Shown here: one piece after another, positions 1 to 64,000 of the stretch
Numbering within the stretch: the stretch's first letter is position 1
How the letters are laid out: the number at the start of each line of letters is the position of its first letter
Assembly (NCBI GenBank): GCA_026414565.1
Contig: JAOAIT010000028.1
Location: forward strand, 1 to 64,000
DNA from: Verrucomicrobiia bacterium
Lineage (GTDB): Bacteria > Verrucomicrobiota > Verrucomicrobiia > Limisphaerales > Fontisphaeraceae
DNA length: 64,000 nucleotides
Direction: 5' to 3'
The notes under the pieces: model-generated
The model's input: the letters and a program-made list of their open reading frames with translations, nothing else
Database searches by the model: none
What the model was told of the DNA's origin: nothing
Translations under genes and position numbers: made by a program

Positions 1-58
1 TGTACCGCGCCAGCACCTGCCGCGCCTGCTCCGTCAACTGAATCTTCAATCGCACCAT
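1..58 (-). CDS. phage virion gene, 5' end only
   Basis: An ATG at 58 on the minus strand opens a frame that runs off the left edge; only 19 codons are visible, with basic and amphipathic character. It starts 10 bases after the stop of the connector gene, so it is probably the next gene in the head-to-tail series, where head-closure or HK97 gp10-like genes usually sit. That role is a positional guess; the visible residues alone do not identify a family. Confidence 0.5.
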   Translation of the reverse strand, partial: MVRLKIQLTEQARQVLARY

Positions 59-68
59 CGTCTCATCC

Positions 69-683
69 TCACTGCGCCGCCAGCCGCCGATACGGCCGCA
101 GCGCCTCGCGCACCAGCGGCAGCAGCTCCACCTCGCCCAAAGCTTCCGCCTTCCCCGCCTGCTGCACCAGGCCTGTCCCCAGCTTGTCCCGCCGCGACCA
201 CACATGCTCGCACTGCATGGCCCACGCCCACACCAAATCCTGCGGCACCACCGCCGCCCCATCCGGCACCACCCCGCTCCCATTCTCCGTCTCGTCAAAC
301 CAATATCCTCCCGTGTAGATGATCCGCGCCTGATCCCCATCACTCCCCAGCGGCCTCGCAAACACCACCATCCCATTCATCTCATTCCGCTCCAGGATCA
401 CATCCTCCTGGGCCACCCACTCACTCCCGCGCGCCGCCCGCACCTCCACCGCGCTGATCTCCTCCACCGGATACCGCGCCAGCCACACCACCTCCCGCGC
501 CGCCCCAAACTGCTCCACCGCATTCACCACCCGCGCAAATTTCCGCCCGCAATGCGCCTCCATCGCCCCCAACACCCCGCGCCCAATCAACACCAGCACA
601 TCATCCCATGTGCTCTGGGATTGCATGCTCTGCGGCAACAGCAGGCTTTTCAATGTCTTCAGGTTGCTCAGTCCGGCGTTCAC
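69..683 (-). CDS. phage head-tail connector (gp6-like)
   Basis: A 204-residue protein placed directly downstream of the major capsid gene. It begins with a helical segment containing leucine repeats and the L-x-R-G pattern seen in gp6-like connectors of HK97-type phages, followed by a mixed beta region with V-W-L-A-R-Y-P and a Y-T-G-G-Y-W motif, then a C-terminal helical segment. Such proteins form a ring below the portal and join head to tail. The start is GTG at 683, overlapping the stop of the preceding 35-codon frame by GTGA. Family assignment rests on position and weak motif resemblance, so the product is probable rather than certain. Confidence 0.6.
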   Translation of the reverse strand: MNAGLSNLKTLKSLLLPQSMQSQSTWDDVLVLIGRGVLGAMEAHCGRKFARVVNAVEQFGAAREVVWLARYPVEEISAVEVRAARGSEWVAQEDVILERNEMNGMVVFARPLGSDGDQARIIYTGGYWFDETENGSGVVPDGAAVVPQDLVWAWAMQCEHVWSRRDKLGTGLVQQAGKAEALGEVELLPLVREALRPYRRLAAQ

Positions 684-787
684 TTCTTCAATTCAATTTT
701 TTCTTCATTCATTTTTTTTGTGGGCCGGCCCAGCCCCAAGCCCCGTTGTCGAACCAGGCCGGCCCCGCGGCCTTCACCGCAATCCAT
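680..787 (-). CDS. very small coupled ORF between capsid and connector genes
   Basis: A 35-codon frame whose ATG overlaps the capsid stop (TAATG at 785-789) and whose TGA overlaps the connector start (GTGA at 680-683). The product would be Gly/Arg-rich in its first half and Lys/Glu-rich at its end. It could be a real mini-protein, or only a device that keeps ribosomes moving from the capsid gene to the connector gene. No family is recognised. The double overlap is what argues it is translated. Confidence 0.4.
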   Translation of the reverse strand: MDCGEGRGAGLVRQRGLGLGRPTKKMNEEKIELKK

Positions 788-2067
788 TACGAAGCCGGCA
801 GCGTCAGCACCGCAAACGGCTTCAACGTGGTCGAGCCCGTGGTCGTCTTGATCCGCGTCCCAGCCCGCATCGTCGCCCGGATGCTCACCTGATTCTCCGC
901 GAACTTCAACGCAGTGGTCTGCTCCAGCTCCATGTCCTGAGCAACGCCCACCGCCAGCCCCTGCGGATCGCCGAACACCGCCACCTTCGCATTGACCGCA
1001 TCCGTCGTCGGCGCGGCATCGCTCAGCACAACCGGGTAACCCAGGATCCGGCCAATCGCGCCAAAACTCGGCGCCTCGATCGCCGAAATGAAGATCGGCC
1101 GCCCCGTGGTGTCCTGCACCGTCATGGCCTTCGCCAGGATCGCAGGATTCATCCACCATTGGCCCCCACGCCGCAGCACCGCCGGGCTCACCGTGCTCAA
1201 GCACTTCGCCCAGTCATCCACCTTCGTCTGCGCCACCGTCACCCGGCCCGTCGCCGCCGTCGCCTTCAGGTTGGTGTTCAACGCAGCGGCTTCAAAAATC
1301 CCGGTGTACCCGCCATCCGTCTGATTCGTCGCACCGGCCGCCGAGATGCAGGCCCAATCCAGCCCGCCCGCCACCGACTGCGCGATCTGACGCAGCACAA
1401 AGCTCACCACGTCCACCCCCGCATCCTGGATCAACTCCCGGCTCACATGCAGCAGTGAACCAATCGTCTGCAGGCTCAGCGTCAGGCTGGCCCCGCTGAA
1501 GTCCCCCGCCGTGATCGCCGTGCCCTCCGCCGCGCCCGAGCCGGCCCCGATCCAGTACGCCGCCGGCCGCGCCGTCGCCACCGGAATGCTCACCGTCCGC
1601 GACGGCACCCGGATCACACCGAAACCCGCCCACACGCCATACTCCGCCAGAAGATGGTAGATGTCCTCCGCCACCGCCGTCGGGATCGTCGCCGCCCCCA
1701 CCCCGGAATCACTGCCCGTCAGCGCGCGCTCCACATGCTCCGGCAGTTTCGCGTGCGGGAAGGCAATCTTTTTCAACAGCCCCAGCATGATCTCGCGCTT
1801 CTCCTCATTCCCCGTGATGCGATTCAGGATCGCATCCTCCCGGCTCTTGAACACACTCGACCGCTCCCGCTCCAGCGCCGCCAGCGTCCGCTTCAAACTC
1901 GCCAACAATTGCGCGTGATCCGCCTGCTGGTTTTTGAGTCGGGTCAACTCCTCAAAGGAGTTCTTCACGCTCTTGTCCAGCGAATCCAGATTTCGCACCA
2001 GCTCCGCCTGCTGACCGCGCAAGCTCTCCACACCCTCAATCACCGTATCTTCAAACGTTTTCATCAT
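787..2067 (-). CDS. major capsid protein, HK97 family
   Basis: A 426-residue protein. Residues 1-105 are charged and helical with heptad-like leucines, matching the scaffold-like delta domain that HK97-type capsid proteins lose on maturation. From about residue 118 the chain has the HK97-fold flavour: a S-D-S-G-V-G-A-A-T-I-P segment (where processing normally occurs), then a hydrophobic beta/alpha core with N-P-A-I-L and G-R-I-L-G-Y-P-V patterns and a late V-A-V-F-G-D-P-Q-G strand. The prohead protease gene lies just upstream, as expected. Two adjacent ATG codons (2067 and 2064) are both possible starts. This is not a Mu gpT-type capsid gene, which matters because the transposition genes here are Mu-like. 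Confidence 0.85.
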   Translation of the reverse strand: MMKTFEDTVIEGVESLRGQQAELVRNLDSLDKSVKNSFEELTRLKNQQADHAQLLASLKRTLAALERERSSVFKSREDAILNRITGNEEKREIMLGLLKKIAFPHAKLPEHVERALTGSDSGVGAATIPTAVAEDIYHLLAEYGVWAGFGVIRVPSRTVSIPVATARPAAYWIGAGSGAAEGTAITAGDFSGASLTLSLQTIGSLLHVSRELIQDAGVDVVSFVLRQIAQSVAGGLDWACISAAGATNQTDGGYTGIFEAAALNTNLKATAATGRVTVAQTKVDDWAKCLSTVSPAVLRRGGQWWMNPAILAKAMTVQDTTGRPIFISAIEAPSFGAIGRILGYPVVLSDAAPTTDAVNAKVAVFGDPQGLAVGVAQDMELEQTTALKFAENQVSIRATMRAGTRIKTTTGSTTLKPFAVLTLPAS

Positions 2068-2109
2068 GTCACTCTTCCTTTCTTTTTTTAAGTTTGTTGC
2101 ACTGCAATT

Positions 2110-2826
2110 TCACAGCCCTTTCAAGGCCGCCTCGAATCTCCGCAAAAACATCAGCCGCGCCCGCTCTTTTTCGGCCAGCAGCGCGCGAGCAGGTCCATCT
2201 GCGCTGTGCCCCATCACGTTGTGTTTCCGCGAAAGAAATTCAATGTCCTCATCACTCAGCGCGCCCGCCTTGTAGCTCCGCGCCACCGCATTCGGATTCG
2301 CCCCAATCACCACCGCGCTCAACTCAATCTGCTCCTGAGCCAGGTAGATCACCTCCACCTCCTGCGCCTCCAGCCCCAGCTCCGCCGCCACCGCCGCAAA
2401 CTGCCCGGCTTGGCTCGGATTCCACCGGCTCACCCACTCCACAGGCTGAAACCCCACACTCACCGCCCGCAGGTATCCGGCCCGCGTCATCGCCCAGCCG
2501 ATCTGCGCCAGCCGATTCTCCGGCACATCAATCGCCCACTTCACGATCTCGATCAGCTTCCGCCCACGCACCCCATAATCCACCACGCGCCCCAGCAGTG
2601 CATCCACCGTGTCGTAACGATGGCTGTCCACAAACGGCGCATTTTTCTCGAATCGCGAAAACCTCCATCCATCCGCCCGGATCACCTCGCGGTAACTGTC
2701 CACCGTCTCATCGCTCGCGATGTATTCCACCAGTCCCTCGCGCTCATCCAGCACCCGCACCGCCGGATGCAGCACCCGCCTCACCATCTCATTCTCCAAC
2801 TCAATCTTCATCTCTTTCATTCTCAT
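2110..2826 (-). CDS. phage prohead protease, HK97/S78 family
   Basis: A 238-residue protein that processes the capsid shell during head maturation. The family's His motif is visible as F-V-D-S-H-R-Y-D (His69) and its Ser motif as L-R-A-V-S-V-G-F-Q-P (Ser123), followed by the usual I-E-L-S-A-V-V-I-G-A-N-P-N-A strand. I chose the ATG at 2826 because it overlaps the portal stop as ATGA (2823-2826); a longer frame from 2883 would add a low-complexity Arg/Gly tail that reads through the portal 3' end. It lies between portal and capsid genes, the standard order for HK97-type heads. Confidence 0.85.
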   Translation of the reverse strand: MRMKEMKIELENEMVRRVLHPAVRVLDEREGLVEYIASDETVDSYREVIRADGWRFSRFEKNAPFVDSHRYDTVDALLGRVVDYGVRGRKLIEIVKWAIDVPENRLAQIGWAMTRAGYLRAVSVGFQPVEWVSRWNPSQAGQFAAVAAELGLEAQEVEVIYLAQEQIELSAVVIGANPNAVARSYKAGALSDEDIEFLSRKHNVMGHSADGPARALLAEKERARLMFLRRFEAALKGL

Positions 2827-4994
2827 GCTTCCTCCTCTTCTTCTCCGCCCGCGCCCTCTTCGCTCGCCGCCACATGGGTGCAATGGCAGTTAATCACTTC
2901 CGCCGCCGGCCCGTCCGGATCTCCCGGAAATCTGCAACCATTCGGGAATACCTCATCCATCCCCACCACCATCCCATCCAGTTCACGATGACTCGGCCTC
3001 ACATTGGAGGCTCCACTCGTCAGCCACTTTTTCCACTTCACCCCGGCCTGTTTCATCCCCAGCTCGCGCCCCTGGCCAAAGCACACATTCGTCTCCGTAA
3101 TCGCGATCACCTCCGCCCGCCCGCGCCCCACCTCATTGAAAGCCGCCCGCACCCGATCACTCAGCTCGCTCAATGTCTCTCCAGCCTCCAGCCCCGCCTC
3201 CAATTGAGCTTTAATCTGCTCGAAAATGTTCTGCGCCGCCCCTGAAATCCGGTTTTCACGGCCCCGCAAAAACTCCAGCACCGGCTCCGGCGGCAGCGCA
3301 AAAGCCCCACCATCTTTCTGCAACTCCTCCCACCCCTCGCGCCCCGCCGTCCCCAGGCACGATTGCCACAGCGGCTTCAGTCCCACAACCAAACCCTCCC
3401 TGAAATTCTTCAGATCAAACATCAACTCCGCCGCCACCGCCCGCACCGCGCCCGCGCCTGCGCCCGCGCCCGGCCCGCGGCCCTCGGGCCCCAGCTCACG
3501 CTCCAGCTTCGCCAGCACCTCCGCCCGCGCCCGCATCAACTCCCGGCCAATCCTCCCCAGGAACTTTTTCTTCCAGGCCCGGCGCCGCACCATCTGCTCC
3601 CGCCATTGCGGGCGCGCCGCGCGCATGGCCTCAAGCGTGCACCCACAATCGCACCGCCGCGCCTCCGCCCGCTCCCGCAGCGCCCGCACCATCAACCCCG
3701 CTGCGCCCGCGCTGCCCGCGCCGCCCGCCGCCGCCGGACGATTCTCATCCAGCTCCGGCATCGTCTCCGGCGCCGCCACCTCCGACGCCGGCACCACTCC
3801 CATCGGCAGGTAGCCAACCTCCCAGCCCTCAAACTCCGGCAGGCCCAGCTCCAGGTACTCATTGATCAATTGCATCGGCATGCCCGCCGACCACAATTTC
3901 ATCCCCACCTCAATCCGCTCCCGCCGCACCATCTGCATCGTGCTGTGCTCATCCCAGTCAAACTCCGCCCGCACCTCGGCCCCAACAATCCGCCGGCTCA
4001 CTTCACTAATTGCCCGCGCCAGTTTCGCCGCCACCGGCTTGCAGGTTTCCTCGATCAGAAGATACCTGTCGCTCGCGCTGCCCACGGAGTAGCTGGCCTG
4101 GATGTCCGCCATGCTCGGCGGCACCCCAAACGCCAAAAATATCTCGTGCCGATTGCCCAGCCGCTGCTGCACAAAAGCCGCATCCGGCGCCTTGATCCGC
4201 GAATCTTCAATCTGAATCTCCCCCGCCATGAAAATCGGCCGAAAATCTCCCCGCTGATTGGCCAATCGCTTGGCCCGAAATTCCCGCACGATCATCTCCC
4301 GCTGCTCCTGCGTGGGCAGCCCGCCCTTCGCAATGATGATCGGCCCCGTGTCCCCATTCGCCGCCGCCAGGTGCCGCGCAAACCTCGACTGCAGCCAGTC
4401 TGTCTCCGCCGCCAGCCGCGCCGCCCCCATCTCACTCAGCCCACGAAAGTCACTGTACGGATTCCACTCACGCACATGCACCACCTGCTCCGGCACCAGC
4501 CGGTGCGTCCACCCTCTCCCATCCGTGAACACCCAGCCAATCAACGACTCCCCATCCGTCACCTCCCGCATCCTATCCGGCCGCGCCACAATCAGCGGCC
4601 CGCGCACCGCCCCCGGCACCAGCCAGGAATCATCCATGATCCAGAAAAATTCCCCAGTGAGTTTCAGCCAGCCCACGCTGGCCTCCACCAGCTCCTCAAA
4701 CCCCATCCCCCGCGCCGGCGCCCGCCAAAAAGCCCGCAGCTCCTCACTGTCCGGCTCCAGCACCAGCGGCACCGACGCAATCGGCCCCGCCACCCGTTTG
4801 ATCGCCCGCTGCACCCACACGCTCTCCGCAAAGGGCCGCGCCAGCACCTCCCCCGAAACCATGGGCTCCAACCCCATCAAAAATTCCGCCATCGAACCAG
4901 ATCCGCCCCCCGACCCGGCCCCGCTCCGCCCCGTCAACCGGCCCCAGGCCCGCTGCACCACCCCCAAAACCCCATTTTTCTCTTTGGCGCTCAT
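2823..4994 (-). CDS. portal protein fused to Mu F-like head morphogenesis domain
   Basis: About 723 residues. The first roughly 430 residues resemble HK97-type portal proteins: a G-P-I-A-S-V-P-L segment, an E-F-F-W-I-M strand, V-H-V-R-E-W-N-P-Y and the G-V-P-P-S-M motif. A Pro/Ala-rich linker containing a Cys cluster (R-C-D-C-G-C) follows. The last 120 or so residues match Mu gpF-like minor head proteins: T-E-T-N-V near the start, W-L-T-S-G-A-S-N-V-R-P-S-H-R-E-L-D-G, and the closing A-A-E-V-I-N-C-H-C. ATG 4994 is preferred because A-A-G-G-T-G lies 5 bases upstream and it follows the stop at 4996; an upstream ATG at 5051 lacks a ribosome site. Portal and gpF are separate genes in Mu. Confidence 0.8.
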   Translation of the reverse strand: MSAKEKNGVLGVVQRAWGRLTGRSGAGSGGGSGSMAEFLMGLEPMVSGEVLARPFAESVWVQRAIKRVAGPIASVPLVLEPDSEELRAFWRAPARGMGFEELVEASVGWLKLTGEFFWIMDDSWLVPGAVRGPLIVARPDRMREVTDGESLIGWVFTDGRGWTHRLVPEQVVHVREWNPYSDFRGLSEMGAARLAAETDWLQSRFARHLAAANGDTGPIIIAKGGLPTQEQREMIVREFRAKRLANQRGDFRPIFMAGEIQIEDSRIKAPDAAFVQQRLGNRHEIFLAFGVPPSMADIQASYSVGSASDRYLLIEETCKPVAAKLARAISEVSRRIVGAEVRAEFDWDEHSTMQMVRRERIEVGMKLWSAGMPMQLINEYLELGLPEFEGWEVGYLPMGVVPASEVAAPETMPELDENRPAAAGGAGSAGAAGLMVRALRERAEARRCDCGCTLEAMRAARPQWREQMVRRRAWKKKFLGRIGRELMRARAEVLAKLERELGPEGRGPGAGAGAGAVRAVAAELMFDLKNFREGLVVGLKPLWQSCLGTAGREGWEELQKDGGAFALPPEPVLEFLRGRENRISGAAQNIFEQIKAQLEAGLEAGETLSELSDRVRAAFNEVGRGRAEVIAITETNVCFGQGRELGMKQAGVKWKKWLTSGASNVRPSHRELDGMVVGMDEVFPNGCRFPGDPDGPAAEVINCHCTHVAASEEGAGGEEEEEA

Positions 4995-4995
4995 T

Positions 4996-5175
4996 TCACC
5001 TTGTGATCCACCCGCCAGACCCTTTTGCAAAACGCCGGAAACCGTTTGCATTTTGATTTTTTTTTGCGGCGAGACATCCGATAGCGGACCGCTCCATCCT
5101 GTCGCTTATAAACGATTTTAGCGCGGCCACCCACCCAGCCGCTCCGCCCGACCGCATTTTCCTGGCTTCATTCAT
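4996..5175 (-). CDS. possible small phage ORF between terminase and portal
   Basis: A 59-codon frame starting at ATG 5175, with GAGG about 10 bases upstream, and ending one base before the preferred portal ATG. The product is basic with no recognisable motif. It fills an otherwise empty 190-base interval in a tightly packed operon, which is the main argument for it. It could equally be leader sequence. Confidence 0.3.
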   Translation of the reverse strand: MNEARKMRSGGAAGWVAALKSFISDRMERSAIGCLAAKKNQNANGFRRFAKGSGGWITR

Positions 5176-5188
5176 CTTTTTTTCGCCC

Positions 5189-6550
5189 TCACACCAGCTC
5201 CGCGTGCAACCGGATCGCCCGCCCCACCTCCCGCGCCGCCCGCGCCGCCAGTGCCAGCGCCGTGCACCGATCCGCATGCCCATCCGCCGTGTGCGGCGCC
5301 CGGTACGTGATCCCGCCCCCCTGCAGCCCCACCCGCTGCACCGAATGCAAATCCTCACGCACCGCCCGGCTCACCGGCACCCGCACCCGCCGCTCCTCAA
5401 AAGCCATCCGCAACTTCCCAAAAATCTCATTTTTCAAGAGATTGCTGAAATTGCACAATTCCACCTTCCCCCACCTGTGGCCATCGGGCCGGTATTCGCC
5501 AAACCCATGCACCAGGTAATCCCCCAGCCCCACCCCCGGCCCGGTATAATCCACGCAGCACAGCTCCACCGCCGCCAAACGCGCCTCCAGCAACCGCACC
5601 TGCTCCGGCGTGCTCAGCCCCTGCATCACCAGCACCTCCCGCGTGATCCATTGCTCCCCCAGCAGCTCCAGCGTCCAGGCCACACTTAGATCTCGCTTCC
5701 GCGCGAAATCCAGCCCCATCACCAGCCGCCGCCCGCGCGCGCCCAGCTCCCAAAACTCCGCCGGCTGCGCCTCCGCAGCCTCCACGCTTTCGCATCCCGC
5801 AATCAATTCATAGCTGAGGAGCACCGCGCTCGAATCCAGAAACTCACACTCAAATTCCTGCGCCCAGCCCTCCGGATCATTCAGCCCGCGCCGCAATTCC
5901 TCCACATTCACCGGCAGCCCCGCCGCCGCCGCTTCATAAATATTGCAGCGATGCCGCCGCCAGCCCGATGCCTCCGCATTCTCCCACAAATCCGCGAATT
6001 TATTGCCCCGACCATTCGGCGTGCTCACCACTCGAATCTTGAACTCGCCCTTCAACGGATTGGCTATGCTCGGGAAAATCGCCCGCCAAATCGCATCCGG
6101 CGACTCGTGAAACGCGAATTCATCCAGCACCAAGTTCGCGCTGTACCCGCGCGCCGTGGCCGGATTCGCCGGGATCGCCACCAACCGGCTCCCATTGCCC
6201 CATTTGATCTCCGCCGCCTTCAGCAGCGCCTCCGCCGCGTCCCGAATCTCCGCGTAATCCGCCACCGCCAGCTTGAACGCCTCCGCCCACTCCCGCGCCT
6301 TCAGCATCCACTCCAGGGCCTGCCGCTCGCCCGCGCTCAGGCAAACCCAGGTCGTCTTTCGCGCCAGGCAATCCGCCACTGCCTCCGCCGCCGTCGCAAA
6401 GCTCTTTCCCGTCTGACGCGCCCAGCAGCCAATCTTGAATCGCGCCCCATCCTCCACCCAGGCGCGCTGGTACGGCAGCAGCAGCTCCAGCGGACTGGCC
6501 ACCGCGCCACCCGCGCCTTTCTTCGATCGCACTTTTCCGCTGCTGCTCAT
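5189..6550 (-). CDS. terminase large subunit
   Basis: A 453-residue DNA-packaging motor. Walker A is visible as A-R-Q-T-G-K-S (residues 44-50), Walker B as L-V-L-D-E-F (Asp143, catalytic Glu144), and a coupling motif as V-S-T-P-N-G near 175-180. The C-terminal nuclease begins with M-G-L-D-F-A-R-K-R-D (Asp281) and ends with the G-H-A-D-R pattern typical of Mu gp28-like terminases. The start is ATG 6550; the open frame extends further upstream only through the small-subunit gene in another frame. It sits between the small subunit and the portal, as in Mu-like and HK97-like packaging modules. Confidence 0.9.
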   Translation of the reverse strand: MSSSGKVRSKKGAGGAVASPLELLLPYQRAWVEDGARFKIGCWARQTGKSFATAAEAVADCLARKTTWVCLSAGERQALEWMLKAREWAEAFKLAVADYAEIRDAAEALLKAAEIKWGNGSRLVAIPANPATARGYSANLVLDEFAFHESPDAIWRAIFPSIANPLKGEFKIRVVSTPNGRGNKFADLWENAEASGWRRHRCNIYEAAAAGLPVNVEELRRGLNDPEGWAQEFECEFLDSSAVLLSYELIAGCESVEAAEAQPAEFWELGARGRRLVMGLDFARKRDLSVAWTLELLGEQWITREVLVMQGLSTPEQVRLLEARLAAVELCCVDYTGPGVGLGDYLVHGFGEYRPDGHRWGKVELCNFSNLLKNEIFGKLRMAFEERRVRVPVSRAVREDLHSVQRVGLQGGGITYRAPHTADGHADRCTALALAARAAREVGRAIRLHAELV

Positions 6551-6561
6551 TTTTTTTTCGC

Positions 6562-7134
6562 TCACTTCACGCTCAGCCCGAAAATCTCGCGCATCCGCTG
6601 CATCTTTTCCTCCGCGCTGAGCCCTGCATCCTGCACCACCCCCTGCGCCGCATCCGCCTGCGCCGCCCGCCGCTCCAGCACCGCCACCCGCCGCTCCTCC
6701 AAAATCAGCTCCTGCCGCTTCACCGCCAGCCGCTCCGCCTCCAGCACCTGCCCCATCATCGGCCCCGCCACCCGCAAAAATTCGGGATCCGCCGCGCCCG
6801 CGCTGGCCAACTGCATCACCAGCACCCTGAATAGCTTGATCAGCGCCTCCACGCTCGGTGCCGGGTTTTTCCCGTACTCTTTTTCGCACTGGCGCATCAT
6901 CTCCGCGCCGCTCGCAATGCTCCGCAGGATCCGCTCCTGCAGCTCCCGCGCCCGCCGGCCCTCCAGCCAGTTCGCCAGCGCCGTGCGCGAAATCTTCACC
7001 CCCCGCTCCCGCAGCCACACCAAAGTTTCATCCAGCGTGTGCCCCTCGCCAAAACGCGCCAGCTCCACCTGCACCTCCGGCGCCAGCTTGTCCAGCACCG
7101 CATCCCCGCGCCGCTTTTTGATGTTCAAGCTCAC
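6562..7134 (-). CDS. Mu gp27-like protein, probable terminase small subunit (DUF3486-like)
   Basis: A 190-residue helical protein. The N-terminal third contains L-D-E-T-L-V-W-L-R-E-R-G followed by a helix-turn-helix with S-R-T-A-L-A-N-W-L, the pattern of DUF3486/gp27 proteins that precede the large terminase gene in Mu-like phages. The rest is an Ala/Glu/Arg-rich coiled coil. It starts with GTG at 7134, overlapping the upstream stop as GTGA. Recognition of the pac site is the presumed role; direct evidence is limited to motif and position. Confidence 0.7.
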   Translation of the reverse strand: MSLNIKKRRGDAVLDKLAPEVQVELARFGEGHTLDETLVWLRERGVKISRTALANWLEGRRARELQERILRSIASGAEMMRQCEKEYGKNPAPSVEALIKLFRVLVMQLASAGAADPEFLRVAGPMMGQVLEAERLAVKRQELILEERRVAVLERRAAQADAAQGVVQDAGLSAEEKMQRMREIFGLSVK

Positions 7135-7379
7135 AACAGCGCCGCCCTCATCTCCCCTTTCCGGGTCAGCCCATAATGGATCATCCCCGTCAGATCATCC
7201 GCCACCGCCACCAAATAACCCTCCCGCTCCATCCCCCGCAGCACCTCCCGCACCGTGCTCACCAGGCTCTCCGGGTACACCGCCTGCACCGCCGCCACCA
7301 GGGCCGCCTCCGTCAGCGGCTGCCCCTGCGCCTCACGCAGGGCCCGCAACAAAAAAAGTTTCATCTCCGCTTTCATCAC
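7131..7379 (-). CDS. small winged-helix phage protein (gp26-position)
   Basis: An 82-residue protein with an N-terminal helix, a helix-turn-helix region (L-T-E-A-A-L-V-A-A-V) and a beta-wing ending in L-T-R-K-G, resembling ArsR-like winged helices found at the gp26 position of Mu-like phages. Its ATG overlaps the upstream stop and its own stop overlaps the next start, so it is translationally coupled on both sides. Function unknown; DNA binding in packaging is an inference. Confidence 0.6.
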   Translation of the reverse strand: MMKAEMKLFLLRALREAQGQPLTEAALVAAVQAVYPESLVSTVREVLRGMEREGYLVAVADDLTGMIHYGLTRKGEMRAALL

Positions 7380-7732
7380 ATTTTCCTCGCTTCACTAATG
7401 AGTCTGACCACCGTCGCCGGCACCGCCCGCACCTCGGCACTGAGCTCATCCACCCGCGCATTCACCGCGCGGATCTCCTGACTCAATTCCATCCGAATCG
7501 AATCAATCTTCGCGTACATCGTCTTCCTGGAATCACTCGCCATCTGCTCGCGATGCTCAAATTGCTCTTGAGTTACGAAGTTTTTGGCCGCCTCGAGCCG
7601 CACCTCCTCCGTGCTCGGCCTTGGTTTGAACCGATCCACCAGCCCCAGTACCCCGTTCACCATCCAGATCAAAAATGCCGCGCAGGCCAGCCAGCCTGCG
7701 ATGTTCACACTCGTGATTTCATTCATTCCCAT
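7376..7732 (-). CDS. membrane-anchored coiled-coil phage protein (DUF2730-like)
   Basis: A 118-residue protein with one hydrophobic segment at residues 10-30 (A-G-W-L-A-C-A-A-F-L-I-W-M-V) followed by a long charged coiled coil ending in V-N-A-R-V-D-E-L-S-A-E-V. This is the layout of DUF2730/gp25 proteins of Mu-like phages, which lie just before gp26-28. Precise role unknown. It overlaps the next gene by four bases. Confidence 0.6.
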   Translation of the reverse strand: MGMNEITSVNIAGWLACAAFLIWMVNGVLGLVDRFKPRPSTEEVRLEAAKNFVTQEQFEHREQMASDSRKTMYAKIDSIRMELSQEIRAVNARVDELSAEVRAVPATVVRLISEARKM

Positions 7733-7737
7733 TCAAC

Positions 7738-7935
7738 TCATCCCATCCGTCGGCGCATCCGGCTGCCCTCACCCAGGACCAGCCATGACCCATCCATCTC
7801 CCACTCCAATCGCTCCCGCTCCGCACCCCGCCGGCGCTGCTTCAGCCGCTCCCTCTCCATCCGCGCCCGCGCCCGCGCCAGCCGCCGCTCCACCCGATCC
7901 TCCGCACCACCACGCTTTTCACCCCACCAGCTCAT
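7738..7935 (-). CDS. small Arg/Glu-rich phage protein
   Basis: A 65-codon frame, strongly helical and highly charged, with no family recognised. Spacing supports it: the ATG at 7935 follows the upstream stop by one base and the next gene starts five bases after its stop. Arg-rich helical composition can arise by chance in GC-rich DNA, so confidence is moderate. Confidence 0.45.
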   Translation of the reverse strand: MSWWGEKRGGAEDRVERRLARARARMERERLKQRRRGAERERLEWEMDGSWLVLGEGSRMRRRMG

Positions 7936-7936
7936 T

Positions 7937-8173
7937 TCATTTTTCCTTCAACTCCTCCGGCCCCACATACAAAATCGTGTACCCCGCCGGTATTACCACC
8001 TTGTTTGGTGATTTAATCCACTGCCCGCCATCAAACACGAATACCCGCGCCCGCACCGGCTCCGCCAATTTCATCACCTGCTCACTCGGATGCACCATCA
8101 CCACCCGGCTCGCGCACCCGAGCCCCAGGGCGCAGACGAGCGCGCAACACACGCAGCACCCGCTCCCGCTCAC
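7937..8173 (-). CDS. small phage lipoprotein, possible outer spanin
   Basis: A 78-residue frame if initiated at GTG 8173. It begins with a Cys-rich hydrophobic segment ending in the lipobox-like L-G-L-G-C-A-S, then a short periplasmic domain with V-V-M-V-H-P-S-E-Q and Y-T-I-L-Y-V-G-P-E-E-L. GGAGGG lies about 14 bases upstream of the chosen GTG. It overlaps the end of the 66-codon gene in another frame, an arrangement reminiscent of Rz/Rz1 spanin pairs. The lytic role is inferred from position beside a holin-like gene. A longer in-frame start at 8299 would add an unlikely basic N-terminus. Confidence 0.5.
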   Translation of the reverse strand: MSGSGCCVCCALVCALGLGCASRVVMVHPSEQVMKLAEPVRARVFVFDGGQWIKSPNKVVIPAGYTILYVGPEELKEK

Positions 8174-8282
8174 CCGCCGGACCGCGACCCTCCACCATTC
8201 CCGTGTCCCGCCGCGCCAGCCGCTCCGCCCAAAAAAGAAGCGCCTGAGCAATCCCGCGTGCAATGGCCGCCAGCCAGCCCAC
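8082..8282 (-). CDS. small amphipathic phage protein, lysis-cassette position
   Basis: A 66-codon frame with a GTG start at 8282 preceded by a clear ribosome site (GAGGAAGG, about 7 bases upstream on the minus strand). The first 20 residues form a hydrophobic or amphipathic helix (A-A-I-A-R-G-I-A-Q-A-L-L-F-W), followed by an Arg-rich tail. Its 3' end overlaps the lipoprotein gene in another frame by 92 bases. It may be an inner-membrane partner of that lipoprotein; no family is recognised. Confidence 0.5.
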   Translation of the reverse strand: MGWLAAIARGIAQALLFWAERLARRDTGMVEGRGPAGERERVLRVLRARLRPGARVREPGGDGASE

Positions 8283-8295
8283 ATCACAACCTTCC

Positions 8296-8601
8296 TCACT
8301 CCGCCCTAACCGGCGCCGCCTTCTTCAACTGATCCACGATCTCGCGCAGCCCCACCCCCGCGCTCCCGGCCACAGCACCCCAGATCGTGCCCGCGTCAAA
8401 ACTCCCCGACGCCACCAGCTCCGCCAGCGCGCCCAAGATCGGCGCCAGGATCGGCAGCCAGGCCTTTGGCAATTTTGGCAGGAAAAACTTGATGATGGCA
8501 ATCACCACCGGCACCACCACCGGGATCAGAATCATTGTCAGGCTCGGCCCCTGCGCCCCCTCCGCACCTGCCGCACTCGCAAAAAGAAGCATCTCATTCA
8601 T
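8296..8601 (-). CDS. holin-like membrane protein
   Basis: A 101-residue protein with a hydrophobic segment at about residues 20-40 (M-I-L-I-P-V-V-V-P-V-V-I-A-I-I-K-F-F-L) and a second, weaker one around 45-60, then a Gly/Ala-rich amphipathic region and a Lys-rich tail. Small size, two hydrophobic segments, charged C-terminus and position next to lipoprotein-type genes suggest a holin, or a membrane protein related to phage lysis. I took ATG 8601 over an ATG at 8628 because it gives a more usual N-terminus. No muralytic enzyme gene is visible in this part of the prophage. Confidence 0.55.
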   Translation of the reverse strand: MNEMLLFASAAGAEGAQGPSLTMILIPVVVPVVIAIIKFFLPKLPKAWLPILAPILGALAELVASGSFDAGTIWGAVAGSAGVGLREIVDQLKKAAPVRAE

Positions 8602-8644
8602 GCCCGAATTCTCGCACCACCTCCGCATCCTGGAAATGTCATGG

Positions 8645-8680
8645 AAACAAAAAAAAGAGAGCCGGATCCCTCCGGCTCTT
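8645..8680 (-). terminator. rho-independent terminator of the 9220-8708 gene
   Basis: A perfect 9-bp stem AGAGCCGGA (8658-8666) / TCCGGCTCT (8671-8679) with a 4-base loop. Read on the minus strand it is followed by a run of eight T, so it would end leftward transcription arriving from 8708. It separates the AT-richer unknown genes from the lysis and packaging genes. Confidence 0.75.
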
Positions 8681-8707
8681 TTCCCTTCCCGGCCAATGGC
8701 CCCGCGC

Positions 8708-9220
8708 TCACACCTTCGCCTTCTCCCGCGCCTTCTCCCACCGCCGGCGCGCCAAGGCCCGCATCATTTCACGACGCATATCAGGCGCCACCTTGGCCCA
8801 TTTTTTCTTCGCAGCATCAGATTGATGAGAATTCGAATAAATTAAGCGGATAGGAACCAGCATGTGAATCGGATCATAAATGATATATCCCAAATAATGA
8901 TGAAACCACTCGATGTGCCACTTTAGCTTGGATTTCCTTGCATGAAATCCCAATTTTGCCATATAGATTATGAATTCATCGAAATTAGATTTCGCATAAC
9001 ATGGATAGGCATCGCGATGCACGATCGCCAGGCCATGCGCTCCGGCTTCAAGAATGAATTCGATGGATTTTAATATGAGCAATTGTATTAAATCCTGGTT
9101 CGCCTCATATTTTATTTTTAGTCCATAACCATCAATACCATCCAGGGCCAACTTATAAAATTTATCAATCTCATTTTTTGTTGGAGGCGTGAGTCCGACT
9201 AAGCTAGCGTAAGTGCTCAT
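8708..9220 (-). CDS. uncharacterised prophage protein, AT-richer than neighbours
   Basis: A 170-residue protein starting at ATG 9220, with GGGGGG about 7 bases upstream. It has many Ile, Tyr, Lys and His residues and few of the Ala/Arg-rich stretches of the neighbours. Hydrophobic helices occur around residues 42-60 (L-I-Q-L-L-I-L-K-S-I-E-F) and a W-H-I-E-W-F-H-H-Y-L-G-Y cluster near 100-115. The C-terminus is basic. No family recognised. Different base composition plus a private terminator suggest an independently transcribed accessory gene. Confidence 0.65.
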   Translation of the reverse strand: MSTYASLVGLTPPTKNEIDKFYKLALDGIDGYGLKIKYEANQDLIQLLILKSIEFILEAGAHGLAIVHRDAYPCYAKSNFDEFIIYMAKLGFHARKSKLKWHIEWFHHYLGYIIYDPIHMLVPIRLIYSNSHQSDAAKKKWAKVAPDMRREMMRALARRRWEKAREKAKV

Positions 9221-9298
9221 CTTTTGTCCCCCCGTCCGCCGCACCGGTTCATCCGGCGCGCCCAGGCTGCCCCAGCTTGGAGGTGGGGGGCCGCAGCC

Positions 9299-9745
9299 CT
9301 ACATTTTAGTTAAATTTTCGATTTGCTTTTCGATGGACATGATGTGCTCCTCGATCCGCTTTGCCTTTTCCAAATTCCCCTGCTGCACTCTTTTTTGGAA
9401 AGCCTCACGCAATGTTTTAAGGGTCATTTTAAGCCCCTCGATCCTGGCCCGCCGCTCCGCCGCGGCGGCGGCGCCAGAGACCTCATCCTTGGCCCAGTTT
9501 AAAAGGGCCCGGACAACCTTTTCTGTTCCGGCCTGTTTGGGGCGAATTCGGACGTCAACAATAGGATCTTCGTGATTTAATTTGGCTCCAAGGCCACGGT
9601 CATGATCGCTAACACGGGCGACGACGTGTCGCCCGTTGAACTCAAAATGGTAGTATCTGCTGCACGAGATAGAAGAGTACTCCCACCCCTTAAAAAGGAA
9701 TCCAGCAGCAGCCAATCTTGCGATCTGTTTTTTATTAAGTTCCAT
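9299..9745 (-). CDS. uncharacterised prophage protein with C-terminal coiled coil
   Basis: A 148-residue protein. The first half is beta-rich with paired Y-Y-H-F-E-F and R-H-V-V-A-R-V-S-D-H-D strands; the last 60 residues form a heptad-like coiled coil (L-K-T-L-R-E-A-F ... I-E-E-H-I-M-S-I-E-K-Q-I). It is the first leftward gene next to the control region and, like its downstream neighbour, is less GC-rich than the structural genes. No family recognised; an early or lysogeny-expressed accessory role is only suggested by position. Confidence 0.6.
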   Translation of the reverse strand: MELNKKQIARLAAAGFLFKGWEYSSISCSRYYHFEFNGRHVVARVSDHDRGLGAKLNHEDPIVDVRIRPKQAGTEKVVRALLNWAKDEVSGAAAAAERRARIEGLKMTLKTLREAFQKRVQQGNLEKAKRIEEHIMSIEKQIENLTKM

Positions 9746-9766
9746 ACGCCCATTTTTTAAGCATAA

Positions 9767-9782
9767 TGCGTGCCGGTACGCA
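9767..9782. promoter_or_regulatory. near-palindrome upstream of the 9745 gene
   Basis: TGCGTGCCGGTACGCA matches its own reverse complement at 14 of 16 positions and lies 22 bases before the ATG of the leftward gene, followed by an AT-rich stretch able to hold a promoter. Candidate operator. Confidence 0.35.
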
Positions 9783-9859
9783 CAGAAAAATATTTATTTT
9801 TCGCAAATATCTTTCTTGCAAGACATTCCAACATTTTCGCCTCTTCTCACTTTTGATTT

Positions 9860-9875
9860 TGGCACGATTCTTGAA
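9860..9875 (+). promoter_or_regulatory. weak sigma-54-like promoter candidate
   Basis: TGGCACG-N4-TTGAA has the -24 GG and correct 10-base spacing but carries GA instead of GC at -12. No rightward gene begins soon after it, so it may be fortuitous. Confidence 0.2.
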
Positions 9876-9890
9876 TGGATTTTTTCCAAA

Positions 9891-9923
9891 TTATGAGAAA
9901 AAAGCAGGCTGGTTTTCTCATAA
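9891..9923. promoter_or_regulatory. 11-bp perfect inverted repeat in the prophage control region
   Basis: TTATGAGAAAA (9891-9901) pairs with TTTTCTCATAA (9913-9923) across 11 bases. It could be an operator for a dimeric regulator or a hairpin in RNA from either strand. Confidence 0.5.
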
Positions 9924-10022
9924 ATGATATATCACCACACCCCTCACCACCCATTTTTGCCCGCCGACAAGGCCCCGCTCCAAACCCCCAACAGCAATCA
10001 AGCCCTTATAACAGATAAAATT

Positions 10023-10097
10023 ATTTCATCGTGAAATGATTTTTTTGTAAGTGCCTAATCTCCAAAGCCTTAGAGAAAAACTATTTCACGATGAAAT
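10023..10097. promoter_or_regulatory. two mirror-image palindromic operators 60 bp apart
   Basis: ATTTCATCGTGAAAT (10023-10037) and ATTTCACGATGAAAT (10083-10097) are exact reverse complements of each other; each is itself a 6-bp inverted repeat around a 3-base centre. Their centres are exactly 60 bases apart, suiting cooperative or looping binding of one regulator. Confidence 0.6.
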
Positions 10098-10166
10098 AAT
10101 TTCCGCCCCACCCGGCGCCGCCTCGGACCCGCCTTCACCATCCCCGGCCCTCACTATACTATATAA

Positions 10167-10376
10167 TCAGAGGAGCCTTGATCCCCGCCGCCAGGCCCAC
10201 AGCTCACCCCAAATCCCCCACACCCCAGCCAACCCCAAGCACCACGCCATCCCCTCAAACAGCCGATTATTATCGGCCAAAATGGCGCTGACCATAAATG
10301 GCACCGAAGACAAGGCAAACACCACGGACGCCCCCATCGCCCAGTTGAAACTCTTTTTCTCGTTTTGCGTTTTCAT
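10167..10376 (-). CDS. small two-helix membrane protein
   Basis: A 69-residue protein from ATG 10376, which overlaps the stop of the upstream ribbon-helix-helix gene as ATGA. It has two hydrophobic segments (A-M-G-A-S-V-V-F-A-L-S-S-V-P-F-M-V and M-A-W-C-L-G-L-A-G-V-W-G-I-W-G) joined by a short polar turn. Coupled translation with a DNA-binding protein suggests co-regulation. Superinfection exclusion or holin-antagonist roles are possible but unsupported by motif. Confidence 0.55.
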   Translation of the reverse strand: MKTQNEKKSFNWAMGASVVFALSSVPFMVSAILADNNRLFEGMAWCLGLAGVWGIWGELWAWRRGSRLL

Positions 10377-10648
10377 TTTTCTTTTCCATTCGAAGTTTGA
10401 TACCTCGGCCCATCCTCCGCCGCCGCCGGCAATTCCTCCCATCGTGTCACCCGCCCATCCGTCTGCTTCAAAATGGCCCTCCAGTCCAGCGGCAGCATCA
10501 CAAAGCCATCGCGCTCGAAAGCATGCAAAAAAGATTGGACACAGAGCTTAATAATCCCAGCTCTTGTCGTGCCCATCTTTTGTGCTGCGGCGTCCAACCT
10601 CGAAATCGTGATGGGATCGAGCCGGACAGGTATTGGCTTACCTTCCAC
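10373..10648 (-). CDS. ribbon-helix-helix DNA-binding protein (leftward)
   Basis: A 91-residue protein starting with GTG 10648. The N-terminus has the ribbon-helix-helix layout: a basic beta strand (K-P-I-P-V-R-L-D), helix 1 (T-I-S-R-L-D-A-A-A-Q-K-M-G), turn, and helix 2 (T-R-A-G-I-I-K-L-C-V-Q-S-F). A second copy of this fold is encoded divergently at 10733. It probably represses from operators in the 10656-10722 interval, where CGTATAT half-sites occur. The C-terminal 40 residues are of unknown function. Confidence 0.7.
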   Translation of the reverse strand: MEGKPIPVRLDPITISRLDAAAQKMGTTRAGIIKLCVQSFLHAFERDGFVMLPLDWRAILKQTDGRVTRWEELPAAAEDGPRYQTSNGKEK

Positions 10649-10696
10649 ACTAAAACGTATATCAGAAAAAAATTATCTAACAATGAAAAAAAGTGC

Positions 10697-10724
10697 TTGA
10701 CATCGTATATTGATGATATACGTT
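10697..10724 (+). promoter_or_regulatory. rightward promoter with embedded operator
   Basis: A perfect -35 TTGACA (10697-10702) is followed after 16 bases by TACGTT (10719-10724) as a weak -10. Between them lies a perfect inverted repeat CGTATAT (10704-10710) / ATATACG (10716-10722) around 5 bases. One further CGTATAT half-site is at 10656-10662, upstream of the opposing gene. The layout suggests autoregulation by one or both ribbon-helix-helix proteins. Confidence 0.6.
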
Positions 10725-10732
10725 ATTGCCGG

Positions 10733-10915
10733 ATGCAGGAAAAAGCACAGAGACCAAAAACAAGGCCAATTCCAATCCGGTTGGACGATGAGCTTTTGTC
10801 TCGAATTCTCCAGGCCGCAAAGCGTCTGGGCATCCCACGGTCATGCGTGATCCGCCTGGCCATCTTAAATCAATTGCCCGAAATCGAGTCCGGGAGAATC
10901 CAGCTAAGATCATGA
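10733..10915 (+). CDS. ribbon-helix-helix DNA-binding protein (rightward)
   Basis: A 60-residue protein from ATG 10733, 8 bases after the promoter candidate. It has R-P-I-P-I-R-L-D-D-E-L as the DNA-contacting strand, helix 1 (L-L-S-R-I-L-Q-A-A-K-R-L-G) and helix 2 (P-R-S-C-V-I-R-L-A-I-L-N-Q-L). It is similar in plan to the divergent protein at 10648, so the two probably act as an opposing regulatory pair. It is the first gene of the rightward early operon. The in-frame upstream extension passes through the promoter and is unlikely. Confidence 0.7.
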   Translation: MQEKAQRPKTRPIPIRLDDELLSRILQAAKRLGIPRSCVIRLAILNQLPEIESGRIQLRS

Positions 10916-11103
10916 TCCCGATGTTTCTAACCATTTTGTGGTCCTGTTTCATCCTTCACGGCTGCCGCCAGGCAGCCGCCCGCACTTCAGCCAGCCATGG
11001 CGCCGGCTCCACCCTCCTGCGCCGCCATGCTCACGGCTCAAACCCATTCTCCTCTCCAGCGCTAAAGCCGGTGGAGGGGGCCATTTCACCATGTGCCCAT
11101 TGA
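10912..11103 (+). CDS. possible small secreted or lipoprotein ORF
   Basis: A 63-codon frame whose ATG overlaps the upstream stop (ATGA at 10912-10915). The N-terminus is hydrophobic and ends in a Cys (M-F-L-T-I-L-W-S-C-F-I-L-H-G-C), like a lipoprotein signal. The rest is low-complexity and overlaps the next start by 13 bases. It may be real or only a coupling leader. Confidence 0.35.
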   Translation: MIPMFLTILWSCFILHGCRQAAARTSASHGAGSTLLRRHAHGSNPFSSPALKPVEGAISPCAH

Positions 11104-11513
11104 CCACCAACATCGCCGCCGCCGCGGCCCTGCTCAAAAAGCCCACTCACCGGATCATGGAAATGATCGAGTCCGGTGAAATCTCATGGGCATTAAACGT
11201 TGCTGCGCCGGAAATTGGTCGGCGCGAAGTCCGCATTCCGACCTGCAGCATTCTGGCCTGCGCCGAAGGCCGAGAATTCAACCCACAGCCGCGCGACCTG
11301 GCCAAGTCCCTGTTTGGCGGCTCCATCGTGGAAAATGGCATTCCGGCTCCCAGATTCTACACTGCCCTGGGCATCACCCACGGGCACTTTTACAATCTCG
11401 TCCGGGCGGGCGCGATCGCCCTCTCCCGCGCCCCCCATCGCGGCGCCTCAGGCGCCGCCATCATCCCGTTTTCCGCCGCCGTTCAATTTTTGGAAAAGCG
11501 TCGCATCTCATGA
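11091..11513 (+). CDS. early phage protein with two excisionase-like helix-turn-helix segments
   Basis: A 140-residue protein from ATG 11091, with GGTGGAGGGGG upstream. Residues 5-30 (A-A-A-A-A-L-L-K-K-P-T-H-R-I-M-E-M-I-E-S-G) and 90-135 (L-G-I-T-H-G-H-F-Y-N-L-V-R-A-G-A-I ... P-F-S-A-A-V-Q-F-L) both resemble MerR/Xis-type winged helices that read a helix and then an E-x-G-x-I or R-x-G-x-I wing. Probably DNA-binding; role unknown. Its stop overlaps the next ATG. Confidence 0.6.
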   Translation: MCPLTTNIAAAAALLKKPTHRIMEMIESGEISWALNVAAPEIGRREVRIPTCSILACAEGREFNPQPRDLAKSLFGGSIVENGIPAPRFYTALGITHGHFYNLVRAGAIALSRAPHRGASGAAIIPFSAAVQFLEKRRIS

Positions 11514-12220
11514 ACATCCAACCAGCCGAAGTCCAGCTCCCTGAAGTATCCAACTGCTCCGATCCTTGGGGTCAGGTCAGTCGCTACGCGCTGCTCGCTG
11601 CCAGATTCATGCATGCCAGCCTCGCCTGCCAGGCCATGGCCGGCTTCATCCTGATTGAACTTCGCAAAAATTTCGCCGTCCGCAAACCCGGCCGGCCTTC
11701 ATCATCATCAATCTCAGCCGAGCTTGATTGGGAAGATGCCTGCTTCGATGCAGGCATCAGCGCCACCACCGCCTGGCGCTGGATGAAGCTGGCCCAGGCC
11801 ATCAAGCCGCGGCTCCGCCGCCTCGGGGCCGAAGAACGGCTCAGAGAACTCATCAACTCAAGCCCGTCAACGTGGAACCAAGACGAGACCGATCTTGTAT
11901 TCAAATCCCTGGAGAAAATCACCGACGGGAAAACCCAGCTCGACTTCCTCAGTGAGATCGGCCTCGCCAAGCGCGCCCCAGGCGGCCCCGGCGGCGCGCG
12001 CAAAAACGATGCCGGAGCGCCCGCGCCGACTCCAGCACTGGCACCAGCCACCGATTTCACCGCCATCGCCATCCGCGACTGGGGTGAGATCCAGCGGCTC
12101 CTGGAATCCTACGACGCCGCCGCCATGTTCTCCCACCTCAACCAAGCCCTCATTCAAGCTCAATGCGCTGTGCTTGAAACCGCCCTGCAGGCCCGCCGCA
12201 GACACTTGATTGAAAAATGA
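11510..12220 (+). CDS. early phage protein, DUF3102-like helix-turn-helix
   Basis: A 236-residue protein starting at ATG 11510 (ATGA overlap). The middle has W-E-D-A-C-F-D-A-G-I-S-A-T-T-A-W-R-W-M-K-L-A, a helix-turn-helix like that of DUF3102 proteins common in phages and plasmids. A Pro/Ala/Gly-rich linker near 155-185 leads to a helical C-terminus. It directly precedes the transposase and overlaps it by 4 bases, so it may assist transposition or act as an early regulator. That role is inferred from position only. Confidence 0.6.
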   Translation: MNIQPAEVQLPEVSNCSDPWGQVSRYALLAARFMHASLACQAMAGFILIELRKNFAVRKPGRPSSSSISAELDWEDACFDAGISATTAWRWMKLAQAIKPRLRRLGAEERLRELINSSPSTWNQDETDLVFKSLEKITDGKTQLDFLSEIGLAKRAPGGPGGARKNDAGAPAPTPALAPATDFTAIAIRDWGEIQRLLESYDAAAMFSHLNQALIQAQCAVLETALQARRRHLIEK

Positions 12221-14094
12221 AAAACCTCACCTCATCCCGCGCCCTGGCCGCCATCCTACCCGCCCTCACCACCCGTGAGCGCATGGAATTGCTTGCCTGG
12301 ATTTCCACCCTCGAAACGATTCAGCCTCCGTATCAATCCGCCTACCGCGAAATTGCATCACGTTTCGGGGTTTCCACCGCCACCGTCCGGCGGAAACACG
12401 ACCTCCTCCGCCGCCTCGGACCCGCCGCCCTCGCCCCGGCCCGCGCCGATCGGGAACCGGCCCTCGCTCCAGAATTAATTGAATTCTGGAAATCCCTTTG
12501 CCAGCTCAACCAGCGAAAAAGCAAACCCGCCTACCGGCTCCTCCTTAAAAAATTCTTCGCCGGGGAACCCATCCCCGGCATCCCAAACGACCAGCCGCGC
12601 AACCAACTCCCCCGCGGCTGGTCGTACCGAAACTTCATGCGGTTCTCCCCGAACCGCTTCGAGCTCACTGCCGCACGCATCGGCCGCAGCGCTGCCGCCG
12701 CGTACCGCCCACTCGTCTTCACCACCCGCCGCCACCTCCAGGTCGGTCAGTTTTTTGTATTCGACGACCTGTGGCATGACCATTTCTGCAACATCCTGGA
12801 CACCCGCCAATGCGGGCGTCCCCTTGAGTTTCACGCCCTCGATCTGGCCTCGGGATGCAAATTCGCCTGGGGCATGCAGCTCCGCGCCGAACGCCCGGAC
12901 GGCACCGAAACCGGCCTCACGGAGTCTGCCATGCGCTTCCTCCTGGCCTATGTCCTGGCCGAATTTGGTTACAACCCAATCACCGGCACCACCCTCATCG
13001 TCGAACACGGAACCGCCGCGATCCGTGAAGACGTGGAGCGCTTGCTCCATTCACTGTCCAACGGCAAGATCACAGTCCATCGCGGCGGCATCCAGCGCAC
13101 GCCAGCCTTCCCCGGCCAGTTCTCACCAGCTGGCCGGGGCAATCCCCGCGCCAAAGCCCACTTGGAGAGTTTAACCAACTTAATCCACAATGAAATGGGT
13201 TTCATCCCTGGCCAAACCGGCCCCACCCGCGATGCCCGGCCCGAGGGCCTGCACGGCCTGCTTCAGTACAACCAAAAGCTCCTCTCAGCCGCCGCCGCCC
13301 TCCCCGAGGATCTGGCCCGTGAACTTAAATTCCCTGTCCTCGAATTCCGCCGCTTCCAGGAACTCGCAGGCCAGATCTACGATGCGATCAATTCCCGCAC
13401 CGATCATCAACTTGAAGGATGGGAAGATCGCCACACCATTGACCCATCCACCGGCCTCCTCCGCCGGCTCTCACCACGCGAGGTCTTCGACGCCGGACGC
13501 CCACATCTCACCCCGCTGCCACCCCATGCCACAGCCATGATCCTGGGGCCTGATCTCGGCGTGGAGCGAACCGTCGGCGCCAATCACATCATCGAATTCC
13601 AGGACCGAAGCGTCGCACACGCCCGCCTCCGTTTCCTCGCCACCGAGCTCCAACCAGGCTCGCAAGTCATCACCGTGCTCAACCCATTCCATCCCTCAGC
13701 GCTTTTCACCTTCGATCAGCATGGCCGTTTCATCGCGGCCCTTCCGCGACTCGATCCCGTGGATCGTGCCGACATCGAGGCCATCCACCGCGCCTGCGGC
13801 CGCGCCGCGGCCATCGAGGCCGAACTCCTCGCCCCCGTCGCCGCCCGCGGCGCCGCCCTCACCCGCGCCCGCGCCCACATGCACGCCCACAATGCCGCCG
13901 TCCTGGCCCGCGCCGGACGCCCCGCGCCGCCGCCCCCCGATCCTGCCCTCGCCGCCGCCGCCGCCGACGACATCCTCGATACCCAGCCCGAGCGCACCGC
14001 CGCCGCCGCCGCCGATGAACTGCCGCCCGCGGCCGAGCCGCCAGAAAATTTCTTAGAAACCATCCTCGACCAACCAACCAACCAACATTCCTAA
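12217..14094 (+). CDS. MuA-like DDE transposase
   Basis: A 625-residue protein. Residues 40-67 form a helix-turn-helix (I-A-S-R-F-G-V-S-T-A-T-V-R-R-K). An RNase H-like catalytic core follows: F-V-F-D-D-L-W-H-D supplies the first Asp (183 or 184), and G-N-P-R-A-K-A-H-L-E-S-L supplies the terminal Glu (317). Where the second Asp is expected, after a beta strand, the sequence reads L-I-V-E-H-G-T (Glu263). A beta-barrel-like domain follows at about 430-520. The Ala/Pro-rich tail is typical of this GC-rich phage. It should catalyse integration and replicative transposition with the ATPase encoded next. Confidence 0.85.
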   Translation: MKNLTSSRALAAILPALTTRERMELLAWISTLETIQPPYQSAYREIASRFGVSTATVRRKHDLLRRLGPAALAPARADREPALAPELIEFWKSLCQLNQRKSKPAYRLLLKKFFAGEPIPGIPNDQPRNQLPRGWSYRNFMRFSPNRFELTAARIGRSAAAAYRPLVFTTRRHLQVGQFFVFDDLWHDHFCNILDTRQCGRPLEFHALDLASGCKFAWGMQLRAERPDGTETGLTESAMRFLLAYVLAEFGYNPITGTTLIVEHGTAAIREDVERLLHSLSNGKITVHRGGIQRTPAFPGQFSPAGRGNPRAKAHLESLTNLIHNEMGFIPGQTGPTRDARPEGLHGLLQYNQKLLSAAAALPEDLARELKFPVLEFRRFQELAGQIYDAINSRTDHQLEGWEDRHTIDPSTGLLRRLSPREVFDAGRPHLTPLPPHATAMILGPDLGVERTVGANHIIEFQDRSVAHARLRFLATELQPGSQVITVLNPFHPSALFTFDQHGRFIAALPRLDPVDRADIEAIHRACGRAAAIEAELLAPVAARGAALTRARAHMHAHNAAVLARAGRPAPPPPDPALAAAAADDILDTQPERTAAAAADELPPAAEPPENFLETILDQPTNQHS

Positions 14095-14095
14095 G

Positions 14096-15154
14096 ATGAA
14101 CGACCAAGCCCCAACCAACCAACCTCCGGAGTCAACACCACTCACCATGATGCACACCAGGCGCTTTCGCGTGCCTGGAGACATCGTGAACCGTTCGACT
14201 TCAGATCTCCCGGATGAACAGCGATCACTCATCCGCTGGCTTCACGCCCATGCGGCAGAGAATGATCTCTCCATTGATGACCTAGCCAAACTGGTCCGCT
14301 ACGATGCCTCAACCCTCCATCGCGTTTTCCACGGAAAATACGATGGCAACCTTTCCCGTGTCTGCGACGAGATCAAGGCCTTCAAGGCCTTGCACGAAGA
14401 GCGCAACAAGGGCCGGCGCCTCGGCTTCATCGAGACTGCTCTAGCCAGGAAGATCTGGCGCGTCTGCGATGCCGCACTCGAGTTTCAGCGCATCGCCGTC
14501 ATCATCGGCGATTCGCAAACCGGAAAGACGGCCGCACTTGAAAGGTATCGTGAAGATCACAACCACGGCAGCACCATCTACGTCCGCTGTCCCACCAGCG
14601 GGACGCTCCGCCTTTTTCTCGATGAAATGGCCCGCGCCATGCGGATTTCACCGAACTTGGTAAAGCACGACCTCATGGAGCGCCTCCTCAGATCATTCGA
14701 CGACCGAATGCTCCTAATCGTTGATGAAATTCATCAATGTTGTTACGGGAGGGCGGACTCTGCTCTACGCACAATAGAATTCATCCGCGAAATCCATGAT
14801 CGAACAAAATGCGGTGTCGTTTTGTGCGGGACATCCGTTTTTGATGAGGAGATGGAATCAGGACGTTTCTCGCGCATCCTTGCACAAACCAAGCGGCGGA
14901 GGCTTTGCAAGCTCATGCTCCCCAATTCACCGTCCGCCGAAGATCTTAATGCCTTCGCCGCAGCCTACGGCCTGCCCCCGGCCACCGGGCAGCATGCGAA
15001 GCTTCAGGCCGACATCATTCGCACCGAGGCCCTCGGCATGTGGCTCTGCATCCTCCGCATGGCCGCCAAGATCGCGGCCAAACGCAAGGAGAAAATGAAC
15101 TGGGACCACGTCTCCGCCGCCCACGCCGGCCTCCGCTCACTCGAAACCATTTAA
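14096..15154 (+). CDS. MuB-like AAA transposition ATPase
   Basis: A 352-residue protein. The N-terminal domain has a Cro/cI-like helix-turn-helix at 58-80 (S-I-D-D-L-A-K-L-V-R-Y-D-A-S-T-L-H-R-V-F), as in MuB. The ATPase core has Walker A G-D-S-Q-T-G-K-T (138-145), Walker B L-L-I-V-D-E (Asp210, Glu211) and a sensor-like V-V-L-C-G-T. It delivers target DNA to the transposase and protects the phage's own DNA from reinsertion in the Mu system. Its start follows the transposase stop by one base. Confidence 0.85.
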   Translation: MNDQAPTNQPPESTPLTMMHTRRFRVPGDIVNRSTSDLPDEQRSLIRWLHAHAAENDLSIDDLAKLVRYDASTLHRVFHGKYDGNLSRVCDEIKAFKALHEERNKGRRLGFIETALARKIWRVCDAALEFQRIAVIIGDSQTGKTAALERYREDHNHGSTIYVRCPTSGTLRLFLDEMARAMRISPNLVKHDLMERLLRSFDDRMLLIVDEIHQCCYGRADSALRTIEFIREIHDRTKCGVVLCGTSVFDEEMESGRFSRILAQTKRRRLCKLMLPNSPSAEDLNAFAAAYGLPPATGQHAKLQADIIRTEALGMWLCILRMAAKIAAKRKEKMNWDHVSAAHAGLRSLETI

Positions 15155-15160
15155 TCCACC

Positions 15161-15334
15161 ATGAACACCATCATCCAACTCTTCCGCATCTTGCAATGGT
15201 ATGCCTTCACCGAGACCAGGTGCGCCTGGTGCCGCCCATATCGCCGCATCCGCCGCGCCTGGCTCTGGCCAAAACGCATCTCTCATGGCATGTGCCATGA
15301 TTGCTTCGTCAAACTCATTTCCAACCCCAATTAA
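15161..15334 (+). CDS. small zinc-ribbon-like protein
   Basis: A 57-residue frame starting at ATG 15161, six bases after the MuB-like gene. It has C-A-W-C in the middle and C-H-D-C near the end, a plausible four-Cys metal site, with a basic Arg/Trp-rich region between. No family recognised. The next gene begins three bases after its stop, which supports expression. Confidence 0.55.
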   Translation: MNTIIQLFRILQWYAFTETRCAWCRPYRRIRRAWLWPKRISHGMCHDCFVKLISNPN

Positions 15335-15337
15335 AAA

Positions 15338-15556
15338 ATGAAACACTCGCTCAGACTTCACTTGGAAAACCTCTCCGCAGAGGAATTGAACTTCATCACA
15401 TCAATCCTCAAAAAGTTCACCGAGGATGACCCCAAAGTCCGCCGCATGATCATCCGCGGCGAAGTCTCCATTCTCGCCCGCGATGGTGGGCATCCCATGT
15501 TCATCCCAACTTTCATCCCCAAAGTTCAACACCACCTTCCCCACCACCACGACTAA
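15338..15556 (+). CDS. small early phage protein of unknown function
   Basis: A 72-residue protein with an acidic helical first half (L-S-A-E-E-L-N-F-I-T-S-I-L-K-K-F-T) and a His-rich end. No family recognised. It lies in a tight run of early genes, 3 bases after the previous stop and 10 bases before the next start. Confidence 0.55.
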   Translation: MKHSLRLHLENLSAEELNFITSILKKFTEDDPKVRRMIIRGEVSILARDGGHPMFIPTFIPKVQHHLPHHHD

Positions 15557-15566
15557 TCCTGATCCC

Positions 15567-16070
15567 ATGAAAAAAACCACACAACCCACAACCCGCGACG
15601 AAGCCGTCGAGCTGCTCGGCCAAATCCGCGCCGCCACCATCAACCTCCGCCACCACCAACTTGATCGTGAATCCCGCATCAAGGCCATTGATGATGAATT
15701 CCGGCCACGAATCGAATCGTTGCAGGAGAAAATCGAATCCATGTCTGCTGCCCTTGAATCATGGGCTGAATCCAACCCCGCCGAATTCGGCGCCATCAAA
15801 AGCATCGAATGTGCTCATGGGCGCTTCGGATTCAGGATCTGCCCACCCGCAGCCAGGTGCATCCGGCCTTTCACCTGGGCCAAAGTGCTCGAAATGATGG
15901 AGCGCGATCAAAATTTCCACAAATTCATCAGGACAAAAAAGGAGGTTGATCGCGAAGCCCTCATTTCCGCACGTGAATCCATCGGCCAGGATCAGCTTAA
16001 AAAGATTGGTGTTCGCATCGAGCAGGACGAGATCTTTTTCATCGAACCAAGAATCGAAGAATCAACCTGA
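15567..16070 (+). CDS. gam: Gam-like host-nuclease inhibitor
   Basis: A 167-residue protein. The first 70 residues form a coiled coil with I-N-L-R-H-H-Q-L-D-R-E-S-R-I-K-A-I-D and E-S-L-Q-E-K-I-E-S, the DNA-end-threading helix pattern of Mu Gam/bacterial Ku-related proteins. A beta domain with H-G-R-F-G-F-R-I and a final helix-strand with V-D-R-E-A-L ... L-K-K-I-G-V-R-I-E-Q-D-E-I-F-F-I-E-P follows, typical of Gam C-termini. It binds DNA ends and blocks exonucleases. ATG 15567 is chosen because the frame upstream reads through the previous gene. Confidence 0.8.
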   Translation: MKKTTQPTTRDEAVELLGQIRAATINLRHHQLDRESRIKAIDDEFRPRIESLQEKIESMSAALESWAESNPAEFGAIKSIECAHGRFGFRICPPAARCIRPFTWAKVLEMMERDQNFHKFIRTKKEVDREALISARESIGQDQLKKIGVRIEQDEIFFIEPRIEEST

Positions 16071-16093
16071 TTCAACCAAAACCCAAGCCCCAC

Positions 16094-16513
16094 ATGAAAA
16101 ATGCGCTCATACAAATTCCTCAACCGCCGACGGCTCCCAGGCGCTGCCTGGCTTGGACGCCAGATGAGATCATCGGCCTGCGAGTCGGTCTTTTCGCCGC
16201 CCAAACCACAGGAAAGTTCCGCGATGATCTCATTGAAAAAGCAATCATCGCAATCACCGAAATCTCAGGCTACTCCCGCGAAGAAATCCTCTCGCGAAAA
16301 CGCGATGAACACCACGCTTTAGCTAGAATGATCATCATGTGGATCGCTGTCCGCGTTGCAAACGCCACGTTCAGCGAAGCCGCACGCATTTTTGGTCGTC
16401 ACCACGGAGCGATCATGAATGCAGTCTATCGAATTGACGCCTTTCGTGATACCCGGCCCGGATTCGCTGAGTCGCTCGACCGACTTGTTCAAAAAATCAC
16501 GGCCGAAACCTAA
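16094..16513 (+). CDS. stand-alone DnaA domain-IV-like DNA-binding protein
   Basis: A 139-residue protein. Residues 45-115 resemble the C-terminal DNA-binding domain of DnaA: I-S-G-Y-S-R-E-E-I-L-S-R-K-R, then A-R-M-I-I-M-W-I-A, then F-S-E-A-A-R-I-F-G-R-H-H-G-A-I-M-N-A-V. The last part aligns with the DnaA signature, seen as G-R-D-H-G-T-V-L-H-G-C in the host DnaA encoded at 40617; the Asp is His here. No ATPase domain is present. It may bind DnaA boxes or phage-specific sites, to recruit or block host replication initiation. That role is inference. Confidence 0.75.
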   Translation: MKNALIQIPQPPTAPRRCLAWTPDEIIGLRVGLFAAQTTGKFRDDLIEKAIIAITEISGYSREEILSRKRDEHHALARMIIMWIAVRVANATFSEAARIFGRHHGAIMNAVYRIDAFRDTRPGFAESLDRLVQKITAET

Positions 16514-16515
16514 TC

Positions 16516-16998
16516 ATGCCAACACCGAAACAAAAAGCCTGGTATTGGCGGGAATGGGCCGCCGTCGTCGCCGAATGCAAGCGCGCCGGCATCCAGGTAC
16601 CGGACCGCCACGAACTCCATCGCCGCGCACTGGGACACGATTCAAGCATGCTCGAACTCGATAACCACGAGCTCGATCTCGTCATCGCCGAATTTCGCTC
16701 GTGGAGCCAGCCCGATGACCTCCAGGCCCAACTCCTACCAGCAGCCCAGCAGCGGAAAAGAAAAATGTGGAAGTTAAACCAGCTTTTAGGCGAGCTTGCA
16801 GTCCTTTTGCAACAGGATGGAAATGAATCCGAAAAAACAAAATCAGCCCGCGCCAATCGCTACCTTTGGGCCATCCTGCGCGATAAGTATGGGAATCGTC
16901 CACCTGAAGATCTCCGCGACGCCGAACTAAGCCTGCTGCTGGTGGATCTGACTCGCGCCATTTCACGCCGTCGCGAATCAGTTGACGAACCTTTTTAG
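16516..16998 (+). CDS. GemA/gp16-like early protein
   Basis: A 160-residue protein. Residues 5-65 (K-A-W-Y-W-R-E-W-A-A-V-V-A-E-C ... L-D-N-H-E-L-D-L-V-I-A-E-F) resemble the DUF1018 domain of Mu gp16/GemA regulators. The second half is helical with an R-Y-L-W-A-I-L-R-D-K-Y segment. In Mu, GemA influences late transcription and host DNA supercoiling; transferring that function here is tentative. It begins two bases after the previous stop. Confidence 0.5.
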   Translation: MPTPKQKAWYWREWAAVVAECKRAGIQVPDRHELHRRALGHDSSMLELDNHELDLVIAEFRSWSQPDDLQAQLLPAAQQRKRKMWKLNQLLGELAVLLQQDGNESEKTKSARANRYLWAILRDKYGNRPPEDLRDAELSLLLVDLTRAISRRRESVDEPF

Positions 16999-17000
16999 CC

Positions 17001-17351
17001 ATGCTCGAACAACTCGATCTCCAATTCACCCGCCGTGGCCGGCGCATCCTGGCCCAACGCGGCGGCATGGATCGAGTCCTCCAAATCCTCGCCTCCGCCC
17101 CAGATTGGCTCAGCGCCGGCGCCCTCTGCCGAGAGCTCGGCCTCCCACCTACCGAGCACAACAAACGCTGGCTCCGCCTCCTGGCCGAAAACTCCGACGG
17201 ACAAATCATCTCCGGCCAGCTCGGCTACCGCCTAACCACTAAGGCCTCACTCCAAGAGATCGAGGAATCCGCCACTTGGCTCGAGCACCAGGCCCGCCGC
17301 ATGGCCGATCGCGCCCGCGCCATTCGCCGCCGCGCCCACCGCCTGATCTAG
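17001..17351 (+). CDS. winged-helix-like early phage protein
   Basis: A 116-residue protein, last gene before the prophage end. Residues 23-75 read as a winged helix (V-L-Q-I-L-A-S-A-P-D-W-L-S-A-G-A-L-C-R-E-L, then W-L-R-L-L-A-E and G-Y-R-L-T-T). The C-terminus is an Arg/Ala-rich helix. No specific family. Its stop lies in the first unit of a 15-bp tandem repeat. Confidence 0.55.
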   Translation: MLEQLDLQFTRRGRRILAQRGGMDRVLQILASAPDWLSAGALCRELGLPPTEHNKRWLRLLAENSDGQIISGQLGYRLTTKASLQEIEESATWLEHQARRMADRARAIRRRAHRLI

Positions 17352-17373
17352 CCTCCTGTGATCTAGCCTCCTG
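17344..17373. repeat. perfect 15-bp tandem repeat at the prophage end
   Basis: TGATCTAGCCTCCTG occurs twice head to tail (17344-17358, 17359-17373). The first unit contains the last stop codon of the early operon. Possible transposase-binding repeats or a slippage duplication. Confidence 0.7.
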
Positions 17374-17391
17374 GATCAAAATCATCCCACC

Positions 17392-17460
17392 GAAATTAGC
17401 AGAAAATGTTGCTCAAAAATTTGTCACTTTATCGTTATCGCAGCCTATTTTGCTAATTTC
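17392..17460. repeat. inverted repeat in AT-rich terminal segment
   Basis: GAAATTAGCA (17392-17401) and TGCTAATTTC (17451-17460) are perfect 10-bp complements enclosing 49 AT-rich bases. It lies where the prophage composition ends, so it may be part of the phage end recognised by the transposase. Confidence 0.5.
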
Positions 17461-17463
17461 CCG

Positions 17464-17780
17464 CCCTCGCTAAAAAAATCCTCATAACTCCCTCATTTCC
17501 AGGCTCTTCCATCATTTTCCCGCCTTGTCCATCCCTCCCGTCATTTTCCAGAAGGGAAAATGCGGAAGGGGAAATGCAAAGTGCAAAGTGCAAAAAGGGA
17601 GGGGACGGGGGCGGTGGTTACGGTGCCGTTATGAAGTGAGGGTCTTCCGGGACTTGGGTTGGGGGGCGATTTTGGTCTAAAGATTCTTTTTTTCCTGCCG
17701 ATAGGATAGCTGAGATATTGGGCGGCCTGCCCCGGGCGGGGTGAGGGTCGCCGCATGGAGTTTGCGAGCAGGGATTTTTT
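17464..17780. other. prophage/host junction, no gene seen
   Basis: About 320 bases with no convincing coding frame. Three similar TCATTTCC/TCATTTTCC motifs occur at about 17490-17550, and a hairpin CATTTTCC (17542-17549) / GGAAAATG (17555-17562) marks the point where the plus strand changes from pyrimidine-rich to purine-rich. The exact transposition junction cannot be placed without the other end. Confidence 0.5.
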
Positions 17781-18314
17781 GTGTTGCGAGGCTGGGTCAT
17801 AGTGGTTTTAGGCATGGCGGCCGCATGGCCGGCGGGGGCGGCGTATTTGCCGCTGCTGGGGCCGGGTCCGCTGCGCTATGAGCGGCCGGTGCGGGCTGCC
17901 CGGGCGCCGGTTGCGCCGGCAGTGGAGGCCCCGGCGGCTTCCGTGGCGGAAGCGCCCAGCTCCGGGGACGCTGCGCCGCCCACGCCCCCCCCTGCACCGG
18001 CAGCGGTGGTGGAGCCAGCGCCGGCAGTTTCCACCAATGTGGCGCCTGGGCCGGTGGAAGTGTTCCCTGGGCCTTCTTTGAACGTCACCAATGTGGCGGC
18101 GCCGCCAGCGCCATCGTCGGCGCAGGTTTCGGCCGAGCCGGAGATTACGCCGCAGATGCTGGTGCAGTATTTCAAGATGCCCGCGCCCGTGGGGGGCACG
18201 AATAGTGCCGGGGTCATGGTGACCGTGCCGTTGTTTCAACCGCCGCAGCCCGGCCGGATTCCGCCCAGCTCGGCACGCTACGAGACGCCTGAACCGCGGC
18301 GGCCAGCTCCATGA
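17781..18314 (+). CDS. secreted Pro/Ala-rich protein
   Basis: A 177-residue protein starting with GTG 17781. An N-terminal signal-like helix (W-V-I-V-V-L-G-M-A-A-A-W-P-A-G-A-A) precedes a long low-complexity region rich in Ala, Pro and Val. A short ordered-looking stretch near 115-150 contains I-T-P-Q-M-L-V-Q-Y-F-K-M. It opens a four-gene run; its stop overlaps the next ATG as ATGA. Function unknown, probably periplasmic or envelope-associated. Confidence 0.65.
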   Translation: MLRGWVIVVLGMAAAWPAGAAYLPLLGPGPLRYERPVRAARAPVAPAVEAPAASVAEAPSSGDAAPPTPPPAPAAVVEPAPAVSTNVAPGPVEVFPGPSLNVTNVAAPPAPSSAQVSAEPEITPQMLVQYFKMPAPVGGTNSAGVMVTVPLFQPPQPGRIPPSSARYETPEPRRPAP

Positions 18315-19810
18315 AAGTTCTAAAAATATTCTGTGGCGTGTGGTGCCGCGGCCTTCCCGGCGGGGGTTGGGGTGGGCTGGCGTTGGGAGGGGTGCTGGCC
18401 ACGGCGCTGGCGGGGGCGCGGCTGGAGGGGGCGGCGCCGGCGGGCGTTGCATCCAACGGGCCGCCGGTGAGGCTTACCAATGCGCCGGCGGCGGCCCCGC
18501 AGGCGTCCCAGAATGTGGTGGAGGCGCCCACCAACAGTCCGGCGGCCGGTCTCATTAATGATTATGTGCAGCGGCTGGTTAAAGCCGGGGTTACAGGGTG
18601 GGGCGCGGGGACCTTGACCAATCCACCGGCGCCGGGCCAGATAACGAGCAGCAACCTGCTGACGCTGAGACTGCAGGCGTCCAATCAGGTGTTCCGGGTG
18701 AGGCAGTTTCAGGAGCAGTTGGAGGCGGCGCGGGAGCTGCGAAAGATGCGGGATCACCGGCAGGCGGCGGCATTGCTGATTGGCATTCTGGAATCGGACG
18801 CCCCGGAGGAGATCAAGCGGCCGGCGCTGTTTGAGCTGGCGCTGGTGGCGCAACAGGAGGGGCAGCTTGGGCGGGCACAGCAGATTTTCTCGCAGTACGT
18901 GAAGCGTTACCATGATGACCCGGCGGTGCCGGAGATTTTGTTGCGGCAGGGCATCCTGTACCGGGAGATGGGGGTGGGGGCGCTGGCGTTGAGCAAGTTT
19001 TACGCGGTGTTGTCCAGCGCGCTGTCCCTGCGGCTGGATCAGTTTGAATATTACCAGCGGCTGGTGTTGCTGGCGCAGACGGAGATTGCGGAGACGTATT
19101 ATGGGCGGGGCCAGTATGCCGAGGCGGCGGAGTTTTATGCGCGGTTGCTGCGGCTGGATTCGCCGGAGCTGAACAAGGAGCGGATGCATTACCGGTATTT
19201 GAAGTCCCTGGCGCATCTGCATCAGCATGAGACCCTGGTGCCGCAGGCGCAGGAGTACCTGCAAAAGTATGCGGGGAGCGCGGACGAGGCGGAGGTGCGG
19301 TTTTTGCTGGCCAGCGCGCTCAAGCAACTGGGGCGGAATCGGGAGGCGCTGCAGCAGGTGCTGGCCCTGTTGGAGAAGCAGCGGCGGGACGCGGCGAGAA
19401 ACCCGCAGAACTGGGCCTACTGGCAGCAGCGCACGGGCAATGAACTGGCCAACCAGTTGTATCAGGAGGGGGATTATCTCAACGCGCTGGAAATCTACCT
19501 GAGTTTATTGAATCTGGATGCTTCGCCGCGGTGGCAGGGCCCGGTGCTGTATCAGATTGGGCTGGTCTATGAGCATTTGAAACAGCCGGAGCGCGCGCGG
19601 GATTATTATCAGCAGGTGCTGGCGCTTTCCAGCAAGCTGAGTGACGCGCCCTCCCCCGGCCTCAAGGCCTTGATTGAGATGGCGCAATGGCGCATCCAGT
19701 TTTTGCAATGGCGGGCGCAGGCGGAAAACCTGCTGCCCACCCGCGCGCTGCCCAAGGGCAACGCGAGCCAGCCGCCGCCGGAGCCGGCGGCGCCCGGGCC
19801 GAAGTCGTGA
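18311..19810 (+). CDS. exported TPR-repeat protein
   Basis: A 499-residue protein with a hydrophobic N-terminal signal segment (G-L-A-L-G-G-V-L-A-T-A-L-A) and low-complexity to about residue 110, then tandem helical repeats of TPR type (for example A-E-T-Y-Y-G-R-G-Q-Y-A-E-A-A-E-F-Y and Y-Q-I-G-L-V-Y-E-H-L-K-Q-P-E-R-A-R-D-Y-Y). TPR proteins act as scaffolds for assembly. A Pro-rich tail follows. It is translationally coupled to genes on both sides, which ties it to the FlgN-like protein and the sigma-54 regulator downstream. Confidence 0.75.
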   Translation: MKVLKIFCGVWCRGLPGGGWGGLALGGVLATALAGARLEGAAPAGVASNGPPVRLTNAPAAAPQASQNVVEAPTNSPAAGLINDYVQRLVKAGVTGWGAGTLTNPPAPGQITSSNLLTLRLQASNQVFRVRQFQEQLEAARELRKMRDHRQAAALLIGILESDAPEEIKRPALFELALVAQQEGQLGRAQQIFSQYVKRYHDDPAVPEILLRQGILYREMGVGALALSKFYAVLSSALSLRLDQFEYYQRLVLLAQTEIAETYYGRGQYAEAAEFYARLLRLDSPELNKERMHYRYLKSLAHLHQHETLVPQAQEYLQKYAGSADEAEVRFLLASALKQLGRNREALQQVLALLEKQRRDAARNPQNWAYWQQRTGNELANQLYQEGDYLNALEIYLSLLNLDASPRWQGPVLYQIGLVYEHLKQPERARDYYQQVLALSSKLSDAPSPGLKALIEMAQWRIQFLQWRAQAENLLPTRALPKGNASQPPPEPAAPGPKS

Positions 19811-20223
19811 TGGAAAGCGCATTACAACCTTTGCAGGAGCATCGGCAGGTGTGCCAGGAGCTGCTGGCCGCCTTTGAACGGGAAGCCGCCGGGTTGCAAA
19901 GCGGTGAACTGACCGTGCTGGCGGAGGTGGACGCACTGCGCCGGCAGGTCCTGCCGCGATTGCAGGAGCTGACCCGGGAGCTTCGTGCGCGGCGCGAGGC
20001 GTGGGAGCGGCTGCCGGCGGCGCAGCGGCAGATGCCGGCCGGCTGGCGCGCCCTGCTGGAGGAGAATCAGGCCATGGTGCTGCGGCTGCTGGCCCTGGAC
20101 CGGGAGAATCAGCAGGCCCGGCTGCGGTTGGGGCTGGTGCCTCCCGCACATTGGCCGGCCCCCCGCCCTGCCTCGGGGCAGGGGTACGTCACAGAATTAT
20201 ATCGCCGGCATACCGCCGCCTGA
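19810..20223 (+). CDS. FlgN-like coiled-coil protein
   Basis: A 137-residue, almost entirely helical protein. The pattern L-L-A-A-F-E-R-E-A-A-G-L ... L-R-R-Q-V-L-P-R-L-Q-E-L-T and a later L-R-L-L-A-L-D-R-E-N-Q-Q-A-R-L resembles FlgN-family export chaperones, which bind the C-termini of flagellar hook-associated proteins. No flagellar structural gene is visible in the window, so a different partner is possible. The ATG at 19810 shares one base with the preceding stop. Confidence 0.55.
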   Translation: MESALQPLQEHRQVCQELLAAFEREAAGLQSGELTVLAEVDALRRQVLPRLQELTRELRARREAWERLPAAQRQMPAGWRALLEENQAMVLRLLALDRENQQARLRLGLVPPAHWPAPRPASGQGYVTELYRRHTAA

Positions 20224-20231
20224 TATAATTC
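20194..20231. promoter_or_regulatory. 10-bp inverted repeat just before the sigma-54 regulator gene
   Basis: GAATTATATC (20194-20203) pairs perfectly with GATATAATTC (20222-20231) across 18 bases; the right arm ends 4 bases before the ATG at 20236 and contains TATAAT. No purine-rich ribosome site is present. It could be an operator, or an RNA hairpin controlling the regulator's translation. Confidence 0.55.
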
Positions 20232-20235
20232 CGCC

Positions 20236-21690
20236 ATGCCGATCGAGAAAATCATTGTTCTCGAAGACGACCTGATTGTCCGCAAAAACCTCGAGCAACA
20301 GCTTCGTTCCCGGCGGTATGACGTGGCGGCCGTGGAAACCATTGCGGCGGCGGAGGATTATCTGGCGCGGGACAATTTTGACCTGCTGATCGCGGACATC
20401 CGGCTGCCGGACGGGGATGCCACGGATTTGCTCAAGCGGCTGAACAGCCGGCCGGTGCGGCCGCTGGTGGTGATGATCTCGGGTTTTGCGACGGTGGAGT
20501 CGGCGGTGGAGTGCATGAAGGCGGGGGCGTTTGATTATTTGATCAAACCGTTCAGCGCCGAGCAGTTGGAGGTGGTGATCCGCAAGGCGGCCGAGTTCAC
20601 CCAACTGTTGCGGGTCAACCAGTTTTATGGGCGGCAGGCGGAGGACGAGGACGCCTTTCAACTGCTGGGGCAGAGCAAGGCGATGGAGGATTTGCGGCAG
20701 CTCATCCGGCGGGTGGCGCGCACGGAGGCCACCGTGCTGATCCAGGGGGAAAGCGGGACGGGCAAGGAGCTGGTGGCGCGGGCGCTGCATCAACAAAGCC
20801 CGCGGAATGGGGCGCCGTTTATCAAGGTGAACTGTGCGGCCATCCCGGAAAACCTGATTGAGAGCGAATTTTTCGGCCACGAGAAAGGGGCGTTTACGGG
20901 GGCGCTGGCCAAGCGGGAAGGCCGGTTTGAACTGGCGCATGGGGGGACGATTCTGCTGGACGAGATCAGCGAAATCTCGCCTGCGGTGCAGGCCAAGCTG
21001 CTGCGGGTGCTGCAGGAGCGGGAGTTTGAGCGGGTGGGCGGCAACCGCACGGTGAAGGTGGATGTGCGGGTGATTGCCACCACCAACCGGCATCTGGAGC
21101 AGAGCGTGGCGCGCAAGGAATTCCGGCAGGATTTGTTTTTCCGGTTGAATGTGGTGCCGGTGCTGGTGCCGCCGTTGCGGCAGCGGAAAGAGGACATTCT
21201 GTTGCTGGCGCGGCATTTCATGCAGCGGTTCATGCGCAAGCATGGGGTGAAGATCACCGGCCTCTCGCCCGCCAGCGAGGCGGCGCTGGTGGAGCATGAC
21301 TGGCCGGGCAACGTGCGGGAGTTGCAGAATGTGATCGAGCGCGCCGTCATTCTGGGGGGCGAAAGCGGGGTGATCGAGCCGGAGCATCTGGGCTTGATGC
21401 GCACGGTGAGCCTGGCGGCGGCCACGCCGGCGGCCGAGGCCGCCCCCGCCACCCCGGCCGGGATGGCGCCGGCCGCCGGGATGGCGCCGGCCGCCCCACC
21501 GGCAGGGGCGGAGGTCATCCCGCTGGCGGAATTGGAGAAGCGGCACATCCTGGCGGCGCTGGAGAAGTGCGGCGGCAACCGCACGCATGCCGCCCGGTTG
21601 TTGGGCATCAGCGTACGCACCCTGCGCAACAAATTGCACGAATACAACGCCGGGGGCACGGGCGGGGAAGAGGAAGGAGAGGAGGCGTGA
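20236..21690 (+). CDS. sigma-54-dependent response regulator (NtrC family)
   Basis: A 484-residue protein. The receiver domain (1-120) has the acidic pocket E10-D11-D12 and phospho-acceptor Asp54 (L-L-I-A-D-I-R-L-P-D). The AAA+ domain has Walker A G-E-S-G-T-G-K-E (171-178), the sigma-54-contacting G-A-F-T-G-A loop (218-223) and I-L-L-D-E-I as Walker B. An Ala/Pro-rich linker contains an 18-bp DNA duplication. A Fis-type helix-turn-helix (N-R-T-H-A-A-R-L-L-G-I-S-V-R-T-L-R-N-K-L) ends the protein. No histidine kinase gene is adjacent, so its partner is elsewhere. Confidence 0.92.
   Translation: MPIEKIIVLEDDLIVRKNLEQQLRSRRYDVAAVETIAAAEDYLARDNFDLLIADIRLPDGDATDLLKRLNSRPVRPLVVMISGFATVESAVECMKAGAFDYLIKPFSAEQLEVVIRKAAEFTQLLRVNQFYGRQAEDEDAFQLLGQSKAMEDLRQLIRRVARTEATVLIQGESGTGKELVARALHQQSPRNGAPFIKVNCAAIPENLIESEFFGHEKGAFTGALAKREGRFELAHGGTILLDEISEISPAVQAKLLRVLQEREFERVGGNRTVKVDVRVIATTNRHLEQSVARKEFRQDLFFRLNVVPVLVPPLRQRKEDILLLARHFMQRFMRKHGVKITGLSPASEAALVEHDWPGNVRELQNVIERAVILGGESGVIEPEHLGLMRTVSLAAATPAAEAAPATPAGMAPAAGMAPAAPPAGAEVIPLAELEKRHILAALEKCGGNRTHAARLLGISVRTLRNKLHEYNAGGTGGEEEGEEA
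21460..21495. repeat. 18-bp tandem duplication inside the regulator linker
   Basis: GGGATGGCGCCGGCCGCC is present twice without change (21460-21477, 21478-21495), encoding a repeated G-M-A-P-A-A block between the AAA+ and DNA-binding domains. Likely to vary in length between strains. Confidence 0.8.
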
Positions 21691-21832
21691 GCGAGTGCCG
21701 GATTGCTGAGCGGAGGAAGCCCATGCGTGCGGGGGGGGCGCGGCAGGGTTTTTGGACGTGCCGGGCGGGCAGGGCGGGGCCGGGGCAGGAGGGCGTAACT
21801 TTCAGCGGCGCTCAAGCATCTAAAGGAATGGC

Positions 21833-23089
21833 ATGATGGCTCATCTTGAACGGCGGCGCGCCGGGGGCGCTCCGAGTTGGGTTTGGTCGCGGCGGCAGTG
21901 GTTGATGCTGGTTCTGGGGCTGGGTTGGCTGGTGTTGGCCCCGGCGGCCTGGAGCGCGGCGGCGCTGACCCAGGTTTTCCGGCCCGAGAAACTGGCCGAG
22001 CTGGATCAGGCCATAACGGCGGCCATCACCAACGGGGATGCTCCGGGGGCGGTGGTGTGGATTGAGCGCCACGGGACGGCCTACGTGAAAGCCTATGGTC
22101 AGCGGGCCGTCACCCCCGCGCCGGAGCCGATGACCACCAACACGATTTTTGATGCCGCGTCGCTCACCAAGGTGCTGGCCACCGCGCCGGCCATTTTGTG
22201 GTTGGTGGAGCAGGGGAAGATTGGGCTGGATGACCCGGTATCCAAGCATCTGCCCGAATTTGTGGGGGAGGACCGTGAGGCCATCACGGTGCGGCTGTTG
22301 CTGACGCATTATTCGGGGTTGCCGTCGGGCCTGACGCGGCGCGATTTCAATGGCTACGCGGGGGCCATTGCGCAGGCGGTCAGCGAGCGGCCCAATCCCG
22401 CGCCGGGGACGACCTTCCGCTACTCGGACGTGAATTTCATTCTGTTGGGGGAGATCGTGCGCCGGGTATCCGGGCAGTCGCTGGCGGATTTTGCGCGGGA
22501 AAAGTTTTATGAGCCGCTGGGCATGCGGCAGACGCGATTTCTGCCGCCGGACGATTGGCGGGCGAACATTGCGCCCACCGAACGGGTGGGTGGCACGGTA
22601 TTGCGCGGGGTGGTGCACGATCCCACGGCCCGGCGGATGGGGGGGGTGGCCGGGCATGCCGGCCTGTTCACCACCGTGGCGGATACGGCCCGTTTTTGCC
22701 GCATGATGCTCAACGAAGGCGAGCTGGAGGGGCGGCGGGTGTTGAAGGCCGAGACGGTGAAACTCATGGTTTCCGTGCAATCGCCGCCCGGGGGCAGTGC
22801 GCGGCGGGGCCTGGGCTGGGATATTGACTCGCCCTATGCCGGGCCGCGCGGGAAGGTGCTGCCGCTGGGTTCTTACGGGCACACCGGCTGGACGGGGACG
22901 AGCCTGTGGATTGATCCCTTTTCCAAGACCTTCGTGCTGTTGTACACCAACCGCAATCATCCCAGCGGGGGCAATGTGGTGAAACTGCGGTCGGTGGTGG
23001 CCACGCTGGCGGCCGAGGCGGTGGTGGGCTTTGACTTTGCCAATGTGCCGGGCGCGCTGCCGCCGCTGCCGGCCAATTCGCGGCCGTGA
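21833..23089 (+). CDS. serine hydrolase of the beta-lactamase/DD-peptidase family (PF00144)
   Basis: A 418-residue exported protein with a signal helix (L-M-L-V-L-G-L-G-W-L-V-L-A). The catalytic S-L-T-K tetrad starts at Ser110 (Lys113), the second motif is Y-S-D with Tyr197, and the third is H-T-G in Y-G-H-T-G-W-T-G. These are the marks of class C beta-lactamase-like serine hydrolases, which include esterases, DD-peptidases and N-acetyl-sugar amidases. The substrate cannot be told from sequence. Two ATGs three bases apart are possible starts. It converges with the Nudix gene, 9 bases beyond its stop. Confidence 0.85.
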   Translation: MMAHLERRRAGGAPSWVWSRRQWLMLVLGLGWLVLAPAAWSAAALTQVFRPEKLAELDQAITAAITNGDAPGAVVWIERHGTAYVKAYGQRAVTPAPEPMTTNTIFDAASLTKVLATAPAILWLVEQGKIGLDDPVSKHLPEFVGEDREAITVRLLLTHYSGLPSGLTRRDFNGYAGAIAQAVSERPNPAPGTTFRYSDVNFILLGEIVRRVSGQSLADFAREKFYEPLGMRQTRFLPPDDWRANIAPTERVGGTVLRGVVHDPTARRMGGVAGHAGLFTTVADTARFCRMMLNEGELEGRRVLKAETVKLMVSVQSPPGGSARRGLGWDIDSPYAGPRGKVLPLGSYGHTGWTGTSLWIDPFSKTFVLLYTNRNHPSGGNVVKLRSVVATLAAEAVVGFDFANVPGALPPLPANSRP

Positions 23090-23098
23090 GCCGCGGCG

Positions 23099-23620
23099 TC
23101 AGGCGGATGGGGGCGGGGATTGGCGGCGGCGCCATTCGCGCCAGATCAAGGGGAAGACCGGCGCAAATTTTCCGGGCTGGTGCTGCAGCCACCAATCCAC
23201 TTCTTCCGGCGCGAGCCATCGGCCTTCGCTGATTTCCTCGGGGTTGAGGCGGAAGGGGCCCTCGGCTTCGCAGCGATACACCCAGACAAACTCCTGTTCG
23301 GTTGCATTGGAGGCGGGCAGCTTGAACAGGCGCACGGGGGGCGTGGTCACGGCCAGGCCGATTTCCTCCAGCAACTCCCGCTCGGCGGCGTGATCGTATT
23401 TTTCGCCGGCGTCCACGTGGCCGGAGGCGGAGGAGTCCCACAGGTTGGGGTGTTGGTCCTTGCGGCTGCTGCGTTTTTGGAGGAAGATTTCGCCGCGGCG
23501 GTTGAAGACCAGCACATGCACGGCCCGGTGCCGGAGGCATTGGAAATGCACTTCGTTGCGGAGGGCCTGGCCCACCACTTCATCGTTGGGATCCACCACG
23601 TCGAGCAATTCATTTGGCAT
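23099..23620 (-). CDS. Nudix hydrolase
   Basis: A 173-residue protein from ATG 23620, beginning M-P-N-E-L-L-D-V-V-D-P-N-D as in YfcD/IPP-isomerase-like Nudix proteins. The Nudix box is complete: G-H-V-D-A-G-E, then A-A-E-R-E-L-L-E-E-I-G-L. Such enzymes cleave nucleoside diphosphate-linked substrates; the exact one is not predictable. A longer frame from 23719 is possible but its extension is His/Pro-rich and improbable. Confidence 0.85.
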   Translation of the reverse strand: MPNELLDVVDPNDEVVGQALRNEVHFQCLRHRAVHVLVFNRRGEIFLQKRSSRKDQHPNLWDSSASGHVDAGEKYDHAAERELLEEIGLAVTTPPVRLFKLPASNATEQEFVWVYRCEAEGPFRLNPEEISEGRWLAPEEVDWWLQHQPGKFAPVFPLIWREWRRRQSPPPSA

Positions 23621-23773
23621 GAGAGGGAAGATGCAAAGGAGGGGCAGCGGGCGCAAATGGTTTTTTCGGTGGTGAAGGGGGGCGTCGGGGGTGTTCTGCG
23701 GGGTGATTGACAGTTGCAAGGGGCGGCTGCATGCTCGACATTAGATAGACAAACACACAGAAAACATGAGCGT

Positions 23774-24652
23774 ATGAAGACCAGATGGGCAGTATTGGCT
23801 GCTGGGGTGGCGCTGCTGGCATTACACGGGCAGGCGGCGGAGCGCACGTTGTTGCTGATTGCCGGGCGGCCGAGTCATCCGCCGGGGATGCATGAATTCC
23901 GGGCGGGGGCGTTGTTGTTGCAAAAATGCCTGGCGGAGGTGCCGGGGTTGAAGACGCTGGTGGCCTCCAACGGCTGGCCCACGGAGGCGGGATGGCTTGA
24001 GCGGGCGGATGCGATTGTGATTTATGCCGATGGCGGCGGGGGGCATCCGGCCATCCAACAGGATCGCCTGAAATTGCTGCAGGGGTTGCTGGACAAGGGG
24101 GTGGGCTTTGGCGTGATGCATTATGCCTGCGAGGTGCCCAAGGACCGCGGCGGGAAGGAATTTTTGGAGTGGGTGGGTGGGTACTATGAGGACCGGTACT
24201 CGTGCAATCCCATCTGGGAGCCGGAGTTCAAGCGGTTTGTGAATCATCCCACCACCCGCGGGGTGCAGCCGTTTTCCATCAAGGACGAGTGGTATTTCTG
24301 CTTGCGCTTCCGCGAGAACATGGAGGGGATCATTCCCATTCTGGCGGCGACGCCTTCGGACAAGGTGCGCAACGGCCCGTATGTCTGGCCGGCGGGGCCG
24401 TATCCGCATGTGCAGGCGGCTTCGGGCCGGGAGGAGGTGATGATGTGGGCGGTGGAGCGGCCGAATGGGGGGCGCAGCTTTGGGTTCACTGGCGGGCATT
24501 TTCACGCGAACTGGGGCGAGCCAAACTTCCGCAAGGTGGTGCTCAACGCGCTGCTGTGGGTCAGCAAGGTGGACGTGCCGCCGCAGGGGGTGGCGTCCAC
24601 GGTGACGGCGGAGGAGCTGCAGCAAAACCTGGATCCGAAGGGCAAGAAATAA
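23774..24652 (+). CDS. exported ThuA-domain protein
   Basis: A 292-residue protein with a signal peptide (V-L-A-A-G-V-A-L-L-A-L-H-G-Q-A) and a ThuA-like, class I glutamine amidotransferase fold: T-L-L-L-I-A-G-R-P-S-H-P-P-G near the start, A-I-V-I-Y-A-D-G-G-G-G-H-P, G-V-M-H-Y, and a late F-T-G-G-H-F-H-A-N-W-G. ThuA proteins are linked to sugar (trehalose and related) utilisation, with poorly defined chemistry. The start is ATG 23774. A NarL-type regulator follows 15 bases after the stop. Confidence 0.8.
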   Translation: MKTRWAVLAAGVALLALHGQAAERTLLLIAGRPSHPPGMHEFRAGALLLQKCLAEVPGLKTLVASNGWPTEAGWLERADAIVIYADGGGGHPAIQQDRLKLLQGLLDKGVGFGVMHYACEVPKDRGGKEFLEWVGGYYEDRYSCNPIWEPEFKRFVNHPTTRGVQPFSIKDEWYFCLRFRENMEGIIPILAATPSDKVRNGPYVWPAGPYPHVQAASGREEVMMWAVERPNGGRSFGFTGGHFHANWGEPNFRKVVLNALLWVSKVDVPPQGVASTVTAEELQQNLDPKGKK

Positions 24653-24667
24653 GCGGGGCGCGGCGTC

Positions 24668-25294
24668 ATGGCCATTTCTGTTGCGATTGTGGAGGACAAT
24701 GACCAGTTGCGCTCCACCCTGGCGCGGGTGCTGGAGCGGGCCGAGGGGTTTCGCTGTGTGGGACAATATCCCAATGCGGAGGAGGCGCTGGCGGCCCTGC
24801 CGGCAGTCAAGCCGGATGTGGTGTTGATGGACATCAACCTGCCCGGGCAGAACGGGGTGGAGTGCGTGCGCCGGCTCAAGCCGCAACTGCCGCAGACCCA
24901 GGTGGTCATGCTCACCGTATATGAGGACACGGACAACATCTTCAACGCGCTGGCGGCCGGGGCCAGCGGGTACCTGCTGAAGCGGACTTCCCGCGATGAG
25001 TTGTTGGCCGCCATCAAGGAGGTGCATGCCGGCGGCTCGCCCATGACGGCGCACATAGCGCGGAAAGTGGTGCAGTCTTTTCAGCGGACCGGGCCGTCGC
25101 CGCAGCCGGCGGAAAACCTCTCGCCCCGGGAGCAGGAGGTGCTGGATTTGTTGAGCCAGGGTTTTCTGTACAAGGAAATTGCCGATCGCCTGGGCGTCAG
25201 TTACGAGACGGTACACACCTACATCCGCCGCATTTATGAGAAGCTCCAGGTGCGCACGCGCACGGAGGCGGTGGCCAAATTCCTGCGGCGGTAG
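24668..25294 (+). CDS. NarL/FixJ-type response regulator
   Basis: A 208-residue protein. The receiver domain carries E9-D10 and phospho-acceptor Asp55 (V-L-M-D-I-N-L-P-G), with the conserved Thr (L-T-V-Y) and Lys (L-L-K) further on. The C-terminal LuxR helix-turn-helix is L-S-P-R-E-Q-E-V-L-D-L-L-S-Q-G ... K-E-I-A-D-R-L-G-V-S-Y-E-T-V-H-T-Y-I. No sensor kinase is adjacent. A strong terminator lies 190 bases downstream. Confidence 0.92.
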   Translation: MAISVAIVEDNDQLRSTLARVLERAEGFRCVGQYPNAEEALAALPAVKPDVVLMDINLPGQNGVECVRRLKPQLPQTQVVMLTVYEDTDNIFNALAAGASGYLLKRTSRDELLAAIKEVHAGGSPMTAHIARKVVQSFQRTGPSPQPAENLSPREQEVLDLLSQGFLYKEIADRLGVSYETVHTYIRRIYEKLQVRTRTEAVAKFLRR

Positions 25295-25484
25295 GGGGGA
25301 CAAGGGTGTCCCCAGCGTGTCCCCAGAACTGGTGACTGGCACGAAAAGCCGCCGCGAGTACATTAGAGGCGTCATTGCGACGAAATATCGCGGACTGTGT
25401 GCAAAGGCGTAAAACCGCGGCGCCACGTCGGATGACAGGTGGTAAGGGCGAGTAAGCGGGTAAAAAGCTTTGTTCTCAACTGAG

Positions 25485-25514
25485 AAGCCGGGTCAAAAAC
25501 CCGGCTTTTCGGTT
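25485..25514 (+). terminator. rho-independent terminator
   Basis: AAGCCGGGT (25485-25493) pairs with ACCCGGCTT (25499-25507) around a CAAAA loop and is followed by a T-rich tail (TTCGGTTTTT). It ends the ThuA/response-regulator transcription unit. The 190 bases before it hold nothing recognisable. Confidence 0.8.
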
Positions 25515-25562
25515 TTTCAGGGGGGCGGCGCGGGAGCTTGCCTTGCGTTGGGGTGACGGAGC

Positions 25563-26378
25563 ATGATGGCGGGCATGAAACCCGTGGTCATGGCCGTGGC
25601 GGCGCATCCGGATGATATTGAATTCATGATGGCCGGCACCCTGCTGTTGTTGCGCGAGGCCGGGTGGGAGGCGCATTACCTGAATCTGGCGAGCGGCAAT
25701 TGCGGCAGCCTGGAGCATCCTTCGGCGGTGGTGCGGCGGGTGCGGGCGCGCGAGGCGCAGGCCGCCTGCCGCATCTTGGGGGCGACATGGCATGCGCCGG
25801 TGGTGGATGACCTCGAAATATTTTATGAGTTGGGCCTCATTCTGCGGGTGGCGGCGGTGATCCGGGAGGTAAATCCGCGGATTCTGCTGGTGCCTTCGCC
25901 GCAGGATTACATGGAGGATCACACCAATGCGTGCCGGGTGGCGGTGAGCGCAGCGTTTGTGCGGGGGATGCCCAATATCAAGACCCAACCGCCCCGCCCG
26001 CCGGTGGCGGGGCCGGTGACGGTGTATCATGCCCTGCCGCACGGGCTGCGTGATCCGCTGCGGCGGCGGGTACTGCCCGGGGCGTTTGTCAACACGACAC
26101 GGGTGCAGGCGCGGAAGCGGGAGGCGTTGGCGGCGCATCAGAGCCAGAAGCGCTGGCTGGACGCCACGCAGGGGATGGACTCCTATTTGCAGGTGATGGA
26201 GCAGTTTGCGCGCGAAGTGGGGCGGATGTCGCGCAAGTTCAAGTATGCCGAGGGCTGGCGCAGGCATCTTCATTATGGTTTTTGCGAGGAGCAGGACGAT
26301 CCGCTGCGGGCGGCGCTGGGGCGCGATTATCTGGTGAACGAGGCTTATGAGCGGGCATTGGAGCGGGGGGGCTGTTGA
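25563..26378 (+). CDS. PIG-L/LmbE-type deacetylase
   Basis: A 271-residue protein with the defining metal-binding motif A-H-P-D-D-I-E near residue 15 and the second His/Asp set in D-Y-M-E-D-H-T-N-A. Members remove acetyl groups from GlcNAc-linked substrates such as GlcNAc-malate or GlcNAc-PI; the substrate here is unknown. Two in-frame ATGs near the start are possible (25563 and 25575). It is preceded by a terminator and appears to be a single-gene unit. Confidence 0.85.
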   Translation: MMAGMKPVVMAVAAHPDDIEFMMAGTLLLLREAGWEAHYLNLASGNCGSLEHPSAVVRRVRAREAQAACRILGATWHAPVVDDLEIFYELGLILRVAAVIREVNPRILLVPSPQDYMEDHTNACRVAVSAAFVRGMPNIKTQPPRPPVAGPVTVYHALPHGLRDPLRRRVLPGAFVNTTRVQARKREALAAHQSQKRWLDATQGMDSYLQVMEQFAREVGRMSRKFKYAEGWRRHLHYGFCEEQDDPLRAALGRDYLVNEAYERALERGGC

Positions 26379-26536
26379 GGGGCCCATGGCTGGGGCTGAT
26401 TACCCTCCGCTGCTTGAGTTTTTGACCACGAATAAACACGAATAAACACCAAAGCAGGGACACGAAGCCCGCGCCTGACGGCGAGGGGAAGGCGGAGCGA
26501 GGGCGCCGGGATGGCGGCCCGGTTGGTGGTGGGAAT

Positions 26537-26580
26537 AAAAAAGCCGCCGGCAGCGCGCCTCGCCTCACGCCACCGGCGGC
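26537..26580 (-). terminator. terminator for the leftward secreted-protein gene
   Basis: GCCGCCGG (26543-26550) pairs with CCGGCGGC (26573-26580). Read on the minus strand the stem is followed by TTTTTT (26542-26537). It lies 22 bases after the stop of the gene ending at 26602. The 22-base loop is long for a terminator. Confidence 0.6.
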
Positions 26581-26601
26581 AGGAGCGTCGCAGCCAACCC
26601 G

Positions 26602-27798
26602 TTAGTTGGCGGGACGCAAGCGATAGAAGCGCTGGGCCGCAGTTGGCGCTTCCAATAAAATGTTCAATCCGTTGTACGACATGGGCGCGTTGGTAATCAC
26701 CGTCCATGTTTGGGCGTCCACGGTGGGCGCCCATTCAAGCTGCCATTGTCCCTGCGATTGCGGCCATCCGATCCACACCGCCTGACCAATCGCCAGGCCC
26801 GGGGCGGTGTGCGGCTGGATTTCCTGGACGAACAGCTCATAGCCCATGGTGCCGTCCGTCCCTGAGCCTGATTCCTGAGTAAACACCCCAATGGCGTCAA
26901 AGCGTCCCTCCGGCATCGGCCCCACGCTGTAGCGCGGCAGGCGCAAGGTGAAGTAGCGGTTGGCGCCGTCCGTCACCGTGCACAGCCGCTGGCCCCACAC
27001 CGCGTTGGGATTCCAGCCATTCGTGCCGTAGTATCGCGCGCCGAGGGAATTGGTCAAGGCTGGATTATTCACCAGTTGCAGGTTCACCAAACGGACGCGC
27101 ATGCCCTGGTAATACTCGCCGCCGGACTGGCGGGTGACATCGAAAATATCCTCGTGCGTGGCGGGATTGCCGTCGTCCACGCGCCGCACCTGGGCCAGGG
27201 TCACCGTTTCGGGGGTGGGCAGGCCGTAGTTGGGCGTGATGAGGCGAATGTCAAAATTGGCGTTGGGCGAGATGTCATGCGCTTCGTTGATGTTGCGTTT
27301 GCCGCCGTAAAAGAGGGAGCGGCGCACGGTTACTTCAATCAAGTCGCCTTTGCGGAATTTGCGGCCGGTTTCCGGGTCGTGGCTGAGGCGGAGCACTTCG
27401 GCCACCCAGGCGGCGTTGGTGTAACTCAGCTCGCTGTCGCGGACCCAGGGCAGGTTGCCGTAGTTTTGGCCCATCCAGCAGGTCGTGCCGCCGCGGTCGC
27501 CCGCGTCCACGGCCTGAAAGACGATCTGCCATTCGCCGCCCATGCGTGTGGGGCCGCTGTAGCCCGGGTCGTAGGGGATATAATTGGGCGTGGGATTGAG
27601 CATTTCCTCGGGGTCGGTGAGGAGCACGCCGCGGATGGTGAAAGGAAATGACCCGGACCAGGCGCTGGTGCCGTTGGTGGTAACGGATTGCAGGTTGGCG
27701 TGGGTTTCGAGGTTGGCGGCCAGGGCCGTGGCGCCGGCGAGCAGGGCAGCGCCAGCGGTGGCCAGGAGGCCATGCATCATTTTCATTGAAGTGGACAT
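26602..27798 (-). CDS. secreted protein of unknown function
   Basis: A 398-residue protein with a signal peptide (G-L-L-A-T-A-G-A-A-L-L-A-G-A-T-A-L-A). The mature part is rich in Asn, Thr, Tyr and Trp and looks beta-rich. It ends in a verrucomicrobial-style tail (W-T-V-I-T-N-A-P ... R-F-Y-R-L-R-P), a pattern shared with the subtilase at 32009 and the propeller protein at the right edge. No catalytic motif found. It is divergent from the methyltransferase gene across 130 bases. Confidence 0.75.
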   Translation of the reverse strand: MSTSMKMMHGLLATAGAALLAGATALAANLETHANLQSVTTNGTSAWSGSFPFTIRGVLLTDPEEMLNPTPNYIPYDPGYSGPTRMGGEWQIVFQAVDAGDRGGTTCWMGQNYGNLPWVRDSELSYTNAAWVAEVLRLSHDPETGRKFRKGDLIEVTVRRSLFYGGKRNINEAHDISPNANFDIRLITPNYGLPTPETVTLAQVRRVDDGNPATHEDIFDVTRQSGGEYYQGMRVRLVNLQLVNNPALTNSLGARYYGTNGWNPNAVWGQRLCTVTDGANRYFTLRLPRYSVGPMPEGRFDAIGVFTQESGSGTDGTMGYELFVQEIQPHTAPGLAIGQAVWIGWPQSQGQWQLEWAPTVDAQTWTVITNAPMSYNGLNILLEAPTAAQRFYRLRPAN

Positions 27799-27873
27799 GA
27801 GCTTGGTGTTCAGGCCCCGTATTATGGTTACCCCGGGCGGGGGTGGGGCTTGACCAACCCGTCCGAAGTTGTT

Positions 27874-27928
27874 ACGATTTTTATAAATAGTATGACGACT
27901 GCATCGTATTACGCAATATAAAAATCGT
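27874..27928. promoter_or_regulatory. 12-bp perfect inverted repeat abutting the methyltransferase ATG
   Basis: ACGATTTTTATA (27874-27885) and TATAAAAATCGT (27917-27928) are perfect complements 31 bases apart; the right arm touches the ATG at 27929. Another ATCGTAT lies between them (27903-27909). There is no ribosome-binding site. It lies in the divergent interval, so it could control both genes. Confidence 0.65.
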
Positions 27929-28552
27929 ATGAATTATACTGCGAGCAAGGTGGATCCCCGGATTGTTTATTTTGATCAACTGGCGCCGCGGTGGGACACC
28001 CACTGCAGCAACCCGGCGGCGGTGCTTGAGCGGCTGCGGGGCTTGAGGCCGCGGCTGCCCTTGCACGCGGGGCAGCGGCTGCTGGAGGTGGGCTGCGGGA
28101 CCGGCCAGATTACGGGCTGGCTGGCGGAGCAAGTGGCGCCGGGCCGGGTGACGGCCGTGGATTTTTCTCCGGCGATGCTGGCGCTGGCGCGCGCGCGCGG
28201 GGTGTCGGCCGATTTCCTGGAAGCGGATGTCTGCCAGGGGCCGCCGCCAGGGGGGCCGTATGATGGGGTGTTGTGTTTCAATGCGTTTCCCCATTTCCGG
28301 GATCAGGATGCGGCGTTGCGGCATCTGGCGGCGGTGCTGAAGCCGGAGGGTGTATTGGTGGTGCTGCACCTGTGCGGGAGCGAGGCGCTCAACGAGTTTC
28401 ATCACCAGCTTCAGGGGCCGGTGACGCATGATCATCTGCCGCCGCTGGACTGCTGGCCGCTGATGCTGCGCGATGCCGGGCTGGTGTATGAGGAGGGGGA
28501 GGATCAGGCGGACTTGTTTTTGGTGAAGGCCAGGCGGCCGGCGCGGGGCTGA
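27929..28552 (+). CDS. class I SAM-dependent methyltransferase
   Basis: A 207-residue protein with motif I L-L-E-V-G-C-G-T-G-Q-I-T-G, motif II V-T-A-V-D-F-S-P-A-M-L-A-L-A, and later L-C-F-N-A-F-P-H-F and G-V-L-V-V-L-H-L strands, the layout of UbiE/Coq5-like small-molecule methyltransferases. The N-terminal V-Y-F-D-Q-L-A-P-R-W-D is typical of that group. Substrate unknown. The ATG directly follows an inverted repeat and lacks a Shine-Dalgarno sequence, suggesting a leaderless or specially controlled message. Confidence 0.85.
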   Translation: MNYTASKVDPRIVYFDQLAPRWDTHCSNPAAVLERLRGLRPRLPLHAGQRLLEVGCGTGQITGWLAEQVAPGRVTAVDFSPAMLALARARGVSADFLEADVCQGPPPGGPYDGVLCFNAFPHFRDQDAALRHLAAVLKPEGVLVVLHLCGSEALNEFHHQLQGPVTHDHLPPLDCWPLMLRDAGLVYEEGEDQADLFLVKARRPARG

Positions 28553-28761
28553 AGACCGGCCGCAAAAGGCATCGCTTCCGAATCCTCCCTGCCCCAACTC
28601 CGAAATATGGAGATGCGTGGCCTGGGCAGGCCGGGGTTGCTCCCGGCGCGGGAGGATGATGGCAAACGCCAAGGGAGCCGCTGCCCTGCGGGGGTGCCTG
28701 CCTGCGGGGCGCCAGCTTGAAACTATTGCAGTGGCGGGCGGGGGATGGCATGCTGGGCGTT

Positions 28762-29451
28762 ATGAGGATGAAACTTGGTTTGGGTTTGGTGATGGCGGTG
28801 TTGGTGTTGGGATGCGTCTCCTGCGCCACGGGGCCGCGGGGCGGCGTGGCGCCCAGCCTTACGGCGGCGGGCGCGCAGGGTGAATTTGCCGGGTGGCGTT
28901 CGTACAGCGAGCAGGCGGGCACGGCCACGGCGGCGGTGTGGCAGATGGAGACCAACGGGGTGTTGATTTGCCGGGGCGCGCCCAAGGGCTATTTGTACAC
29001 TGAGAAGGATTATACGAATTTCAAAATTGAGTTTGAGTACCGCTTTCCGCCGGGGGCCACCCAGAGCCACGGAGGCGTGCTGGTGCGGTTGACGGGGGAG
29101 CACAGCATCTGGCCGCGGAGCCTGGAATTCCAATTGAATCAAGGGCAGGCGGGGGATTTTTGGGGCTTGCGGGGGTTTGTTTATACGGGGCCGGAGGATC
29201 GTTTTCGCGTGCTTACCAACACGCCCTACGGCACGCTGAGGCATCTGCGGCGATTTCGGGCCATGGAGAAACCGGCGGGCCAGTGGAATCGGTTTGAGGG
29301 TCTGGTGTACGGCGACATGGCCGTTCAGAAGATCAATGGGGTGACCGTCAACCGGGCGGTGGGATGTGACGTGGTGGCGGGCAAGATTGCCTTGACGGCG
29401 GAAGGCGAGGAGATCCACTTCCGCAATGTGCGGATAACGCCGTTGCCTTGA
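28762..29451 (+). CDS. DUF1080 (3-keto-disaccharide hydrolase-like) lipoprotein
   Basis: A 229-residue protein from ATG 28762. A lipoprotein signal (L-V-M-A-V-L-V-L-G-C-V-S-C) precedes a concanavalin-like domain: W-Q-M-E-T-N-G-V-L-I-C-R-G-A-P-K-G-Y-L-Y-T, Y-T-N-F-K-I-E-F-E-Y-R-F, then H-G-G-V-L-V-R and L-E-F-Q-L. That series is the DUF1080 pattern, now linked to hydrolysis of 3-keto-glycosides. It probably acts at the outer membrane on carbohydrate. The downstream muramidase-like gene overlaps or nearly abuts, suggesting one operon. Confidence 0.85.
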   Translation: MRMKLGLGLVMAVLVLGCVSCATGPRGGVAPSLTAAGAQGEFAGWRSYSEQAGTATAAVWQMETNGVLICRGAPKGYLYTEKDYTNFKIEFEYRFPPGATQSHGGVLVRLTGEHSIWPRSLEFQLNQGQAGDFWGLRGFVYTGPEDRFRVLTNTPYGTLRHLRRFRAMEKPAGQWNRFEGLVYGDMAVQKINGVTVNRAVGCDVVAGKIALTAEGEEIHFRNVRITPLP

Positions 29452-29459
29452 GGGCTGGA

Positions 29460-30800
29460 GTGAAGCATGGCCGGTCAAACGGGGGGGAACAGGGAGGAGG
29501 GCCGGGAGGCCCGGCAGGGGGACGAAGCGGACAGGTGTTGTTTTGGGTGTGGGCGCTGGTGGTGATGGCGGGCTGCCAGGGACCCCGGCCGCAATATGCC
29601 GGCAGGAGCAGCGAGCCGCCCAAGCCCACCCCGCCGCCGGTCGCTTTGCCCACCCGCGAGGCGCTTCCGCCGGCTCCGCGGCGGGTGCTCAATGGCATTG
29701 ATGTGCTGCAACGGCAGGGTTATGCGCCGCTGCGGGGCTTGCGGGTGGGCTTGATCACCAATCACACCGGCACGGACCGGCAGCGCAATTCCACCATTGA
29801 TTTGTTGCATCAGGCGCCGGGGGTGAAACTGATGGCGCTGTTCAGTCCCGAGCATGGATTGCGGGGGACGCTGGATGAGAAAGTGGCTGATGGCGTGGAC
29901 AGCCGGACGGGGCTGCCGGTGTACAGCCTGTATGGAGTGCGCCAGCGTCCGGCGCCCGAGCAGTTGAAGAACCTGGATGCGCTGGTGTTTGACATTCAGG
30001 ATATTGGCTGCCGTTTTTACACTTATATATCCACGTTGGGCTATTGCCTGGAGGCGGCGGCGGAGGCGCAGCTCAAGTTTTTTGTGTTGGACCGCGTCAA
30101 TCCCCTTGGCGGCGTGGTGATGGAGGGGCCGGTTTACGAGGGCGAGCCGCAGTTTGTGGCATTTCACGCGCTGCCCCTCCGCCACGGGATGACGGTGGGG
30201 GAGCTGGCGCGGTTGTTCCAGCAGGAGCGGGGGTGGAAAGTGGATTTGACCGTGATTCCGGTGGCGGGGTGGCGGCGGGAGGATTGGTTTGATGCCACGG
30301 GGCTGCCGTGGATCAATCCCTCGCCCAACATGCGCTCGCTGACGCAGGCCACGCTGTATCCGGGCGTGGGGCTGCTGGAATTTGCGGTGTCGGTGGGACG
30401 GGGGACGGACACGCCGTTTGAGGTGGTGGGGGCGCCCTATGTGAATGACCTGGAGCTGGCGGAGGCGTTAAATGGGGCGGGGCTGCCGGGCATCCGGTTT
30501 GTGCCGGTGCAATTCACGCCCACGGCCAGCGTGTTCCACGGCCAGCAATGTGGGGGCGTGAATCTGATCATCACGGATCGCACGCGGCTGCGGGCGGTGG
30601 ATGTGGGGGTGGTGCTGGTGCAAACCTTGTACCGGCTGTATCCCCGGGACTTCGCGATTGACAAAGTGCACAGGCTGTTGTTGGACAAGGAAGGGTTGGA
30701 GGCCATCAAGGCCGGGCGTCCGCTGGCGGAAATACGGCGGCGCTGGGAGCCGGGTTTGGAGGCATTTGCCCGGCGGCGCGCGAGCGTGCTGTTGTATTAG
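29460..30800 (+). CDS. DUF1343/NamZ-like exo-beta-N-acetylmuramidase lipoprotein
   Basis: About 446 residues. A lipoprotein-type signal (W-V-W-A-L-V-V-M-A-G-C) leads to the DUF1343 fold: G-L-I-T-N-H-T-G-T-D, F-S-P-E-H-G-L-R-G, D-A-L-V-F-D-I-Q-D-I-G-C-R-F-Y-T-Y, and D-R-V-N-P-L-G-G. Characterised members (NamZ, GH171) remove terminal MurNAc from peptidoglycan fragments, implying cell-wall recycling or feeding. GTG 29460 is chosen because GAGGG precedes it; a TTG at 29448 overlapping the upstream stop is the alternative. Confidence 0.85.
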   Translation: MKHGRSNGGEQGGGPGGPAGGRSGQVLFWVWALVVMAGCQGPRPQYAGRSSEPPKPTPPPVALPTREALPPAPRRVLNGIDVLQRQGYAPLRGLRVGLITNHTGTDRQRNSTIDLLHQAPGVKLMALFSPEHGLRGTLDEKVADGVDSRTGLPVYSLYGVRQRPAPEQLKNLDALVFDIQDIGCRFYTYISTLGYCLEAAAEAQLKFFVLDRVNPLGGVVMEGPVYEGEPQFVAFHALPLRHGMTVGELARLFQQERGWKVDLTVIPVAGWRREDWFDATGLPWINPSPNMRSLTQATLYPGVGLLEFAVSVGRGTDTPFEVVGAPYVNDLELAEALNGAGLPGIRFVPVQFTPTASVFHGQQCGGVNLIITDRTRLRAVDVGVVLVQTLYRLYPRDFAIDKVHRLLLDKEGLEAIKAGRPLAEIRRRWEPGLEAFARRRASVLLY

Positions 30801-30816
30801 GCGGGCCGGGGGCGGT

Positions 30817-31212
30817 TCAGCGCACCACCTCAATCACATCGCCGGGTTCCAGCGTCACGTTTTCCTGGCCCTGCAGAAGGCGGCGGGGGTTGATTTGAAA
30901 AACCTGGCCTTTGCGGATGAGCATCAGGTTGCGCGGGGTGCTCAGGGTGGTGACTTCCGCCTGCAGCAGGGCCTCCGTCAGGGTCAGGCCTTCGGTCCAG
31001 GGCACCACCGGATTTTTGACCGGGCCGCGAAAGCTGATCACTGCTTGTTGGGCCTGCATTTGCTGCCGGGCCTGCTCCATGCCGGCGGCGAAGGCGCGAT
31101 CCCGTTCCGCCTGGCGGCGGGCGCTGCCGCCGCAACCGGCGCCGGCGATGAGGGCGGCGGCCAACAGGCAGGCTGTGGCCTTGAATCCCGCGGTTGAGAG
31201 TGGACGCATCAT
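30817..31212 (-). CDS. SLBB-domain lipoprotein
   Basis: A 131-residue protein with a lipoprotein signal (L-L-A-A-A-L-I-A-G-A-G-C) and a C-terminal SLBB-like domain (E-G-L-T-L-T-E-A-L-L-Q-A ... L-M-L-I-R-K-G-Q-V-F-Q-I-N ... L-E-P-G-D-V-I-E-V-V), as found in polysaccharide-export outer-membrane proteins. No export ATPase or polymerase genes lie nearby, so the link to polysaccharide export is by domain only. Its ATG overlaps the upstream gene's stop. Confidence 0.7.
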   Translation of the reverse strand: MMRPLSTAGFKATACLLAAALIAGAGCGGSARRQAERDRAFAAGMEQARQQMQAQQAVISFRGPVKNPVVPWTEGLTLTEALLQAEVTTLSTPRNLMLIRKGQVFQINPRRLLQGQENVTLEPGDVIEVVR

Positions 31213-31766
31213 CAGCTTTTAAGCGGTTTGCCCACGTTGATCTTGTGTTGCAGATGGTAGCCGGCGTTGTAGGCGTATTTTTCGGCCCAATACTTGAGGC
31301 CGGCGCGCTCTTCGTCGGTGAGGGGCCGCACCACTTTGGCGGGGGAGCCAAGCACCATTGAGCCGGGGGGGATGACCGTGCGCTGGGTGACCAGGGCGCC
31401 AGCTCCGACAATGGACTGGCGGCCGATGACCGCGCCGTCCAGGATGACGGCGCCCATGCCGATGAGCACTTCATCCTCGACGGTGCAGGCGTGGACAATG
31501 GCGCTGTGGCCCACGGTGACGTAATTGCCGATGAGGCAGGGGTAGTCATCGGCCAGATGGAGCACGGCGTTATCCTGCACGTTGCTGTGATGACCGACGA
31601 CGATGCGGTTGATGTCCCCGCGCAAGACGGCGTTGTACCATACGCTGGCATGATCGCCGAGGGTCACATCGCCCACCACCACGGCGCCTTTGGCGATGTA
31701 AACCTTGCGGCCCAGGACGGGCTGTTTGCGCAGATATTTTTCCAATTGCTCGTGCAACTTGTCCAT
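31212..31766 (-). CDS. gamma-carbonic anhydrase-like hexapeptide protein
   Basis: A 184-residue left-handed beta-helix protein with repeating hexapeptides (V-V-V-G-D-V, L-G-D-H-A-S-V-W, V-L-R-G-D) and the three metal-ligand His positions visible in A-V-L-H-L-A-D and V-G-H-S-A-I-V-H. Members of this YrdA/PaaY group are often zinc- or magnesium-binding with uncertain activity. Full length for the family. The lipoprotein gene downstream is coupled. Confidence 0.85.
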   Translation of the reverse strand: MDKLHEQLEKYLRKQPVLGRKVYIAKGAVVVGDVTLGDHASVWYNAVLRGDINRIVVGHHSNVQDNAVLHLADDYPCLIGNYVTVGHSAIVHACTVEDEVLIGMGAVILDGAVIGRQSIVGAGALVTQRTVIPPGSMVLGSPAKVVRPLTDEERAGLKYWAEKYAYNAGYHLQHKINVGKPLKS

Positions 31767-32008
31767 GGCCCCACCTTACCTTAAACGGGGCGGTTCGGCC
31801 ATGCAAAAGCGCGGGGAGGGGGGCCAGGGTTGGGGTATCGGGCTTACTTCGGTGCAGTTCAAGGTCATGAGCTCTTGCCGCGAGGGGGAGATGCTCCGGC
31901 TCCAATGGCGAAGCGGAGAGACAGGGATGGGCCCCACATGCCGTGAAGTTTTTGACCTGTTGTGCTGCCGGGCGATGTGGTAAGGTTACGGTTGTTCATA
32001 CAGCGTCT

Positions 32009-35000
32009 ATGCAACTTCATTTACGGCCAGCCTGGGGTTTCTTGACCGCGGTAATGATCCTGTGTTTCAGCGTCGGCGTCATGGCCGCCGAGCCGGTGCT
32101 TTACAAGGGGCATCTGGTGCATCCGGAGCGGGTGCTGGTGAAGCTGAGGTCAGCGCCAGGGGGACAGTTGGCGGCGCCCACCGCGCAGGATTTGGCGGCG
32201 CTGGGTGAAGCGCCGCAGGCGTCCATCGCGCTGTTGCCTGGCTGGTGGATCCTCGAGGAAACGCCCCAGGCCAAAGCGGCCGCCGGTGAAGCGGTGGACG
32301 CGAAGGCCGCCGTCCGGCGGCTGGCGGCCCGGTTGGAGAAGTTGCAGCGCAGCGGTTTGTTTGCCTGGGTCGAGCCGGACTGGCTGTTGACGAAATGCGC
32401 CACGCCCACCGATGCGGCCTTCACGGATGGGCGGCTCTGGGGGTTGCGCAACACCGGGCAGAGCGGCGGCACCGTTGGGGTGGATGTGGGGGCGGTGGCG
32501 GCTTGGGACGTGACGGTGGGTTCCACCAATGTCATTGTGGCGGTGGTGGATACGGGGATTCGTTATACGCATCAAGATTTGCAGGCCAACATGTGGCGCA
32601 ACCCCGGGGAGGTGCCGGGCAACGGGGTGGACGATGATCGGGATGGTTACGTGGACAATGTGTATGGGATCAACGCCATCACCGGCTCGGGCGATCCCAT
32701 GGACGACGAAGGGCATGGCACGCATGTGGCGGGCACGATTGGGGCGGTGGCCAACAACGGCCAGCCGGTGGTGGGGGTGGCGTGGCGGGTGCGGTTGATG
32801 GCTTGCAAATTTCTGGACGCCAACGGCTCCGGCAAAACTTCCGATGCCATCAAGGGCCTGGATTTTGCCGTGGCCAAGGGGGCGCGGGTCATCAACGGCA
32901 GCTTTGGCGGGGGTCCTTACAGCCAGGCGTTTTATGAGGCCCTCGTCCGCGCGCGGGATCGGGGGGTGCTGTTCGTGGCCGCTGCGGGTAATGAAGCCAA
33001 TAACAACGACACTTCCCCGGTCTATCCGGCCTCGTACGCGGTGGACAACGTGATTGCGGTGGCGGCCATTGACCGCACGGGCGCGCTGGCGGATTTTTCC
33101 AATTACGGCCGCACGTCGGTGGATTTGGCGGCGCCGGGGGTGGCGATTTTCTCGTGTTACAACGGCAGCGACACGGATACCAAAAGCCTAAATGGGACCA
33201 GCATGGCGGCGCCGCACGTGGCGGGGGTGGCAGCGCTGGTGTGGAGCGCGCAGCCGGCGATGACCGTGAGCGAAATGCGCCAGCGCCTGCTGGGCACGAC
33301 GGTGGCCATGGGTTCGTTGTTGAATCGCACGGTGACGGGCGGGCGGGTCAACGCGGCGCAGGCGTTGCAGGGCATTGCCACCAATGCCGTGCAGTGGGTG
33401 GTCAGCCCGCCGGAGGGCAGCACGGTGGTGGCGGGCAGTTCGACGCGATTCACTGTCGCCCTGCTGGCCGCAAGCCCCGTGACCAACGCCACGGTGACGG
33501 CGCAGCCTGCCGGACAAAGCGCGGTGGTGCTGGCCTACAACGCGGCAGAGGATCGGTATGCCGGCCTGCTGGCGGTGCCCTCGTTTGCCACCACCTGGGA
33601 GGTGACTTTTTCGCTCAATCTTCCGGGGCGGTTGAGCACGAATTGGGTGGGCAGTTACACGGTCATTACGCCGCCTGCGAATGACAATTTTGCCAAGGGC
33701 ACCGTGCTGGCCTCCGGCACGAATTTGTGGGTGAGCGGCAACAACCGCCAGGCCAGCCGGGAAAGCGGAGAGCCATTGCATGCCGGCAACGGGGGCGGGG
33801 CCTCGGTGTGGTGGCGCTGGACGGCGCCGCAGAGCGGGCGCTATGAGGTGCACACCACCGGGAGCAATTTTGACACGCTGCTGGCGGTGTACACGGGCAA
33901 CGCGGTGAACGCCCTAACGAGCGTGGCCTCCAATGATGATGATCCTGCAGGCGGCGTCAGCAGCCGCGTGCAATTCCAGGCGACGGGGGGGACGGTTTAT
34001 CAGATTGCGGTGGATGGCTACAACGGCGCCAGCGGGGACATTCAATTAAACCTGGCCGTCGTGCCGGTGACGCCACCGCCCGCCAACGATGCCTTTGCGC
34101 AGTCCATCACCCTCACCGGCGCTTTGGCCACGGTGACCGGCCACAACCGCCTGGCCACGAAGGAGGCCGGCGAGCCGAATCACGGCAGCAACAGGGGCGG
34201 GGCGTCGGTGTGGTGGCGCTGGGTGGCGCCCGCGTCGGGGACCGTAAGCCTGACCACGGCGGGGAGCGATTTTGATACGTTGCTGGCGGTGTACACCGGT
34301 GGGAGTGTCAGCAGTTTGAACCTGGTGGCCGGGAATGATGACGATCCCAACGGCGGCGTGCAAAGCCGGGTGAGCTTTACGGCCGCGGCGGGCACGGTCT
34401 ATGCGATTGCGGTGGATGGTTACAACGGCGCGCAGGGGAACATTCAGTTGAATCTCAATCAGGCTCAGGGGCCGGCCCGGCCGTTGAACGATGATTTTGC
34501 CGCGGCGAGTGTGCTGAGCGGGACGAATGTGACGGTGTCCGGGGTCAACCGGGGGGCGACGCGCGAGAGCGGCGAGCCGCAGCATGCGGGCAATGCGGGC
34601 GGGCGTTCGGTATGGTGGCGGTGGGTGGCGCCCGCGCGCGGGGCCATTCAGGTGCACACCCGCGGCAGCAACTTTGACACGCTGCTGGCGGTGTACACGG
34701 GTTCGAGCCTGGGCAGCCTGACGGCGGTGGCGGCGAATGATGATGATCCCGAGGGCGGCACGCAAAGTTACGTGACGCTCAATGTGGTGACCGGCATTAC
34801 GTATTACATCGCGGTGGATGGTTATCAGGGCTGGCTGGGGGATGTTGCCGCGGGCGACATTCAGTTGCAGTTGCAATATTTGGGGCAGCGCCCGCCGAAT
34901 GATGATTTTGCGCAGCGGGTGCCGTTGACGGGGGCCGTGGTCACGGCCACGGGCACCAGTGTGGGCGCCACCACCGAGAGCGGCGAGCCGCAGCACAACG

Positions 35001-36820
35001 GCTTGCCGGCCAACCGCTCGGTGTGGTGGTCCTGGCGGCCGGGGCGGGATGGGTATGTGCGCATCACCACGGAGGGAAGCAGTTTTGACACGGTGCTGGC
35101 GGTGTACACCGGCAACACGCTCGGCACGTTGCGGCTGGTGCAGGGCAATGATGATGGGTTGACGGCCATGCCCCCCACGCCGTACTGGAGCGAGGTGTAC
35201 TTCTGGGCGCGGGCGGACACGACCTACCAGATAGCGGTGGATGGTTTTGGAGCCAGCTCAGGGGCGATGGTGCTGAACATCGCGCAACAGTTGACCTCGA
35301 GCAACCTTTATTTCACGGACTTCAACGCCAGCAATGGTTACCGGGCGGGGATGCCCCTGAACGGTCAGAATGGCTGGACGATGCAGGGGGCCTCTCCGGC
35401 GTCGCAGATTCTGAGCGCGGGCAGCGGGGGCGAGCAAATGGCGTATATCGGTTATTCACCTACTTATTCGACAACATACAGCCGGCATTATGTGTGGCGG
35501 CCGGTGAGCTACCTGCCGGCCACCAATCAGGTGGTGCGTTTTTCCACGCGGATGCGGCTGGTGGATTCCACCAACGGACGCTATGACCATTTTGCCTGGG
35601 CGGTGTTCAACCGGTCGGGCGACTTTTTGTTCGAGGTGCGTTTTCACAATGATGAGTCGCCGGTGGGCATTTATTATCGGCTGAATGATGGCCTGCCGCC
35701 GGAATCTACCGATGTGACGATGGGCAATGATGTGGAGTACGAGTTTAGCCTGCTGATGGATTTCAACCGCAATGTGTGGGAGGCGTCGCTGGACGGCATG
35801 ACGTTGGTGGAGGGGGTGCCCATAAACAACGGCAATAATCCGGTGCTGTTGAACCTGGGCGAAATTGATGCGGTGTGGTACTGGTCCAGCCCGCCCAACG
35901 GAGGCGACAACTATCTGTTGTTTGATGATTACCGGATCGAGATCCTCACGGTGGGCCGGCCGCCGGTGATCTTGAGTGCGCCGGCCAGTGTGGCGGTGAC
36001 GGAGGGCGCCACGGTCAACCTGCAGGTGCAGGCGGGGGGCACGGCGCCGCTGTTTTATCGGTGGTTGCGCGATGGCGAAGCGGTGGCCGGCGCCACCAAT
36101 GCGGTGCTGCTGCTGGCCAACATCAACGTCAACCAGGCGGGGAATTACCAGGTGTTGGTGAGCAATCAGTTTGGCACGGTGCTGAGCGCTCCGGCGGTGG
36201 TGCAGGTCAACCGCCCGCTGGTGCGGCCGTCCAATGACCAATTCAGCCAGCGGGCGCAGTTGACGGGGCTGTCCAATGTGGTGACGGCCTCGAATCTGGG
36301 GGCAACCCAGGAGTTTGGGGAGCCGCTGCACGCCGGCAATGCCGGCGGCGCCTCGGTTTGGTGGACCTGGCGGGCGCCGGTGACTGGAAGGTTTACGGTG
36401 TCCACGGTGGGCAGTGATTTTGACACCGTGCTGGCGGTGTACACCGGCACGGCGCTGGAGCAGTTAACGCTGGTGGCGGCCAATGACGACGCCCAGGCCC
36501 AGCAGCGGGGAAGCTGGCTGACCTTTACGGCGCAAAGCAACGCCATTTACCAAATCGCCGTGGACGGTTTTAATGGCGCCTACGGGAACATCCGCCTCAG
36601 CCTGAAGCCCGATGCCACGCCGCGCTGGCTGGCGCCTGCGCGGAGCGGCGGCCTGGTGTTTGAATTTACGGGCGAGCAGGGGTTGCGCTTCACGCTGCAA
36701 ACCTCCACCAACCTCAGGGATTGGCTGACCGTTACCAATTATGTGAACTTGCAGGGCACGGTGCGCCACGTGGAGCCGCCGAGCCAGCCCAGGCGCTTTT
36801 ATCGCGTGGTGCAGGAGTAA
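32009..36820 (+). CDS. large secreted subtilisin-like protease with five repeated modules
   Basis: A 1603-residue protein. After the signal helix (F-L-T-A-V-M-I-L-C-F-S-V-G-V-M-A) and an inhibitor-type propeptide, the S8 catalytic triad is Asp181 (V-V-D-T-G-I), His236 (G-H-G-T-H-V-A-G) and Ser398 (G-T-S-M-A-A-P-H). Four tandem copies of a roughly 130-residue beta-rich module follow, then a concanavalin-like domain, an Ig-like domain and a fifth module, and a T-S-T-N-L-R-D-W ... F-Y-R-V tail. Each module has S-V-W-W-x-W, F-D-T-x-L-A-V-Y-T-G and I-A-V-D-G. It probably degrades protein outside the cell. ATG 32009 gives the best signal peptide. Confidence 0.9.
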   Translation: MQLHLRPAWGFLTAVMILCFSVGVMAAEPVLYKGHLVHPERVLVKLRSAPGGQLAAPTAQDLAALGEAPQASIALLPGWWILEETPQAKAAAGEAVDAKAAVRRLAARLEKLQRSGLFAWVEPDWLLTKCATPTDAAFTDGRLWGLRNTGQSGGTVGVDVGAVAAWDVTVGSTNVIVAVVDTGIRYTHQDLQANMWRNPGEVPGNGVDDDRDGYVDNVYGINAITGSGDPMDDEGHGTHVAGTIGAVANNGQPVVGVAWRVRLMACKFLDANGSGKTSDAIKGLDFAVAKGARVINGSFGGGPYSQAFYEALVRARDRGVLFVAAAGNEANNNDTSPVYPASYAVDNVIAVAAIDRTGALADFSNYGRTSVDLAAPGVAIFSCYNGSDTDTKSLNGTSMAAPHVAGVAALVWSAQPAMTVSEMRQRLLGTTVAMGSLLNRTVTGGRVNAAQALQGIATNAVQWVVSPPEGSTVVAGSSTRFTVALLAASPVTNATVTAQPAGQSAVVLAYNAAEDRYAGLLAVPSFATTWEVTFSLNLPGRLSTNWVGSYTVITPPANDNFAKGTVLASGTNLWVSGNNRQASRESGEPLHAGNGGGASVWWRWTAPQSGRYEVHTTGSNFDTLLAVYTGNAVNALTSVASNDDDPAGGVSSRVQFQATGGTVYQIAVDGYNGASGDIQLNLAVVPVTPPPANDAFAQSITLTGALATVTGHNRLATKEAGEPNHGSNRGGASVWWRWVAPASGTVSLTTAGSDFDTLLAVYTGGSVSSLNLVAGNDDDPNGGVQSRVSFTAAAGTVYAIAVDGYNGAQGNIQLNLNQAQGPARPLNDDFAAASVLSGTNVTVSGVNRGATRESGEPQHAGNAGGRSVWWRWVAPARGAIQVHTRGSNFDTLLAVYTGSSLGSLTAVAANDDDPEGGTQSYVTLNVVTGITYYIAVDGYQGWLGDVAAGDIQLQLQYLGQRPPNDDFAQRVPLTGAVVTATGTSVGATTESGEPQHNGLPANRSVWWSWRPGRDGYVRITTEGSSFDTVLAVYTGNTLGTLRLVQGNDDGLTAMPPTPYWSEVYFWARADTTYQIAVDGFGASSGAMVLNIAQQLTSSNLYFTDFNASNGYRAGMPLNGQNGWTMQGASPASQILSAGSGGEQMAYIGYSPTYSTTYSRHYVWRPVSYLPATNQVVRFSTRMRLVDSTNGRYDHFAWAVFNRSGDFLFEVRFHNDESPVGIYYRLNDGLPPESTDVTMGNDVEYEFSLLMDFNRNVWEASLDGMTLVEGVPINNGNNPVLLNLGEIDAVWYWSSPPNGGDNYLLFDDYRIEILTVGRPPVILSAPASVAVTEGATVNLQVQAGGTAPLFYRWLRDGEAVAGATNAVLLLANINVNQAGNYQVLVSNQFGTVLSAPAVVQVNRPLVRPSNDQFSQRAQLTGLSNVVTASNLGATQEFGEPLHAGNAGGASVWWTWRAPVTGRFTVSTVGSDFDTVLAVYTGTALEQLTLVAANDDAQAQQRGSWLTFTAQSNAIYQIAVDGFNGAYGNIRLSLKPDATPRWLAPARSGGLVFEFTGEQGLRFTLQTSTNLRDWLTVTNYVNLQGTVRHVEPPSQPRRFYRVVQE
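33671..36606 (+). repeat. five copies of a 130-residue module within the subtilase
   Basis: Module copies are at about 33671-34056, 34073-34464, 34484-34881 and 34891-35290, with the fifth displaced to 36221-36606. Each begins N-D-x-F, carries E-S/A-G-E-P-x-H, S-V-W-W-x-W, F-D-T-L/V-L-A-V-Y-T-G, N-D-D and I-A-V-D-G. They diverge in sequence but not in length, so they are old duplications; the first three are most alike. The fold resembles pre-peptidase C-terminal type domains. Confidence 0.8.
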
Positions 36821-37162
36821 GGCCTGGACGCAGGGCCGCTTCCTGGACCCGCCCTCCCCCGGGCCGGAAAACCCAATCCCGGCAGCAGGAGCGGAGTCGT
36901 CATGTTGCCCGGCTGGTACGACGGGGAGAGCGCGACGAAAAACGGCCAGAGCTTCAGCTTGTGGAGGGCCGCAGCAGCGCAGTCCAGGCGGGGAATACGC
37001 GGTTTAGGAGGATTGATGTTGCCTTGAGTAGTATAAATCTATCTAATATATCCTATAAACGTTGACACCGGCGGCGGCAGTGGTAGCTTGACCGCAGCAA
37101 GAAATCGCAGCCAGCCGGTGGCGTCCGCCCCGGCTGTTTGTCATCCCAGAAGAGTAATTCGC
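36821..37162. other. intergenic, possible korAB promoter region
   Basis: About 340 bases without a convincing gene. An AT-rich segment at 37025-37065 could hold the korA promoter but no clean -35/-10 pair stands out. A perfect AGGAGG (37006-37011) precedes an ATG at 37016 that opens only Met-Leu-Pro before a stop, which might be a leader peptide or chance. Confidence 0.4.
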
Positions 37163-38998
37163 ATGAGTGCGGAGACAGTCAAAACGGCCCCCACGGCGCC
37201 CGGTGAAGGCCTGAAGCGGGTGGACATTGCGCAAGCGGTGATTCGTATTGCGGGCAATTCCCAGGACGGCATTCAGGCGCTGGGCGGTTTTTTGGCCCGC
37301 CTGGCGGGCCGCACGGAGAAGGAGGTCATGACGTTCATGACCATTCCTTCGACCATCTCGGGGGGGCCATCCATTTTCCAGGTGCGGATTGGGTCGGGGG
37401 AGGTGTTGAGCGCGGGGGATGAGGCGGATTTGCTGCTGGCGTTTTACCAGCACTCGTATGAGAACCACATCCACTTTTTGAAGGCGGATGGGATGGTGTT
37501 GTACGACAGCGACAATGTGGAGCCGAAGCCGGAGTGGACGGCGCGGTGGCGGCATGTGGGGGTGCCGATTTCCACGCTGACGGTGGAGGCGATTGGGGGG
37601 ACCTCGAAGGACAAGGGAAAGAACCTTTACGCGCTGGGGCTGCTGGCGCGGTTGTATGATTTGGACGTGCCGCGGCTGGAGGAGCTGATTCGCGAGCGGT
37701 TCACGGGACGGGACGCCACGGTGCTGACGAACGCGCTGACGGCGTTTCATGCCGGTTATGGTTACTCGCTGGACAAGGCGCGGGAGCTGTACCGCTTTCA
37801 GCCAGGGCATCATCATCGGCCGCAGGTGGTGATGAATGGCAACGAGGCGCTGGCGTATGGTTTTCTGGCGGCGGGGGTGCGCTTTGGCGCGGCCTATCCG
37901 ATTACGCCGTGGTCGGACACCATGGAATTGCTGCGGCGGGAGCTGCCCAAGTACGGGGGCATTTTTGTGCAGTGCGAGGATGAGATTGCCTCCATGTGCA
38001 TGGCGCTGGGGGCGGGCTATGCGGGGCGGGTGGCGGTGACGGGCACCAGCGGGCCGGGGTTGTCCTTGAAATCGGAGGCGATTGGGTGGGGGGTGATGGC
38101 GGAGGTGCCGGTGGTGGTGGTGGACGTGCAGCGGGGCGGGCCTTCCACGGGGCTGCCCACGCAGGTGGAGCAGTCGGATTTGCACATTGCGTGCTTTGGG
38201 ACGCACGGGGATGCGCCGCGGATTGTGCTGGCGCCGGCGGATGTGGAGGATTGTTTTTACACGGCCATCGAGGCGGTGAACATTGCGCGCAAGTACAACA
38301 CGGTGGTGACGGTGCTCAGCGATCAGGCGATAGCCACGCGGATCGAGGCATTTGAGGAGCCGGACTTGGAGAAGATCTGCCAGGAGCTGCCGATTGATTT
38401 GACGCCGGTGGCGGAGCACAAGCCCTATGATTTGAGCGCGCCGGACGGCATCTCCCGGCACATCCCGCCGGGCACGCCGGTGCTCAACGGCAAGTATCCG
38501 GTGGCGGCCGGGCTGGAGCACGACGAGATGGGGCATCCCAGCGCCTCGCCCAAGTACCACATGGCGATGACGGCCAAACGGCGGAAGAAAATCCAGGCCT
38601 TTGCCGCCACGCTGCCCGTGCCGGAGGTGTACGGGCCGCCGGAGGGGGAGCTGCTGCTGGTGGGATGGGGTTCGACGCAGGGGCCGATTCGCGAGGCGGT
38701 GGACTTGGCGCGCAGCCAGGGCGAGATCATCTCGGCATTGCATTTGCGTTACTTGAATCCATTGCCGCCGAAGCTGGACGAGATTTTGCGGCGTTTCCGC
38801 CATGTGCTGGTGGTGGAGATGAATGATGAGGGGATTTACGGGTACGGGCAACTGGCCATGTTGCTGCGCGCCCGTTACTGCCTGAATCACATTGGGGGTC
38901 TCAACAAGACCGAGGGCTTGACCTTCAAAGTGCGCGAGATTTACGAGGGCGCGATGGCGCGGCTGGCGCAATGGCGCGCCGGGGCGGGAGCGCAATAA
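37163..38998 (+). CDS. korA: 2-oxoacid:ferredoxin oxidoreductase, fused gamma-alpha subunit (KorA)
   Basis: A 611-residue protein. The N-terminal 190 residues are the gamma domain (G-G-x-G motif region, V-G-V-P-I-S-T-L). The alpha domain follows with A-Y-P-I-T-P-W-S-D-T-M-E, T-G-T-S-G-P-G-L-S-L, G-G-P-S-T-G-L-P-T and a C-terminal domain with L-L-V-G-W-G-S-T-Q-G and H-L-R-Y-L-N-P-L. It forms a complex with KorB to convert 2-oxoacids, most likely 2-oxoglutarate, to acyl-CoA with reduction of ferredoxin. ATG 37163 is preferred over an upstream frame. KorB starts 30 bases after the stop. Confidence 0.9.
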   Translation: MSAETVKTAPTAPGEGLKRVDIAQAVIRIAGNSQDGIQALGGFLARLAGRTEKEVMTFMTIPSTISGGPSIFQVRIGSGEVLSAGDEADLLLAFYQHSYENHIHFLKADGMVLYDSDNVEPKPEWTARWRHVGVPISTLTVEAIGGTSKDKGKNLYALGLLARLYDLDVPRLEELIRERFTGRDATVLTNALTAFHAGYGYSLDKARELYRFQPGHHHRPQVVMNGNEALAYGFLAAGVRFGAAYPITPWSDTMELLRRELPKYGGIFVQCEDEIASMCMALGAGYAGRVAVTGTSGPGLSLKSEAIGWGVMAEVPVVVVDVQRGGPSTGLPTQVEQSDLHIACFGTHGDAPRIVLAPADVEDCFYTAIEAVNIARKYNTVVTVLSDQAIATRIEAFEEPDLEKICQELPIDLTPVAEHKPYDLSAPDGISRHIPPGTPVLNGKYPVAAGLEHDEMGHPSASPKYHMAMTAKRRKKIQAFAATLPVPEVYGPPEGELLLVGWGSTQGPIREAVDLARSQGEIISALHLRYLNPLPPKLDEILRRFRHVLVVEMNDEGIYGYGQLAMLLRARYCLNHIGGLNKTEGLTFKVREIYEGAMARLAQWRAGAGAQ

Positions 38999-39027
38999 CC
39001 TTTACGAACGAGCAACGGGTGACGCTT

Positions 39028-39966
39028 ATGAGTGAGAGCACCACAGCAACGCAGGAAAAAACGATCGCGCTGGCGGTGATGCCCGCCGCGCCGGGCCGCA
39101 AGCCGTTGACGAAGAAGGATCTGGTGGCGGATCATCCCACCTGGTGCCCCGGCTGCGGGGATTTTTCCGTGCTGGCCATCTTTTTGAAGATGCTGGAGAA
39201 GCGGCAACTGGAGCACGAAAAGATCACCACCGTTTCGGGCATCGGCTGCTCGAGCCGATTCCCGTATTTTGTGCAGGCGCACGGGGCGCATTTCATTCAC
39301 GGTCGGACGCTGCCCTTTGCGACGGGGGTGGCGCTGACGCGGCCGGATTTGCATGTGTTTGTGTTCAGCGGCGACGGGGATGCGCTGTCCATTGGGGGCA
39401 ATCACTTCACGCACACGGCGCGCAAAAACGTCAAGATGACGGTGGTGGTGATGGACAACCAGGTGTATGGGCTGACCAAGAAACAGACCTCGCCCACCTC
39501 GCCGATCGGCTACCGCAGCAAGACGGATGTGACGGGCGCGGTGGACCGGCCCATCAACCCGCTGAAACAGGCGCTGGCCTCCGGGGCCACGTTTGTGGCG
39601 CGCACCACCCACACCAATCCGAATCACATGCTGCAAATGCTCGAAGCGGCGTTTGATCATCAGGGTTTCAGCTTCATCGAGTGCCTGAGCGAGTGCGTGG
39701 AGTTTTACGAGGGGGCGTTTGATGCGGCCAATCCGCGCAAAGGCGGCCAGTTCAAGACCGTGCCGGCGGAGCATGACGTCACCAATGAGGTGGCCGCCTA
39801 TCAACTGGCGGATGAGCCATTTCCGGGCTATTTCGGCATTTTCTATCAGGTGCGGCGGCCCACGAAATATGAGGTCGAGCAGCGGCTGATTGAGCAGGCG
39901 CGCAAGCCGCTGGCCGGGCTGGCGCCGTGGCAGATTCTGCAAAAGAGTTTTGCCAACATGCGGTGA
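39028..39966 (+). CDS. korB: 2-oxoacid:ferredoxin oxidoreductase, beta subunit (KorB)
   Basis: A 312-residue thiamine-diphosphate-binding subunit. It has W-C-P-G-C-G near the N-terminus, G-I-G-C-S-S-R-F-P-Y-F, and the ThDP/Mg motif G-D-G-D-A-L-S-I-G-G-N-H. These match the KorB-type beta subunit rather than the four-cluster pyruvate enzymes. It works with KorA in ferredoxin-linked oxidation or reductive carboxylation of 2-oxoacids. No ferredoxin-like delta subunit gene is present nearby. ATG 39028 chosen. Confidence 0.92.
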   Translation: MSESTTATQEKTIALAVMPAAPGRKPLTKKDLVADHPTWCPGCGDFSVLAIFLKMLEKRQLEHEKITTVSGIGCSSRFPYFVQAHGAHFIHGRTLPFATGVALTRPDLHVFVFSGDGDALSIGGNHFTHTARKNVKMTVVVMDNQVYGLTKKQTSPTSPIGYRSKTDVTGAVDRPINPLKQALASGATFVARTTHTNPNHMLQMLEAAFDHQGFSFIECLSECVEFYEGAFDAANPRKGGQFKTVPAEHDVTNEVAAYQLADEPFPGYFGIFYQVRRPTKYEVEQRLIEQARKPLAGLAPWQILQKSFANMR

Positions 39967-40616
39967 GCCGCGGGGCGGCGGGCGGCGGGCGGGCCACCGC
40001 AGGTGGCGCGCGGCGCCGCGGCATGTTTGTGGGCGTGGAAAAGCCGGTTAAATTTCTCAGGGAGGGTCCACTTCGGTTGCAGAAAAATTTTCTGTACAAG
40101 TGCCGTGATGGGGGTAGGTTGGCAGTGAATAAACCCAAAGCTCATGGTGACCCCATCAGGTTGTCAGGGCGTGAATTCTTTGAAAAATCGCGGTGAATGA
40201 GGCGGGATGAGGCGCGCGGGCGCGACAGCCGTGGCGGCGCGGGGCCGAAGGCTGCAAAACCCCTGTTTTTACAGGCCGAAAAGGGCTGTGAATAAGTTGT
40301 GGAAAAGTGTTGATATATTCTACTAGGCAGGGGGGGCGCTTTGGCGTAAAACTCAGCCCGCGTTTTCGACGCACCCAGTCAAACGCCGATAACACAAGTC
40401 AAGCGAGGCTGGGGAGAGGTTTTGTCGTAAGTACTTGTCAACAGGGCAGATATGTATTGGGCAGAAGGCAAGTGCGGCATTTTTATGCGAGCTTTGGCCT
40501 GCGTGGCCAAAGCCAGTGACCGGATTTCTTGCTGGCCGCACCGGCTTGTTTGCCAGGCATATCGGGGGGACGTGAATAAATCAGGCCGCAGGGCTGGTTA
40601 ACGGGAGCAGGCAAAC
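39967..40616. promoter_or_regulatory. region upstream of dnaA with DnaA-box-like sites
   Basis: A 650-base interval with no convincing gene. TGTGAATAA (40287-40295) is a perfect complement of the DnaA box TTATTCACA; TGTGGAAAA (40298-40306) lies 3 bases further, and one-mismatch copies AGTGAATAA (40124-40132) and CGTGAATAA (40571-40579) flank them. All four read in the same orientation. An AT-rich stretch (TTGATATATTCTACTAG, 40310-40326) adjoins the central pair. This suits DnaA autoregulation or an origin, but strand composition shows no switch here. Confidence 0.55.
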
Positions 40617-42005
40617 ATGCAAGTGACTGCCGAAAAGGTGTGGGATTCGGCCCAGCAATCGTTGCGGGGCATGCTGAATCCAGACATTTACAAACTTTGG
40701 TTTGCGCCGGTGCGAGCCGTGAGTGTCACGCCCGAGGAGATTACGCTGGAGGTGCCCAATGATTTCTTCGAGGTGTGGCTCAAGGACAACTATCTGGGGC
40801 TGCTGCGGGACGCCGTGGCGCAGACCACCGGGCAGGCGCTAAACATCAAGTTCAAGACGGCGGCACCGGGCAGCACGCCGGTGCCGCCCGCGCCGGCCGA
40901 GCCGGCGCCGGGGCGGGCGGGCGGCAGCCGCGGGCGCAGCCGCAGCGCGGCGGAGGTGGACGCCATCAACGGGCACAATCGGGAGGCCCTGTTCAATCCG
41001 CGCAACACGTTTGACACGTTTGTGGTGGGGGACAACAACGTCATGGCGCACGGGGCGGCGATGGCGGTGGCGCAAAATCCGGGCAAGGCGTACAATCCGT
41101 TGTTCCTCTACGGCGGGGTGGGGCTGGGCAAGACGCACCTGCTGCACGCCATCGGCCAGTATGTGGTGGCGCACAAGAAGACGGCGCGCGTGGCCTATGT
41201 GTCCTGCGAGAAATTCACCAACGAATTCATTGACGCCATTCAGAGCGGCACGCTGGCGCGTTTTCGCAAGAAATACCGGCAGACGGATGTGCTGCTGATT
41301 GACGACATCCAGTTTTTGAGCGGCAAGGAGCGGATTCAGGAGGAGTTTTTCCACACCTTCAACGCCCTGCATGAGGCGCACATGCAGATCGTGCTGTCGT
41401 GCGACCGCCCGCCCAGCGAGATTGCGGGACTGGAGGACCGGCTGATCACGCGGTTTGAGTGGGGCATGGTGAGCGATCTGCAGCCGCCCGATGTGGAAAC
41501 GCGCGTGGCCATCCTGCGGAAAAAGCAGGAGCTGATGGGCGTGAAGCTGCCGGATGAAATCATCAACTTCCTGGCCAGCCGCATCCGCACCAACATCCGG
41601 CGGCTGGAGGGGGCGCTGACGCGGGTGGCGGCGTATGCGTCGCTGACGCGCAAGCCCCTGACGCTGGATGCGGTGGAGAATTTGCTGCGCGAGGTGCTGC
41701 ATGAGGAGGGACAGACGCATGTCACGGTGGAGGTGATCCTCAAGCGCGTGGCCGAGCATTTTGATCTGCGGCTGTCGGATTTGACCGGGCGGCGGCGGCC
41801 GGAGAACATCGCGTTTCCGCGGCAAATCGTCATGTATCTGGCGCGCGAGCTGACGGAAAGCTCGCTGAACACGATTGGCGAGGCGCTGGGCGGGCGGGAT
41901 CATGGCACGGTGCTGCACGGCTGCCGGCTGGTGAAGGACCGGATGGAGGTGGATCCCCACGTGCGCAAGCTGGTGGAGCATCTGAAGCAATCCCTGCTGC
42001 GCTAG
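40617..42005 (+). CDS. dnaA: chromosomal replication initiator DnaA
   Basis: A 462-residue protein of standard length. Domain I starts with V-W-D-S-A-Q-Q-S-L; a Pro/Ala-rich domain II spans about 85-115; the AAA+ domain III has Walker A G-G-V-G-L-G-K-T (166-173) and L-L-I-D-D-I-Q-F (Asp229); domain IV ends with the DnaA signature G-G-R-D-H-G-T-V-L-H (425-434). It binds DnaA boxes and opens the origin. The gene is not followed by dnaN; the next gene is convergent. Confidence 0.97.
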   Translation: MQVTAEKVWDSAQQSLRGMLNPDIYKLWFAPVRAVSVTPEEITLEVPNDFFEVWLKDNYLGLLRDAVAQTTGQALNIKFKTAAPGSTPVPPAPAEPAPGRAGGSRGRSRSAAEVDAINGHNREALFNPRNTFDTFVVGDNNVMAHGAAMAVAQNPGKAYNPLFLYGGVGLGKTHLLHAIGQYVVAHKKTARVAYVSCEKFTNEFIDAIQSGTLARFRKKYRQTDVLLIDDIQFLSGKERIQEEFFHTFNALHEAHMQIVLSCDRPPSEIAGLEDRLITRFEWGMVSDLQPPDVETRVAILRKKQELMGVKLPDEIINFLASRIRTNIRRLEGALTRVAAYASLTRKPLTLDAVENLLREVLHEEGQTHVTVEVILKRVAEHFDLRLSDLTGRRRPENIAFPRQIVMYLARELTESSLNTIGEALGGRDHGTVLHGCRLVKDRMEVDPHVRKLVEHLKQSLLR

Positions 42006-42026
42006 GCGCCGGGGGGCGCGGGGAGG

Positions 42027-42926
42027 TCAGCGCAGGGCGGTGGGGGGGACGTATTTATCCGTCAGCAAGGGGGCGCGGGCGGCGGCGGGGGGCACGTTGG
42101 TGCGGAAGGCGTTGATGCGCACCGCCAGGGAGGGCGGCATGAGCACCTGGCGCTTGCGCTGTTCCTCGTATTTCTGGCGGAGGGCGGGGAGGGTCAGGGG
42201 CTCGCGGCTTTTGGTGCCCAATAAAACCACGTTCAAGGAGTTTTCAGCCGCAAACCAATAGACGTGGGGAAACACCGTTTTCATGGTGCGATAGAGCGCG
42301 CCGACGCGGTCGGCCTTCCAGCCGCCCAGGGTGCCGATGACGTTGTACATGAGCACGCCGTTGGGGGTGAGGTTGGTGGCGGCAAGCTGGAAAAATTCCT
42401 GCGTGACCAGATGGTGGGGGGCGTCGGAGCCGTAACGGCCGGTCTGGTAGGCGTCCATGAGGAGGGCGTCGTAGCGGGTGGGGTTGCGGCGGAGGAAGAC
42501 GCGGCCGTCGGCCACGTGGATGCGGTGCTGGGGGGATTCCAGGACGCCAAAGAAACGGCGGGCGATGACCACCACCTCCGGATCAATTTCGACGGTGTCC
42601 ACGCGCACGCGGGGGTAGTAGTAGGCGTAGGCGCGCTGGGTGCTGCCGCCGCCCAGGCCGATCATCAGGACGTTGCTCAGGCCGGGGTTGAGGATGATGG
42701 GGAGATGAAAATACTCGGTATAGTCGAAGTGTCCCTCCAGATGGTTCAGGAGGGACATGCGGGTTTCCTGGGAGCCGTTGAAGCTGAGGATGCGCAGGCC
42801 GGCCTCGTCGCGCACCTGGATGTGGTGGTAGGCGGAGAACACCTCGTGCACCACGGCGGCCGGGGCGGGCAGCGCCAGCAGGCCCAGGCAAAGGCTCAGG
42901 CAAAGATATTCAAGGACGCGGCGCAT
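42027..42926 (-). CDS. spermidine synthase-like protein with signal or membrane anchor
   Basis: A 299-residue protein. After a hydrophobic N-terminus (L-C-L-S-L-C-L-G-L-L-A-L-P) comes the spermidine-synthase fold: A-Y-H-H-I-Q-V, a SAM-type G-L-G-G-G-S, V-E-I-D-P-E-V-V, V-A-D-G-R-V-F-L and a D-A-Y-Q-T-G loop. Related proteins are usually fused to an N-terminal multi-helix membrane domain, which here is encoded separately by the overlapping upstream gene. The aminopropyl-transfer activity is not assured. Confidence 0.75.
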   Translation of the reverse strand: MRRVLEYLCLSLCLGLLALPAPAAVVHEVFSAYHHIQVRDEAGLRILSFNGSQETRMSLLNHLEGHFDYTEYFHLPIILNPGLSNVLMIGLGGGSTQRAYAYYYPRVRVDTVEIDPEVVVIARRFFGVLESPQHRIHVADGRVFLRRNPTRYDALLMDAYQTGRYGSDAPHHLVTQEFFQLAATNLTPNGVLMYNVIGTLGGWKADRVGALYRTMKTVFPHVYWFAAENSLNVVLLGTKSREPLTLPALRQKYEEQRKRQVLMPPSLAVRINAFRTNVPPAAARAPLLTDKYVPPTALR

Positions 42927-43536
42927 AAAAACGGTTCATGTACCAACATAAACCGGCCAGGCCGATCGTCAAACCGCCCGCCAGGCAAAACACCGCCGGC
43001 AGACTGAGCCAGTCGAGCAGCACATAGCCGGTGGCAAACACGCCGGCGATGCTGCCCGCGGTGCTGGCGGCGTAGATGCGGCCGCTGGCCGCGCCGACGT
43101 GGTCCAGCGCCCGGGCGGTCAGGCGGATGGTGAAGGGGGAGAGCATGGCCAGCACGAAACAGGGCAGGAGAAACAACACCGCGCTGCCCAGGGCGGGGTC
43201 CACCTTCTGCCAGAAGGCGGGGATTTCGCGGTCGAGGGGATGGCGGTTGACGATGAGGTTGATGAGCGGGGGCGAGAAGGCCGGCAGGGCGGCAATGAAC
43301 ATGCCGGTGCCGGCGAGGAGGGGGGCCAGGCGGCCGGGGCGCGGCCAACGGTCGGCGAGCCAGCCGCCGCAAAAGTAGCCCAGGGCCAGCGCGGCCATGA
43401 CCATGCCAATCTGGCTGATCCACACATAAAAAGAACCGCCAAAATCCTTGGTGAGAAAGCGCACGCCGGCAATCTCGAGCAGCATGATGATGAAGCCGCC
43501 GGTGCTGACGAGCAGGATTTCGCAAAAGGTGCGCAT
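42910..43536 (-). CDS. multi-helix membrane protein, partner of the spermidine synthase-like gene
   Basis: A 208-residue protein with about six hydrophobic helices (I-L-L-V-S-T-G-G-F-I-I-M-L-L-E-I-A-G near the start, M-V-M-A-A-L-A-L-G-Y-F-C-G-G-W-L-A-D-R next). The E-I-x-G-x-R and G-x-x-L-A-D-R-W patterns are those of the membrane half of fused MFS/spermidine-synthase proteins. It overlaps the synthase-like gene by 17 bases in another frame, so the fused protein appears to be split into two coupled genes here. Confidence 0.7.
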   Translation of the reverse strand: MRTFCEILLVSTGGFIIMLLEIAGVRFLTKDFGGSFYVWISQIGMVMAALALGYFCGGWLADRWPRPGRLAPLLAGTGMFIAALPAFSPPLINLIVNRHPLDREIPAFWQKVDPALGSAVLFLLPCFVLAMLSPFTIRLTARALDHVGAASGRIYAASTAGSIAGVFATGYVLLDWLSLPAVFCLAGGLTIGLAGLCWYMNRFYAPRP

Positions 43537-43552
43537 GGGGGAAAAGGGGGCT

Positions 43553-44491
43553 TCAGGGGGACGGAGTCAGCGGGAGGAGCCGTACCTGGTCCAGCAGGCG
43601 CTCGAGTTCGTGCTGCTCCAGTTCGCCGGGCATCCAGGAGAGGGCATTGGCTGCGCCGGCCGCCATGCCCCAGCGGCAGGCTTCGGGCCAGGGCTCGCCG
43701 TGCAGGCGGCGCGCGACGAGGGCGGCGGTGAGGGCATCGCCGGAGCCGATGGGGTTGAGGGCGTGGATGGCGGGGGGCTGCACCTGCCAGAAGCGGCCAC
43801 CTTCCAGGAGCAGGGCGGGGCGTTCGCCGGCGGTGATCAAAACCACTTCGGCCCCCTGCTGGTGGAGGGTGAGCATGGCCCGCATCACAGCGGTGTCGTC
43901 CGGCAGGGGCTGCTCGAGGAGCGCTTCGAGTTCGTGGCGGTTGGGTTTGACAAGTGTGGGCCGGGCGGCCAACGCGGCCTGCAGAGCGGCGCGCTGGGTG
44001 TCCACCACCGTCAACACGCCCTGTGCCCGTGCCCGGGCGATGCAGCGGGCGTAGAAGTGCGGGGGTGCGCCGGGGGTCAAGGTGCCGGAAATAATCAGGG
44101 CGCGGCAGCGGGGCAGGTGTTGTTCCACCACGGAGGCCAGTTCATCATAGGCTTCCGGCGGCACGGGACGGCTTTCTTCCACCAATTCAGTAACGCCGCC
44201 GGCCTCCTCCACCAAGGTGATGCATTGGCGGGTGGGCGGGGGGACGCGCACCCAGGCCTGGCGCAGGCCGCGCTGGTGCAATTCCGCCTCGAGTCTCCGC
44301 CCGCTTTCGCCGCCGAGGAAGCCGGTAAGCAAAGGGGTTTCGCCCAGGGTGTGGAGGACTTTGGCGACGTTGACGGCCTTGCCGGCCACGCCGTCGAGGG
44401 TGGTGCGGGCACGGTTGACGCGGTGCCATTGCAGGCGGTCAAAGCGCATGACCCGCTGCAGCGCCGGGGTGGGGCCGAGACAAAGGATCAT
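43553..44491 (-). CDS. PfkB-family sugar-phosphate kinase (1-phosphofructokinase/tagatose-6-phosphate kinase type)
   Basis: A 312-residue protein from ATG 44491. It begins I-L-C-L-G-P-T-P-A-L-Q-R-V, like FruK/LacC enzymes. It has G-G-K/G-V-A-G-K-A-V-N-V-A-K-V-L, G-F-L-G-G-E-S-G, the anion-hole and catalytic base motif N-P-I-G-S-G-D-A, and V-K-P-N-R-H-E-L. It phosphorylates a sugar phosphate with ATP. Exact sugar uncertain, and no PTS or aldolase gene is nearby. The frame continues upstream through the PQQ gene but that extension is out of frame with it and not real. Confidence 0.85.
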   Translation of the reverse strand: MILCLGPTPALQRVMRFDRLQWHRVNRARTTLDGVAGKAVNVAKVLHTLGETPLLTGFLGGESGRRLEAELHQRGLRQAWVRVPPPTRQCITLVEEAGGVTELVEESRPVPPEAYDELASVVEQHLPRCRALIISGTLTPGAPPHFYARCIARARAQGVLTVVDTQRAALQAALAARPTLVKPNRHELEALLEQPLPDDTAVMRAMLTLHQQGAEVVLITAGERPALLLEGGRFWQVQPPAIHALNPIGSGDALTAALVARRLHGEPWPEACRWGMAAGAANALSWMPGELEQHELERLLDQVRLLPLTPSP

Positions 44492-44507
44492 GGCGGCGGG
44501 AGGGCCA

Positions 44508-46052
44508 TCAGGGTTGGGCGGGGCGGCCGCCGGCGGCGTAAAGGGTGCGCTGGGAGGCGACGTACAGGACGCCGTTGGCCGCCACGGGGGTGGCCACGAT
44601 GGCGCTGTCCAATTGGATGGTGGCCAAGAGGCGCAGTTCCCTGCCGGCGGCCAGGACGGCGAGGTCCCCGCGGCGCGAGCCGATGTACACCTTGCCATCG
44701 GCCACGAGGGGGGAGGACCAGATTTCACCCGCCAGTTGATGCCGCCAATAGACGTGGCCGGTGGCGGCGTCGGCGCAGAGCACCTGGCCGGAGCAGTCGG
44801 CGGCATACACCAGGCCGTCGTGCACGGCGGGGGTGGAGCAGGTGTGCCGCTGGAGGGGCACAGACCAGAGCAGCGCGTGGGGGGTGAGGTCGCCTTCGCC
44901 GGTGAGGGTGTAGCATTTGAGCCAGGCCTGGTTTTTGCCCCACCAGATGTCGCCGCCGCCGGTGACGTAGAGCTTGTCGCCCACCACGACGGGGGTGCTT
45001 TTGATGTTGCTGGGGCTTTCCTTGCGGTTGCCGATGAAGCGGTGAACCTCCTCCTTGGGGCCTTCCGGGTCAAAGTCAATGAGCCAGCGTTTTTTCAAAG
45101 TGCCCGGGCCGCCGGCGGGGGGCGTGTCCGCCCACGGTTCAAAGCCGTAAATCACGCCGTCGCCGCCGCAGAAGATGATCTGCTCCACGCCGTTGAGGCG
45201 GGCCAGGGCGGGCGGGGACCAGGTGCAATGAAAGATGCGGGGGCCGATGTTCTCGCGGTCGCGGGCCAGGTAGCGGCCGGTGTGCTTGTCCAGCACGATG
45301 AGGCTGGGGCCGTCGGGGCGGCGGATACGGCGGTGGGTGTTGTCCACGCCGTTGCCGGAGTTGAGGTAGAGATGGTTGCCGCGGATGAGGATGGCGGCGT
45401 GGGCGCCGTCGTGCGGCCAGATGCCGGCCTGCTCGGGCACATCAAAACGCCAGAGGATGTCGGCGTCCAGGGGGCCGGGGGTCATGGTGGGGGTGTTGGT
45501 GGGCGTCATGTATGCGCCCTCGTCGGTGTAGGGGCCATCGTTGCCGTTGGCCAGGCCTTCGAGGTCCAGGCAAAGGACACTGCGGCGGTTGTCCAGGATG
45601 TAAGCGCGTTGGCCTTCGATGGTGGCGGAGGCGCAGATGCCCGCGTTGGGCCAGTCCTGGTAGATGTCGTCGTTGTATTTGGGGGTGACAAGCTGCCAGC
45701 GGAGCCGGCCGGTGGCTTCATCGAGGCAGAGGAGGACGCCGCGGTCGCCCTGATGCCGCGGGTCCCGGGGGCGGTTGTTGTTGGTGCCAATGAGGACGAC
45801 GCGGCGGCCCACCACCGGCGTGGAGTAGGTTTCTGTGCCGAGGGGGGCGGTCCATTTAAGGTTGCGCCCGGTATCGGGGTCAAAAGATTCCGGCAGGCCG
45901 CGCTCGGCGGAGACCATGTTGCGGCTCCAGGGCTGGCCCCATTGGGGATGATCGGCCGCCTGGGCCAGGCCCAGGAGCAGGAGCAGGCCCCAGAGACTCC
46001 ACCAGGCTGCTTTCCCTGCCGCCTGCCGTGCCGTGCGTGGGAGCGGCCTCAT
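44508..46052 (-). CDS. exported PQQ-type beta-propeller protein
   Basis: A 514-residue protein with a signal peptide (W-W-S-L-W-G-L-L-L-L-L-G-L-A-Q-A) and repeated propeller blades, each with a G-x-(V/L)-Y-(I/V/A)-G or A-A-D type strand and C-x-D-A-x-T-G-x-x-x-W turn, as in the PQQ-binding-like/BamB fold. It probably acts as an outer-surface scaffold or binding protein; no dehydrogenase active-site residues are evident. Its ATG overlaps the stop of the kinase-like gene upstream, so the two are co-translated. Confidence 0.8.
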   Translation of the reverse strand: MRPLPRTARQAAGKAAWWSLWGLLLLLGLAQAADHPQWGQPWSRNMVSAERGLPESFDPDTGRNLKWTAPLGTETYSTPVVGRRVVLIGTNNNRPRDPRHQGDRGVLLCLDEATGRLRWQLVTPKYNDDIYQDWPNAGICASATIEGQRAYILDNRRSVLCLDLEGLANGNDGPYTDEGAYMTPTNTPTMTPGPLDADILWRFDVPEQAGIWPHDGAHAAILIRGNHLYLNSGNGVDNTHRRIRRPDGPSLIVLDKHTGRYLARDRENIGPRIFHCTWSPPALARLNGVEQIIFCGGDGVIYGFEPWADTPPAGGPGTLKKRWLIDFDPEGPKEEVHRFIGNRKESPSNIKSTPVVVGDKLYVTGGGDIWWGKNQAWLKCYTLTGEGDLTPHALLWSVPLQRHTCSTPAVHDGLVYAADCSGQVLCADAATGHVYWRHQLAGEIWSSPLVADGKVYIGSRRGDLAVLAAGRELRLLATIQLDSAIVATPVAANGVLYVASQRTLYAAGGRPAQP

Positions 46053-48799
46053 TTGGACAACACCACGCGGAAGCCGTAATCGGGCCGGCGTTCTTTGGGA
46101 TCCACCAGCAGCCGATAGGAGGAGGAGAGGGTGCCGGGGATGTAACCAAAGTAGGAGCCGCCGCGGAGGACGCGTTGTTTTTGGGCGGAGTCAGCCCAGT
46201 CCTGGACCCATTCCCAGGCGTTGCCGCCGAGGTCAAAGAGGCCTTTGGCGTTGGGCATGAAACTGGCGACGGGGGCCGTGTTTTCGAAGCGGTCAAAGGT
46301 GAGGTAATCGGCGTAATTGCCCGCGCCGGCGGGGGGCGGCCATTCCTGGCCCCAGGGGTAGAGGCCGGGCAGCCGGCCGCTGCGCTCGGCGGGGGTGGCG
46401 CCGGATTCCTGGGGCAGGCCGACGGCGAGGCTCCATTCCTGATCGGTGGGGAGGCGGTAGAGTTCATCCGCGCCGATGATGCCCGCCTTGCGTTCCAACT
46501 GGGTGAGCCAGTTGCAGAACCGCAGCGCCTCCTCGTAGTTGACGTTGACCACCGGATGGGCGGGCGCCTGTTTGAAGCCCGGCTCCTTCCAGGCCAGCTC
46601 GGCGTAGCGCTCCTCCAGAGCGAAGCGGGAGAAGTCCTGCACGCGGGTTTCCCAGGCGCAGATGAAGACGTTGCCCAGCGGCACCATGCGCATGCCGAGG
46701 GAGTTGTGCCAGATTTTGCCGGGCACGGGCCGGTTTTCCACCAGGGTGATCTGGGACTGGAAGGCGGTTTTCTGCTCCTGGGCGGCCTTGGTTTCGGCGG
46801 CTTTGCGGGCCTCCTCGGCGCGGCGGGCTTCCTCGGCGCGACGAGCCTCTTCGCTCAACTTGGCCAGGCGGGCCTGGCGCTCGGCTTCGGCGCGGCGGGC
46901 GGCTTCTTCCAGCTTGCGGCGGGTTTCCTCTTCGGCCTTCAGGCGGGCCTTTTCGGCTTCGGCCAGTTTGCGCTCCAGCTCGGCCTTGCGGGCGGCCTCC
47001 TCCTCGCGGCGTTTGCGTTCGGCTTCGAGGGCGGCCTGGGCCTTGGCCTCCGACTCCTTGCGGGCGCGCTCCTCCTCCTCCAGCTTTTTGGCGGCGGCTT
47101 CCGCGGCCAGGCGGGTGGCTTCGGCTTCTTTGAGGGCGGCCTCGGCGGCGGCCTTGATGCGCTCGGCCTCGGCCCGCTGGGCGGCCAGTTGCGCTTCAAT
47201 CTTGCGGCGCTCGGCTTCGGCGGCGGCATCGCCACCGGCTTTTTTGGCGGCTTCGGCGGCCAGGCGTTTCAGTTCGGCTTCCTTGGCGAGGATGGCCTGG
47301 CGTTCGGCTTCGAGGCGTTTGGCCTCTTCTTCGGCGGCGCGTTTTTTGGCGATGGCCTCGGCTTCGCGTTTGCGGGCTTCCTCCTCGGCCTGGCGCTTGC
47401 GGGCTTCGGCTTCCTCCTGGGCCTTTTTGGCCTGGGCGGCGGCGATTTCGAGGGCTTTGCGGCGTTGTTCGAGTTCCTCTTCGGCTTTTTTCTTTTCCTC
47501 TTCGAGGCGTTTGCGCTCCTCTTCGAGCTTGCGCTGCAGGGCCTCGCGCTCATAGGCGAGGCGGCGTTCAAGTTCCTCGGCGCTCAAGCCGGCATTGGTG
47601 GAGGTGTCGGAGGGGGTGGTGGTGGCGACGGGGGCTGGGGCGGGATGCATTTGGGTACTGAGATACCAGCCCACGATGCCCAGGATGACGCCCACCATCA
47701 CCGCGATGATGGGGACCAGACTTTTCTTGGGCGGGGCGGCGGGCGCCGGCGCGGGGGTGGGAGCGCCGGGGATGTTCATGGTGGGCACCGGCGGCGTGGT
47801 GGCCACGGCGGCGGCAGCGGCGGTCGCAGCGGGGGCTGGTTGCGGGGCCGCCGTTTTGAAAGGTTCGGGGGGCGTGGGCAAGGGCGGGCGCTTGCATGGG
47901 CCATACAGCTCGAGGCGGTCGGCCACTTCTTCCATGTCGGCGGGGCGATAGGCCGGTTCCTTGGCCAGACAGCCGGCGACGGTCTCATCCCAGGCGCGGG
48001 GGATGGGTTCGCCGAGGATGCGCATGTCGCGGCGGCGGCGGGTCATGGTGGGGGGCACATCTTCCTTGACCTGGGAGACGATGTTGCCGGTGTTGAAGGG
48101 GGGCTTGCTGGTGATCAACTCATAGAGGCAGACGCCCAGGGAATAAACATCATCCGTAACGGTGGGCGGGGTGCCGTCCAGGCGTTGGGGGCTGGTGTAG
48201 CGGAAACTTTGGGCCACGTCCCGCGGGCTGCCCTCGAGTTTGTTGACCCAGAATCCGAGCAGGGCATCGAGGCGGGCATCGGTGATGACGATTTCGCCGG
48301 CGGAGGTGAGCAGCAGGTTGGTGGGTTTCAGGTTGCCGTGGGCCTGGCCGGCGGCGTGGAGGGCGCCTAGGTTTTTGGTGATGGGCTTGAGCCATTCTTT
48401 CAAATCCACCGCGTCGAAGACCTGGTTTTTGCGTTGCTGGCGCAAATCATGGAGGGAGGTGCCTTCAATCCATTCTTCCACCACGGCGGCCAGGGGGCCT
48501 TCCACCACCCAATCAAAGACGCGGGCCAGGCCGGGGATTTCGAGCGTTTTTAATTCCGCGACGAGGGCGGAGATTTGCGCCATGGCCTCGGGGGTGGCGG
48601 TCACGCGGGTGGGGAGGAATTTCAGGGTCACATCCCGGCTGCCCTGGTCATCCCACGCCTGCCAGACGGCGCTGTTGCGGCCCCGGCCAATCAGCCTTAC
48701 CAAACAATACCGGTTAAATACAAACTGACCGGCGGCCAGACTGCGCACGGCCTCGCCCAGATCCATTTCCGGGGGGGTGGGGGTGTTGTTGGCTGACAT
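46049..48799 (-). CDS. pseudokinase-coiled coil-FGE-sulfatase-domain fusion
   Basis: A 916-residue protein. Residues 30-300 are a Hanks-type kinase fold: glycine loop G-R-G-R-N-S-A-V, Lys60 (V-T-L-K), but H-G-N-L-K-P-T-N where H-R-D is expected, so the catalytic Asp is Asn156; D-F-G reads D-A-R (174-176). A transmembrane helix lies near 360-381. A long Ala/Glu/Lys/Arg-rich coiled coil covers about 395-690. The C-terminal 230 residues are a formylglycine-generating-enzyme-like domain (N-W-L, L-P-T-D-Q-E-W, G-G-N-A-W-E-W, R-G-G-S-Y-F-G-Y ... Y-G-F-R). It likely senses or scaffolds at the membrane rather than phosphorylating. Confidence 0.85.
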   Translation of the reverse strand: MSANNTPTPPEMDLGEAVRSLAAGQFVFNRYCLVRLIGRGRNSAVWQAWDDQGSRDVTLKFLPTRVTATPEAMAQISALVAELKTLEIPGLARVFDWVVEGPLAAVVEEWIEGTSLHDLRQQRKNQVFDAVDLKEWLKPITKNLGALHAAGQAHGNLKPTNLLLTSAGEIVITDARLDALLGFWVNKLEGSPRDVAQSFRYTSPQRLDGTPPTVTDDVYSLGVCLYELITSKPPFNTGNIVSQVKEDVPPTMTRRRRDMRILGEPIPRAWDETVAGCLAKEPAYRPADMEEVADRLELYGPCKRPPLPTPPEPFKTAAPQPAPAATAAAAAVATTPPVPTMNIPGAPTPAPAPAAPPKKSLVPIIAVMVGVILGIVGWYLSTQMHPAPAPVATTTPSDTSTNAGLSAEELERRLAYEREALQRKLEEERKRLEEEKKKAEEELEQRRKALEIAAAQAKKAQEEAEARKRQAEEEARKREAEAIAKKRAAEEEAKRLEAERQAILAKEAELKRLAAEAAKKAGGDAAAEAERRKIEAQLAAQRAEAERIKAAAEAALKEAEATRLAAEAAAKKLEEEERARKESEAKAQAALEAERKRREEEAARKAELERKLAEAEKARLKAEEETRRKLEEAARRAEAERQARLAKLSEEARRAEEARRAEEARKAAETKAAQEQKTAFQSQITLVENRPVPGKIWHNSLGMRMVPLGNVFICAWETRVQDFSRFALEERYAELAWKEPGFKQAPAHPVVNVNYEEALRFCNWLTQLERKAGIIGADELYRLPTDQEWSLAVGLPQESGATPAERSGRLPGLYPWGQEWPPPAGAGNYADYLTFDRFENTAPVASFMPNAKGLFDLGGNAWEWVQDWADSAQKQRVLRGGSYFGYIPGTLSSSYRLLVDPKERRPDYGFRVVLSK

Positions 48800-49068
48800 A
48801 ATGGTTCACGTTGGGATTGTTCCGTCAGTGACGGATTTTAGCTTAGCATCAGGAGATTGGACGGGCAATGACTTCTTTCGCTCCGGCGCGGGGCCGGGCG
48901 CGGGCCGGCGGAGCATGCCGCATTGCGGGGGCAGTCCCCGGCTGCGAGGCGCGCGGGCGGGCAGGCTTGCCTGTCCGCTTGACATTCCGGCGGGCATCGG
49001 CGACAAGCTAGCGGCTAAACCGGCCGGCCACACCTGTTTGGGTGGGCTGCCTTGAACCACGATCCATC

Positions 49069-50061
49069 ATGCAAACAACGATGCGACACAAGCTGGCCAC
49101 CGCGGCGCTGTACCTCGCGGTGGGGATGGTGACGGTAACAACCCCGGTGGCGCGGGCGTATGATTTGCCGGCGGTGAACCTGGGGTTCACCAGTTTTCTG
49201 GATGGAGGTCCGCCGGCCGGGCCGGGGTTTTACTACACCCATTATTTTCAATACTACCGCGCGGAATCATTGCGGGGGGTGGATGGGACGGAGATATTCC
49301 CCAACCCGGTGTTTCCCGACGCGAAGGTGGATGCGTGGATCAGCCTGTCGCAATTCATCGCGCAGTGTCCCAAGAAACTGGTGTTGGGCGCGCAACCGGG
49401 GCTGGACGTGATTGTGCCGGTGGTGGATTTGGGCATTTCCGGGACGCCGTTGCGGGCGAATCGGGCGGGGTTTGGGGATGTGCTGGTGGGCCCGTTTCTG
49501 CAATGGGAGCCGATCATGGGCAAGAACGGCCCCATCTTCATGCATCGGATCGAGTTTCAATGTCTGTTGCCGGTGGGGCGGTATGACTCCCGATACCAGC
49601 TTAATCCCGGGGCCAACCATTTCAGTTTCAATCCCTACTGGGCGGGGACGTTGTTTATCACGCCCAAGCTGACGCTCTCGACGCGGCTGCATTACCTGTG
49701 GAATGACGGCAACGAGGATCCGGATGTGACGTGGACGGCCCATCCGCTGTGGAAGGCCACCGGCGGCAATGAAGTGCAGCCGGGGCAGGCGTTGCACCTG
49801 AACTTTGCCACGGACTACGAGCTGATTGAGAAGCGCCTGCGGGTGGGCTTCAACGGGTATTATCTGACCCAGATTACGGACACGCGGCTCAACGGGCAGA
49901 ACATCCCGCAACGGCGCGAGGAGGTCATTGGCCTGGGGCCGGGGGCGCTGTTCTCGTTCAGCCAAAACACCCACCTGTTTTTCAACGCTTATTTTGAAAC
50001 CGCCGCGGAGAATCGGCCGGAAGGCATGCGGTTCCAGTTGCGGCTGGTGCATCATTTTTAA
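49069..50061 (+). CDS. outer-membrane SphA/MetA-pathway-type transporter
   Basis: A 330-residue protein from ATG 49069 with a signal peptide (A-T-A-A-L-Y-L-A-V-G-M-V-T-V-T-T-P-V-A-R-A). Alternating aromatic and polar strands (F-Y-Y-T-H-Y-F-Q-Y-Y, L-Y-L-W-N-D-G, F-N-G-Y-Y-L-T-Q) and a terminal F-Q-L-R-L-V-H-H-F with C-terminal Phe indicate an outer-membrane beta barrel of the phenol-degradation MetA type. Cargo unknown. The 270 bases upstream contain no gene. Confidence 0.75.
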   Translation: MQTTMRHKLATAALYLAVGMVTVTTPVARAYDLPAVNLGFTSFLDGGPPAGPGFYYTHYFQYYRAESLRGVDGTEIFPNPVFPDAKVDAWISLSQFIAQCPKKLVLGAQPGLDVIVPVVDLGISGTPLRANRAGFGDVLVGPFLQWEPIMGKNGPIFMHRIEFQCLLPVGRYDSRYQLNPGANHFSFNPYWAGTLFITPKLTLSTRLHYLWNDGNEDPDVTWTAHPLWKATGGNEVQPGQALHLNFATDYELIEKRLRVGFNGYYLTQITDTRLNGQNIPQRREEVIGLGPGALFSFSQNTHLFFNAYFETAAENRPEGMRFQLRLVHHF

Positions 50062-50107
50062 TCCCGTGACGCCCGGCGGGCGGCCGGGGCGGAGCTGAGT
50101 TTTTTTT

Positions 50108-51502
50108 ATGGCACAAATCAAATACTTGCTGGAAGAACACGAAATGCCGCGCCAGTGGTACAACCTGGCGGCGGATCTGCCCACCCCCATGCTGCCCCCG
50201 CTGGGGCCGGACGGCAAACCGGTCCCGCCGGAGAGGTTGCGCCCGGTGTTTCCGGACAACATCATCGAGCAGGAGGTCAGCACGCAGCGGTGGATTGACA
50301 TTCCCGAGGAGGTGCTGGAGCTGCTGGCCATTTACCGGCCCACGCCGCTGTATCGCGCCGTGCGGCTGGAGCAGGCGTTGAAGACGCCGGCCCGCATCTA
50401 CTACAAGCACGAGGGCGTGTCGCCGGCGGGCAGTCACAAGCCCAACACGGCCATTCCGCAGGCGTGGTACAACAAGCAGTTCGGCATCCGCCGCATGACC
50501 ACCGAGACCGGCGCGGGCCAGTGGGGCAGCGCGCTGGCGTTTGCGTGCTCGCTGATCGGGCTGGAGTGCAAGGTGTGGATGGTGCGGATCAGTTTTGACC
50601 AGAAGCCGTTTCGCAAGTTGATGATGGCCACCTGGGGGGCCCAGTGCGTGGCCAGTCCCTCGCGGGAGACGGCCGCCGGGCGGGCCATTCTGGAAAAGGA
50701 CCCAGACTGCCCCGGCTCGCTGGGCATCGCCATCAGCGAGGCGGTGGAGGCGGCGGTGACCGATCCCACGGGCAAGACGCGCTACAGCCTGGGCAGCGTG
50801 CTCAATCACGTCATGCTGCACCAGACCATCATTGGTCTGGAGGCCAAGAAACAACTGGCCAAGGCTGGCGAAAAGAAGCCGGATGTGGTCATCGGTTGCG
50901 CCGGCGGCGGCTCGAATTTTGCCGGCATCGCCTTCCCGTTTGTGTGCGACAAGATCCACGGGGAAAACATCGAGATTGTGCCGGTGGAGCCGGAGAGCTG
51001 CCCGACGATGACCCGGGGGCCGTTTGCGTATGACCACGGCGACACGGCGGGCATGACGCCGCTGCTGCCCATGCACTCGCTGGGGCATGAATTCATGCCG
51101 CCGCCCATTCACGCGGGCGGGCTGCGTTATCACGGCATTGCGCCGCTGATCAGCCAGGGCATCATTGAGGGCCTGATCAAGCCGCGGGCGGTGCATCAAA
51201 CCAAATGCTACGAGGCCGCGGTGCTCTGGGCGCGGACCGAGGGGTACATTCCGGCGCCGGAGACCTCCCATGCCATTGCGGCCGTGGTGGAGGAGGCGCG
51301 CCGCGCCCGCGAGGAGGGCAAGGAGAAGGTGATCCTCTTCTGCTGGTCGGGGCATGGCCTGATGGATCTCGTGGGATACGACAAGTATTTCCAGGGACAA
51401 CTGGCCGATTACAGCCTGCCGCAGGAAGACCTGGATCGGTGGGTGGCCAAGATCAACCACTTCCCCAAACCCGCCGTGCGCAAGACGGGCAAGTGGGGCT
51501 GA
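50108..51502 (+). CDS. trpB: tryptophan synthase beta chain, TrpB2 type
   Basis: A 464-residue PLP enzyme. The PLP Lys lies in G-S-H-K-P-N (found in TrpB2 in place of the E-D-L-N-H-T-G-A-H-K-I-N of TrpB1), with the phosphate-binding G-C-A-G-G-G-S-N and the E-T-G-A-G-Q-W-G-S loop. Length and a long N-terminal extension match TrpB2, which converts indole plus serine to tryptophan and may not pair with TrpA. No trpA is adjacent. A strong terminator follows. Confidence 0.88.
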
Positions 51503-51540
51503 GCCGGCGGCGGGCCGGCCCAAACGAGCTGAAGCCACCG

Positions 51541-51566
51541 GGGGCATGCGCGGCATGCCCCTTTTT
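51541..51566 (+). terminator. rho-independent terminator after trpB2
   Basis: GGGGCATGC (51541-51549) pairs perfectly with GCATGCCCC (51553-51561) over a 3-base loop, followed by TTTTT (51562-51566). Confidence 0.85.
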
Positions 51567-51653
51567 GCTGGCCGGGGGTGAGGTGGGCGGGCGGAAATTA
51601 TTTGCTTGCGGGGGGCGGGGATTTTTGGGAATTACTTAACAAACTTAATTATT

Positions 51654-53165
51654 ATGACCGACCTTAAATCGCTGGAAGTCTGGCTGGTGACGGGCAGTCA
51701 GCATTTGTATGGACCCGAGGCGTTGCGCCAGGTGGCCGCCAATGCGCAGGCCGTGGCGGGGGCGTTGGACAAGGCGCCGGCCATTCCGGTGCGGGTGGTG
51801 TTTCAGCCGGTGGTGAAGTCGCCGGCGGAGGTGTTGCGGCTGGCGGAGCAGGCGAATTTGGCGCCGCAGTGCGTGGGATTGATCACGTGGTGCCACACGT
51901 TTTCGCCGTCGAAGATGTGGATCAACGGGTTGAAGGCGCTGCGCAAGCCGATCCTGCACCTGCACACGCAGTTCAACCGGGACATTCCCTGGGCCACCAT
52001 TGACATGGATTTCATGAATTTGAATCAGGCGGCGCACGGGGATCGCGAGCATGGTTTTATCATGAGCCGGATGCGCCGGCAGCGGAAGGTGGTGACCGGG
52101 CACTGGCAGGCGGCCGGGGTGCAGGCGCAGATTGGGGCATGGTGCCGGGCGGCGGCGGCGTGGCAGGACTGGCAGGGGGCGCGGTTCTGCCGGTTTGGGG
52201 ACAACATGCGGGAGGTGGCGGTGACGGAGGGGGACAAGGTGGCGGCGGAGATCCAGTTTGGCTACTCGGTCAATGGCTACGGGGTGGGGGATTTGGTGGC
52301 GCGGGTGCGCGCGGCCGGGGAGGCCGAAGTGGACGCGCTGGTGGAGCAATATGAGGCGGCGTACACGGTGGCGCCGGCGTTGCGCAAGAATGGCGCCCGG
52401 CGCTCCTCGTTGCGGGAGGCGGCGCGGATTGAGGCGGGCTTGCGGGCTTTTCTGCAGGAGGGCGGCTTCAAGGGATTCACGACGACGTTTGAAGATTTGC
52501 ACGGTTTGGAGCAGTTGCCCGGCATCGCGGTGCAACGGCTCATGGCCGAGGGGTATGGGTTTGGGGCGGAGGGCGACTGGAAGACGGCGGCGCTGGTGCG
52601 GGCGATGAAGGTGATGAGCGCCGGGCTGAAAGGGGGCACGTCGTTCATGGAGGATTACACCTATCATCTGGAGCCGCGCGCGATGCAGGTGCTGGGGGCG
52701 CACATGCTGGAGATCTGTCCGAGCATTGCCAAAGGCAAACCCTCGATGGAAATCCATCCGCTGGGGATTGGGGGGAAGGCGGATCCGGTGCGGCTGGTGT
52801 TTGACACGCCGGCCGGGCCGGCCGTGAACGCCTCGATCATTGATCTGGGCAACCGTTTCCGGCTGCTGGTCAACGAGGTGGACGTGGTGCCACCGAAAAA
52901 GCCGCTGCCCAAACTGCCGGTGGCGCGGGCGTTGTGGGTGCCCAAACCGGATCTGGCCACGGCGGCCACGGCGTGGATTTATGCGGGTGGGGCGCATCAC
53001 ACGGGCTTCAGCCAGGCGGTGACCACCGAGATGCTGGAGGACTTTGCCACGATGGCCGGGCTGGAAGTGGTGGTGATTGATGCCGAGACGCGGCTGCGCC
53101 GCTTCAAGCAGGAGTTGGAATGGAATGACGTGGCTTACGCGCTGCGTCAGGGGCTGGGGCGTTAA
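51654..53165 (+). CDS. araA: L-arabinose isomerase
   Basis: A 503-residue enzyme (family about 500) converting L-arabinose to L-ribulose. It begins with [12 protein letters not shown], has [28 protein letters not shown], and the late [21 protein letters not shown] 51654 is preferred; the N-terminus matches the family there and the upstream sequence is AT-rich leader. No araB or araD is nearby, so the rest of the pathway lies elsewhere. It has its own terminator. Confidence 0.93.
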
Positions 53166-53187
53166 TCGGAGTCCTGGACTGGGGGGG

Positions 53188-53214
53188 AAGGCCGGCCGGG
53201 GGGGGCGGCCTTTT
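53188..53214 (+). terminator. terminator after araA
   Basis: AAGGCCG (53188-53194) pairs with CGGCCTT (53206-53212), followed by TTTT (53211-53214). The loop is 11 G-rich bases; strength is moderate. Confidence 0.55.
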
Positions 53215-53337
53215 CCGTTGTGGCTCCGGCCGGTGCCGCTGGGGGGCGCGGAGTTTTCTGCAAGCGGAGGCAGGGGGTCTGTGGGCCTGCATTAAACAGT
53301 GTTCAATCCGCCGCGTTTATGGCACAAGAGCAGCGGT

Positions 53338-54765
53338 ATGGATTACGAAGCGGTGATCGGCCTGGAGACGCATGTCCAGCTCAAAACGCGCTCGAAGATG
53401 TGGTGCGGATGCGCCAATGAATTTGGCGCGCCGCCCAATACGCATGTCTGCCCCGTGTGCCTGGGGCTGCCGGGGGTGCTGCCGGTGGCCAACGAGGAGG
53501 CCCTGCGGCTGACGGTGCTCACCGGCCTGCTGCTGCATTGTGAGATTCCCGCGCGGGCCAAGTTTGACCGGAAGAATTATTTCTATCCGGACATGCCCAA
53601 GAATTATCAGATCACGCAGTATGATCTGCCCTCCACGCGCCACGGTTACCTGGACTTTGAATTCGAGGGCCGCGTTGAGCGGGTGCGGATTACGCGCGCC
53701 CATCTGGAGGAGGACGTGGGGAAGAGTTTTCATTTTGAGCGCTTCAGCGGGGTGGACTTCAACCGGGCCGGCGTGCCGCTGCTGGAGATCGTGAGCGAGC
53801 CGGACATTACCAGCGCGGACATGGCGTATGCCTACCTGAACGCCCTGAAGGAAACGCTGATGCAGGGCGGGGTGAGCGACTGCGACATGGAAAAAGGGAT
53901 GGTGCGGTGCGATGTCAACGTCAGTCTCCGCCCCCGGGGCAGCGGGACGCTGGGGGCGAAGATTGAGATCAAGAACATGAATTCCTTCAGCGGGGTGCGG
54001 CGGGCGCTGGAGTATGAAATCCAGCGGCAGCGGGAGGTGCTGGCGGCGGGGGGGACTTTGCGCCAGGAAACGCGCCGCTGGGATGATGTGGCAGGGATCA
54101 CCGAGCCGATGCGCACCAAGGAGGAGGCGCATGATTATCGTTATTTTCCGGATCCGGATCTCATGCCCCTGGTGCCCACGGAGGTGTGGCTGGCGGAGGT
54201 GCGGGCGCGGTTGGTGGAGCTGCCGCTGGCCCGCAAGCAACGGTTCATGCGGGATTATGCCCTGCCGGCCCCGGATGCGGAGACGTTCAAAAACGACAAA
54301 CCGCTGGCCGACTACTACGAGCGGCTGGCGGGAAAAACCGCCCATAAAAAGGCCCTGGCCAACTGGGTCATCAACAACCTGCGCGCCCAGATGAGCGCCG
54401 CCGGGGTGGGGCTGGAGCAACTGCGGTTTGCGCCGGAGGCCCTGCTCAAGCTCATTGAGCTGGTGGAGACGGGCCGCCTGAGCAGCAAGGCGGCGCAGGA
54501 GGTGTTTGGGGAGATGTTCACCACCGGGCAGGATCCGGCGCAGATCATGGAGCAAAAGGGGCTGGCCCAGGTGAGTGATGCCGCCGCCCTGGAGCCGCTG
54601 TGTGACCAGGCCATTGCCGACAACCCGCGGGCCGTGGCCGATTATCGCGCGGGCAAGGCCGCCGCGCTGAATGCCTTGAAAGGGTACGTGATGAAGCTCA
54701 GCAAGGGGAAGGCCAACCCGGGTTTGGCGGGGGAGATTTTGGAGCGCAAGTTGAAGGGCCAGTAA
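53338..54765 (+). CDS. gatB: aspartyl/glutamyl-tRNA(Asn/Gln) amidotransferase subunit B
   Basis: A 475-residue subunit of GatCAB, which turns misacylated Asp-tRNA(Asn) or Glu-tRNA(Gln) into the amide form. It begins Y-E-A-V-I-G-L-E-T-H-V-Q-L, has the Cys motif M-W-C-G-C-A-N-E-F ... V-C-P-V-C-L-G-L-P-G and the R-R-W-D-D tRNA-binding pattern, and ends with the helical tail domain (D-Y-R-A-G-K-A-A-A-L). ATG 53338 is preferred over an extension that begins 13 codons upstream. gatA and gatC are not adjacent. Confidence 0.95.
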   Translation: MDYEAVIGLETHVQLKTRSKMWCGCANEFGAPPNTHVCPVCLGLPGVLPVANEEALRLTVLTGLLLHCEIPARAKFDRKNYFYPDMPKNYQITQYDLPSTRHGYLDFEFEGRVERVRITRAHLEEDVGKSFHFERFSGVDFNRAGVPLLEIVSEPDITSADMAYAYLNALKETLMQGGVSDCDMEKGMVRCDVNVSLRPRGSGTLGAKIEIKNMNSFSGVRRALEYEIQRQREVLAAGGTLRQETRRWDDVAGITEPMRTKEEAHDYRYFPDPDLMPLVPTEVWLAEVRARLVELPLARKQRFMRDYALPAPDAETFKNDKPLADYYERLAGKTAHKKALANWVINNLRAQMSAAGVGLEQLRFAPEALLKLIELVETGRLSSKAAQEVFGEMFTTGQDPAQIMEQKGLAQVSDAAALEPLCDQAIADNPRAVADYRAGKAAALNALKGYVMKLSKGKANPGLAGEILERKLKGQ

Positions 54766-54776
54766 GCCGGGGGCAA

Positions 54777-54799
54777 CCGGCGAGGGGCTAGCTCGCCGG
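54777..54799. repeat. perfect 8-bp inverted repeat between convergent genes
   Basis: CCGGCGAG (54777-54784) and CTCGCCGG (54792-54799) flank a 7-base loop that holds the stop codon of the leftward nuclease gene. With no T tract it is a weak terminator candidate for gatB and the nuclease gene. Confidence 0.4.
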
Positions 54800-55678
54800 C
54801 TGGCGTTGGGCCAGCTCCAGGGCCAGGAGGTCGTCCAGCTCCTCGGGCGCAAGCCAGGAACCTTCCAGTCCGGCGCGGGCGCAGAGGAGCCGGTTGCGCC
54901 GGGGGCCGGCGGCGTGGAAGGCGCGCAACCGCTTCAAGTCGCCTTCCACCACGCGCTGCCAGGCGGGGCTTAAAGCCGCGGGCAGGGCCGCCGCGAGCTG
55001 ATCCAGCAGGCGGGCATCGTGTCCGGCAAAAAAATCCTGCCACAGGGAAAGCTCCTGCAAAGGCGGCGGCAGGGGATGAGGGAGGGGGATTTGGGGCGGC
55101 AATTTTTCCCGGTACGCCAGCGGGGGCAGCTCGTGCAAGGAAGAGGGGCCGGCCGTGAGACAGACGGCCAGGCGGAAGCAGGCGCGCAGGCATTCGCGCA
55201 CACGCACGAGGCCTTTGAACGCGCCGTACCACGGGCCGGGCTCGTGCGGCAGCGGCCGGCCGCATCCCCAGCGCAGGATGAGCTGGCCGTGCGGAGTGAG
55301 GTTGAGACTCACGCGGCCGTAGTGCTCGGGGCGGGTGTTGAGCAGGTTGAAGCGGGGTTTGAACAGCCGCAGCAGTTCGTTTTCGCGCAGCAGGGCGGCG
55401 GCGTGGTCGGGCAGCACTTCCCAGGAGATGGCGCGGGTTGCGCGGAGGAGGCGGGCGGTTTTGCGGGAGCAGCGCTCCAGGGGCAGGTGCAGGTAACTTT
55501 GGAGGCGGCGGCGGAGGTTGACCGCTTTGCCCACGTAGATCAGGCGGCCCTGGGCATCCCCCAGCAGATACACGCCGGGGCGGGGTGGGATGCGGCGGAA
55601 AAGGGCGGGGCCAAAGCGCGTTTGCCACACGTGGGGCGGGGGCAGCAGGGTCAACTGGCGGGCGGTGCGTGCGGGCAT
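54788..55678 (-). CDS. GIY-YIG nuclease, Cho/UvrC N-terminal-like
   Basis: A 296-residue protein from ATG 55678. The GIY-YIG core is P-G-V-Y-L-L-G-D ... L-I-Y-V-G-K-A-V-N-L-R-R-R-L, with the catalytic Glu in L-L-R-E-N-E-L-L-R. The core is followed by a Pro-rich and Leu/Ala-rich C-terminal region without a UvrC endonuclease domain, as in the alternative excision nuclease Cho. It may cut 3' in nucleotide-excision repair. The permease gene upstream is 13 bases away, with no obvious functional link. Confidence 0.75.
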   Translation of the reverse strand: MPARTARQLTLLPPPHVWQTRFGPALFRRIPPRPGVYLLGDAQGRLIYVGKAVNLRRRLQSYLHLPLERCSRKTARLLRATRAISWEVLPDHAAALLRENELLRLFKPRFNLLNTRPEHYGRVSLNLTPHGQLILRWGCGRPLPHEPGPWYGAFKGLVRVRECLRACFRLAVCLTAGPSSLHELPPLAYREKLPPQIPLPHPLPPPLQELSLWQDFFAGHDARLLDQLAAALPAALSPAWQRVVEGDLKRLRAFHAAGPRRNRLLCARAGLEGSWLAPEELDDLLALELAQRQPAS

Positions 55679-55691
55679 GGTGTGTGGCGGA

Positions 55692-56495
55692 TCATCCTCC
55701 CACCGCGCCGTAGCGGCGGATGCCGCGGGCCCAGACGAGGCGGGCCAGGGCATAAGCCGCGATGACCCACAAGGCCTGCATGGCCAGGCCGCCCCAGAGG
55801 GCTTCCTGCTGGGTGCGCCCCAGATAGACACTGATGGGAAAATAGAGCATGTAGGGGAAGGGGGTGTACATGAGCGCCCCGGCCAGGCCGGCCGGCAGGA
55901 TGTCCAGGGGGAAGAGATGGCCGCCGGCCAGGTATTCAAAGGCAAAGAGGATGAAGATGAAGGTGGCCACCTCCAGCACCCAGAAGGCCAGCAGGGCCAT
56001 GGTGAAGGAGGTCAGGAAATTCAACAGGGCGGTCAGGACGAGCGAGACAAAGAAGCACAGAGCGGTGGTCCAGTCCGGCGGCAGCACGAAATACTGGCGA
56101 TGCCAGAGGATGAAGAGCGTGACGGGCACGGCGGCGACGGCGGTGTACACGAGGCGTCCTGCGACAAACAGACTGAGGCGATAGCCGAGATAGTCCAGGG
56201 GCTTGAGGAGGAATTGACTGATGAGGCCGTCCTTGATGTCGGCGGCGATTTGCCAGTCGTCCTCGGTGACGGCGGTGAGGGCGTCGGTGACGGTGACCAG
56301 GAGGTAATAGGAGATCATCTGGGCCAGGTCATACGCGCCCACCCTGCCGCCGGTGGCGCCGGCGTAGATGGTCTTCCACAACATGACCATGGCGGTGAGC
56401 GGCACCAGCGCGAAGGTGGCGCGAAACAGAAAGTTGACCCGGTACACCAGGGTGTTCTGGATGCCCACTTGGAGCACCTGCCAGTACTTGCCCAT
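55692..56495 (-). CDS. ABC-2 type permease
   Basis: A 267-residue protein with six predicted hydrophobic helices and an amphipathic N-terminus (W-Q-V-L-Q-V-G-I-Q-N-T-L-V-Y-R-V-N-F-L). It resembles ABC-2 permeases with a paired ATPase and second permease. Neither partner is encoded beside it in this window. It precedes the nuclease gene by 13 bases. Function in export is inferred only from the family. Confidence 0.75.
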   Translation of the reverse strand: MGKYWQVLQVGIQNTLVYRVNFLFRATFALVPLTAMVMLWKTIYAGATGGRVGAYDLAQMISYYLLVTVTDALTAVTEDDWQIAADIKDGLISQFLLKPLDYLGYRLSLFVAGRLVYTAVAAVPVTLFILWHRQYFVLPPDWTTALCFFVSLVLTALLNFLTSFTMALLAFWVLEVATFIFILFAFEYLAGGHLFPLDILPAGLAGALMYTPFPYMLYFPISVYLGRTQQEALWGGLAMQALWVIAAYALARLVWARGIRRYGAVGG

Positions 56496-56656
56496 CGGCG
56501 GGGATATTAGCGCGTTCGCCGCCGACCCCCAAAGCGGAAATCCACCTGCTTTGCGGTGTTTTCCCAGGGCAGTGCCGAGACAAGCAGGGGAGTAAATGTT
56601 GCAACTATGCACTGGTCAAGGAGACAGGAGGGGATTAGTTTTAAGGAGTTGGGAAT

Positions 56657-59044
<2,388 letters not shown>

Positions 59045-59047
59045 GCC

Positions 59048-60028
59048 TTACAACTGGAAGGCCTCGCGCAGGAGGGCCAGGCTGCGGGGCACGCCTTCAT
59101 CCGCGGGGGCCTTGCCCTCGAATTCAATGGACACATAGCCGTGGTAGTGGACTTCGGCGAGAATGGCGGCGATGCGCCGGTAATCCAAATCCAGGGTGTA
59201 CCACTCGCCGCCGCCGAAGTAAGTTTTGGCCTGGACAAAGACGGTGCGCGGGGCGATCTGGCGCAGTTTGTCGTAGGGGTCTTCGAGGAAGTTGCCGGTG
59301 TCCATGAGCGCGCCCAGCCAGGGAGAATCGAATTGCTGGAGGAGTCGCAACTGGCCGGCGGGGGTGCTGGTGAGGCCCCAGTGGTTTTCCAGGGCGAGGA
59401 TGACGCCGTGCTGTTCGGCCTTGGGAAGGCACTGGGCGATGCACTCGGCGCACCATTTGAAGCCCTCCTCCTCGGTGTGGCCGGGAAGGATTGGCTCCAC
59501 GCCCCGGGCCTTCATCAGGGCGTCAAAGTCCTGGATGGTGTTCCAGCGGCCGCTGTTGAGGCGGATGCAGGGCACGCCCAGCTCGGCGGCGATTTCAAGG
59601 CATTTGTGGGTGTGCTCCACCTGCTGCTTGAGGAAGGCGGGATCGGGGTCCACGAAATCCTGGTGAATGGAGAGCGCGATGAGCGCCACGCCATGCCGGA
59701 AGGCGTGGCGTTTGAGACGGCGCAAATAGGCGCGGTGCGCGGCGGTGAGCGGCTCGCGCTCGGGGATGTCCATCTGGCGGTGCAGGATGTCCACCGCCGG
59801 GGCGCCGAGGGCGCCGGCCTTTTCAATCACTGTTTCAATGGGGACCTTGGGCGTGCGAAAATGCCAGTAAGAATAACTGGAGATGCCCAGCTTGACTTTG
59901 GGGGCGGGGGGGGTGGGCGCGGCCGCGCGGGCGGCGGCGGTGGGGAGGGCGGCAGCGGCGGCCGCGAGGGCCGCGTGTTGCAGGAAGTTGCGGCGAGCCA
60001 TGCCATGGGGAGCAGGGGTCATGTTCAT
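59048..60028 (-). CDS. Tat-exported sugar phosphate isomerase/epimerase-like TIM barrel
   Basis: A 326-residue protein. The N-terminus holds a Tat-type motif (A-R-R-N-F-L-Q) and an Ala-rich hydrophobic segment, so it is probably exported folded. The rest is a xylose-isomerase-like TIM barrel: L-G-I-S-S-Y-S-Y-W, A-V-D-I-L-H-R-Q, I-R-L-N-S-G, L-A-L-E-N-H-W-G (metal Glu), and Y-V-S-I-E-F-E-G (second Glu). The stop is 3 bases from that of the ATPase, convergent. The substrate is unknown. Confidence 0.85.
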   Translation of the reverse strand: MNMTPAPHGMARRNFLQHAALAAAAAALPTAAARAAAPTPPAPKVKLGISSYSYWHFRTPKVPIETVIEKAGALGAPAVDILHRQMDIPEREPLTAAHRAYLRRLKRHAFRHGVALIALSIHQDFVDPDPAFLKQQVEHTHKCLEIAAELGVPCIRLNSGRWNTIQDFDALMKARGVEPILPGHTEEEGFKWCAECIAQCLPKAEQHGVILALENHWGLTSTPAGQLRLLQQFDSPWLGALMDTGNFLEDPYDKLRQIAPRTVFVQAKTYFGGGEWYTLDLDYRRIAAILAEVHYHGYVSIEFEGKAPADEGVPRSLALLREAFQL

Positions 60029-60109
60029 GGGGGCATCTTATACCTGGGGCGGCGCTGAAGCAAATCTCCCGTTGTCCCGTCGAACGAGTTGAGGCAGTGT
60101 TAACCGGCA

Positions 60110-61264
60110 ATGAATGGACAGGCGGACACCGTCGGTGGGTTGCGCCCCGTGGCCAGCCGCGCGCTGGCGATGGCGGCGGTGGTGTCGCTTTTGGTGCATC
60201 TGGTGCTGTATGGGGGCTACCGCATGGTGAAGGCGTGGCATTGGACGGGCTACGAGAAAGTCATGGCTGCTCTGACGCCCAAACCCTCCAACCTGCCGGC
60301 CGTGCTGATGAAATGGCTCATGCCCACGCCCAAACCGGAAGACAAGAAAACCACCCCCCGGCTGGAGGCGCGGGAGCTGGCCATCATCCTTCCCCGGCCG
60401 CCGCCGCAGGTGTTCGTGCCGGTGGATCCGCTGGCGGCCACGGCGGAGGAGCCGCCGAATGCGCGGTACTACAGCGATAAAAATTCGCGCGCGGCGAATC
60501 CCGAGATCAAGAGAGAATCCGACCAGCCCAACATTGACGGCCGGCAGACGCGCATCCCGCGGGCGGTGGACACCGAGCCCACGCGCCTGCAGCCGCAGCC
60601 GCAGCAGAATGTGCAGCCGCGGCCGCCGGACCGGCAGCCGGCGGAGGAGGCGCCGGAGGCCGAGCAGGCGCAACCATTGCAGCCGGCCACCGCGCCACCC
60701 TCCGAGCCGCGGCCGCCGGCGGAGCGCCAGCCGCCGGGGAATCTGGCCATGGCCCGGCCCACGGAGCGGGTGCTCCCCGCCGCGCCGCCCCGCCCGCCCG
60801 CCGAGCCGGGGCCGGAGCGGCCGGCCACGCCGCCGGCGCGGGCGCGCACGCTGGTGGAGGCGCGGGCGCGGATGCAGGACAACACGATTGCCGGACAGAA
60901 GATGAAACAGGAGGGCGGGGTGAAAAACCGGCTGTCCCTTTCAGCTCTGGATGCCCGGGCGACGCCCTTTGGGGCGTATGATGCGATGATCGTGGCGGCG
61001 GTGCAGCAGCGGTGGTACGACCTGCTGGAGCGGTCCCGGTATTCCGGGGATCGGCGGGGGATGGTGGTGGTGGATTTCCAACTGCACGCCTCGGGCCGGG
61101 TGAGCGATGTGGAGCTGGTGGAAAGCACGGTGGGGGATTTTTTGGCGTCCTTGTGCCAGATGGCCATCACGGATCCGGCGCCATATGCGAAGTGGCCGCC
61201 GGAAATGCAGCGGCTGTTTCAAGGAGGGGTGCGGAAGGTGCGATTCACCTTTTATTATGATTAG
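60110..61264 (+). CDS. tonB: TonB-like energy-transducing protein
   Basis: A 384-residue protein with one transmembrane segment (A-L-A-M-A-A-V-V-S-L-L-V-H-L-V-L-Y), a very long Pro/Glu/Arg-rich periplasmic stretch and a C-terminal TonB-like domain (V-V-V-D-F-Q-L-H-A-S-G-R-V-S-D-V-E-L-V-E-S). It is followed by ExbB- and ExbD-like genes, completing the inner-membrane energy module that powers outer-membrane receptors. Confidence 0.8.
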   Translation: MNGQADTVGGLRPVASRALAMAAVVSLLVHLVLYGGYRMVKAWHWTGYEKVMAALTPKPSNLPAVLMKWLMPTPKPEDKKTTPRLEARELAIILPRPPPQVFVPVDPLAATAEEPPNARYYSDKNSRAANPEIKRESDQPNIDGRQTRIPRAVDTEPTRLQPQPQQNVQPRPPDRQPAEEAPEAEQAQPLQPATAPPSEPRPPAERQPPGNLAMARPTERVLPAAPPRPPAEPGPERPATPPARARTLVEARARMQDNTIAGQKMKQEGGVKNRLSLSALDARATPFGAYDAMIVAAVQQRWYDLLERSRYSGDRRGMVVVDFQLHASGRVSDVELVESTVGDFLASLCQMAITDPAPYAKWPPEMQRLFQGGVRKVRFTFYYD

Positions 61265-61356
61265 GGCAATTTGCTTGCGGCCACTGGCGCTTACCCTTAA
61301 GTAACAGGTGGGCGCGGGGGGCGGCGGGACGTCCTGCGCGGCCAGTTTGGAGATTC

Positions 61357-61953
61357 ATGGAACTGATCTTTTTGGGATTGTTGTTGTTGACCTCGCTGGT
61401 GGGGGGGACGGTCATCGTTGAACGCGGGCTGGCCCTGCGGCGGAGCCGCGTGGTGCCGGCCGAGGTGGTGGCGGCGCTGCAGAACTGCCACGGCCCCCAA
61501 GATTTGGGGATGCTGTTGAAGATCTGCCAGCAAAAGCCCTCAAGCCTCAGCCGGCTGGTACAGGTGGCCGCGCAGCATCTGGAATGGCCCAAGGACGAAA
61601 ACGCGGAGGCGGTGCAGACGCAGGCGCGGCAGGAGATTGTGGGGTTGGAGCGGGGGCTGGTGATTCTGGAAATCACCGTGGGCATAGCGCCGCTGCTGGG
61701 GCTGGTGGGGACGGTGTTTGGGTTGATGAGCCTCTTTGGGACGCTGGGCAGCAGTGAAATCATCCAGAGCACCGAGCTGGCCAAGGGCATTTCGGTCATT
61801 CTGACGGCCACGCTGCTGGGGCTGTTGATCGCCATTCCAGCGCTGATTGCGTGGAGTTACTACAATGCCAAAATCCAGGCCATGGCCGTGGAGATGGAAA
61901 GTTTGTGCACCGAGTTTTTGCGGCGGCAATACCTGCGCCGCGGTCCGGGTTGA
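61357..61953 (+). CDS. exbB: ExbB/TolQ-family proton channel
   Basis: A 198-residue protein with a first transmembrane helix at the N-terminus (L-I-F-L-G-L-L-L-L-T-S-L-V-G-G) and two more after a cytoplasmic loop: I-T-V-G-I-A-P-L-L-G-L-V-G-T-V-F-G-L-M and I-S-V-I-L-T-A-T-L-L-G-L-L-I-A-I-P. The A-P-L-L-G-L-x-G-T-V motif is the family mark. Sits 93 bases after tonB and 6 bases before exbD. Confidence 0.9.
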   Translation: MELIFLGLLLLTSLVGGTVIVERGLALRRSRVVPAEVVAALQNCHGPQDLGMLLKICQQKPSSLSRLVQVAAQHLEWPKDENAEAVQTQARQEIVGLERGLVILEITVGIAPLLGLVGTVFGLMSLFGTLGSSEIIQSTELAKGISVILTATLLGLLIAIPALIAWSYYNAKIQAMAVEMESLCTEFLRRQYLRRGPG

Positions 61954-61959
61954 GGCGTC

Positions 61960-62376
61960 ATGCAATTCATCACCCATCGCCGCCGACACGCGCCCACGAT
62001 CATCATCGTGGCGCTGATTGACATTTTGATCGTTCTGCTGATTTTCCTGATTGTGACCACCACGTTCAAAAACCAGCAGCCCTCGCTGCGGCTGACGCTG
62101 CCGGAATCCCGGCAGGCGCAGGCGGGGGTGTCGGAGTCCGGGACGGTGTTGCTGGTGGAGGTGGACAAGCAGGCGCCCTATTTGCGGTACAACGGGATGG
62201 CGGTGACCCTGGATCAGTTGCGCAAGGAGTTTGCCAGCCAGGCCGCGCGCCAGCCGCCGCCGGGGGTGGCGATTCGCGCGGATGCACTGGCGCCCTTCGA
62301 GCAGATCGTGCGCGTAATGGATGCGGCGCGTGAGGCGCGCCTGACCAATCTGAGCGCCCACGTGCGCAGCCCCTGA
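61960..62376 (+). CDS. exbD: ExbD/TolR-family protein
   Basis: A 138-residue protein with one N-terminal transmembrane helix containing the proton-binding Asp (V-A-L-I-D-I-L-I-V-L-L-I-F-L-I-V) and a periplasmic domain ending in D-A-A-R-E-A-R-L-T-N-L. With ExbB it uses the proton gradient to drive TonB. It converges with the PAS gene 9 bases beyond its stop. Confidence 0.88.
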   Translation: MQFITHRRRHAPTIIIVALIDILIVLLIFLIVTTTFKNQQPSLRLTLPESRQAQAGVSESGTVLLVEVDKQAPYLRYNGMAVTLDQLRKEFASQAARQPPPGVAIRADALAPFEQIVRVMDAAREARLTNLSAHVRSP

Positions 62377-62385
62377 GGCCGGAGG

Positions 62386-62871
62386 TTAGAGGGGGGCCTG
62401 GTGCAGGATGGTCTTGGCCGTGTTCAACCACGGCATGGGAGGCGGGGCGTGGGTGTCCTCGAGCATCACCAGCGCCAGGAGCTCGCCATCGTGGCGCAGG
62501 GCGGAGGCGGTCAGGCGCAGATGGAGCTCCCGCACATGCCCATGGGCGCCCAGCAGTGCATGATGATTGCGCTGCACCACGGGCCGGCCGGCGAGCACCT
62601 CCTCCACGCTTTGCCTGACGGCGCATTTGGCACAGGCGGGCGCATGGCCGCAGCCCTCGGGATGCTCCCCGGCATGGACGCAGTGGAAGGCATCGCCATT
62701 CTGGCGGTAAAGCATGGCTTTGCGCTCGGTGCCGCTGAGGGTGGCGGCGGCGCGGTTGAGGTGAAGGATGCGCAGGCGCTCGTCCATGATCAGCAGGGCG
62801 TGGGGGAAACCCTCGAAGACTTCGCGGAAGAGGTCTGAGCGTACAAAAACCGGTTGCGACACTGGATTCAT
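62386..62871 (-). CDS. stand-alone PAS-domain protein
   Basis: A 161-residue protein that is one PAS domain with nothing added. The fold begins F-E-G-F-P-H-A-L-L-I-M-D-E-R-L-R-I-L-H-L-N-R-A-A and holds a Cys/His-rich insertion (F-H-C-V-H-A ... E-G-C-G-H, A-C-A-K-C) seen in PAS domains of histidine kinases that bind heme or iron-sulfur or sense redox. No kinase or effector is attached, so it would act through another protein. Confidence 0.75.
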   Translation of the reverse strand: MNPVSQPVFVRSDLFREVFEGFPHALLIMDERLRILHLNRAAATLSGTERKAMLYRQNGDAFHCVHAGEHPEGCGHAPACAKCAVRQSVEEVLAGRPVVQRNHHALLGAHGHVRELHLRLTASALRHDGELLALVMLEDTHAPPPMPWLNTAKTILHQAPL

Positions 62872-62954
62872 GTGGCCACTGGTTTATGGTTACGCTGCAA
62901 TGTAACACAGCCGGAGACGAACTGCCAAATGGCCGGCCTTGCAGGGGCGTGGGG

Positions 62955-64000
62955 TCAGGGTTGCAGCCGGGCGCGGAAGAACTCGCGGGCCTGGCGGGGG
63001 GCATCATCCACCACCAGGACGGTGCCGGAGGGGTCCAGCAATTCCACGGCCGGGCCGTTGGTCCAGGTGCGCAGGTCAAGGGAACGCTCAATCAGGATGC
63101 GCTGGTCGGTTTCGCCCGCCATGAGAAACAGCCGCCGCACGGTGGCATTGGTGGGGGCGGTGACGGTGAAACGCACAAAGACGGGCGGGTTGGTGCGCGG
63201 GACAATTTGTGCCCGGAGGAGGGCGCCTTCGACGCCGGCGACGACGAGCTGGCCGGCCTGGGTGGCGGCGCCGAAAAGGGATTTCTGGGTGAGGGTGCCG
63301 ACGTTGATCCAGGCGTGTCCGTTGGTGCTGGCCAGCACGGTGCCCTGGTTGCCGACGACATACCAGATGCCGCCGACGCGGGTGACATCATTCAACCAGG
63401 TGGTGACGCCGGTGGCCTGGGGGGTCCAGTTCAGGCCATTGGTGCTGAACAGGAGCAGCCCGCCCTGGCCCACGGCGGCGAGCCGGTCTTCCACCCAGCG
63501 GACGCGAAAAATCCAATTGGTCCGGCCGGTGGGCTGGGCGCTCCATTGAATGCCATCGGCGCTGGTCAACAGCGTGCCGCGATCGCCCACCACCACCCAG
63601 CCGCCAGGGTACGCCGCGGCGCCGGAGAGAAAGTGGGGGACGGGGGTGGCACGCTGTTGCCAGGTTTGGCCGCCATCGGGGCTGTGAAAGAGGACGCCGT
63701 TGCCGCCGGCCACGATGATTTCCTGGCCGCGGAGAGCGACGGCCTGCAGATCGTTGGTGGTCAAACGCTGGGGCAGTTCCCGCCAGAAAATGCCCAGGGT
63801 GGTGGCCGTGTTGGTCACCAGCCGCCCCTGCAGGTTGGTGGCCAGGATGTTGGTCAGGTAACCTTCGCTGAGGAGGACGGCGCCCTGGTTTCCGACGGCC
63901 ACCAGGCGGTTGGAGGAGCCGGCGACGCCCAGCAGGATGGCGTTGGTGGCCGTGGGGGGCACGGCTTCCAGGCTCCATTGCACGCCGTCGCTGCTGGTGA
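62955..64000 (-). CDS. secreted beta-propeller-type protein, truncated at the right edge
   Basis: A frame running from the right edge to a stop at 62955; 348 codons are visible and the reading frame is open upstream, so the N-terminus is missing. Repeated units (for example L-T-S-A-D-G-I-Q-W-S, F-S-T-N-G-L-N-W-T-P and L-A-S-T-N-G-H-A-W-I) are BNR/YCF48-type propeller blades. A different C-terminal domain closes with E-R-S-L-D-L-R-T-W-T ... E-F-F-R-A-R-L, similar to the tail of other secreted proteins here. Confidence 0.8.
   Translation of the reverse strand, partial: TSSDGVQWSLEAVPPTATNAILLGVAGSSNRLVAVGNQGAVLLSEGYLTNILATNLQGRLVTNTATTLGIFWRELPQRLTTNDLQAVALRGQEIIVAGGNGVLFHSPDGGQTWQQRATPVPHFLSGAAAYPGGWVVVGDRGTLLTSADGIQWSAQPTGRTNWIFRVRWVEDRLAAVGQGGLLLFSTNGLNWTPQATGVTTWLNDVTRVGGIWYVVGNQGTVLASTNGHAWINVGTLTQKSLFGAATQAGQLVVAGVEGALLRAQIVPRTNPPVFVRFTVTAPTNATVRRLFLMAGETDQRILIERSLDLRTWTNGPAVELLDPSGTVLVVDDAPRQAREFFRARLQP

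What the first reader, a model, noticed from the sequence alone, without database searches (positions are those of the whole stretch)
16094..16513. Prophage-encoded stand-alone DnaA domain IV
The protein carries a DnaA C-terminal DNA-binding domain with the signature region (101-111) but no ATPase. It sits beside GemA-like and Gam-like early genes. A mobile element that transposes replicatively would benefit from steering or inhibiting host DnaA at origin boxes, or from using DnaA-like sites of its own. The Asp in the host signature is replaced by His, which may shift DNA preference.
Basis: partly seen in the sequence, partly recalled or inferred. Interest (0 to 1): 0.7.

Follow-up and report, generated by a model that had tools for sequence, protein, structure and literature searches.

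The report
Phage-carried solitary DnaA DNA-binding domain
A transposing virus lying dormant in a Verrucomicrobia bacterium carries, among the genes it switches on first, a small protein that is only the DNA-gripping end of DnaA, the protein that starts bacterial chromosome copying; related viruses carry it in the same place, so it probably lets them interfere with or imitate DnaA control, but its target is untested.

Summary
ORF 16094-16513 (+, 139 aa) is a DnaA domain IV without the AAA+ ATPase: Pfam Bac_DnaA_C 40.1 bits (cut-off 31.5), AlphaFold2 model mean pLDDT 86, VIA-align Z 16.0 to E. coli DnaA domain IV on its box (1J1V). It lies in the early operon of a Mu-like prophage, in the order MuA-MuB-Gam-[this]-GemA-like-wHTH.

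It is not a one-off. Among 70 MuB-containing loci, mostly from uncultivated viruses and Verrucomicrobiota, 19 carry a solitary DnaA domain IV, always on the MuB strand. In all 8 loci where Gam and GemA-like were also found, it lies between them. These proteins keep the DNA-docking residues best (R399, R407, R432, H434 in E. coli numbering) while several base-reading ones drift. In this copy Q408, D433 and T436 are M, H and A. It is only 19% identical to the host's own DnaA domain IV. Canonical DnaA boxes are not enriched in the phage DNA.

Best guess (about 0.4): an early accessory protein occupying host DnaA boxes. A regulator of the phage's own sites is nearly as likely. Solitary DnaA domain IV proteins were already annotated, untested, in unrelated phages.

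The parts
16094..16513 (+). Stand-alone DnaA domain IV protein (139 aa)
   Evidence: ORF; PF08299 40.1 bits; model pLDDT 85.9; Z 16.0 to 1J1V and 3PVP
16238..16435 (+). Region matched by Bac_DnaA_C in the DNA-level search
16301..16327 (+). Codons R70 to R78, equivalents of E. coli R399 (minor-groove arginine) and R407
   Evidence: profile alignment to 1j1v; retention 89% and 96% in the family
16400..16411 (+). Codons H103-H104-G105-A106, equivalents of D433-H434-T435-T436 at the start of the recognition helix
12217..14094 (+). MuA-like transposase
   Evidence: phrog_310 transposase E = 2.6e-21
14096..15154 (+). MuB-like AAA ATPase
   Evidence: phrog_296 DNA transposition protein E = 1e-36; AAA_22, TniB and weak Phage-MuB_C
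15483..16070 (+). Mu Gam-like end-protection protein
   Evidence: PF07352 90.8 bits; phrog_491
16516..16998 (+). GemA-like early protein
   Evidence: PF06252 E = 0.022, below cut-off; the iterated profile built from it includes L157, which passes Pfam GemA (32.6 bits)
17001..17351 (+). Winged-helix-like ORF, last gene before the prophage right end; relatives in many Mu-like loci
   Evidence: weak HTH_IclR; profile hits
10018..10102 (.). Pair of palindromic sites (ATTTCATCGTGAAAT / ATTTCACGATGAAAT), probable early operator
   Evidence: 34-nt inverted repeat, 88% complementary; near ORFs matching a PHROG transcriptional repressor family
787..7134 (-). Virion genes: major head protein 787-2067, protease-like 2110-2883, portal/head morphogenesis 2823-5051, terminase large subunit within 5189-7018
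   Evidence: PHROGs, ORFs
17352..17694 (.). Interval holding the right end of the prophage
   Evidence: similarity to the relative's locus without the prophage (G001) starts at 17694
40617..42005 (+). Host dnaA, 462 aa, canonical GGRDHGTV signature
40287..40306 (-). Two canonical DnaA boxes upstream of host dnaA

Best explanation
The protein is a single-domain DnaA domain IV, made early with the transposase, that binds DnaA-box-like DNA but cannot form the ATP-DnaA filament, open the origin or load helicase. SHOWN: the predicted fold, the missing ATPase, the early-operon position and its recurrence in relatives. INFERRED: by occupying host DnaA boxes (oriC, the dnaA promoter and other DnaA-regulated sites) it works as a passive competitor of host DnaA. 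It would hold back host chromosome initiation while the phage, like Mu, copies itself by replicative transposition through replication-restart proteins and so does not need DnaA. In this particular copy, changes at three base-reading positions probably shift or relax recognition of the 3' half of the box.
For: Domain IV fold with no other DnaA domain. It lies in an operon with MuA, MuB and Gam. It recurs on the MuB strand in 19 of 70 non-redundant loci and always between Gam and GemA-like when all three are found, 8 of 8. That is the SEE region, described as poorly conserved and coding for small uncharacterised proteins (PMC8705779). Its patchy presence fits an accessory host-directed gene better than a core regulator. 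Among columns conserved in host DnaAs, the best retained in the solitary proteins are R407, R399, R432 and H434; contact columns average 58% retention against 34% for the rest, Mann-Whitney p = 0.007. R399 enters the minor groove and helix 434-451 the major groove of the box (PMC5742627). Domain IV alone is responsible for sequence-specific binding (PMC5835720). Mu replication reconstituted in vitro uses PriA, PriC and DnaT (PMC3334882). Other phage proteins are known to inhibit DnaA: lambda P and prophage YfdR (PMC4776307).
Against: No binding or effect on initiation has been tested. This copy has M, H and A at Q408, D433 and T436, and only 19% identity to the host's domain IV; a box mimic might be expected to keep the host's reading residues. 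In the whole family only about 5 of 27 keep the full canonical set. The 8-of-8 figure and the 19-locus count include loci that were picked because they carry the domain.
Confidence: 0.4

Rival explanations
1. A phage-specific transcription regulator: the DnaA domain IV fold has been re-targeted to sites in the phage's own early or middle promoters, in the manner of Ner or Mor.
For: Base-reading residues drift strongly between copies. Canonical boxes are not enriched in phage DNA: 7 exact against 6.2 expected, and 169 against 170 at one mismatch or less, in loci that have the domain. In L159 and L161 the gene lies just upstream of the transposase, in the early operon. Small early DNA-binding proteins of phages are often regulators (general knowledge).
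Against: No repeated or palindromic site common to these phages was found. The likely operator at 10018-10102 lies near ribbon-helix-helix repressors. About three quarters of related phages lack the gene, which is odd for a core regulator.
Confidence: 0.35
2. A replication or transposition accessory: it marks DnaA-box-like DNA to recruit host replication proteins to the transposed copy, or biases insertion towards such sites.
For: It is encoded next to the transposition genes. Phage genes holding this domain are annotated as replication initiators. The prophage's right end lies about 23 kb from host dnaA.
Against: It lacks the DnaA domains that load helicase and oligomerise. The closeness to dnaA is a single case; in the other prophage-bearing genomes checked the prophage and dnaA lie on different contigs. 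No box array was found in the phage.
Confidence: 0.13
3. A captured DnaA fragment on its way to loss, without function.
For: High divergence, patchy presence, one contact position or more lost in many copies.
Against: Intact ORF, tight operon with a 2-nt gap to the next gene, preferential retention of R399 and R407 across 27 copies, and a recurrent position in divergent phages.
Confidence: 0.05

Closest known systems
DnaA domain IV (PF08299; E. coli 1J1V, M. tuberculosis 3PVP)
   Same: Fold over 93-95 residues (Z 16.0, rmsd 1.4-1.5 A), minor-groove arginine, R407 equivalent and H434.
   Different: No domains I-III; about 20% identity; Q408, D433 and T436 replaced; early phage gene, not a chromosomal initiator.
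Solitary DnaA-like proteins of phages not seen to be transposable (Cellulophaga phi19:3 gp013, Rhizobium RHph_N28_2, Pelagibacter HTVC203P gp22, Microcystis Mae-JY35)
   Same: 130-190 aa proteins holding this domain, annotated from the domain as DnaA or replication initiation protein.
   Different: The stretches seen show replication, recombination or methylase neighbours and no MuA/MuB operon. The window protein itself finds no match in 50,697 phage records. No functional test was found in the papers searched.
SEE (semi-essential early) region of transposable phages (Mu, B3, Leptospira prophages)
   Same: Gam, small early genes and GemA near one genome end (PMC8705779).
   Different: DnaA is not mentioned in that survey; here a DnaA domain IV is a recurrent resident.
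Phage inhibitors of DnaA: lambda P, YfdR of prophage CPS-53
   Same: Phage or prophage proteins that restrain host initiation (PMC4776307).
   Different: They act on DnaA protein; this one has a DNA-binding domain and would act on the boxes, if it acts on initiation at all.
PRK06030 (NF004686) and REP-type Y1 transposase fused to DnaA domain IV
   Same: Non-initiator uses of the domain.
   Different: The window protein matches PRK06030 only at E = 0.034 and has no transposase domain.

Membership tests
Bac_DnaA_C (PF08299) domain | Score above the curated cut-off | tested here: met
   40.1 bits against 31.5
Bac_DnaA_C (PF08299) domain | DnaA domain IV fold | tested here: met
   Z 16.0 to 1J1V and 3PVP against 6.5 for the best unrelated fold, on a predicted model
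Bac_DnaA_C (PF08299) domain | DnaA-box contact residues (R399, R407, Q408, D433, H434, T436) | tested here: inconclusive
   R399, R407, R432 and H434 kept; Q408M, D433H, T436A
Bac_DnaA_C (PF08299) domain | Sequence-specific binding to DnaA boxes | not testable with these tools
   Needs purified protein
DnaA initiator (TIGR00362) | AAA+ domain III and domain I present; score above 343.9 bits | tested here: not met
   40 bits, matched only to model positions 349-437; no AAA match
Mu-like (transposable) phage early region | MuA- and MuB-like genes in one operon | tested here: met
   phrog_310 and phrog_296
Mu-like (transposable) phage early region | Gam-like gene | tested here: met
   PF07352 90.8 bits
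Mu-like (transposable) phage early region | GemA gene | tested here: inconclusive
   E = 0.022 in the window; a member of the same iterated profile, L157, passes at 32.6 bits
Mu-like (transposable) phage early region | Mor/C late activator | tested here: inconclusive
   No match among the window genes scanned; wHTH 17001-17351 could fill the role but shows no homology to Mor
PRK06030 (NF004686) hypothetical protein | Score above 148 bits | tested here: not met
   14 bits

The most novel reading that the evidence does not exclude
Transposable phages of Verrucomicrobiota and uncultivated relatives repeatedly acquired a solitary DnaA domain IV as an early host-takeover gene that jams host DnaA boxes, which would be a class of replication-initiation inhibitors that mimic the DNA-binding part of the initiator rather than bind the initiator.
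Probability: 0.33. Interest if true: 0.75.

Novelty: new variant of a known kind. Interest (0 to 1): 0.47.

Why it matters
Phages that copy themselves independently of DnaA gain by controlling when the host fires its origin. If this small early protein occupies DnaA boxes, it is a direct, portable tool to stop bacterial initiation and a clean separation-of-function version of DnaA. If it has been re-targeted to phage sites, the family is a natural series of altered-specificity DnaA domains from which the box-reading code could be worked out. Either way it gives a testable function to a recurrent, unannotated gene of the SEE region.

Tried and rejected
Recent copy of host dnaA: rejected; identity to the own host domain is 19%, while host domains are 78% identical to each other, and in the tree it groups with L023 and L128, not with the hosts. 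Support in this 87-column tree is low.

Close homologues by sequence alone: the single protein found none in viral contigs, phages or plasmids. The conserved MuB neighbour was used instead.

DnaA-box array in the phage early region: not found. Other repeated words in these loci were coding repeats, low complexity or scattered repeats without a common motif.

Left end of the prophage: the contig starts inside it; the relative's flanking gene lies on contig C51, followed by ordinary host genes, so no junction could be shown.

GC-skew flip at 17.5 kb as evidence of an origin there: not accepted, since it coincides with the boundary between strongly skewed leftward virion genes and the host.

Targeting of insertion towards dnaA: one case at 23 kb, not testable elsewhere.

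Literature: no paper on a phage solitary DnaA domain IV was found in the held library; subscription journals are mostly missing from it.

Full report
OBSERVATION. The ORF at 16094-16513 (+) begins with ATG and encodes 139 aa; the other strand has stops. It starts 24 nt after the end of the Gam gene and ends 2 nt before the next start, so it sits in a tight operon. Pfam Bac_DnaA_C scores 40.1 bits against a cut-off of 31.5. The DnaA model TIGR00362 matches only with its last ~90 positions. The DNA-level search of the whole genome finds two such domains: host dnaA at 41.7 kb of the same contig, and this one. AlphaFold2 gives mean pLDDT 85.9, with the domain (residues ~44-137) at about 90 or more. 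VIA-align puts it at Z 16.0 on both E. coli and M. tuberculosis DnaA DNA-binding domains; the first unrelated fold is at Z 6.5. This is well beyond chance.

CONTEXT. To the left are MuA-like (phrog_310), MuB-like (phrog_296) and Gam (PF07352) genes; to the right a GemA-like gene (E = 0.022) and a winged-helix-like ORF. Leftward virion genes (major head, protease-like, portal/MuF-type, terminase) fill the first 7 kb. So it is a Mu-like prophage whose left part is cut by the contig start. Its right end lies between 17352 and 17694, where similarity to a congeneric genome (G001) begins. Host dnaA (40617-42005) lies about 23 kb away.

RELATIVES. The protein alone finds nothing in phage, plasmid or viral-contig collections. 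MuB relatives were therefore collected from genomes of the same order, genome contigs (records named Verrucomicrobia subdivision 3, Limisphaerales, Opitutaceae, Akkermansiaceae and others) and viral contigs. Profile searches of their six-frame translations gave 70 non-redundant loci with MuB, 19 of which have a solitary DnaA domain IV, all on the MuB strand. Counting only the MuB-driven collections, this is 11 of 51 viral loci and 4 of 13 genome loci, a lower bound because many loci end early. In all 8 loci where Gam, the domain and GemA-like were found, the order is Gam-domain-GemA-like. In three others (L112, L159, L161) it lies upstream of MuB and the transposase, in L159 and L161 within the early operon. 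Pfam independently confirms most of them: nine of the ten newly found copies scanned exceed the cut-off and L112 does not; L161 exceeds it and L152 does not; L025 does not. Loci without it hold C5-methylase, ThyX or small ORFs in the same slot, so the slot is an accessory region. This matches the SEE region described for transposable prophages as long, poorly conserved and coding for small uncharacterised proteins (PMC8705779).

OTHER PHAGES. Solitary domains also occur beside a terminase (L028) and in phage-like replication or methylase modules (L087, L090, L094-L096). Named phages carry 130-190 aa versions, for example Cellulophaga phi19:3 'DnaA protein', Rhizobium RHph_N28_2 and Pelagibacter HTVC203P. 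PHROGs hold only weak, mostly unnamed counterparts.

DNA CONTACTS. Alignment to E. coli 1J1V (residues 374-467) fixes the correspondence R70=R399, R78=R407, M79=Q408, H103=D433, H104=H434, G105=T435, A106=T436. In E. coli, R399 enters the minor groove and helix 434-451 reads the major groove, and R399A and T435M are defective in box binding (PMC5742627). Across 27 solitary proteins, of 49 columns conserved in host DnaAs, the best retained are R407 (96%), R399 (89%), R432 (74%) and H434 (70%); the mean is 39%. Contact columns exceed the others (Mann-Whitney p = 0.007). Q408 and T436 are kept in 41% each. So docking on DNA is conserved while base reading varies. The window copy changes Q408, D433 and T436.

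DNA SITES. Canonical boxes (TTWTNCACA) are not enriched in the phage loci with the domain: 7 exact against 6.2 expected. Word enrichment gave no common motif. Two canonical boxes lie upstream of host dnaA.

DESCENT. Identity to the host's own domain is 19%, whereas host domains share 78%. A short-alignment tree puts the window copy with L023 and L128 and away from hosts, and mixes Mu-associated and other copies, suggesting exchange among phages (support is modest).

MECHANISM. Shown: a predicted DNA-binding fold without ATPase, an early gene, recurrence. Inferred: because it lacks the oligomerisation and helicase-loading domains, any effect on initiation must come from occupying sites. Mu replication reconstituted in vitro uses PriA, PriC and DnaT (PMC3334882), so blocking DnaA would probably not hurt a Mu-like phage. 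Lambda P and YfdR are precedents for phage restraint of DnaA (PMC4776307). The patchy, accessory, Gam-adjacent position favours a host-directed role; the drift of reading residues favours own sites. I put 0.40 on host-box competition, 0.35 on a phage regulator, 0.13 on a replication or transposition accessory, and the rest on no function or something else.

LIMITS. The enrichment of contact residues uses related sequences and a contact list fixed from the literature and my own knowledge of the 1J1V complex. The synteny count includes loci chosen because they had the domain. Nothing biochemical was tested.

Noticed in passing
window 10018-10102: Two palindromic sites (ATTTCATCGTGAAAT and ATTTCACGATGAAAT) 60 bp apart in an intergenic stretch near two ribbon-helix-helix ORFs (10373-10648 - and 10739-10915 +) that match a PHROG transcriptional repressor family; likely the lysogeny/early operator.
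   Followed up: partly
window 17001-17351: A winged-helix-like ORF after the GemA-like gene has relatives in more than 20 Mu-like loci, mostly at the end of the early operon; a candidate for the missing Mor-type activator.
   Followed up: partly
L097:112-1152: REP-type Y1 transposase with a C-terminal DnaA domain IV, another non-initiator use of the domain.
   Followed up: no
L028:1273-1713: Solitary DnaA domain IV directly beside small and large terminase genes, not in a replication module.
   Followed up: no
window 1-18000: GC skew changes from about -0.38 to +0.17 at the prophage right end; probably leftward virion genes against host, not an origin.
   Followed up: partly
window 17344-17377 and 17575-17594: Short tandem repeats (TGATCTAGCCTCCTG x2.3 over the wHTH stop codon; TGCAAAG x2.9) in the interval holding the prophage right end. 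Other short tandem or paired repeats occur in related loci (GACCCTC x3 in L159 near 4333, CCTGCAACCT pairs in L141).
   Followed up: no
L151:12420-12603: Long GGTTCCGGT/GGTTACGGT-type repeat array at the contig end, following an ATG and apparently coding a Gly/Ser/Tyr repeat.
   Followed up: no
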